Source: Thermomonospora catenispora
Lineage (GTDB): Bacteria; Actinomycetota; Actinomycetes; Streptosporangiales; Streptosporangiaceae
Assembly (NCBI RefSeq): GCF_006363815.1
Contig: NZ_RRYT01000012.1
Span: 114,934 to 147,721 of the forward strand
Reading direction: 5' to 3'
Length of the DNA: 32,788 nucleotides
Shown one piece after another: positions 1-32,788 of the stretch. Each line of letters opens with the position of its first letter. Position 1 is the first letter of the stretch. The position numbers were made by a program, and so were the translations under genes. Under the pieces are notes generated by a model that did not search any database, was not told the DNA's origin, and was given only the letters and a program-made list of their open reading frames with translations.

Positions 1-78
1 CATGCCGATCCGGCCCACGAGAGGGCGTCAAACCAGTACTTTGACGGAAAACCCCGACAAGGCGAGGTCCGAGTAGCT

Positions 79-1701
79 ATGCAGTGCCCACGGTGCGGCG
101 AGAACACGCCCGGGACGCTGAGCGGATGCGCACGCTGCGGTGCGCCGGTCGACCAGCGGCCGGATCCACAGGCGGCGCAGCCCGGCGGGGCAGGGGTGAC
201 GCCTTCGCTCGACGTCACGATGCTGGACCCGCAGCAGCCTCCGGCGCCACGGCCCCCGGCGACCCCGGAGGCCGGGTTGCCGCCGCTGGACCCGCCGCCG
301 CCGGCGCCGTGGGCGAACATGACGATGGTGGACCCGCTGGGCCGGCTGCCGGACGCGCAGAAGAACGACCGGGGAACGGCGGAAGGGGCCCCGGCCGTAC
401 CGGCGCAGCCTCCCGCGCAGGGCGCCGCGCCGCCTTATGCGCAGTCCCCGCAGCCCTCCGTGCAGTCCCCCGCACAGCCCCCCGTGCCGGGGACCGCCCA
501 GCCGCCCGCGCACCCGCCCGCCCAGGGGTCCGCGCAGCGGGAGGAGGATCCGGGCGAGGACACCCAGGCGTGGACGATGCCCCCGGAGGACGAGGACGAG
601 ACGCCGCAGGCCGGCCTGCCGTCCCCGCCCGCCGCGCCGGCCTGGGCCGCCGGCTCCGCCGGCCTCGGCGGGGCCGCCGCGCCCCCCGCGGCGAACGCCC
701 GGCTGGACGGGGAGGCGCTCGTCCCGGACTCGTGGTTCGCCGAGCCGCGCCCGCCCGGACCGGAGGACGTCGAGGAGCAGCCCGGCGCCCCCGCGAACGC
801 GCCGGTCCCGCAGCAGTGGACGCAGGACGCCGCCGCCACGGCCGCCCTCCCGGCACCGGTGCACGACGCGCCGGCGGCCGACCGGGGCTGGAATCCGCAC
901 GACGCCGGAGCGGGCTGGCAGGGGGCGCCCGCCGTGCAGCCCGGCGCCGACCCCTACCAGTCGCCGGCCGCCGGATACGGCAACGCGACGGCCGTGTACG
1001 AGGGGGGTTATCCCCCGCCGACCGACTATCCCCAGGCCGACTATCCCCAGGCCGACTATCCCGCCGCCCGCAGCGGCTCCTCCAACAAGCCGCTGGCCAT
1101 CGGCGTCGCGATCCTGGTGGTGATCGCCCTCGGGGCGGTCGGGCTGGTGCTGTGGCCGGACGGCGGCGACCCCGCCGCGGCGGTGGGTCCGTCGGCGTCG
1201 GCCACCCCGCGCAGCGTCTCCCAGCCCAAGCCCACCAAGACCGGCCCGAGCGCGGCCACGGTGGCGCAGGCCAAGGAGGTGAACGCGCTGCTGAACGCCA
1301 GCGCCGACACCCGCAACACCCTCGGCCGGGCGCTGCACGCCTCCAACAAGTGCAAGACCCTGCCCGCCGCGATCCAGGACTTCCAGCGCGTGGCGGTGCG
1401 CCGCAACAACCAGATCCGGCGGACCAAGGCGCTGCAGGTCGACCAGCTCAAGGACGGCGAAAGGCTCCGGGCGTCGCTGCTGCGTTCCTTCCAGCTCTCC
1501 CTCCAGGTCGACCAGGAGTTCCTGGCCTGGGCGAAAAAGGCGCAGCGCCGCTGCAAGGGCCGGCCGAAACACGACGCCCACTACCGGCGCGGCAACGAGC
1601 TGTCGGCGCAGGCCACGGTCGCCAAGAAGCAATTCACCCTGCTGTGGAACCCGATCGCCCGTGAGGTGGGTCTGCCCACGCGCACCGACCGGCAATTCTG
1701 A
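79..1701 (+). CDS. Zinc-ribbon, proline-rich single-pass membrane protein (paralogue 1)
   Basis: 540 aa, function unknown. The N-terminus is a zinc ribbon with cysteines at 3, 6, 17 and 20 (CPRC...CARC). A long Pro/Ala/Gln-rich, probably disordered cytoplasmic region follows to about residue 330 and includes a DYPQA repeat near 316-328. One membrane helix lies at about 339-358 (LAIGVAILVVIALGAVGLVLW). After a Ser/Pro/Thr spacer, a helical C-terminal domain (about 390-540) would lie outside the cell. That domain is clearly homologous to the next gene's: both contain an LQVD...L.DGE.L...L..S motif and end in WNPIA.E.GL. The two cysteines in it (in NKCKT and RRCKG) could form a disulfide. The ATG at 79 is chosen because the zinc ribbon begins there; upstream is only a weak GAGG and a TTGACG at 41-46. 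The layout suggests a sensor or scaffold linking cytoplasm and wall, but this is inference. Confidence 0.85.
   Translation: MQCPRCGENTPGTLSGCARCGAPVDQRPDPQAAQPGGAGVTPSLDVTMLDPQQPPAPRPPATPEAGLPPLDPPPPAPWANMTMVDPLGRLPDAQKNDRGTAEGAPAVPAQPPAQGAAPPYAQSPQPSVQSPAQPPVPGTAQPPAHPPAQGSAQREEDPGEDTQAWTMPPEDEDETPQAGLPSPPAAPAWAAGSAGLGGAAAPPAANARLDGEALVPDSWFAEPRPPGPEDVEEQPGAPANAPVPQQWTQDAAATAALPAPVHDAPAADRGWNPHDAGAGWQGAPAVQPGADPYQSPAAGYGNATAVYEGGYPPPTDYPQADYPQADYPAARSGSSNKPLAIGVAILVVIALGAVGLVLWPDGGDPAAAVGPSASATPRSVSQPKPTKTGPSAATVAQAKEVNALLNASADTRNTLGRALHASNKCKTLPAAIQDFQRVAVRRNNQIRRTKALQVDQLKDGERLRASLLRSFQLSLQVDQEFLAWAKKAQRRCKGRPKHDAHYRRGNELSAQATVAKKQFTLLWNPIAREVGLPTRTDRQF
1024..1062 (+). repeat. 15-bp in-frame tandem repeat
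   Basis: About 2.6 copies of GACTATCCCCAGGCC encode repeated DYPQA just before the membrane helix of the zinc-ribbon protein. Copies are identical at the DNA level, which suggests recent slippage expansion. Confidence 0.8.
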
Positions 1702-1823
1702 GCGGCCCGGCCGGGGATTTTCGTCGGCGAACGCATGCACCCGGCACAATCTTCTCGCCCCGTCCGCGGCAGCCTGGGATCATCGAGGAAACGACGGACT
1801 CTCGCAGGTGGGGTGGCGCTCTG

Positions 1824-2780
1824 ATGCAGTGTCCGGTGTGCGGCAGCGACACCGCCTCGACCTCGTCCCGTTGCACCCGCTGCAACGCTCCGCTGAGCGA
1901 TGCCACCGTCCGGGACGACGCAACGGTCCAGGACGACGCAACGGTCCAGGACGACGTGACGGTCCAGGACGACGTGACGAAGCGGGACGAGGCGACGAAG
2001 GGGGACGACGCGGGGCCGTCGCATGGAGGAGGCGGCGACGTCGTCACCGCCCTGTCGCCCGAGCCCTGGAACGCCTCGTCCGCCGAGGACGAGCAGGTGA
2101 CCCGGCTGTCCCCGGAGCCCTGGGCGCAACCCGGAGGCCCCTGGGAGCAGCCGCGGATCTGGCAGCCCCCGCCGCCGCGCCGCCGCTCCCGGACGACCTC
2201 GTGGATGACGGTCGCGGTGACCGCCTGGGTCACGGTGGTCACGGTGCTCGTCATCGTGTTCTGGCCGGATCGGGAGGACCCCGCCCCCGGTTCGCCCACG
2301 GCCGTCGCCCCGAACTCGTCGGCCGAGTCCGCCCCAGCCGACGAGGAGGGCACGGAAGAGGAGAGTGCGGAGGAGGAGGGCGACGACTCGGCCGAGCAAC
2401 AGGCCAAGGAGATCGACTCCCTGCTCAACGACATGGCCCTGACCCGCCGCGAGCTGATCGGGGCCGTCGTCGAGGGCTGTGCACGCGGTGCGTTGCAGCG
2501 CATCCGCGACACCCGGCGGCAGCAGCTGAACCGCGCCGAGAACCTGCAGGTCGACGCCCTGTCCGACGGCGAAGAGCTCAAACGGGCCCTGACCGATGCC
2601 CTGCGGCGGTCGCTGGAGTCCAACGACGAGTACCTGAACTACGCCCCCGGCTGTCCGAGCGACTCCGCCGTCGCGGACGTCAACGACCGCGCCACCGAGG
2701 CCAAGGAGGAACTGCTCCGTATCTGGAACCCGATCGCCACGGAGTACGGACTGATCACCCGCGACTCGTCCCAGATCTGA
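1824..2780 (+). CDS. Zinc-ribbon single-pass membrane protein (paralogue 2)
   Basis: 318 aa, function unknown, and a shorter paralogue of the upstream gene. It has the same cysteine spacing (C3, C6, C17, C20). Six 6-residue acidic/threonine repeats of the DATVQD type follow at residues 26-61. A Pro-rich linker carries a duplicated LSPEPW motif. One membrane helix lies at about 126-149 (WMTVAVTAWVTVVTVLVIVFW), then a very acidic stretch (EEGTEEESAEEEGDD), then a C-terminal domain matching paralogue 1 (LQVD.LSDGEELKRAL; WNPIATEYGL). It lies 122 bp downstream of paralogue 1 on the same strand, so the pair probably arose by tandem duplication with fast divergence of the linkers. The TVQD repeats could be Ser/Thr-kinase sites, but nothing here proves it. 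It converges on the 119-aa minus-strand gene. Confidence 0.85.
   Translation: MQCPVCGSDTASTSSRCTRCNAPLSDATVRDDATVQDDATVQDDVTVQDDVTKRDEATKGDDAGPSHGGGGDVVTALSPEPWNASSAEDEQVTRLSPEPWAQPGGPWEQPRIWQPPPPRRRSRTTSWMTVAVTAWVTVVTVLVIVFWPDREDPAPGSPTAVAPNSSAESAPADEEGTEEESAEEEGDDSAEQQAKEIDSLLNDMALTRRELIGAVVEGCARGALQRIRDTRRQQLNRAENLQVDALSDGEELKRALTDALRRSLESNDEYLNYAPGCPSDSAVADVNDRATEAKEELLRIWNPIATEYGLITRDSSQI
1899..2006 (+). repeat. Six 18-bp in-frame tandem repeats
   Basis: Six consecutive 18-bp units encode DATVRD, DATVQD, DATVQD, DVTVQD, DVTKRD and EATKGD. Central units are nearly identical in DNA and outer ones have drifted, as expected from expansion by slippage. Each unit places one threonine in an acidic setting. 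Confidence 0.85.
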
Positions 2781-2796
2781 GGGCCTCGGTCGCGCC

Positions 2797-3156
2797 TCAC
2801 ATCCCCGTCACCAGGGCGGAGAGGTCGGCGACGGCCTGGGCCACGACGGCGACGGCGGTCACGCGGGCGCCCAGCCGCTGCAGAGCGTGGGAGATCCGAT
2901 CCCGGTCGGGCTCGGCCTCGGCGACCTCCTGCCGGATGTCCTCCAGGTCCCGCCGTGCCCGATGCGATTCGGGGATCTGATCCCGATGGCGTTCCAGCAG
3001 CTCGGCGACTCGGTCGATGGCCTGCTCGATCTTCGAGACCTCGTCGCTCCGCTCGGCGTCGTTCCGGATCTGGTGCACGTTCCGGCCGGAGGCGATCTGG
3101 CTGCCGACGATGGACGCCTCGCCGCCGATCTGGATGCGGTAGTCATCACCCGACAT
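2797..3156 (-). CDS. Small coiled-coil protein with N-terminal SIVGSQIA motif
   Basis: 119 aa, not recognised as a named family. The N-terminus is a glycine/beta-strand-rich segment (YRIQIGGEASIVGSQIASGRNVHQI), followed by helical, heptad-like sequence (about 30-95) rich in Glu/Arg, then a small hydrophobic end. The octapeptide SIVGSQIA also occurs at the C-terminus of the upstream neighbour in the same operon, whose stop is only 12 bases away. Such a motif shared between adjacent genes suggests that the two proteins associate. IQIGG resembles the core of RHIM-type amyloid motifs (I/V-Q-I/V-G), a similarity seen by eye only. I choose the ATG at 3156: it has GGGAGG at a 6-base spacing, whereas the in-frame ATG at 3162 directly abuts that ribosome-binding site. 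Confidence 0.75.
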   Translation of the reverse strand: MSGDDYRIQIGGEASIVGSQIASGRNVHQIRNDAERSDEVSKIEQAIDRVAELLERHRDQIPESHRARRDLEDIRQEVAEAEPDRDRISHALQRLGARVTAVAVVAQAVADLSALVTGM

Positions 3157-3168
3157 GGTCATCCTCCC

Positions 3169-4992
3169 TCAGGACTTGGGCCGTGACTGCTTCTGCGCGA
3201 TCCGGGAGCCCGCGCCGCCCACCGCGATCTGGCTGCCGACGATCGAGCCGCCCGACATGATGAACGGGCTGTTGAGCACGATGTCCGCCTGCTCCCGGTA
3301 GGCGGTCACGTCGATGCCGCGGGCCTGCAGGTAGTCCAGGACCGCCTCGTTGATCCGGCGTTCGAGCAGCGTGGTGTACTTGTCGGCGTCCAGGGTCTGC
3401 ATGAACGTCGGGAAGTCGCGCTCGGCGGCCTCCTCCCGGACGCTGATCCGGGCGCCGTAGTCGTAGCGGAGGAACTCGGTGGGGCGCCGCCCGGTCCAGG
3501 CCTGCCAGGCCTCGCCCGCCAGCTCCCACAGCGCCCGGATCAACCGGAACGGGCCGAGAACCCCGTCGCTCAGGGTCTGCAGACCGTTCTCCCGCAGCGC
3601 CCGCATCAGCAGCATGCCCTCGCCGTAGGCGGGCAGGTCGTCGACGATCCGGAACTCCTCCCGGATGGGCGGGATCACGTTGACCACGAACTGCGCGTAC
3701 AGCATGCGCCCCTCGACGGCCAGGTAGAGGAACGCCGACAGCAGGGTGTCCTCGTACCTGGCCGGTGCGACGACCGCGCCGTCGGCGTCCTTGATCGCCT
3801 GGCCCTGGGTGGCGACGGTCACCCGCTGGTAGCAGCGGATGTCGGCCTGCGGATGGCGGATGATCGCCTCGATGGCGCGCTTCCCGGCGCGCGAGTACGG
3901 CACGGCGTACTTCGGATCGATCAGCGGATGCCCCTCGTACATCAGGCCGCCCGCCCCGGCCGGCTCCACGGGGCGCCTCATCTGGACGCACTCGCCCCGC
4001 GCCACCACGTGCCAGTCGACCATCAGCCCGCCGATCCGCTCGTTGGGGGGCGGCTCGTCGCGCATGGCGACGAGGCGCTCGCGGACGTAGCGGTGCAGCT
4101 CCACCGGATCCACCTCACCGGGCTCGCGGTCGCCGCCCAGCGACTTGGCGCGTCCCCGGTCCAGCTCGAGTGCGATCGACCAGGCGCGCACCCAGGCGGA
4201 CCCGATGTCCCCCGATCCCAGGAACGGGTTCTCCTGGGAATAGAGGGTGATGTTGCCGCGCTGGGCGGCCGACACCCGCTCCAAGAGGGTGCGCACCCGG
4301 CTGCTGATCGGCTCGGGCGGGACCGCGGTGGAACCCGGCCCCAGCTCGCGGAGCGTCCGATACACCGCGTACCGGTAGGCGAGGTGCGCCCCGATCATCG
4401 CCCCCAGCACGATCAAGGCGGCCAGCCACGTCTCCTTGCCGTCCCCGGAGGCCGCGTCGTCGGCCAGGACGCCCGCGGGACCCTCCGGCTGCCAGTAGGT
4501 CGAGTAGGGGCTGGAGCCGCCGGACACGACGTTGAGGAGCAGCCCCAGCAACAGGAGCGGCAGGGACAGGAGGACGATCACGCCGCCGATGGTGAGGCCC
4601 CTGATCGGCCATGTCGCCCACACCCCGCCGAGGCGGACCATCGCCGTGCTCAGCTTCATGACCAGGGCCACCAACATGGAGAGCCCCAGCACCGCACTGG
4701 CCGCATCGGGGTTCACCGCCGCGCCCGCCAGGACCGCCAGCACGATGGCGGTGTCGCGCACCAGCCGCATCCGCCGCGCCCGCAGGGCGTGCTTGATCAC
4801 CGGCACCAGGTCGAACCCGAAGGAGGGCACCACGCCGCGGTGGTCCTCCACCACGAATTCCTTGATCAACTTCCGGGCGAACGCCTCGTCGAGATACGCC
4901 GCCGCGCACAGGTACCGGGTCGGATGCTGCAGCACGCCGCCGCCCGATGAGGTGACGGGCATGTGCGAGAAATACGGCTCGGTCTTCGCCAC
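3169..4992 (-). CDS. Multi-pass membrane protein with C-terminal SIVGSQIA motif
   Basis: 607 aa, function unknown. A short N-terminal soluble part (YLCAAAYLDEAFARKLIKEF) precedes about four membrane segments between residues 75 and 210: two in the DTAIVLAVLAG...SAVLGLSMLVALVMKL region, one at IGGVIVLLSLPLLLLGLLLNVV, and one at WLAALIVLGAMIGAHLAYRYAVY. The remaining ~400 residues are soluble, mixed alpha/beta, with no motif I can name. The last 25 residues contain GGSIVGSQIAVGG, shared with the small downstream gene. The layout of a membrane receptor-like protein ending in a short glycine/beta motif, next to a small partner carrying the same motif, recalls motif-paired signalling modules. The start is a GTG at 4992 behind a G-rich stretch; an internal ATG (residue 11) is the alternative. 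Confidence 0.78.
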   Translation of the reverse strand: MAKTEPYFSHMPVTSSGGGVLQHPTRYLCAAAYLDEAFARKLIKEFVVEDHRGVVPSFGFDLVPVIKHALRARRMRLVRDTAIVLAVLAGAAVNPDAASAVLGLSMLVALVMKLSTAMVRLGGVWATWPIRGLTIGGVIVLLSLPLLLLGLLLNVVSGGSSPYSTYWQPEGPAGVLADDAASGDGKETWLAALIVLGAMIGAHLAYRYAVYRTLRELGPGSTAVPPEPISSRVRTLLERVSAAQRGNITLYSQENPFLGSGDIGSAWVRAWSIALELDRGRAKSLGGDREPGEVDPVELHRYVRERLVAMRDEPPPNERIGGLMVDWHVVARGECVQMRRPVEPAGAGGLMYEGHPLIDPKYAVPYSRAGKRAIEAIIRHPQADIRCYQRVTVATQGQAIKDADGAVVAPARYEDTLLSAFLYLAVEGRMLYAQFVVNVIPPIREEFRIVDDLPAYGEGMLLMRALRENGLQTLSDGVLGPFRLIRALWELAGEAWQAWTGRRPTEFLRYDYGARISVREEAAERDFPTFMQTLDADKYTTLLERRINEAVLDYLQARGIDVTAYREQADIVLNSPFIMSGGSIVGSQIAVGGAGSRIAQKQSRPKS

Positions 4993-5050
4993 TACGCCAC
5001 CCCCTGCCGCAGGGAAAGAGTAGGTATATTTCTTACCCTCTTACGGCGTG

Positions 5051-5086
5051 TCACGCCGCCTGTTCACACAAACAGGGACGGCGTGA
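5051..5086 (-). terminator. Hairpin downstream of the HerA-like gene
   Basis: TCACGCCG-CCTGTT pairs with AACAGG-GA-CGGCGTGA: an 8-bp plus a 6-bp stem, a 2-base bulge and a CACACA loop. It begins 16 bases past the stop of the HerA-like gene. There is no T-tract, as is common for actinobacterial terminators. The AT-richer stretch just beyond (5020-5048) could hold the promoter of the membrane-protein gene, although no convincing -35/-10 pair is visible. Confidence 0.6.
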
Positions 5087-5101
5087 CGGAACGGCGGGTT
5101 T

Positions 5102-8038
5102 TCAGTCCTCCGTCAGGAAGGGAATGGCCGCCTCCGGATCCTCGAACGGGGCGATGAAGCGTTCCGGCCAGGTCAGCACCGGCTCCAGCCAGGAGGCGAC
5201 GCGCATGGCCCGGGCCGTCTCGACCAGCGCCTCCTCGGTGTCCAGCCCGATCGCGACCGTGGCCAGGTCCTCGAAGAAGCCGTTGTGCTCCTCGTCCCAG
5301 CCGAGGGCCGCCAGCGCGATCGACCGGTTGGCGGCGACCTCCATCGACAGCGGATGGCGCCGCAGCGCCCGCAGCCGGTGCCCCACCCGGGCGTCCGGGG
5401 CCTGCCGCAGCCCGGGCAGCGGATAGTCCAGCGGCGGGGCCGGGGCGTGCTTGTCGGGCTTGCCGTCGTAGGGGAAGATCCGGTCCATCTCGTGCAGCCA
5501 GCGGATCTGGCCGATCACCCAGTCGGGACCGGGCCGCCGGCCGGCCTCCTCGTGGGCGCCGTCCAGCAGGCTCCGGGCGACCCGCGCCGCCTCCTCGGCC
5601 AGCGAGTCGGGCGCATAGGACCGCTGCAGCGCCCAGGCCCGGCGGGACACGCACCGCTCCACCACCGTCGCCAGCATGCACTCGCGCAGCCGCGGGACCA
5701 GCCGGGACCAGGCGCGGCTCAGCTCCGGCGGCACCGTCGGCAGCGGCCGGTCGACCACATGGGCGAGCACCAGGGTGTCGGCCCACACCCGCAGCCAGGC
5801 CCAGTCGGCGTCCTCGGCCAGCAGGTCGGCCTCCCGCAGCTCGTACAGGGTGCAGGCGCGCCCGGACCGGCACTCTCCGCCGCAGGCGGCCGAGCGGCGG
5901 CCGTGGATGGGCGGCGGCGGGCTGGGGCGCGCCTTCTCCCGCCCCTCGCCGTGCGGGACGCGGACCCGCAGCGGCCGGTCCATCCCGTCGGCGAACACCG
6001 CCGCCACCCCCGGCCGCAGCGACACCACCTCGCGGGACTGCTCCTCGTCGAGGTTCATCGCCGCGCCGACCTGGTGACGGTCGTCCAGCGCGGGAAGCCG
6101 GTGGACGACCTTGAGCGCGGTGTTCTTGATGACGTCGGGGACGAGCTTGGTGGGGATCTGCTCGGCCACGATGATCCCGGTGCCGTAGGCGCGGATCTCC
6201 GCCAGCATCCCGGCGAACAGCTCCACCGCGTGCGAGCTGGCGCGCTCGGGGCCGCGGTTGCGCAGCAGCCGATGCGCCTCCTCGATCACGATGACGTGCC
6301 GCAGCCCGCCGGGCTCGGAGCCCGGCTCGCGCGCCCGCATCCGCAGATGCTCCACGATCCGGATGATCAGCGTGCCCATGAGGAACGCCTTGTCCTCGTC
6401 GTTGGCGACGTCCTCGATGGCCAGCACCACGTTCTCGCGCAGCAGCCCGCCGATGTCGGCCGGATGCCCGCCTTCGAAGAACCGGCCCGCGGAGCCGATC
6501 CGCAGCGACCGCAGCCGCACGTCCACGAACCCCTTGACGTCGGCCATCAGCTCCCGGCCGTACCCGACCTCGCCGATCACCTCCAGCGCCGCCTTCTGCA
6601 GCTGCTCCAGCGTCGGCACGGTGGGCTCCACCCGCGAGCCCGGCATGCCCGCCCCGGTGACCACGTCCCAGCCGTTGGCCTCGTACACCCGCTGCAGCGC
6701 CTGCGACATGATCTGCGGGAACGGCTCCTCGGCGTCGAAGGCGGCCTGGAACAGCGCCCGCACCATGTCGATGTGCGCCTGCACCGGGTAGCCCGGTTCG
6801 GGCGCCAGCGGGTTCACCGACAGCGGCACCGCATGGGGGTCGGCCGGGTTGATCACGGTGACGTTCGCGCCCAGGTCCTCGATCCGCCCGGCCATCGCGG
6901 CGTACTCGGACTTGGCGGGCTCGATCGCCAGCCACGGCACGCCCGCCCGGGTGAGCTGCTCCAGCAGGTGACGGACGGTCTGGGACTTGCCGGCGCCGGT
7001 CGCGCCGGTGACGAACACGTGCCGGTTGACGGTGGAGCGCGGCACCGTGAACGCGCCCACCCGTCGGTCCTGGCCGTCCAGGATGGCGCCCAGCTCGATC
7101 GGCGGGCCGTCGGGGTCGGCGGCGGTCTCGGAGGTGACGTCGAAGTAGCCGGGCTCCACCACCCGCAGTCCCGGGACCTCCCGGCGCGGCAGCCCCGCCA
7201 GCGCCGCCAGAGGACCGGCGGTGGCGGTGAACGGGTAGCGCAGCTCGGCGTCGGAGACGTTCCGGTGCGAGGCGGGGGGCGGGGTGGTCGGCTGCAGCAT
7301 CTCATGAAGGCGCCCGGACCCGTACCAGGCGCGCAGCCGGTAGGGGTGGCGGGTCAGCTCCATCGAGCCGACCAGCACCGGCGCGATCCGGGCCAGCTCC
7401 TGCGGCGAGGCCGCCCCCGCCAGCACCCGCACGTGCCACAGCCCGGCCTGGTGGAAGGCGTCCAGCTCGGCCAGCCGCCGGTTGGCGCGCTCCACCGCCA
7501 GCCGGGCCTGCTCGTCCTCGCCGCGGCGCAGGATCCGCAGCTCGTGCTGCAGGTCCCGCATCTCCTGATCGATCAGCCGCTCGTCGGCGGGCTCGGCCAC
7601 CACGATCCACCCGAACGGCCGGTCCATCAGCGTCACCAGCGTCGACTCGAACAGGGTCGGCCCCTGCCGGTCCGTTCCGCGGTGCACCGGCGGCGCGGCC
7701 CGTCCCGGGCAGCGCACCCACACCATCCGCTCGGCCTGCCGCAGCCACTCGTCCCCGACCCGGACGCCCCGTGCCCCGTTGGGGAACAGCAGCCCTTCGT
7801 GCCCCTCGCCGACCGGCCCGGCGTTGGTGATCAGCTCCAGCGGCGCCCCGCCGCCCCGGGACAGCCAGCCCACGACGAACGCCCGCCCCTGCTGCCGGGC
7901 CGAGAGCGCCGCCGGGAGGACCGTCACGAAGTCCCATTCCGCCGACGCCTCCCGCTCCGCCGCGGGCACCGCCGTGATCCGATACCAGGGCCCGCTCAGC
8001 ACGTCGCCGACGGGCGTCACAGGGGGGAAGTCGTTCAT
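5102..8038 (-). CDS. HerA/DUF87-type P-loop ATPase
   Basis: 978 aa. Walker A is GATGAGKSQT at about 345-354 and Walker B is VIVIEEAH at about 581-588. A sensor-like strand follows (AYGTGIIVAEQIP, then IKNTALKVVHRL), the pattern of HerA/FtsK-family ATPases that translocate DNA or act in conjugative and defence complexes. The N-terminal ~300 residues resemble the variable domain before the motor in such proteins. After the motor, a four-cysteine-rich patch near 715-730 (AACGGECRSGRAC) may bind metal, followed by a ~230-residue helical C-terminal domain I do not recognise. The ATG at 8038 is chosen because it has AGGGA at a suitable distance; an in-frame start 23 codons upstream adds only a glycine-rich tail. 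Which DNA-related process it serves is unknown; the neighbours are uncharacterised. Confidence 0.88.
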   Translation of the reverse strand: MNDFPPVTPVGDVLSGPWYRITAVPAAEREASAEWDFVTVLPAALSARQQGRAFVVGWLSRGGGAPLELITNAGPVGEGHEGLLFPNGARGVRVGDEWLRQAERMVWVRCPGRAAPPVHRGTDRQGPTLFESTLVTLMDRPFGWIVVAEPADERLIDQEMRDLQHELRILRRGEDEQARLAVERANRRLAELDAFHQAGLWHVRVLAGAASPQELARIAPVLVGSMELTRHPYRLRAWYGSGRLHEMLQPTTPPPASHRNVSDAELRYPFTATAGPLAALAGLPRREVPGLRVVEPGYFDVTSETAADPDGPPIELGAILDGQDRRVGAFTVPRSTVNRHVFVTGATGAGKSQTVRHLLEQLTRAGVPWLAIEPAKSEYAAMAGRIEDLGANVTVINPADPHAVPLSVNPLAPEPGYPVQAHIDMVRALFQAAFDAEEPFPQIMSQALQRVYEANGWDVVTGAGMPGSRVEPTVPTLEQLQKAALEVIGEVGYGRELMADVKGFVDVRLRSLRIGSAGRFFEGGHPADIGGLLRENVVLAIEDVANDEDKAFLMGTLIIRIVEHLRMRAREPGSEPGGLRHVIVIEEAHRLLRNRGPERASSHAVELFAGMLAEIRAYGTGIIVAEQIPTKLVPDVIKNTALKVVHRLPALDDRHQVGAAMNLDEEQSREVVSLRPGVAAVFADGMDRPLRVRVPHGEGREKARPSPPPPIHGRRSAACGGECRSGRACTLYELREADLLAEDADWAWLRVWADTLVLAHVVDRPLPTVPPELSRAWSRLVPRLRECMLATVVERCVSRRAWALQRSYAPDSLAEEAARVARSLLDGAHEEAGRRPGPDWVIGQIRWLHEMDRIFPYDGKPDKHAPAPPLDYPLPGLRQAPDARVGHRLRALRRHPLSMEVAANRSIALAALGWDEEHNGFFEDLATVAIGLDTEEALVETARAMRVASWLEPVLTWPERFIAPFEDPEAAIPFLTED

Positions 8039-8106
8039 CCGCACATCCCTATCAATCCCGCCTTCTCCCCCGCCACAGGACCCGGCTCCCGACACCGTGA
8101 TGCACA

Positions 8107-8130
8107 CACTGTGATAAAAGACACACAGTG
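8107..8130. promoter_or_regulatory. Inverted repeat in divergent promoter region
   Basis: CACTGTG (8107-8113) and CACAGTG (8124-8130) form a perfect 7-bp inverted repeat with a 10-bp A-rich centre. It lies between the divergent HerA-like ATPase (start 8038) and the unknown gene at 8205. Half-sites about 17 bp apart, centre to centre, would suit a dimeric regulator. It is a candidate operator only. Confidence 0.35.
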
Positions 8131-8204
8131 GGGTGAACGCCCCGAACGGGGCGAACGTCGACGCTCCGTCGTCACGGAGCCGCCGCTGGATCGAACGACG
8201 ACCG

Positions 8205-8636
8205 ATGAAGCAACCGAACGAGATCTGCTCGATCGAGATCCGCCGGGGCGTGATCCGGCTCGTCTCGATCGAGATGCAGATGACCTATGGAGGCCTGATC
8301 GAGGGGGCGCCGACGGCCTCGTTCAACGACGACCTCATCGAGGGTCTGCGGAAGAGGCACACGCCGTCCTACGTCGTCCCGCCCGAACGGACCGTGCACC
8401 CCCAGACGACGGACCTCCGGGACGAGCCCCTGGAGACCCTGCCGCCGGTGCAGTGCGTCGGCATGTTCGACGGACCGCCCACCCCGCGGGCGGTGGGCGA
8501 CTGGTGGCGGACCTTCCTGTACGTCATCTGGTTCCAGGAGCCGAGCGATCAGATCGTCCACCCCCGCGCCGCGGCGCGGATGCACGACATGCCGTGGGAC
8601 GACCTGGCCCGCGACCTGACCTTCGACGACCTGTGA
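8205..8636 (+). CDS. Uncharacterised 143-aa protein
   Basis: Not recognised. It is a soluble, acidic-ended protein beginning MKQPNEICSIEIRRGVIRLV, with the notable central stretch MQMTYGGLIEG, a hydrophobic WWRTFLYVIWF segment and the end PWDDLARDLTFDDL. It is divergent from the HerA-like ATPase and separated from it by a probable regulatory inverted repeat. Its stop overlaps the GTG of the next small frame by four bases (GTGA), which implies co-translation. The start is uncertain: ATG 8205 fits where folded-looking sequence begins but lacks a good Shine-Dalgarno; a GTG at 8133 would add 24 residues. It may function with the ATPase, but only position supports that. Confidence 0.6.
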   Translation: MKQPNEICSIEIRRGVIRLVSIEMQMTYGGLIEGAPTASFNDDLIEGLRKRHTPSYVVPPERTVHPQTTDLRDEPLETLPPVQCVGMFDGPPTPRAVGDWWRTFLYVIWFQEPSDQIVHPRAAARMHDMPWDDLARDLTFDDL

Positions 8637-8863
8637 CCGGCGCGGGGCCCCGGCCGGAGGGCGGCTCGGCGCCTGCGGGCGCCGAGCCCCATGAGGGCCA
8701 TGAGCGGATGTACGTCCCGTCCGGGCGGCTGCATCTGCTGCCGGGCGACCACGACCTCATCCTGAGCGCGGGCGAGGCCGCCGAGTCCGACACTCGCCTC
8801 CTCACGCGTTCACCGGCCCCGGCCCGACGCAGCCGCATCGTCACCTCCAGGTACCAGACGTGA
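8633..8863 (+). CDS. Small hypothetical protein, GTGA-coupled
   Basis: 76 aa, starting at the GTG that overlaps the preceding stop codon (GTGA). The first 25 residues are Gly/Pro/Ala-rich. The core MYVPSGRLHLLPGDHDLILSAGEAAES looks like ordinary protein, and the tail is basic (ARRSRIVTSRYQT). The GTGA overlap is the main support, since this junction type is used repeatedly elsewhere in the window. No family is recognised. A downstream ATG at 8708 would give a 51-residue version. Confidence 0.4.
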   Translation: MTGAGPRPEGGSAPAGAEPHEGHERMYVPSGRLHLLPGDHDLILSAGEAAESDTRLLTRSPAPARRSRIVTSRYQT

Positions 8864-8960
8864 CAAAGAGAGCACGAGGTGCGATGCGTCCCATATGTCA
8901 CGCAAATCCCAAGCCGGGGAGATCATCGGCTCCGTCCGCAGGACCGTCAAGATCAAAATG

Positions 8961-8990
8961 AGCGCGGTGGCCGATGTCGGCCACCGCGCT
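8961..8990 (-). terminator. Strong hairpin terminator of the 712-aa gene
   Basis: AGCGCGGTGGCC-GATGTC-GGCCACCGCGCT is a perfect 12-bp stem with a 6-base loop. Read on the minus strand it is followed by CATTTTGATCTT, a U-rich tail, so it works best as the intrinsic terminator of the gene ending at 9094. It can also stop plus-strand transcripts from 8205-8863. The rest of 8864-9093 shows no gene I can support. Confidence 0.8.
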
Positions 8991-9093
8991 CGGCACCCTG
9001 CGTCGAAGATCCCGTCCGAGGTCCGCTCCGCCCAGCCCGCGAAGGCGGCCGCCCGACCCCCGCCCCGGCGCGCGGCCGTGCGCCGCGGCCGGG

Positions 9094-11232
9094 TCAGGAG
9101 GCGTCGAGGCCCTCCGGGGACGGAGAGGAGGACGCCTCGGGGACGGCGGACCGCTCGGCCGGGGCCTCGAGGGCCGCGGCCCTCATCCCGCCGGGCCGTT
9201 CCACGGCCGGCTCGGCGGCTTCCTCGACGGACCGCTCGACGGCCTGCTCGACGGCTCGGCCGGCGGACGGCTCCACGGCCGGCCCGGCGGCCGGTTCGAC
9301 GGCCTCCCCGGCGGCCTGTTCGGCGGCCTGCTGGCGGAGGTACTCCTCGTACTCCAGCGAGTGGGCGGTGGGCAGGGTGATGATGCCGGGGTTGGCGTCG
9401 ACCAGGAGGATGCGGCGGCCGTCGGGGGCGGCGTGCGTGAAGATCATCGCCGTGGGGGGCAGCTCCTGGAGCTCGTGCGGCTCGACCAGCAGCTCCCGGG
9501 AGTTCCGGCAGCGTCCGGTGGCGGGGAGGGTGCTGGGCCAGGCGGTGGCCTGGGAGATCCCGGCGACCAGGGCCGAGTCGTCGGCGGCGGGGGCGGGCAG
9601 CGGGGCCCACACCGGGTCGGTGAGGGCGTCGCCGCGGACCCGGGCGTAGGCGATGGTGCTGGCGTACCCGGACTCGGCGGACTCGGGCGGGGCGGCGGAG
9701 GCGGCGGCGTCGGTGAGCTCGGCGACCAGCAGGCGGCGGCCGGTGCCGATGTGCTCGGCGGCCACGCGGGCGTCCTCGGCGTTCCCCAGGCGCATGAAGC
9801 CGACGGCGGCGCGGCCGCCGCGGCCGAGGCGCTCCCGGACGTGCGGGGGGATCGAGCGGTACAGCAGGACCAGGCCGGTGCCGGTGGCCTCGCAGGCGTC
9901 GATCAGGCGGTCCAGCACGTCCCCGCGCAGCTTCTCGGCCCCGCACAGGAACACCGTGTGCTCCCAGCGGCGCACCGGCGGGGAGGAGCGGATCCGGTGG
10001 GTGAGGGCGGTGGCGACATAGGTGCCGAGGACCCGGTTGGTGAGCACTCCGGCGCGGCGGTCCAGCGACACCACGTGCAGCCGGGACGGCGGCAGCCGGA
10101 CCGGGTCGCTGCCCAGACCCTCCAGTTTGCGCAGCCGAGCCTCCAGCGCCCAGGCCCGGCGGATCACGATCCGGTCGGCGGCGTCCCGGCCGTACATGGT
10201 GGTGACGCGGGTCAGCTGCTCGTCGGTGAGCAGTCCCCGCCGCAGGTCCTCCCGGGGATCGCCGACCTGCGCCAGAGCGCGGAGCGCGGCGGTGATCTGC
10301 GGGATGGCGGCGTGTCCGCCGAACACCTCGGAGACGATCCGCTCCAGGATCGCGTTGTCGAACGCCAGGTCGCCGGAGGCGCCTTCGCCCTCGCCCGCGC
10401 CGACCACCAGCGACAGCACGTCGGCGAGCGCGTCGGCGGACAGGCCGCTGGTCAGGTCCAGCCGGGGCAGGTCCTCGGGCAGGACCCACACCAGCGGGTC
10501 GTCGCCGCGGTCGGCGGCCAGCCGGACCAGGTCGTGCGCGACCGCGCCCTCCGACAGGTCCAGCACGGTGAGCCTGGCCCCGGCCGCCAGCCGGCCCGCG
10601 CCCATGGTGGTGACCGCGGCGGCCCAGCCGGCCAGCGTGCCGCCCACCACGTCCACCCGGTCCACGCCGGGCGGGACGGCGACCGGGTACCACTCGCGCT
10701 GGTTCTCGTACGCCCGGCGGCGGCGCTCCCACTCCCGGTACTCGGCGAGATGCCGCTCCCGGGCCCGGCGCATCCGTTCTTCGCGTTCGCGGCGCTGGCG
10801 TTCGCGGCGCTCCTGCTCGGCCCGCATCCGGTCGCGCAGGACGCGACGGCGCTGCCAGATCGGGTAGCCGGTGATCAGGGCGATGATCCCGCAGGCCACC
10901 AGCGCCGCCGCGGCGAACCGCCAGGGCATCAGGCCGGCCGCCGCCAGCAGCAGGCAGACCGCCGCACCGGCCCCCGCCCCCGCGGCGGTAACCTGGACCG
11001 GCCGTTCCAGCAGATGGTCGCGGTCGGAGGGGTACACCGGACCCGGCGGCGGAACGGGCTCGGGCGGCCGGGGACAGCGCGGCGGCGGCCCCGGATCGGG
11101 ATGCACCTGTGCATAGCGCCAGCCCACGTGAACGCGGTCGGATCGCACCAGACGCCTCGTCGCCGGCCCGCTCGTCACGTCCGTCACGTCAGCGCCCCAG
11201 GGAGTCGTCGGTTCGGCGGGTGGCATGGGCAC
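9094..11232 (-). CDS. Membrane-anchored HerA/TraG-like protein with degenerate P-loop
   Basis: 712 aa. A Pro-rich N-terminus leads to two membrane helices (about 80-125), an Arg/Glu-rich coiled coil (about 127-180) and then an ATPase-like domain. At residues 197-204, GGTLAGWA occupies the place of GxxxxGK[ST], with Trp and Ala instead of Lys and Ser/Thr. A strand VLDLSEG follows, and at 426-433 TVFLCGAE stands where Walker B should be, followed by a sensor-like strand (GTGLVLLYRSI). This is the topology of HerA, TraG and VirD4 coupling ATPases with catalytic residues lost, so a structural or regulatory role is likelier than ATP hydrolysis. The C-terminal 90 residues are Ala/Glu/Val/Pro repeats (AVEPA, AVERS). 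The start is GTG 11232 or ATG 11226, six bases apart. It may partner the intact HerA-like ATPase nearby; that is inference. Confidence 0.8.
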   Translation of the reverse strand: MPMPPAEPTTPWGADVTDVTSGPATRRLVRSDRVHVGWRYAQVHPDPGPPPRCPRPPEPVPPPGPVYPSDRDHLLERPVQVTAAGAGAGAAVCLLLAAAGLMPWRFAAAALVACGIIALITGYPIWQRRRVLRDRMRAEQERRERQRREREERMRRARERHLAEYREWERRRRAYENQREWYPVAVPPGVDRVDVVGGTLAGWAAAVTTMGAGRLAAGARLTVLDLSEGAVAHDLVRLAADRGDDPLVWVLPEDLPRLDLTSGLSADALADVLSLVVGAGEGEGASGDLAFDNAILERIVSEVFGGHAAIPQITAALRALAQVGDPREDLRRGLLTDEQLTRVTTMYGRDAADRIVIRRAWALEARLRKLEGLGSDPVRLPPSRLHVVSLDRRAGVLTNRVLGTYVATALTHRIRSSPPVRRWEHTVFLCGAEKLRGDVLDRLIDACEATGTGLVLLYRSIPPHVRERLGRGGRAAVGFMRLGNAEDARVAAEHIGTGRRLLVAELTDAAASAAPPESAESGYASTIAYARVRGDALTDPVWAPLPAPAADDSALVAGISQATAWPSTLPATGRCRNSRELLVEPHELQELPPTAMIFTHAAPDGRRILLVDANPGIITLPTAHSLEYEEYLRQQAAEQAAGEAVEPAAGPAVEPSAGRAVEQAVERSVEEAAEPAVERPGGMRAAALEAPAERSAVPEASSSPSPEGLDAS

Positions 11233-11574
11233 TCGCTGGTCGGGGTCCGTACCCGTACAGACTAAGGACCATGGGACGAATCCGCGCGTCGTTCAACAGA
11301 ACACGGAACACACTCCACAACGAACAGCAACATTTACCCCATCAAACACGCTCAGGAAGAGAACGGACAGAAGGCTTCTAGGCACACGGCACCGGGACGG
11401 ACGGCACCCTGCACGATGCACCACCATGGCAGGCCACAGCACGGGAACGGCACAGAAAATGGACCATTCCCCTCATCTACCCCCATTCCGGAGATAAGGT
11501 CGGCTGCGCGGGCCGCCGAGGCCCCGCCACGACCGTACCCGGCGCAAGGGGGCGCCCCGGGCACGAGGAGGTTC
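11233..11574. other. Divergent intergenic region, 342 bp
   Basis: It separates the degenerate ATPase gene (minus) from the sulfatase gene (plus). It contains a candidate minus-strand promoter (listed separately). On the plus strand there is a possible -10, TAAGGT at 11495-11500, without a convincing -35. The stretch 11290-11360 is noticeably A-rich for this genome. No RNA gene or supported small CDS was seen. Confidence 0.5.
11268..11296 (-). promoter_or_regulatory. Candidate promoter for the degenerate ATPase gene
   Basis: On the minus strand TTGAAC (11296-11291) and CATGGT (11273-11268) are separated by 17 bases, placing a start point roughly 30 bases before the GTG at 11232. The -35 is good and the -10 is weak. 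Confidence 0.3.
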
Positions 11575-13068
11575 ATGAAACCGGGCAGCAAAGCCCGCCG
11601 CATCGGCATCTGGTCGACCGCGGCGCTCGCGACGGCCGCCACCCTCACGGGCCTGACCGTGCTCTCGGTGAACGACTCCAAGCCCTCCCAGGACGACCAG
11701 GCGCACGCGGCGGTGCCCCCGCCCCCGCCGCCCTCCCAGCGCCCCAACATCGTCGTGATCACCACCGACGACCAGGACGTCGCCTCGCTGTCGGTGATGC
11801 CGAACGTGCGCCGCCTGCTGGCCGAGCAGGGCACCACCTACGCCAACTCCTTCTCCTCCACCCCGCTGTGCGCGCCGTCCCGGGCCAGTTTCCTGACCGG
11901 CCAGTACGCCCACAACCACGGGATCACCGACAACTCCGAGGCCACCGGCGGCGGCTATGAAGGACTGCGCAAGACCGAGACCCTGCCGGTGTGGCTGACG
12001 CGCGCCGGCTACTCCACCGCGCACATCGGCAAGTTCCTCAACGGCTACGGGGCCCACCGCCGCACAGAGATCCCGCCGGGCTGGAGCGACTGGTACGGGC
12101 TGGTCGGCCCGTCCACCTACACCATGTTCGGCTACACCATCAACGAGAACGGCCGGCTGCGCACCTACGGCGACATGCACACCCCGCAGCGCGGGCTCTA
12201 CCAGACCGACGTGCTGGCCTCCAAGGCGGTCGACTACATCACCCGCCGCCCCCACGCCGACCGGCCCTTCTTCCTGTCCATCAACACCCTGGCGCCGCAT
12301 CCGGAGCTGCCCGCGGTGAGCGGCCAAGGCAGATGGACGGCCCCGCGGCCCGCCCCGCGTCACCAGACCGCCCTGCCGGACGCGCGGCTGCCGCGGACCC
12401 CGGCGTTCAACGAGGCCGACGTGTCCGACAAGCCCCGGCACATCCAGCGGCTCGCCCCGCAGAACCCCCTGCAGCTCGACCACGACCACCGAAGACGGCT
12501 GCAATCGCTGCTGGCGGTCGACGACATGGTGGCCCGGATCGTGGAGTCGCTGCGCAGCACCGGTCAGCTGGACAACACGTTGATCTTCTTCACCTCCGAC
12601 AACGGCATGATGGAGGGCGACCACCGCATCAACTTCAAAGAGCACCCCTACGAGCAGTCCATCCGGGTGCCGCTGATCGTCCGGGGGCCGGGCGTGCAAC
12701 GCGGGAGGACCGAGCAGCGGTTCGTCACCACCGTCGACCTGACCGCCACGGTGCTGGCGGCGGCGCGGGCCAAGCCCGGGATCGCGATTGACGGCCGGTC
12801 GTTCCTGGGGACGGCCGCGCCCCGCTCGCGCGACATGCTGCTGGAGACCGGGCCGCGCGTCGGCACGACCCCCTGGTACACGGCGATCCGCACCGAACGC
12901 TATCTGTACGTGGAGCACTCCACCGGCGAGCGGGAGCTGTACGACCTGCTCACCGACCCCTACCAGGTCCAGTCCCGGCACGCCGATCCCGCGCTCCGGA
13001 AGGTGCGCGAAGACCTGGCCAGACGGCTGCACCTGCTGCGCAGCTGCGCCGGGCAGAGCTGCCCGTGA
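11575..13068 (+). CDS. Secreted formylglycine-dependent sulfatase
   Basis: 497 aa. A basic N-terminus and hydrophobic segment (IWSTAALATAATLTGLTVL) mark an export signal or membrane anchor, followed by a Pro-rich spacer. The mature domain starts RPNIVVITTDDQD, giving the metal-binding aspartates. The sulfatase signature CAPSR has C99 as the residue oxidised to formylglycine, and FTSDNG is a second metal-binding motif. The family hydrolyses sulfate esters and here would act outside the membrane. The ATG at 11575 has GAGGAGG five bases upstream, so the longer in-frame extension (ATG 11416) is rejected. The gene converges on the galactan export operon with only three bases between stops. With a sulfotransferase at 18114 in the same neighbourhood, a sulfated wall glycan is a plausible substrate. 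Confidence 0.93.
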   Translation: MKPGSKARRIGIWSTAALATAATLTGLTVLSVNDSKPSQDDQAHAAVPPPPPPSQRPNIVVITTDDQDVASLSVMPNVRRLLAEQGTTYANSFSSTPLCAPSRASFLTGQYAHNHGITDNSEATGGGYEGLRKTETLPVWLTRAGYSTAHIGKFLNGYGAHRRTEIPPGWSDWYGLVGPSTYTMFGYTINENGRLRTYGDMHTPQRGLYQTDVLASKAVDYITRRPHADRPFFLSINTLAPHPELPAVSGQGRWTAPRPAPRHQTALPDARLPRTPAFNEADVSDKPRHIQRLAPQNPLQLDHDHRRRLQSLLAVDDMVARIVESLRSTGQLDNTLIFFTSDNGMMEGDHRINFKEHPYEQSIRVPLIVRGPGVQRGRTEQRFVTTVDLTATVLAAARAKPGIAIDGRSFLGTAAPRSRDMLLETGPRVGTTPWYTAIRTERYLYVEHSTGERELYDLLTDPYQVQSRHADPALRKVREDLARRLHLLRSCAGQSCP

Positions 13069-13071
13069 GGC

Positions 13072-13827
13072 TCAGGAGGACCGCGCGGCCCTGGCCTTGG
13101 CCCGGCGGTCCTCCCGCCACATCTCGCCGGCGACCGCCACGTCGCCGTCGAAGACCAGCCGCCCGCGCCGCATCATGATGCCCCGCGAGCACAGCTCGGT
13201 GAGCAGCTTGATGTCGTGCGCCACGATCACCATGGTCATGCCCTGGTCGCGGAGCTCCCGGATGCGCGCCAGGCACCGCTGCCGGAACGGCGGATCGCCC
13301 ACCGCCAGCGCCTCGTCGATCAGGAAGACGTCCGGCTCGGTGTGCGCGGCGATGGAGAAGCCCAGCCGCATGAACATCCCCGAGGAGTAGAACTTCACCT
13401 GGCTGTCCAGGAACCGCCCCACCCCGGCGAACTCCACGATGGCGTCGAACTTGCGCCGGGTCTCCGCCTCGGTCATGCCGAGGATGGCCGCGTTGAGGAA
13501 GATGTTCTCCCGGCCGGTCAGCTCCGGATGCAGCCCGGCGCCGACGTCGATCAGCCCGGCCACCCGCCCGCGGACCCGCACCGAGCCGCGGTCCGGCAGC
13601 AGCACCCCGGAGATCATCTTCAGCAGGGTGCTCTTGCCCGACCCGTTCAGCCCCATCAGGGCGAGCGTCTCGCCCTCCTCGACGGTGAAGCTCACGTCCT
13701 CCACCGCGCAGAACCGCTCCGAGAGGCTCTGCCGCCGCGCCATCCGCACCGTCAGCTCGCGCAGCGAACGCGCGTGCCGCAGGGTGAACGTCTTGGTGAC
13801 CGAGTCCACGATGATCGACGTCGCCAT
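13072..13827 (-). CDS. wzt: Galactan/polysaccharide ABC exporter, ATP-binding subunit
   Basis: 251 aa ABC ATPase of the Wzt/RfbE/TagH class. Walker A is GLNGSGKST (59-67), the signature is the polysaccharide-export variant YSSGMFMRLGFS, Walker B is VFLIDEALAVGD, and the switch histidine is in VAHD. The length is close to mycobacterial Rv3781, the galactan exporter ATPase; the C-terminal carbohydrate-binding extension of some Gram-negative Wzt proteins is absent. It starts four bases after the permease stop and is the last gene of the glf-glfT2-wzm-wzt operon. It would power flipping of the lipid-linked galactan made by the upstream enzymes. Confidence 0.93.
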   Translation of the reverse strand: MATSIIVDSVTKTFTLRHARSLRELTVRMARRQSLSERFCAVEDVSFTVEEGETLALMGLNGSGKSTLLKMISGVLLPDRGSVRVRGRVAGLIDVGAGLHPELTGRENIFLNAAILGMTEAETRRKFDAIVEFAGVGRFLDSQVKFYSSGMFMRLGFSIAAHTEPDVFLIDEALAVGDPPFRQRCLARIRELRDQGMTMVIVAHDIKLLTELCSRGIMMRRGRLVFDGDVAVAGEMWREDRRAKARAARSS

Positions 13828-13831
13828 CGGA

Positions 13832-14695
13832 TCACAGCTCCTGCGCGAAACGGCCGTGCAGCCGGCCGAAGACGTACCTGCCCAGCAGCAGCACCGCCGC
13901 CCCGACCGCCAGCGCCGCGACGGCCCGCGGATACAGGTCCGGCGGGAACTCGAAGGAGCGGTCCGTGCCGGGGTACCAGAACGCCCGCTGGAACAGCGAC
14001 ACCGCGGTCACCAGCGGATTGGCCAGGTACACGTCCAGCACCCACGCCGGCGCGTTGTCGCGGACCTGGGTCCAGGGGTAGATCATCGGCACCGACCAGG
14101 TGAACACGACCATGAGCACGTCCACCGCCTGCTCCAGGTCGCGCAGCAGCACGTTCACCGCCGAGCACAGCAGCGCCAGGCCCAGCGCCAGCAGCGCCGT
14201 GATCGCGAACCCCAGTACCGCGGCGCCCATCCCCACCGGGTCCGGCCGCCATCCGCTCGCCAGCGCGCCGGCCAGCAGGATCAGCAGGCCCGGCACCATG
14301 TGCACCAACGACACCAGGTACGCCGCCACCGGGAACGTCTCGCGCGGCAGGAACACCTTGCGCACCAGCGGGGCGTTGCCGGTGACCGACCGGGTGGAGG
14401 CGTGCAGGGCGTCGTTGAAGAAGTGCATCAGCACCATCCCGGAGAAGAGGAAGACCGCGAAGTCCTCGATCGCGTCGTCCACTCCCAGGAACACGCCGAC
14501 CACGAAGAAGTACACCGCGAACGACACCGCCGGCCGCACATACGACCAGCCGAGCCCCAGCAGCGAGCTCTTGTAGCGGGCCTTCAGCTCCCGGCGCACC
14601 AGCAGCCGCAGCAGATACCGGCGCCGGATCACCGCGCGCAGTCCTCCGCCGCGGCCGGGCTCCACCAGTTCCCCGGTCACCGTGGGGGCCGCCAT
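13832..14695 (-). CDS. wzm: Galactan/polysaccharide ABC exporter, permease subunit
   Basis: 287 aa ABC-2 type permease, of the kind pairing with Wzt-class ATPases (mycobacterial counterpart Rv3783). The cytoplasmic N-terminus contains RRELKARYKSSLLGLGWSYVRP, typical of this family. About six membrane helices follow, including SFAVYFFVVGVFLGV, YLVSLVHMVPGLLILLAGAL and GFAITALLALGLALLCSAV; LLRDLEQAVDVLMVVFTWSVPMIYP is a conserved-looking block. Two starts are possible. ATG 14695 lies five bases past the glfT2 stop; GTG 14704 overlaps that stop as GTGA and adds three residues. Neither has a clear Shine-Dalgarno, so translational coupling to glfT2 is likely either way. Confidence 0.92.
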   Translation of the reverse strand: MAAPTVTGELVEPGRGGGLRAVIRRRYLLRLLVRRELKARYKSSLLGLGWSYVRPAVSFAVYFFVVGVFLGVDDAIEDFAVFLFSGMVLMHFFNDALHASTRSVTGNAPLVRKVFLPRETFPVAAYLVSLVHMVPGLLILLAGALASGWRPDPVGMGAAVLGFAITALLALGLALLCSAVNVLLRDLEQAVDVLMVVFTWSVPMIYPWTQVRDNAPAWVLDVYLANPLVTAVSLFQRAFWYPGTDRSFEFPPDLYPRAVAALAVGAAVLLLGRYVFGRLHGRFAQEL

Positions 14696-14700
14696 GCCGA

Positions 14701-18030
<3,330 letters not shown>

Positions 18031-18113
18031 AACCCGCGCCCCGTGAGAGCCAACCCGGCGACCGTCCAGGACCGCGGCGCGCATCACGGCATTCCCCGCG
18101 CAGGAAGTGAACG

Positions 18114-19433
18114 ATGTCCCAGACCCCCTCCCGTCCGGTCGTCTACCTGCACATCGGCACACCCAAGAGCGGGACGACATACCTGCAGGGCATCCTGTGG
18201 CATAACCGGCAGGCCCTGCGCGAGGAAGGACTGCAGTACACCGGCCGCGAGCACGGCGCGCATCTGCGCGCCTCGTTCGACTTGCAGGAACGGGACGTGC
18301 AGGACGGCTGGCGCGACCCGGCGATCGCGGGCGCGTGGAAGCAGGCGGTGGAGGAGGCCCGGGAATGGCCCCGCCGCACGCTGATCTCCCACGAGACGTT
18401 CGCGCTGGCCGAGCCCGAGCACGCCGACCGGGCGCTGGCCGACCTGGACTTCGCCGAGGTCCACCTCATCATCACCATGCGGGACCTGGCCCGGCAGATC
18501 CCGGCCGCCTGGCAGGAGGAGGTCAAGAACCGCAACCCGGTGACCTACCAGACCTACCTGTCGCGGCTGCGGGAGGACCCCGCCCCGGACCGTCCCCGGC
18601 ATCCGTTCTGGGTGTTCCAGGACGTGCCGGGGATCCTGGAGCGGTGGGCGCGCGACGTCCCGCCCGAACGCGTGCACATCGTGACGGTGCCGCCGCCGGG
18701 TTCCCCGCCCACGGTGGTGTGGGAGCGGTTCTCCCGCGTGCTGGGGATCGACCCCGCCCGGTACGACACCACGCGCACCTTCGGCAACCCGTCCCTGGGC
18801 ATGGCGCAGGCGCAGCTGCTGCGCAAGTTCAACGAGCTGCTGCTGGCCCGGCCCGAGGAGGAGCGGCCGAGCTGGCCGGACTATCTGCGGATCTTCAAGG
18901 ACGTCTACGCCCAGCAGATCCTGGTGGAGCTGCCCGGGGACCGGCGGATCACGCTGCCGAAGGACTGCCACGACTGGGTCGTCGAACGCGCCGAGACGAT
19001 GATCTCCGAGCTGCGGGACGGCGGATACGACATCGTCGGCGACCTGGAGGACCTGCGCCCCGCGCTGCCCGCAGACCCCGCCCCCGCCGCCGCCCCGGTC
19101 GGCGACGACGCCCTGCTGGAGACCGCGCTGCGGTCCGTCGAGGCGCTGATCCGCCGGATGGAGCGGGAGCGCGAGCAGGCCCGGCGGCGACTGGAGCGGG
19201 CCCGCGAGGAGGCCCGGGCCGAGGCCGACGGGCTGCGCGCCCGGATCGCCGAGCTGGAGGAGGTCCTGGGCAAGCCCGCGGTCAAGCTGTTCGTGCGACG
19301 GCTCAGCGAGCAGTACCCGCCGGTGATGCGGGCCCGGGTGGCCTACTGGCACGCCGTGGAGTCCGGCCGGCGGGTCTGGGGCGGGCCGAACCGCCCCCGC
19401 CGGCGCGACGAGCGTCCCGGTGACCGGTCGTGA
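18114..19433 (+). CDS. PAPS-dependent sulfotransferase
   Basis: 439 aa, sulfotransferase family, predicted to move sulfate from PAPS to a hydroxyl of a glycan or lipid. The 5'-phosphosulfate loop is TPKSGTTYLQ (16-25) right after the first beta strand. The 3'-phosphate motif region is LIITMRDLARQIPAAWQE, with the R and a following helix in the expected order. A WNR/EH...SHETF stretch between them is also typical. The last ~100 residues form a charged coiled coil (RRMEREREQARRRLERAREEARAE) followed by a basic tail, similar to tails of actinobacterial glycan-modifying enzymes. AGGAAG lies about eight bases before ATG 18114. The stop overlaps the next gene as GTGA, so sulfation and glycosyl transfer are probably co-expressed. 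Confidence 0.9.
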   Translation: MSQTPSRPVVYLHIGTPKSGTTYLQGILWHNRQALREEGLQYTGREHGAHLRASFDLQERDVQDGWRDPAIAGAWKQAVEEAREWPRRTLISHETFALAEPEHADRALADLDFAEVHLIITMRDLARQIPAAWQEEVKNRNPVTYQTYLSRLREDPAPDRPRHPFWVFQDVPGILERWARDVPPERVHIVTVPPPGSPPTVVWERFSRVLGIDPARYDTTRTFGNPSLGMAQAQLLRKFNELLLARPEEERPSWPDYLRIFKDVYAQQILVELPGDRRITLPKDCHDWVVERAETMISELRDGGYDIVGDLEDLRPALPADPAPAAAPVGDDALLETALRSVEALIRRMEREREQARRRLERAREEARAEADGLRARIAELEEVLGKPAVKLFVRRLSEQYPPVMRARVAYWHAVESGRRVWGGPNRPRRRDERPGDRS

Positions 19434-20395
19434 ACGCCCGGGTCGTCGCGGTCGTCGTCACCCATGACCGGCGGGAGCTGCTGGCCGAATCGCTGACCGC
19501 GATCATCGAGCAGACCCGGCCCCCGGACCTGATCATCGTGGTGGACAACGCCTCCACCGACGGCACCCGGCAGATGGTCCGCGAGCGGTTCCCCCAGGTG
19601 GAGCTGCTGGCGCTGGGCGCCAACACCGGAGGGGCGGGCGGTTTCGCGGCGGGCATGGCGCTGGCGCTGGAACGCGACGCCGAGCGGATCTGGCTGATGG
19701 ACGACGACACCGTCCCCAAGCCGGGCGCGCTGGAGGCGCTGCTGGCCGCCGCGGACGGCGCCGCGCTGGTGGCCAGCCGGGTGATCTGGACCGACGGCCG
19801 GCCGCACCCGATGAACACCCCGCGTCCCAAGCCCGGCGCCACCCCCGCCGAACGGGCCGCCGCCCACCGCGTGGGCTGCATCCCCATCCGGTCGGCGTCG
19901 TTCGTGTCGGTGCTGGTGGACGCGGCGGCGGTCCGGGAGTGCGGGCTGCCGATCGCCGACTACTTCCTGTGGAACGACGACTTCGAGTTCACCACCCGGC
20001 TGCTGCGCGGCCGGATCGGGCTGCTGTGCCCGGCCAGCGTGGTCGTCCACAAGACCAGGACCTACGGCGACATCGACGTCGATCCGGGTCCGCGGTTCTT
20101 CTACGAGGTCCGCAACAAGATCTGGCTGTTCACCCGCAGCCCCGGCCTGGAACCGAAGGAGCGCGCCCTGTACGCCGGCGCGACGGCCCGGCGCTGGGCC
20201 CGCGCCCTCGCCAGATCCCCCGACCGCGCCCGGCTCGGCCGGGCCCTGCGCCGCGGCCTGGTGGCGGGCCTGACCACCCGGCCCCGTCCGACCGAGGAGT
20301 TCCTCCGCAGGCTCCCCGTCGACGAACACGCCAAGGGGCAAGAGGAGTCATCACGGGTGACGCCGACGTCCTCGCACGATTCCCCGCCCGATTGA
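19430..20395 (+). CDS. GlfT1-like family 2 glycosyltransferase
   Basis: 321 aa GT-A fold enzyme. It shows VVVTHDRRELL, VVDNASTDGT, NTGGAGGFAAGM, the metal-binding DDD at 91-93, YFLWNDDFEFTTRL and GPRFFYEVRNKIWLF. This order and the GGAGGF and RFFY.VRN motifs match mycobacterial GlfT1 (Rv3782), which adds the first galactofuranose residues to the rhamnose-containing linker. The GlfT1 role is likely but not proven; related rhamnosyl- or galactosyltransferases share the motifs. The GTG start overlaps the sulfotransferase stop (GTGA). The C-terminus is basic, consistent with membrane association, and ends in a low-complexity tail. Confidence 0.88.
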   Translation: MNARVVAVVVTHDRRELLAESLTAIIEQTRPPDLIIVVDNASTDGTRQMVRERFPQVELLALGANTGGAGGFAAGMALALERDAERIWLMDDDTVPKPGALEALLAAADGAALVASRVIWTDGRPHPMNTPRPKPGATPAERAAAHRVGCIPIRSASFVSVLVDAAAVRECGLPIADYFLWNDDFEFTTRLLRGRIGLLCPASVVVHKTRTYGDIDVDPGPRFFYEVRNKIWLFTRSPGLEPKERALYAGATARRWARALARSPDRARLGRALRRGLVAGLTTRPRPTEEFLRRLPVDEHAKGQEESSRVTPTSSHDSPPD

Positions 20396-20425
20396 CCCCC
20401 ATCCCCTCATCCGACGGCGGCAGGC

Positions 20426-23400
20426 ATGAGCCAGGCGAACTCCTCCCACCCCGGATCCGACGCGCCGGCCCCCTCGGCGCCCCGGCCCCGCCCGGCCATG
20501 ACGGCGGCGACCCTCCTCGCGGGGGTCGCGGGACTGCTGTGCGCGCTGGCGCTGCCCTTCGCACCGGTGCTGGTCACCCAGGCGACGGTGACCTGGCCGC
20601 CCGCGGGCGAGGCGCCCCGCTCCACGACGGCGTTCTTCGTGCCGTACGAGCCGGCGGAGATGCGCCTGCGGGTGCCCTGCCGCGTCCTCCGGCAGAGGCC
20701 GGCCGCCGAGGAACGGACGACCGTCTTCGCCACCGGCGGTGAGGAGTCCGTTCGGGCCGGGCGCGCCCTGGTGCTGGAGACCGAACGCGGCCTGCTGCGG
20801 ATCCACCTGAACGGACGCCTGGTCACCGCCGTCGCCCCGTCCCCCGCCGGCTGCGACGTCGCGGTGGACGCCACCGCCGACGCCACCACCGTCACGGTGG
20901 GGTCCGCGCCGCCCATCCGGCTCGCCGGGCAGGTGCCGCAGATCCACGCGTTCGTCACCCGGCTGCCTCCCGAGCAGGCGCGCGGCATCACCGTCACCGC
21001 CCGCGCCCGCAACTGGTTCGAGGCCTCCCCGACCGGCCTCAAGCAGGCGCTGATCGCCGGGCAGGCGCTGCTGGCCGCCGCTTCCCTGGCGCTGCTGTGG
21101 CGGGCGGGACGACGGGCCGCCCCGGCGGTCCCGGAACACGCCCGCCGTGCCCGCCGGCCCCGCCGGGCACGGCGGGCACGGCGGGCACGGCGGGCGACGG
21201 CGATCGCCGCGGCGGACGCGGCCGTCGTCGGCGTGCTGGGGGCGTGGGCGGTCATCGGGCCGATGACCGCCGACGACGGCTACGCGATGATGACCATCCG
21301 CAACGCCGTGCACAGCGGGGACATCGGCAACTACTACCACTGGTACAACGCCTCCGAGGCGCCGTTCACGCTGTGGCAGCGGATCATCGGGCTGATCGCG
21401 CCGGTGAGCCTGGCGCCGGTGTGGCTGCGGCTGCCCAGCGTCCTCGCCGGGGCGCTCACCTGGCTCCTGGTCCACCGCGGGCTGGTGCGCGAGCTGCTGC
21501 CCCGGCATGCGGGCCGCCCGTCGGTGGCGCTGCTCACGGCGGTGCTCTTCCTGGCCTGGTGGCTGCCGTTCGGGCTGGGCATCCGCCCCGAGCCGATGGT
21601 CGCGCTGTGCGTCACCGCGACGTTCGCGTTCCTGCTGCGGGGCGTCCGTCCCGGCGCGGGCGTCCGCGGGCTGCCGTGGCTGGGGGCGGCGGCGCTGGCG
21701 GCCGGGCTGGGTCTGAGCGTCACCCCGTCGGGGATCTTGGTCTTCGCGCCCGTCCTGGTGCTGCTGCCGCGCATCCGGCGGACCCTGCGGGCGGGGCTGC
21801 CGGCGGGGGCGTGGGCGGCACTGGCCGGGCGGATCGCCGCCCTCGCCGCGGCGGCCTCCGCCGGGCTCACCGCCATGTTCTGGGCGCAGAGCCTGCGCGG
21901 CACGCTCAAGGCCACCGAGGTCCATGACGAGATCGGCCCCAGCCACGCCTGGCACGAGGAGCTGATCCGGTACCAGTACCTGCTCGGCGAGGGCGCCATG
22001 GGCGGCGCCGCCAAGCGGGTCGCGGTGCTGGTGACGCTGGCGCTCCTGATCACCATGGTCGCCCTGGTCGCCCGGCACGTCCGCGCCGTCGCCGGGCTGC
22101 GGCTCGTCCACCTGCCCACCGCGGTCACGGCGGCGGCGTTCCTGCTGCTGTGCCTGACCCCCTCCAAGTGGTCGCACCACTTCGGCGCGTTGGCGGGCGT
22201 GGGCTCGGCGTTCGCGACGGTCGCGACGGTCGCCGTGGTCCTGGCGGTCCGCCGGAACGCCGATCGGGGCACCGCCGTCATCGCCATGGCGGGCGGCGGC
22301 CTGGTCGCACTGGCCGCCGCCCTGGCGTTCTCCGGGCCCAACCGCTGGTGGCCGTGGAGCGAGTACCAGCTGCCGTGGGCGGGCAGGCGGATAACGCCGC
22401 TGGGGCTGCCGTTGTCCAGCCCGCTGCTGTGGGCGGCGGTAGCGCTGGCGGCCGCGGGCGTGTGGGCGGCGGTGCACCGCGCCGCCGATCCGCGGGCCCG
22501 CGGACGGGCGGCGCTGGCGGCCTCGCCGGCGCTGCTGGCCGTGCTCGCCTCGGCCGCATCGGTCGCGGCGATGCTGGTGAGCTTCGCGGTGGCGCCCTTC
22601 CGCGACCCGGCCTCCTACACCCTGGGCCGGCAGAACATCGGGCATCTGACCGGCTCCGACTGCGGACTGCCCGACAGGGTCGAGGTGCTGCCGGACGTGC
22701 CCGGCGGGGTGCTCGACCCGTTGGACGCCGCCGAGGCGCGGAAGGCCGAGCCCGCCGACCGGACGGGGTTCGCGGCGCAGGCGGGCTTCCCCGGGCAGGT
22801 CTCCCCCACGCCCCCCGTCGGAGAGGGGCCGCACCGGTTCGTGTGGGGGAGCTTCCTCCCCGGCGAACGCGGCGGCGATCTGGTCACCGGGCGGTTCACC
22901 AGCCCGTGGTTCCGGCTCCCGGCGCTGCGGCCCGGCCAGGAGCTGGCCCTGTCGGTCGCCGGCGAGGTCACCGGCGGCAACCGGCTGGTCCTGGAGTTCG
23001 GTCGGGCGGGGACGGACGCGCCGGTGGCGGCCCGGACGCCGACCGTCCCCGCCGGCGACCGGTGGCGGACCGCGGCGCTGCCGGCGTCGGCCGTGCCGGC
23101 CGGGAGCGACCGGGTCCGGGTGCGGGCCGTGGACGGCTCCACCGGGTTCGGCGGCTGGTTGGCGTTCAGCGGCCCCCGGATCCGGGAGGCGGTGAGGCTG
23201 TCGGACTTCCTGACCCGGCGTCCGGGCCCCCGGCTGGTCGCCTGGGAGATGGCCTTCACCACGCCCTGCGTGACCGACTTCCCCCCCGTGGCGCACGGCC
23301 TGGCCACCGCGCCCACGACCCTGATCCAGGTCCCCCAGACGCTGAACGCCGGGATCATCTTCAACGCCCGCATGGGCGGCAGCCTCTACGGCGCGCGTCT

Positions 23401-23554
23401 CACCGGCCGGTTCTCGGAGGTGCCGAGCCGGCTCGTGGGGCGTCCCGGCAAGGCGTGGGGGCGTCTGGTGCTCATCGACTATCCGTTCGCGCGCGACGCC
23501 TACGACGTCGCGCTGCGCACGGTCCGGCTCAACGGCTGGGAGGGCGACCGGTAG
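20426..23554 (+). CDS. Emb-family arabinosyltransferase
   Basis: 1042 aa, comparable to EmbA/B/C (about 1,070-1,100). These GT-C enzymes use decaprenyl-phosphoryl-arabinose to add arabinofuranose outside the membrane. The first helix and periplasmic jelly-roll region match the family (LPFAPVLVTQATVTWPP...VPC). The catalytic acidic motif TADDGYAMM has D283-D284. NYYHWYNASEAPF and LPSVLAGALTWLL follow as in Emb proteins, then many membrane helices to about residue 720. The C-terminal carbohydrate-binding domain is recognisable (SPWFRLPALRPGQELALSVAG; GGWLAFSGPRI; WEMAFTTPC; YGARLTGRF). A cytoplasmic Arg/Ala-rich loop (about 238-258) is unusual. The start is ATG 20426, 30 bases after the preceding stop; a later in-frame ATG is also possible. 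The actual sugar donor could be a different prenyl-phospho sugar. Confidence 0.9.
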   Translation: MSQANSSHPGSDAPAPSAPRPRPAMTAATLLAGVAGLLCALALPFAPVLVTQATVTWPPAGEAPRSTTAFFVPYEPAEMRLRVPCRVLRQRPAAEERTTVFATGGEESVRAGRALVLETERGLLRIHLNGRLVTAVAPSPAGCDVAVDATADATTVTVGSAPPIRLAGQVPQIHAFVTRLPPEQARGITVTARARNWFEASPTGLKQALIAGQALLAAASLALLWRAGRRAAPAVPEHARRARRPRRARRARRARRATAIAAADAAVVGVLGAWAVIGPMTADDGYAMMTIRNAVHSGDIGNYYHWYNASEAPFTLWQRIIGLIAPVSLAPVWLRLPSVLAGALTWLLVHRGLVRELLPRHAGRPSVALLTAVLFLAWWLPFGLGIRPEPMVALCVTATFAFLLRGVRPGAGVRGLPWLGAAALAAGLGLSVTPSGILVFAPVLVLLPRIRRTLRAGLPAGAWAALAGRIAALAAAASAGLTAMFWAQSLRGTLKATEVHDEIGPSHAWHEELIRYQYLLGEGAMGGAAKRVAVLVTLALLITMVALVARHVRAVAGLRLVHLPTAVTAAAFLLLCLTPSKWSHHFGALAGVGSAFATVATVAVVLAVRRNADRGTAVIAMAGGGLVALAAALAFSGPNRWWPWSEYQLPWAGRRITPLGLPLSSPLLWAAVALAAAGVWAAVHRAADPRARGRAALAASPALLAVLASAASVAAMLVSFAVAPFRDPASYTLGRQNIGHLTGSDCGLPDRVEVLPDVPGGVLDPLDAAEARKAEPADRTGFAAQAGFPGQVSPTPPVGEGPHRFVWGSFLPGERGGDLVTGRFTSPWFRLPALRPGQELALSVAGEVTGGNRLVLEFGRAGTDAPVAARTPTVPAGDRWRTAALPASAVPAGSDRVRVRAVDGSTGFGGWLAFSGPRIREAVRLSDFLTRRPGPRLVAWEMAFTTPCVTDFPPVAHGLATAPTTLIQVPQTLNAGIIFNARMGGSLYGARLTGRFSEVPSRLVGRPGKAWGRLVLIDYPFARDAYDVALRTVRLNGWEGDR
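21165..21195 (+). repeat. 9-bp tandem repeat inside the Emb-like gene
   Basis: About 3.4 copies of GGGCACGGC encode the ARR repeats of a cytoplasmic loop. The segment 21141-21157 is nearly complementary, so the mRNA can form a strong hairpin here. Confidence 0.75.
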
Positions 23555-23584
23555 TCCTTTCCGACGACCGCTAGCGAGGTTCCC

Positions 23585-24577
23585 ATGACAGCGACCGAGG
23601 TCCCCGCGACCGGCGCCGGGCGGGCGCCGAAGAAGACGATTTCCTACGCGCTGCCGGTCTACAACGAGGCGGGCTGCCTCCGGCTGTTCCATCAGCGGCT
23701 GGTCGAGGCGACCGACGCGCGACCGGAGTACGACTACGAGTTCGTGTACGTCAACGACGGGTCACGGGACGGGTCCCTGGAGATCCTGCGCGAGCTGGCG
23801 TCGGCCGACCCGCGGATCCGGATCGTGGACTTCGCCCGCAACTACGGCCATCAGATCGCCATCACCGCGGGAATCGACCACGCCACCGGGGACGCGGTCA
23901 TCGTGATGGACACCGACCTGCAGGACCCCCCGGCGGTGAGCATGGAGCTGGTGGACGCCTGGGAGCGGGGCGCCGACGTCGCCTACGCCCAGCGCCGGAC
24001 CCGCAAGGACACCCCCTTCAAGCGGTTCACCGCCCATGCGTACTACCGGCTGCTGCGCCGGCTGGCCGAGGTGGACATCCCCGTGGACGCCGGGGACTTC
24101 CGGCTGCTGGACCGCAAGGTGGCCGACGAGCTGAGCCGGTACCGCGAGCGCAACCGGTTCCTGCGGGGGATCATCGCCTCGATGGGGTTCACCCAGGTCG
24201 CCGTGCCGTTCGACCGGGACGAGCGGGCGGCGGGCGAGACGAACTACTCGCTGGGCAAGATGCTGCGGCTGGCGGTCGACGGGGTGACCGGGTTCTCCAC
24301 GGCCCCGCTGAAGGCGATCACCCGGCTGGGCTTCGTGACCGTGGCGCTGTCGATCCTCGGCATCGTCTACGCCCTGGTGCTGCGGATCTTCTTCCCGGAG
24401 ATCTCGGTCTCCGGGTGGACCCTGCTGATGATCAGCATCCTGTTCCTGGGCGGGGTGCAGATGCTCTCCCTGGGGGTGATCGGCTCCTACGTCGGCCGGA
24501 TCTATCAAGAGGTGCAGAACCGGCCCCTCTACATCGTTCGGGAGATCGTCCAGCATGACGCGCGCGAGACCGCCTGA
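23585..24577 (+). CDS. Polyprenyl-phosphate glycosyltransferase (GtrB/DPM1-like)
   Basis: 330 aa GT2 enzyme that makes a polyprenyl-phosphate-linked sugar. The catalytic core shows ALPVYNEAGCL, VNDGSRDGSLEIL, RNYGHQIAITAGIDHA and the metal-binding DTDLQDPP at 109-116. DAGDFRLLDRKV and ERNRFLRGIIASMGF follow. Two C-terminal membrane helices (GFVTVALSILGIVYALVLRIFF and LLMISILFLGGVQMLSLGVIGSYV) are diagnostic of the GtrB/ArnC group. It follows the Emb-like gene by 30 bases and overlaps the GtrA gene by 23, so it probably supplies a lipid-sugar donor that GtrA flips. The sugar is unknown. Confidence 0.92.
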   Translation: MTATEVPATGAGRAPKKTISYALPVYNEAGCLRLFHQRLVEATDARPEYDYEFVYVNDGSRDGSLEILRELASADPRIRIVDFARNYGHQIAITAGIDHATGDAVIVMDTDLQDPPAVSMELVDAWERGADVAYAQRRTRKDTPFKRFTAHAYYRLLRRLAEVDIPVDAGDFRLLDRKVADELSRYRERNRFLRGIIASMGFTQVAVPFDRDERAAGETNYSLGKMLRLAVDGVTGFSTAPLKAITRLGFVTVALSILGIVYALVLRIFFPEISVSGWTLLMISILFLGGVQMLSLGVIGSYVGRIYQEVQNRPLYIVREIVQHDARETA

Positions 24578-24986
24578 GGCGCCCGCGGCCCCGGCCGCCT
24601 CCGCCGGGCCGCGGGAGGGATACCGGCAGTTCGCCCTGTACACGGTCATCGGCGGATCGGGCGTGCTGCTGGACCTGGCGCTGTTCGCCGTGCTGTTCAA
24701 CGTGGCCGGCCTGGACGAGCAGGCGGCCAACCTGCTCGGCATCAGCGCCGGGATCACCAACAACTTCGTGTGGAACTCGCTGTTCACCTTCCGCCGGACC
24801 GACCGGCCGCTGGTCAGGTTCGCCCGGTTCTACCTGGTGGGGCTGAGCGGGCTGGCGCTGACCGCGGCGCTGCTGTGGCTGCTGTCGGACGTGCTGGGGA
24901 TCGACGCCAATCTCGTCAAGCTCGTCTCGCTGCCGCTGGTGCTGGCGCTGCAGTTCTGGCTCAACAAGAAATGGAGTTTCCGATGA
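24555..24986 (+). CDS. GtrA family membrane protein (lipid-linked sugar flippase-like)
   Basis: 143 aa. After a Pro/Ala-rich N-terminus come four membrane helices: FALYTVIGGSGVLLDLALFAVLF, ANLLGISAGITNNFVWN, FYLVGLSGLALTAALLWLL and LVKLVSLPLVLALQFWLNKKWSF. NNFVWNSLFTFRR and the end FWLNKKWSFR are family hallmarks. GtrA proteins are associated with moving or handling prenyl-phosphate sugars; mycobacterial Rv3789 is the arabinan-pathway member. The gene overlaps the GtrB-like gene upstream and the flavoprotein gene downstream (ATGA), making a three-gene coupled unit. Confidence 0.92.
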   Translation: MTRARPPEAPAAPAASAGPREGYRQFALYTVIGGSGVLLDLALFAVLFNVAGLDEQAANLLGISAGITNNFVWNSLFTFRRTDRPLVRFARFYLVGLSGLALTAALLWLLSDVLGIDANLVKLVSLPLVLALQFWLNKKWSFR

Positions 24987-26269
24987 GGGTCGGCATCGTC
25001 GGCGCCGGGGCCACCGGGCTGACCGCCGGGTTCGAGCTGGTCAAGGACGGCCATGAGGTGACCCTGCTGGAGGCCGAGCCGGAGCTGGGCGGGCTGGCGG
25101 CCTCGATCTCGGTGGGCGGCACCCCGCTGGAGCGCTACTACCACCACGTCTTCGCCGGCGACACGGCGATGATCTCCCTGATCGAGGAGCTGGGGCTGGG
25201 TCCCCGGCTGCGCTTCCACAGCCCGACCACCGGCATCTTCTACGACGGGAGGCTGCACGACTTCACCTCCCCGCTGCAGATGCTGCGGTTCACGCCGATC
25301 CCGCTGCTGGACCGGCTGCGGTTCGGGATGTCCTCGGTGCTGCTGAAGCTGATCCGCGACGGGGAGCGGCTGGGCGACCGGCGGGCGATCGAGTGGACCC
25401 GGCGCTGGGCGGGCCGACGCGCCAGCGAGGTGATCTGGGAGCCGCTGCTGGCCGGGAAGTTCGGCGACCGCGCCGACGAGGTGTCGATGGCGTGGCTGTG
25501 GGCGCGGGTGAACTGCCGCACCTTCAAGCTCGGCTACGTGGACGGGGGTTTCGACCAGGTCTACACGCGGCTGGCGGAGCGGATCTCGGCCGCCGGCGGG
25601 AAGATCGAGCTCGGCGCGCGGGTGGACGGCATCCGCCAGGCGGACCCCGCCGGCCCGGTGGAGGTCACCACCCGGGAGGGGACCCGCTACTCCTTCGACC
25701 GGGTGCTGGCCACCGTCCCGCAGTCCACGTTCGCCAAGGCGATCGGCGCCGAACCCGACGACCCGCTGTGGGCCGCGGGGTATCTGGGGGCGACCTGCTT
25801 CATCCTGGAGCTGGACCGCAGCGTCATCCCCTACTACTGGCTGAACGTCAACGACCCCGATTTCCCGTTCCTGGCGGTCGTGGAGCACACGCGGATGATC
25901 CCGCCGAGCGAGTACGGCGGCCGCCACATCCTGTACGTGGGCAACTATGTGCCGCGCGACGACTGGCGTTACACCACCGCGCCGGAACGGCTGCTGGAGA
26001 GGTTCGCGCCCTATCTGCGCCGGCTCAATCCCGATTTCGAGCTGTCGTGGGTGCGACGGTGGCACTATTCTCGTGCGCCGTTCGCCCAGCCCATCGTCAC
26101 TCCCGGCTATCGGGACCGCATCCCCGCCCACCGGACGCCGCTGCCGGGCGTGGTGCTGGCGACGATGTCCCAGATCTATCCGCAGGACCGTGGACAGAAC
26201 TATGCGGTGCAGATGGCCCGGGACGTCGTCCACAGGTATTTCCGCCGGTCCGGCGGGCGCCCGGACTGA
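24983..26269 (+). CDS. FAD/NAD(P)-dependent oxidoreductase, amine-oxidase fold
   Basis: 428 aa. The N-terminal dinucleotide-binding motif is MRVGIVGAGATGLTAGFEL, with the acidic residue after strand 2 in LLEAEPELGGLAAS. RYYHHVFAGDTAMISLIEELGL and KFGDRADEVSMAWLWAR are typical of the protoporphyrinogen-oxidase/amine-oxidase-like group often annotated in glycan loci; UDP-galactopyranose mutase belongs to the same broad superfamily. The C-terminus has the FAD-contacting pattern (VLATMSQIYPQDRGQNYAVQMARDV). ATG 24983 overlaps the gtrA stop, and the ORF upstream of it is an out-of-phase artefact. The substrate is unknown; coupling to GtrB and GtrA suggests a lipid-linked or nucleotide sugar. Confidence 0.88.
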   Translation: MRVGIVGAGATGLTAGFELVKDGHEVTLLEAEPELGGLAASISVGGTPLERYYHHVFAGDTAMISLIEELGLGPRLRFHSPTTGIFYDGRLHDFTSPLQMLRFTPIPLLDRLRFGMSSVLLKLIRDGERLGDRRAIEWTRRWAGRRASEVIWEPLLAGKFGDRADEVSMAWLWARVNCRTFKLGYVDGGFDQVYTRLAERISAAGGKIELGARVDGIRQADPAGPVEVTTREGTRYSFDRVLATVPQSTFAKAIGAEPDDPLWAAGYLGATCFILELDRSVIPYYWLNVNDPDFPFLAVVEHTRMIPPSEYGGRHILYVGNYVPRDDWRYTTAPERLLERFAPYLRRLNPDFELSWVRRWHYSRAPFAQPIVTPGYRDRIPAHRTPLPGVVLATMSQIYPQDRGQNYAVQMARDVVHRYFRRSGGRPD

Positions 26270-26329
26270 ACGGCGGGAAGCGGCCTCGGGACGAAGGCTC
26301 GACGCGAAGATTCGCCCTCCTCGTCCCGC

Positions 26330-26335
26330 TATGAT
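26330..26335 (+). promoter_or_regulatory. Candidate -10 element upstream of the beta-propeller gene
   Basis: TATGAT lies 57 bases before the GTG at 26393, in the 123-bp gap after the flavoprotein gene. No good -35 is visible at 16-18 bases, so the assignment is tentative. Confidence 0.3.
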
Positions 26336-26392
26336 CCCAGGCGATGGGCCTGCGGCCTGCGGCACCCGACGAACGACAACGGAGAGACGGGC

Positions 26393-29300
26393 GTGACCTC
26401 ACACAGCAATCCCGGGGACGAGCCGCGCGACGACCGGCCCTCGACCGGAGGGGCGAACCAACCCGACGAGCAGGGCTTCGCGGCGGGCCCGCCGCCGGTG
26501 CCGCAGTGGGCCCAGGAGCCCGACCGGCCGCAGGACGCGGTCCCGCCGCCGCCGTCGTACGATCCGGGTGCGCCGCCGCCGTTCGGCACGCCCGCTCCGA
26601 ACCTGCTGCCGGACGCCCCTCCCCCGCCGCCGTTCGCCGGCGAGACCGCACCGCAGCAGCCGCCCGCGGACGGCCCGTCGCCGTTCGGCGCGCCCGGCTC
26701 GTTCCTGCCCCCGGACCCGGCGACGCCGCAGCCTCCGCCGCCCGCGCCGTCGGAGACGCCGGCGGACCTGCCGCCTCCGCCGACGGACCAGACCAGGACG
26801 GACACTCCGGCCCTGTGGGGGGCGCCGCCGCCGGCGCCGGACCAGACGGTGGCGGACATCCCGCCGCCGGCGGACGCGACCGCACCGGACGCTCCGCCAC
26901 CGCAGCAGCCGCCCGCGGACGTGCCGGAGGTCCCGCCGTCCCAGCCGCCCTCGCCGCTGGTCCCGCCCCAGTTCCAGCAGCAGCAGCAGTACGTGCCGCC
27001 GCCGACGCCGCAGCCGCCGGTCCCCCAGCCCCAGCAGCCGCAGCCCCCGGCCCTCCAGCCGGCCGAATCCGAGCTGGGACGCGGCCGCCAGCCGGTGCAG
27101 CAGCCGTACGAGCCGTGGCGGATCGAGCGGCCCGCCCGCCGGGGCCCCAGGATCCCCAAGGGCCTGGTGATCGGACTGGCCGGGGCGACCGGCGTCGCGG
27201 TGGTGGCGGCCGCCGGAGCCTTCGTGCTGTTCGGCGGCGACGGGGAGAACGACCCCACCGCCCAGATCAGCAAGATCGCCGACAAGGAGTTCGCCGGAGC
27301 CGACAACGCCGTGTCCGACGGCCGCACCCAGGTCGTCACCTCGGCCGCCGCCTCGGGCGACACCGTGGTGGCGGTCGGCGCGGAGACCGGCCCCGGGCAC
27401 GCCCGCGGCCAGTTCCTGGTGTCCACCGACGGGGGCCGCACGTTCCGGCCGGGCACCGCCCGCGAGCCCGACGGCGGCGACCCCGCCCCCGGCATGCTGC
27501 CCCAGCAGGTGACCGCCTCCTCCACGGGCTGGGTGGCCCTGGGCAGCCGGCCCGGCGGGGTGGCGTTGTGGACCAGCCAGGACGGCCACACCTGGCAGCG
27601 GCAGCAGCTCGGCCCCTCGTTCGGGCCGAACGACCATGTGACCGCGCTGACCTCCGGGCGGCAGGGCCTGGTGGCGGTCGGCTACACCGGCGCCAAGCCC
27701 GACCGCAGCGACGCCGAGCCGGTGCTGTGGACCAGCCGGGACGGCCGCACCTGGCAGCGTCAGGACGCCCGCGCGCTGAAGTTCAACGACGAGGGCGGCG
27801 CCCTGCACCTGACCCATGTGGCCACCGACGGCAAGACCACGCTCGTCCAGGGCGTCATCCTCAAGAAGGCCGGCGGCAGGCTCCAGCCCGGCCGCCGGGT
27901 CTGGCGTTCCGACGACTGGCGCACGTGGGAGCCGGGCAAGGTCCCCGTCCCCAAGGGCAACGCCGGCATGCTGATCGGCGGCGGCCCCACCGGCCTGCTG
28001 GTCGCCCGCGACGTCCGCCGCGGCGGGCAGACCTACGCGCAGGTGTACCGGTACGACGACGGCAAGTGGCGGGAGGCCGGCCGGATCCAGACGCCCGGGC
28101 AGACCCGGGTGCTGAGGATGCTGGCCGGCGAGCAGGGCCACGTGGCGGTGGTCGGCACCCAGCAGCAGGGCATGGTGCTGCAGTCCAGCGGCGACGGGGA
28201 GAGCTGGCGCGACGTCGGCACCCTGCCGTTGGACACGATCACGCAGGTGCTGGGCGGCACGGTCACCTCCCGGCAGACCGTCGTCACCGGCGCCAAGACC
28301 ATGGGCGAGGACGTCGACGCGGTGATCGCCGTCCGCGACGCCCAGGGCGGGGAGGTCTCCGTCGACCTGTCCGCCGTGGAGGGGCTGCAGCGGCCCGACC
28401 GGGCGGTGACCGCGGTGACCGTGGCCGGGGACCGGACGGTCGCGGTGGGCGGCGCCGACGGCGACGCCTCGGTGTGGACCTCCGCGGACGGACGGTCCTG
28501 GAAGCGCGCCCAGGGGCAGGGCGCGGTGCTGGCCCGGCGCGGCATCCAGCGGCTGACCGATGTGACCCACGGCGGGCGCGGCTGGCTGGCGGTCGGCTTC
28601 GACAACGGCCAGGGGCGGCGTCCGCTGGTCGTCACCTCCGCCGACGGGAACACCTGGCAGGCCGTCGACGGCGACGAGGCGTTCCGGCCGGGACGGCGGC
28701 CGCTGTCCACCAACGCCGCCGCCGCGGGACCGGGCGGCTATGTGATCGTCGGGGAGGAGGGCTCCTCGGCCGCCGCCTGGTTCTCCGCCGACCTGCGGAC
28801 CTGGGAGCGCGCCAAGGGCGCCGGGGACGAGGACCTGGAGTCCGACGGCGGGATGAGCATGCTGTCGGTCACCGCCGCCGGCAACGGGTTCGTGGCGGTC
28901 GGCTCCCTCAACGACCCCAACGCCGACGGCGGCTCCCCCGTCCGCCCCGCCCTGTGGACCTCCGCGGACGGGCGCACCTGGTCGCTGCAGCGGCCGGAGC
29001 TGCCGCAGGGCTTCCGGGACGGCCGGCTCACCCATGTGCGGGCCAACGGGAACACGCTGGTGGCCTTCGGCGCCGGCACCGGCTCCAACGGCCAGACTCC
29101 GCTGGCGTACGCCTCCGCCGACGGCGGCCGCACCTGGGAGCCGGTCGCCCTGCCGACCGGCGACAAGCCCGCCGCGCCGACCGCGGTGACGGCGACCGAC
29201 AACGGCTTCGCGGCGACCATCGCGAACGGCCGGCCGGGGACGGCGGACGTGGCGCTGTGGACCTCCCGTGACGGCAAGGCCTGGCGGGCCGAGACGGTGG

Positions 29301-29431
29301 AGGGCGAGGGCCTGACCGGAGCCGGGGATCAGCGCATCCTCGGGCTGGCCGGCCTGCGGGGCGGGCTGCTGGGCGTCGGGATCACCAGCGACGCCAAGAG
29401 CGACCACCCCGTGCTGTGGGTGCTTCCCTGA
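26393..29431 (+). CDS. Membrane-anchored beta-propeller protein with Asp-box repeats
   Basis: 1012 aa. The N-terminal ~245 residues are Pro/Gln-rich and disordered. One membrane helix (VIGLAGATGVAVVAAAGAFVLF, about 262-283) follows, and the rest should be extracytoplasmic. About ten Asp-box/BNR-like repeats occur: STDGGRTF, TSQDGHTW, TSRDGRTW, SSGDGESW, TSADGRSW, TSADGNTW, FSADLRTW, TSADGRTW, ASADGGRTW and TSRDGKAW. Between them are VAVG strands, as in sialidase-like propellers, but without the sialidase catalytic residues I would look for. A binding or scaffold role in the wall is likely. GTG 26393 has GGAGAG upstream. Its layout (disordered cytoplasmic arm, one helix, outer domain) parallels the zinc-ribbon proteins at the left of the window. 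Confidence 0.85.
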   Translation: MTSHSNPGDEPRDDRPSTGGANQPDEQGFAAGPPPVPQWAQEPDRPQDAVPPPPSYDPGAPPPFGTPAPNLLPDAPPPPPFAGETAPQQPPADGPSPFGAPGSFLPPDPATPQPPPPAPSETPADLPPPPTDQTRTDTPALWGAPPPAPDQTVADIPPPADATAPDAPPPQQPPADVPEVPPSQPPSPLVPPQFQQQQQYVPPPTPQPPVPQPQQPQPPALQPAESELGRGRQPVQQPYEPWRIERPARRGPRIPKGLVIGLAGATGVAVVAAAGAFVLFGGDGENDPTAQISKIADKEFAGADNAVSDGRTQVVTSAAASGDTVVAVGAETGPGHARGQFLVSTDGGRTFRPGTAREPDGGDPAPGMLPQQVTASSTGWVALGSRPGGVALWTSQDGHTWQRQQLGPSFGPNDHVTALTSGRQGLVAVGYTGAKPDRSDAEPVLWTSRDGRTWQRQDARALKFNDEGGALHLTHVATDGKTTLVQGVILKKAGGRLQPGRRVWRSDDWRTWEPGKVPVPKGNAGMLIGGGPTGLLVARDVRRGGQTYAQVYRYDDGKWREAGRIQTPGQTRVLRMLAGEQGHVAVVGTQQQGMVLQSSGDGESWRDVGTLPLDTITQVLGGTVTSRQTVVTGAKTMGEDVDAVIAVRDAQGGEVSVDLSAVEGLQRPDRAVTAVTVAGDRTVAVGGADGDASVWTSADGRSWKRAQGQGAVLARRGIQRLTDVTHGGRGWLAVGFDNGQGRRPLVVTSADGNTWQAVDGDEAFRPGRRPLSTNAAAAGPGGYVIVGEEGSSAAAWFSADLRTWERAKGAGDEDLESDGGMSMLSVTAAGNGFVAVGSLNDPNADGGSPVRPALWTSADGRTWSLQRPELPQGFRDGRLTHVRANGNTLVAFGAGTGSNGQTPLAYASADGGRTWEPVALPTGDKPAAPTAVTATDNGFAATIANGRPGTADVALWTSRDGKAWRAETVEGEGLTGAGDQRILGLAGLRGGLLGVGITSDAKSDHPVLWVLP

Positions 29432-29439
29432 GCCGGACG

Positions 29440-29468
29440 GCCGGGGCGGGCCCTGCACCCGCCCCGGC
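29440..29468. terminator. Bidirectional hairpin between convergent genes
   Basis: GCCGGGGCGGG and CCCGCCCCGGC form a perfect 11-bp stem with a 7-base loop, filling the 40-bp gap between the propeller gene (plus) and the glycosyltransferase gene (minus). No T-tract on either side. Confidence 0.75.
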
Positions 29469-29471
29469 GCC

Positions 29472-30383
29472 TCAGGACTCCAGGGTCCGGCTCCGGGCGG
29501 TCCCGGCGGCCCGGCCGGCGACCGACCGAAGGGCCGGGTGGTCACGATTGCGGCGGGCCCCGTAGGGGGCGACCAGCAGCCGGTAGACGGGGCGGCGGAC
29601 GGCGGTGGGGACCAGCCGGTAGCCGCCTCGGATGATGACGTTGCGCAGGTACTGGGCGCGGCTGATGAAGCCGTGGCGGAGCATCTCGCGCTGCAGGCGC
29701 AGCTCCGACTGCAGCAGGGCGCGGCCGCCGCGGCGCTCGTAGGCGCCGTCGCTGACCCGGTAGTACACCAGCGGCTCGGCGACGTTCACCACCCGGGCGC
29801 CGCGCGCGATCATGCGCACGAACAGCCAGTAGTCCTCCATCAGCGGCAGGTCGCCGTAGCCGCCGGCGTCCAGCACCGCGCTGCGCCGGTAGACCACCGT
29901 GGGGTGGTTGAACGGGTCGTGCAGACGGGAGTAGCGGGCGATGTCCAGCGGGTCGCTGGGCGGGATCCGGCGGCCCACGATGTCGCTGGGATCGGTGTCG
30001 AACTCCAGCAGGCCCGCCCCGACCAGGTCGGCCCCCGCGCGCACCAGCGGCACCTGGGTCCGGAAGCGGTGCGGCATGGCGATGTCGTCGGCGTCCATGC
30101 GGGCCACGATGTCGTTGGTGCAGGCCGACAGCCCCGCGTCCAGCGCCGGGCCCAGCCCCTGGTTGCGCTCCAGCCGCAGGAACGTGACCTGCACCGGGCT
30201 GGTCGCCACCAGTTCCTCCAGACAGCCGGCCACCGCGTCGGGCACCGGCCCGTCCTGGACCAGCACCACCTCGTCGGGCCGCAACGTCTGGTCGTGCACC
30301 GCGCTGCGGAAGGCCGCCCGGATGTACTCCTCGCGATCGCCGCCGTAGACGGTCAGCAACAGGGAGAAAGGTTCGGGGGCCAT
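29472..30383 (-). CDS. Family 2 glycosyltransferase
   Basis: 303 aa GT-A enzyme. It has FSLLLTVYGGDREEYIRAAFRSA, VVLVQDGP, NQGLGPALDAGL, the metal-binding MDADDIAMPHR, FNHPTVVYRRS and the acceptor-side motif LMEDYWLFVRM. The C-terminal ~60 residues are basic and amphipathic. The pattern resembles enzymes of capsule and wall-polysaccharide assembly; donor and acceptor cannot be deduced. It lies downstream of the LCP gene on the same strand with a 149-bp gap that contains a CGTTCGAACG palindrome (30471-30480), so it may have its own promoter. The start chosen is ATG 30383, where the first beta strand begins; the long open extension upstream overlaps the LCP gene in another frame and is not coding. 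Confidence 0.88.
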   Translation of the reverse strand: MAPEPFSLLLTVYGGDREEYIRAAFRSAVHDQTLRPDEVVLVQDGPVPDAVAGCLEELVATSPVQVTFLRLERNQGLGPALDAGLSACTNDIVARMDADDIAMPHRFRTQVPLVRAGADLVGAGLLEFDTDPSDIVGRRIPPSDPLDIARYSRLHDPFNHPTVVYRRSAVLDAGGYGDLPLMEDYWLFVRMIARGARVVNVAEPLVYYRVSDGAYERRGGRALLQSELRLQREMLRHGFISRAQYLRNVIIRGGYRLVPTAVRRPVYRLLVAPYGARRNRDHPALRSVAGRAAGTARSRTLES

Positions 30384-30532
30384 GTGTCCATCTCTGCGAC
30401 CGGGGGTTTCATCCGCCCGGGGGGTGGCGGGTTCTGCGCGGACACCATATCGGTCCGCTCCGACGGAAACCGTTCGAACGCGGTCCTGTCGGCGATCGTC
30501 TTCTTGCTCGTAACGCTCCTCATTCGTGACGT

Positions 30533-31957
30533 TCAGACGGTGTCGGCGCAAGGGTCGGCGTCGGCGCGCCGCTCCCCGGCGATCTTCGGCAGCGGGGTGC
30601 CGGAGCCCTGCAGCCGGACCCCGCCCTTGCCGATGACCAGGTAGACCAGGCCGGGCTTGGCCTTGGCGTACGGCTCGGGCCGCACGCCCGGGACGGCCTG
30701 GGCCAGGGCGGCGGCCTGGCGTTCGGCGCCCTGGCCGTAGAGGATCTGGGTGGGCTTGCCGGCGGAGCGCCGGCGGGACCCGACCTGCACGATCTGGAAG
30801 CCCTTGTCCTTGAGCCCGTCGGCGGTGCGCTGGGCCAGGCCCTGGGTGGTGGTACCGTTGAGGACGACGACGCGGGTCTGGTCGGGTCTGGCGGCCGGCT
30901 GGGCGGAGGAGGGGGGCGGCGGGGCCTTGGGCAGCTCGTTGTCCTGCCGGATGGCGTCGAACAGCGGCTTGGCCTGGGCCTGGTTGATCTGCACGCGGTT
31001 GCGGTCGGGCGGGTAGGGCTGCACCGGGACGGTGACGAAGGTGACCTTGCCGGCGCTCATCCCCTGGAGGCTGCGCGCCAGCCTCTGCATGGTGTTCAGG
31101 GTGAGCCGGTCGTCGACCTTGACCGCGCCGGCCACCGCCTTGAGGAAGGCGTACGTCTTGGCCGGGTCCTTGAGCAGGTCGCCGCTGGTGGCCTTGGTGA
31201 CCACCGATCCCATGAACGCCTGCTGCCGCTTGATCCGCGACAGGTCCGAGCCGTCGCCCAGCCCGCCGGTGCGGGTGCGCACGTAGCCGACCGCCTTCCG
31301 GCCGTCCACGATCTGGCGGCCCTTTTTGAGCACCAGATCGGCCTTGGGGTCGTTGACCGCCTTGGGCACGCAGATCTCCACTCCGCCGAGCGCGTCCACC
31401 ACTTTGATGAACCCGGCCATGTCGATCTCGACGTAGTGGTCGATGCGGATTTTGGTGAGGTCCTCGATGAGGTTCCAGGTGCAGGCCGGTCCGGCGTAGG
31501 AGTACGCCCAGTTGAGCTGGCCGAAGCTGGGCGGGACCCGGGTGCCGTCCTTCTTGCGGCACTCGGGGATCCGCACCATCGAGTCGCGCGGGAAGCTGAT
31601 CCCGATCGCCCGTTCGCCGCCCGGCGAGATGTGCATCAGGATCGTGGTGTCGGAGCCTCCGCCCTGGTCGGCGCCGAACTGCCGGTTGGCCCCCTCTCGG
31701 CTGTCGGAGCCGATCAGCAGGATGTTGAGGGAGTTGTCGAGCTTGGGCGGCCGGTCGGCGTTCAGCTGGTCGTCGACGTTGTCGCGGGTGATGCTGCCGT
31801 TGATGCTGCGGTAGAAGCCGTAGGCGGTGAGGCTGGCCGCCACCATCACCGCCGACATGACGATGGACGCCCAGCCGATCAGCCGCCAGCGCCGATCGCC
31901 CGCCTCCGGCATCTCCTCGACGGGGACGCTACGCTCTGAGATGGCCAAACGTTCCAT
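30533..31957 (-). CDS. LCP (LytR-CpsA-Psr) family glycopolymer ligase
   Basis: 474 aa. The cytoplasmic N-terminus is followed by one membrane helix (about 24-48). The LCP domain has ILLIGSDSREG, SDTTILMHI, IGISFPRDSMVRIP, HYVEIDMAGFIKVVDALGGVEICV and VGYVRTR...SDLSRIKRQQAFM, with the Asp and Arg residues that bind the pyrophosphate-lipid substrate. After a Pro-rich linker comes a LytR_C domain (VVVLNGTTTQGLAQRTADGLKDKGFQIV). LCP proteins transfer wall polymers from prenyl-pyrophosphate to peptidoglycan; in mycobacteria they attach arabinogalactan. Here it sits ~5 kb from the arabinogalactan-like genes and is a good candidate for that final step. ATG 31957 has GGAAG eight bases upstream. Confidence 0.94.
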   Translation of the reverse strand: MERLAISERSVPVEEMPEAGDRRWRLIGWASIVMSAVMVAASLTAYGFYRSINGSITRDNVDDQLNADRPPKLDNSLNILLIGSDSREGANRQFGADQGGGSDTTILMHISPGGERAIGISFPRDSMVRIPECRKKDGTRVPPSFGQLNWAYSYAGPACTWNLIEDLTKIRIDHYVEIDMAGFIKVVDALGGVEICVPKAVNDPKADLVLKKGRQIVDGRKAVGYVRTRTGGLGDGSDLSRIKRQQAFMGSVVTKATSGDLLKDPAKTYAFLKAVAGAVKVDDRLTLNTMQRLARSLQGMSAGKVTFVTVPVQPYPPDRNRVQINQAQAKPLFDAIRQDNELPKAPPPPSSAQPAARPDQTRVVVLNGTTTQGLAQRTADGLKDKGFQIVQVGSRRRSAGKPTQILYGQGAERQAAALAQAVPGVRPEPYAKAKPGLVYLVIGKGGVRLQGSGTPLPKIAGERRADADPCADTV

Positions 31958-32067
31958 CCGTCATCTTCCAGCACAGGCGAGACAGCGGTCACGGCGGTCG
32001 CGGCGATCGGCACGACGATCCCCGGTTCTGTCCGGACTCGTCAAGTTCGCACCGATATGCCGGTCAT

Positions 32068-32115
32068 GGAAGAGACGCCCCGGCGACGTTCCTGGATGAC
32101 AAGGAGGTCTCTTCC
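32068..32115. promoter_or_regulatory. Inverted repeat upstream of the LCP gene
   Basis: GGAAGAGAC (32068-32076) and GTCTCTTCC (32107-32115) form a perfect 9-bp inverted repeat with a 30-base spacer, within the divergent gap 31958-32225. Adjacent CCCCGG/CCGGGG arms could pair in an alternative structure. On the minus strand a TTGACG (32044-32039) could be a -35 for the LCP gene; on the plus strand TAGACT (32167-32172) could be a -10 for the gene at 32226. Confidence 0.3.
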
Positions 32116-32225
32116 GGGGCTCCCGTGCCTTTGTCACCGAAGGCCACTGGGATGTCCCGACCGGACTAGACTCGGGCCGCATCCAGGGTGTTCGCCCGAT
32201 CAGTCGTGACGCTGAGAGGAGACCG

Positions 32226-32788
32226 GTGTCCGATCGGGACTGGCAGCATGCAGTGCTGCGTGAACTCGGCGCCGCCGAGCGCGGACTCGCCGACTCCCGG
32301 CCACCGGGTCCCGTCCCGCGCCCCGCACCGGCCCCCTCGGCCGCCGGGCGAGCGACCGGTTCCGGTCCCTCGGCCTGGTATCCGGAAGGCAGCGTCGGCG
32401 GCGAGGGCACGGCGGGCGCACCTGTGGAGACCGCCCCCTCCGTGCTGAGCGCCCCGCCTCCGCCGGGCCGCGAGGCCACCGCGGTCTTCGGCCTGCCCGC
32501 GCGGGAGAACCGGCGCTCCGACCCCGCCGAGCAGCCGAACGCGGCGCGAGGCGGCCCGTCCGAGGAGCCGTCGGCGGGCGGCCTTCCCGCGCCCCCGTCC
32601 GTCCCGCCCGCGCTGCAGCCCGACGGCGCCTCGAGCCCCGCCGGGCCGGCGGCCCCCGCGAGCCCGACGCCGTCCGTCCCGGCGCACGGCGGCTTCCCCG
32701 AGCCGCCCGCGCCCCCGTCCGTCCCGCCCGCCCTCCAGTCCTCCGGCGGGGCCGCCGAGCAGCCGAACGCGGCCCAGCCCGCGCACGG
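32226..32788 (+). CDS. Proline-rich protein, 5' part only (runs off the window)
   Basis: 187 residues are visible with no stop before the window edge. GTG 32226 follows AGGAG at a 4-5 base spacing. The first 20 residues (SDRDWQHAVLRELGAAERGL) look like a short folded or docking segment. The rest is Pro/Ala/Gly-rich and includes two copies of APPSVPPALQ and of AEQPNAA. Similar N-terminal arms precede ATPase or secretion-linked domains in actinobacteria, but the functional domain lies outside the window, so no function is assigned. G/C third-position bias supports this frame rather than the opposing minus-strand frame. Confidence 0.65.
   Translation, partial: MSDRDWQHAVLRELGAAERGLADSRPPGPVPRPAPAPSAAGRATGSGPSAWYPEGSVGGEGTAGAPVETAPSVLSAPPPPGREATAVFGLPARENRRSDPAEQPNAARGGPSEEPSAGGLPAPPSVPPALQPDGASSPAGPAAPASPTPSVPAHGGFPEPPAPPSVPPALQSSGGAAEQPNAAQPAH

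Follow-up and report, generated by a model that had tools for sequence, protein, structure and literature searches.

The arabinogalactan locus of mycobacteria and corynebacteria comprises glf, glfT2, ubiA, aftA, dprE1/dprE2 and emb, and a passage of PMC7341804 describes the Emb proteins, which are the target of ethambutol, as users of decaprenyl-phosphoryl-arabinose (DPA). In Citrobacter, a pentofuranose three-component system is made up of a UbiA-like synthase, a MATE flippase and a GT136 enzyme, according to a part of PMC11127046. A stretch of 32,788 nucleotides from Thermomonospora catenispora (hereafter the window) was analyzed against this background. We propose, with a probability of about 0.6 for the explanation as a whole, that the window combines a galactofuranan locus, which relatives also have, with a four-gene cassette of separate origin, and that the cassette would be a three-component system in which an Emb-family enzyme adds a lipid-linked sugar to the exported galactan.

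The galactofuranan locus and its counterparts in relatives

Genes were called with Pfam and NCBIfam profiles. The eight genes that the earlier note had placed here in two divergent arms (glf, glfT2, wzm, wzt, glfT1-like, emb, gtrB-like and gtrA) were all recovered, in a host that is, as it had supposed, not mycobacterial, together with genes absent from its list, encoding a sulfotransferase-like protein, an FAD oxidoreductase, a second GT2 glycosyltransferase, an LCP ligase and a sulfatase. The minus-strand arm contains a Wzt-like ABC ATPase (13072..13827; PF00005; NF050108 158.2 bits, below cut-off), a Wzm-like ABC permease (13832..14785; PF01061), the 5' part of whose stretch may lie outside the gene, the GlfT2 galactan polymerase (14701..16683; PF17994, E 7.6e-35, and PF19320, E 6.5e-46) and the UDP-galactopyranose mutase Glf (16686..17867; TIGR00031, 346.6 bits against a cut-off of 303.75), the starts of the last two being approximate. 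On the plus strand lie the sulfatase (11416..13068; PF00884, E 2.5e-49; CAPSR motif at residue 152), the PAPS-sulfotransferase-like protein (18114..19433) and a GlfT1-like GT2 (19430..20395; NF050113, 102.5 bits, below the cut-off of 330), which is the final native gene ahead of the cassette. GlfT1, Wzt and Wzm all score under their NCBIfam cut-offs. Beyond the cassette we found a BNR-repeat protein (26393..29431, plus strand; PF13088), the second GT2 (29472..30383, minus strand; PF00535) and an LCP-family protein, a putative polymer-peptidoglycan ligase (30533..31957, minus strand; PF03816 and PF13399). The galactan half of a mycobacterial-type arabinogalactan locus (Glf, GlfT1, GlfT2, Wzm/Wzt) is therefore present in the window.

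GlfT2 occurs in 72 of the 297 genomes and 12 of the 62 genera of the order sample, and this limited distribution led us to reject a galactan locus universal in the family. Fourteen relatives' loci were collected around GlfT2, which they all contain by construction; glf is found in 14, glfT1 in 13 (62 to 73% identical), the sulfotransferase-like gene in 12, wzt in 12 (one at 27%), wzm in 11, the second GT2 in 9 and the sulfatase in 6. Furthermore, the LCP protein is 84% identical in the same-genus locus L123, and the BNR-repeat protein adjoins glfT1 in the relative locus L131 too.

The sulfotransferase-like protein carries, near its N terminus, the sequence HIGTPKSGTTYLQ, with the PAPS-binding motif that we take to be a mark of sulfotransferases. 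When it was aligned with 15 of its 18 matches (alignment A3; the three omitted were all long frames from L124/L125, two of them overlapping), HxGxxK(S/T)GTT was recognized by eye in 14 of the 16 proteins, being degenerate in two paralogues. Sulfotransfer_3 was detected weakly in six of these proteins and Sulfotransfer_1 in three, with neither in the window's own; a PDB profile search returned nothing meaningful, and a single-sequence structure model (pLDDT 42) was unusable as fold evidence. The motif and the weak Pfam scores are what points to a sulfotransferase, by which the galactan would perhaps be sulfated. That this gene recurs next to the galactan locus suggests that these actinobacteria make sulfated galactofuranans, of which we found no report in the open-licence literature.

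The emb-gtrB-gtrA-FAD oxidoreductase cassette

Between glfT1 and its neighbour lies a 6-kb unit, entirely on the plus strand, composed of a 1,042-residue Emb-family GT-C (20426..23554; PF04602, E 5.9e-93, with the N- and C-terminal Emb domains PF17689/PF14896), a GtrB-type polyprenyl-phosphate sugar transferase of the GT2 family (23585..24577; PDB sll0501, E 6e-82), a GtrA-type small membrane protein, a putative flippase (24555..24986; PF04138, E 1.1e-25), and an FAD oxidoreductase of the NF005560/PRK07233 family (24983..26269; 477.7 bits, cut-off 252). GT-C, GtrB and GtrA genes, the set that marks Gtr three-component systems, are thus side by side at 20426-24986. The distance between the stops of glfT1 and the second GT2 is 8 bp in L123 versus 9077 bp in the window, and L131 presents glfT1-BNR-GT2-LCP in the window's order with the cassette missing. 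An insertion of the cassette downstream of glfT1 is well supported by these arrangements. Since emb, gtrA and the oxidoreductase gene are missing from all 14 relatives' loci, and gtrB is represented there by a single weak partial match (34%), the cassette is a separable unit. The suggestion that the whole set is the core of the arabinogalactan pathway was not supported, given this separability, the position of Emb outside the EmbA/B/C clade and the genome searches for UbiA and DprE1 described below.

Among the 297 genomes of the order, only that of the window has an Emb above the Pfam cut-off. This uniqueness, in a draft assembly (109 contigs, contamination 2.33%, estimated completeness 99.98%), would be compatible with an assembly chimera or contamination, but the cassette is internal to a contig of 147,721 bases with native-type genes on both sides, the flanking glf and LCP genes are 90% and 84% identical to those of the same-genus genome G004, and its composition is like that of its neighbours, so that we consider such an artefact highly improbable. 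The composition of the cassette shows no foreign signature and lends no support to a recent transfer.

The same four genes, in the same order and strand, are found in 21 of the 46 loci with the window's Emb type, their hosts elsewhere being Geodermatophilus, Blastococcus, Saccharopolyspora and one Streptomyces. The other 25 loci, 23 of them mycobacterial, have neither the cassette nor gtrB, and their Emb presumably uses DPA. Because the cassette loci were gathered via Emb, copies without it would have stayed invisible. In the gtrB tree (window and 17 of the 21 cassettes), the window forms a trio with Geodermatophilus and Blastococcus (support 98), and its GtrB is 65 to 72% identical to the 17 cassette copies; the FAD oxidoreductase tree (window, 18 of the 21 cassettes and two outside proteins) gave no supported placement of the window protein.

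For the FAD oxidoreductase (aligned with 15 of the 21 cassette proteins in alignment A2), the predicted model and Foldseek indicated a protoporphyrinogen oxidase/phytoene desaturase fold. The best 50 of 1126 Foldseek matches (E up to 0.001) are protoporphyrinogen oxidases, phytoene desaturases, amine oxidases and other flavin oxidases; a UGM-like mutase role was rejected, as no UGM is among these 50.

Features of the Emb-family protein

The window's Emb, for which we introduce the label EmbX type, presents both the domain architecture and the catalytic residues of the Emb arabinosyltransferase family, which confirms the family assignment made in the earlier note. It matches EmbB in the PDB (E 2e-77), and NCBIfam gave no match. 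D283, D284, E311, R387 and E389, the positions corresponding to the catalytic residues named in a passage of PMC7341804, are all intact. That these residues are the canonical ones is a point against our preferred explanation. Close to the active site, the residue comparison also picked out switch columns, occupied in the window by P279, N308, Q318, L384 and S580.

A quick tree was built with 94 of the 101 gathered proteins, after removal of three G043 repeats and of four plasmid-type copies that were identical, and a second one with 36 chosen from the 94; the L181 Emb, matched in two pieces, never entered the gathered set. Both trees place the protein apart from EmbA/B/C, in a separate clade (100/100 in the 36-protein tree), where it branches with Geodermatophilus and Blastococcus (Geodermatophilaceae) proteins (98/97 in the same tree).

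Identity between the window and Geodermatophilaceae is 48 to 49% for Emb, 50 to 54% for GtrA, 69 to 70% for GtrB and 69 to 73% for the FAD oxidoreductase. With Emb the least conserved cassette protein in this comparison, and with the FAD oxidoreductase lying beside a GT2 in four of six loci that lack both the cassette and Emb, it could be argued that Emb is non-working without its original donor and that the other three proteins serve another, unlinked GT-C. The pairing with a GT2 is, however, equally in keeping with our preferred explanation, and we regard the alternative as quite unlikely: reading frame and catalytic residues have stayed intact after long divergence, and emb is upstream of gtrB in 21 of 21 cassette loci, though these were gathered via Emb.

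Supply of the donor sugar and proposed mechanism

UbiA and DprE genes are missing from the window, as had been noticed earlier, and the genome search proposed there recovered neither a DPPR-synthase-type UbiA (20 of 20 candidates scored; 11 of 11 in the combined UbiA and DprE1 search) nor a DprE1, for which just partial matches to a DprE1 part, of at most 56 bits, were seen (11 of 11 scored). The genome does contain two UbiA-superfamily genes, each with a similar-scoring counterpart in the five other genomes searched. For DprE2 and AftA, no strong match was present among the matches listed (8 of 37 candidates scored); two of the five matches are listed for this genome (G000), both to a DprE1 part, and the remaining three are weaker (E worse than 9.4e-11). 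With neither a DPPR-synthase-type UbiA nor a DprE1 recovered, the Emb donor is probably not DPA from the known route; DPA as donor in this host is indirectly doubtful.

It may be objected that the host builds a real arabinogalactan, with DPA enzymes missed or in assembly gaps and GtrB, GtrA and the FAD oxidoreductase providing a further decoration. In line with this, the window's Emb keeps all its catalytic residues, UbiA and DprE1 are both present in 7 of 7 other tested genomes with this Emb type, and UbiA/DprE-type matches with a best E below 1e-60 occur in 20 of the 32 genomes that belong to other genera of the same family; a precedent is PpgS/Rv3779, by which, as described in part of PMC5964476, a lipid-linked amino sugar (galactosamine) is placed on mycobacterial arabinan. 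However, neither DPPR-type UbiA nor DprE1 was found in a genome estimated at 99.98% completeness, and in three of four same-genus genomes the UbiA-DprE matches do not go beyond E 3.8e-17 (eight candidates scored each), so that we hold this alternative to be unlikely. We found no report on wall sugars of other Thermomonospora species in the open-licence literature.

The lack of UbiA and DprE1 matches concerns the window's host only. DprE1 and/or UbiA genes are inside the collected stretch in 18 of the 21 cassette loci and elsewhere in the genome in the remaining three, so the cassette usually coexists with DPA supply, which, like the presumed use of DPA in the 25 loci without the cassette, weighs against our preferred explanation; the idea that cassette hosts generally lack it was rejected, given that Blastococcus, Geodermatophilus and S. 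jeddahensis carry UbiA and DprE1 elsewhere in their genomes. Blastococcus strains, near the cassette's closest relatives, mostly contain arabinose among their whole-cell sugars, according to part of PMC9686282, a further point against it. As for the arabinogalactan-type reading of the earlier note, its galactan half stands and its arabinan half is not supported; the note's own alternative, a different galactofuranose polymer, fits better.

Our preferred explanation starts from what is read in the sequence, namely gene identities, the recurring native locus, the boundaries and recurrence of the cassette, the intact catalytic residues and the lack of a UbiA or DprE1 match; from these we infer the donor sugar, the acceptor, the role of the oxidoreductase and sulfation. 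Glf would produce UDP-Galf, from which GlfT1 and GlfT2 would assemble galactan on a lipid carrier, to be exported via Wzm/Wzt, perhaps sulfated by the PAPS-dependent sulfotransferase and joined to peptidoglycan by the LCP enzyme. GtrB would transfer a sugar from a nucleotide sugar to polyprenyl phosphate, the FAD oxidoreductase may alter this lipid-linked sugar or its lipid, GtrA would aid its membrane crossing, and the Emb-family GT-C would move it onto the exported galactan outside the cell. More tentatively, and at somewhat less than even odds, we suggest that not all Emb enzymes are arabinosyltransferases and that the cassette Emb uses a sugar supplied by GtrB/GtrA (with the FAD oxidoreductase) and places it onto a sulfated galactofuranan.

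If so, the cassette would represent a mobile hybrid three-component system uniting the arabinan and O-antigen-glucosylation archetypes; no report of Emb together with GtrB/GtrA was found in the open-licence literature. An intact Emb adjoining GtrB/GtrA, with no detectable DPPR-type UbiA or DprE1, offers a natural test of fixed Emb donor specificity, and the recurring gene set a handle on unknown wall glycans of Geodermatophilaceae, Saccharopolyspora and the window's order.

Compared with the mycobacterial/corynebacterial arabinogalactan locus (G043 cluster), the window's Glf is 71%, GlfT2 41%, Wzt 34% and GlfT1 31% identical, and its Emb 27.5 to 29.3% identical to the Emb proteins of that cluster; the differences are a single Emb from a separate clade, the failure to find DPPR-type UbiA or DprE1 in the genome, and the addition of a sulfotransferase-like gene, GtrB and the FAD oxidoreductase. 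The Saccharopolyspora arabinogalactan-type clusters (among L141-L180) share the four cassette genes, their order and strand, but there the cassette is near DprE1/DprE2/UbiA genes. As in Gtr three-component O-antigen modification systems, GtrB (nearest to the solved GtrB-type sll0501) and GtrA adjoin a GT-C beside a locus for an ABC-exported glycan, whereas here the GT-C is an Emb-family enzyme and an FAD oxidoreductase is additional. With the Citrobacter system, as far as part of PMC11127046 describes it, the window would share a lipid-linked donor and a GT-C with a carbohydrate-binding domain acting on an exported glycan, but GtrB/GtrA would stand where Citrobacter has the UbiA-like synthase and the MATE flippase, and Emb where it has GT136. 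Finally, PpgS/Rv3779, in the account given in part of PMC5964476, likewise combines a polyprenyl-phosphate-charging enzyme with a transferase that modifies a polymer containing Galf, the transferase being Rv3779 there and, putatively, Emb in the window.

The galactan locus and its relatives

All eight genes that the earlier note had named are present where it placed them, in two divergent arms, and five relevant neighbours can be added: a sulfotransferase-like gene (18114-19433, + strand), an FAD oxidoreductase gene directly behind gtrA (24983-26269, +), a sulfatase gene adjoining wzt (11416-13068, +), a GT2 gene (29472-30383, -) and a gene for a putative peptidoglycan-ligating (LCP) protein (30533-31957, -). 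No tRNA or Rfam match came from the window, which closes a contig of 147,721 bases belonging to a draft genome of 5.35 Mb and 109 contigs. The window also encodes a HerA-like ATPase of 1001 aa with HerA_C and DUF87 matches (5102-8107, -), and two adjacent genes (79-1701 and 1824-2780, both +) without a Pfam match have N-termini resembling CxxC zinc ribbons, and TVQDD segments are repeated in the second.

GlfT2 is present in 72 of the 297 genomes of the order sample, the host included, and in all five genus members of that sample. Loci were fetched from 14 of the 71 other GlfT2 genomes (4 same-genus, 9 same-family and 1 same-order), picked by glfT2, from which the other gene counts stand apart: glf 14, glfT1 13, sulfotransferase 12, wzt 12 (one at 27% only), wzm 11, GT2 9, sulfatase 6, BNR-repeat protein gene (BNR) 6 and LCP 4, the lower counts being minima because several stretches end at contig ends. 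In these 14 loci, emb, gtrA and the oxidoreductase gene were each found in none, and gtrB gave one weak partial match (34%).

Sulfation of the galactan in the host is plausible from sequence. By eye, the HxGxxK(S/T)GTT motif occurs in 14 of 16 aligned sulfotransferase-like proteins and is lost in two paralogues; Pfam scores are weak (Sulfotransfer_3 in 6/16 and Sulfotransfer_1 in 3/16, best E 0.00027), the window's own protein matching neither family, and the sulfatase beside wzt bears a CAPSR motif. Second sulfotransferase paralogues with a degenerate PAPS motif lie in two relatives' loci (L120:4580-5809 and L122:4547-5725), possibly as inactive partners of the intact copy.

A recurring cassette of emb, gtrB, gtrA and an FAD oxidoreductase gene

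The arrangement without the four-gene cassette can be seen in two relatives' loci, namely L123 (same genus), where the stops of glfT1 and GT2 are 8 bp apart versus 9077 bp in the window, and L131 (another genus), where the order glfT1, BNR, GT2, LCP is that of the window minus emb-gtrB-gtrA-FAD oxidoreductase. From these arrangements, the inserted piece spans about 20396-26392. Furthermore, glfT1 is adjoined by a PMT_2-type GT-C gene in L122, L124 and L129 and by a GT4 gene in L120 (genome G002), so glycosyltransferase genes seem to be swapped at this site. The composition of the cassette resembles its surroundings, and thus either the move is old or the source genome was of similar make-up. 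Insertion of a recurring cassette into the locus is well supported.

Emb exceeded the cut-off in 1 of the 297 genomes of the order sample, the host itself, with sub-cut-off fragments in two others, and in 15 of 197 genomes of the class sample; besides the host, these are 14 genomes from a single family, with 2-5 copies each. A plasmid tblastn search matched 13 records, the best being Emb on M. avium pMAC109a (39%), with M. kansasii pMK12478 at 37%; both are closer to the window Emb than the chromosomal EmbA/B/C of G043, the source of the reference arabinogalactan cluster (27.5-29.3%). Scanning named genomes with an alignment of the window and plasmid Emb yielded 46 loci, a biased sample because both scan patterns derive from window and plasmid proteins, and one blind to cassettes without Emb. 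The four genes are consecutive, in that order and on one strand, in 21 of them (Blastococcus saxobsidens, Geodermatophilus dictyosporus, Streptomyces jeddahensis, 17 Saccharopolyspora and one Halosaccharopolyspora). In the remaining 25 loci (23 mycobacterial, one Saccharopolyspora and one Pseudonocardiales MAG), emb stands without the cassette. The plasmid-type Emb of pMAC109a (L137) recurs in L169-L173, from five Mycolicibacterium/Mycolicibacter/Mycobacterium species, and its 100% protein identity across them suggests that it spread recently by plasmid.

Emb trees were built from 94 rows and, separately, with a mixture model from a selection of 36. The window Emb groups with those of Geodermatophilus and Blastococcus (support 99, and 98/97 with 36 rows), and the same trio appears in the gtrB tree (98). 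By path length and by identity (73%), the closest protein in the FAD tree is that of Geodermatophilus, in a join without support. From these trees, the cassette seems to move as one unit. As for the Emb family placement that the earlier note had proposed as a check, the window's clade stands apart from EmbA/B/C (100, and 100/100 with 36 rows).

The EmbB active-site residues listed for M. smegmatis in an excerpt of PMC7341804 are D285, D286, E313, R389 and E391, whose counterparts by motif and spacing, the M. smegmatis protein being outside the alignment, are D283, D284, E311, R387 and E389 in the window. With 3 of the 94 rows, a third group, left aside, they occur in 56/56 rows of the window's type (our EmbX) and in 35/35 canonical rows (E311 in 33/35). 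Thirteen columns switch between the two groups, those near active-site residues including G to N308, N to L384 and A to P279.

Donor supply and comparison with known systems

With UbiA and DprE1 queries from G043 (11/11 candidates scored), the host genome gave only five hits, all of them partial, confined to the DprE1 part and no stronger than 56 bits; they are read as putative generic FAD oxidases. Two genes of the UbiA superfamily match PF01040; both have similar-scoring counterparts in the five other genomes searched and are read as putative heme and quinone enzymes. A UbiA/DprE/DprE2/AftA query, the only one to include DprE2 and AftA (8/37 candidates scored), gave five matches in the host; the two listed are both to the DprE1 part, and the other three are weaker, with E worse than 9.4e-11. 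UbiA and DprE1 are present in 7/7 other tested genomes with this Emb type; the host differs from them in having Emb without detectable DPPR synthase (UbiA type) or DprE1. Among 32 genomes from other genera of the family, 20 have UbiA/DprE-type matches with best E < 1e-60, and UbiA, DprE1 and DprE2 lie side by side in 1 of 4 same-genus genomes; none of these 36 has Emb. Many same-family genomes (also L134, L135 and L136) lack Emb altogether yet show matches to UbiA, DprE1 and DprE2 (identity ~41-47%), and L135 has a 1387-aa ORF near these genes, putatively AftD-like by look.

A donor changed from the usual arabinan route is a testable proposal, and the argument rests on the failure to detect a DPPR-type UbiA or DprE1, not on DprE2 or AftA. 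The locus, which the earlier note had headed as arabinogalactan-type, is real and unusual, and it is not an arabinogalactan locus of the mycobacterial kind.

The solved structure closest to the window GtrB is sll0501 (E 6e-82), followed by ArnC-type transferases. The FAD oxidoreductase is a member of NF005560 (477.7 bits, cut-off 252), a family that passes its cut-off in 6 of the 148 genomes searched from the class, the host included; homologues at E 1e-20 occur in 2 of 60 relatives, the host and G012. A GT2 gene adjoins it in four of the six cassette-free loci found through these searches (L223, L224, L225 and L230), not in L226 or L227. The same-family G012 has a GtrB-FAD oxidoreductase pair (L230:8092-10532, ~41% identical), with no Emb match within 18 kb. 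Protoporphyrinogen oxidase and phytoene desaturase are structural matches of the oxidoreductase model (mean pLDDT 78.5), and therefore the enzyme's substrate may be greasy, e.g., a polyprenyl-linked sugar.

PMC11127046 sets two archetypes against each other: the GtrB/GtrA/GT-C type, which handles glucose, and the UbiA/DprE type of mycobacterial arabinan. The window has the GT-C of the latter, joined to the supply line of the former.
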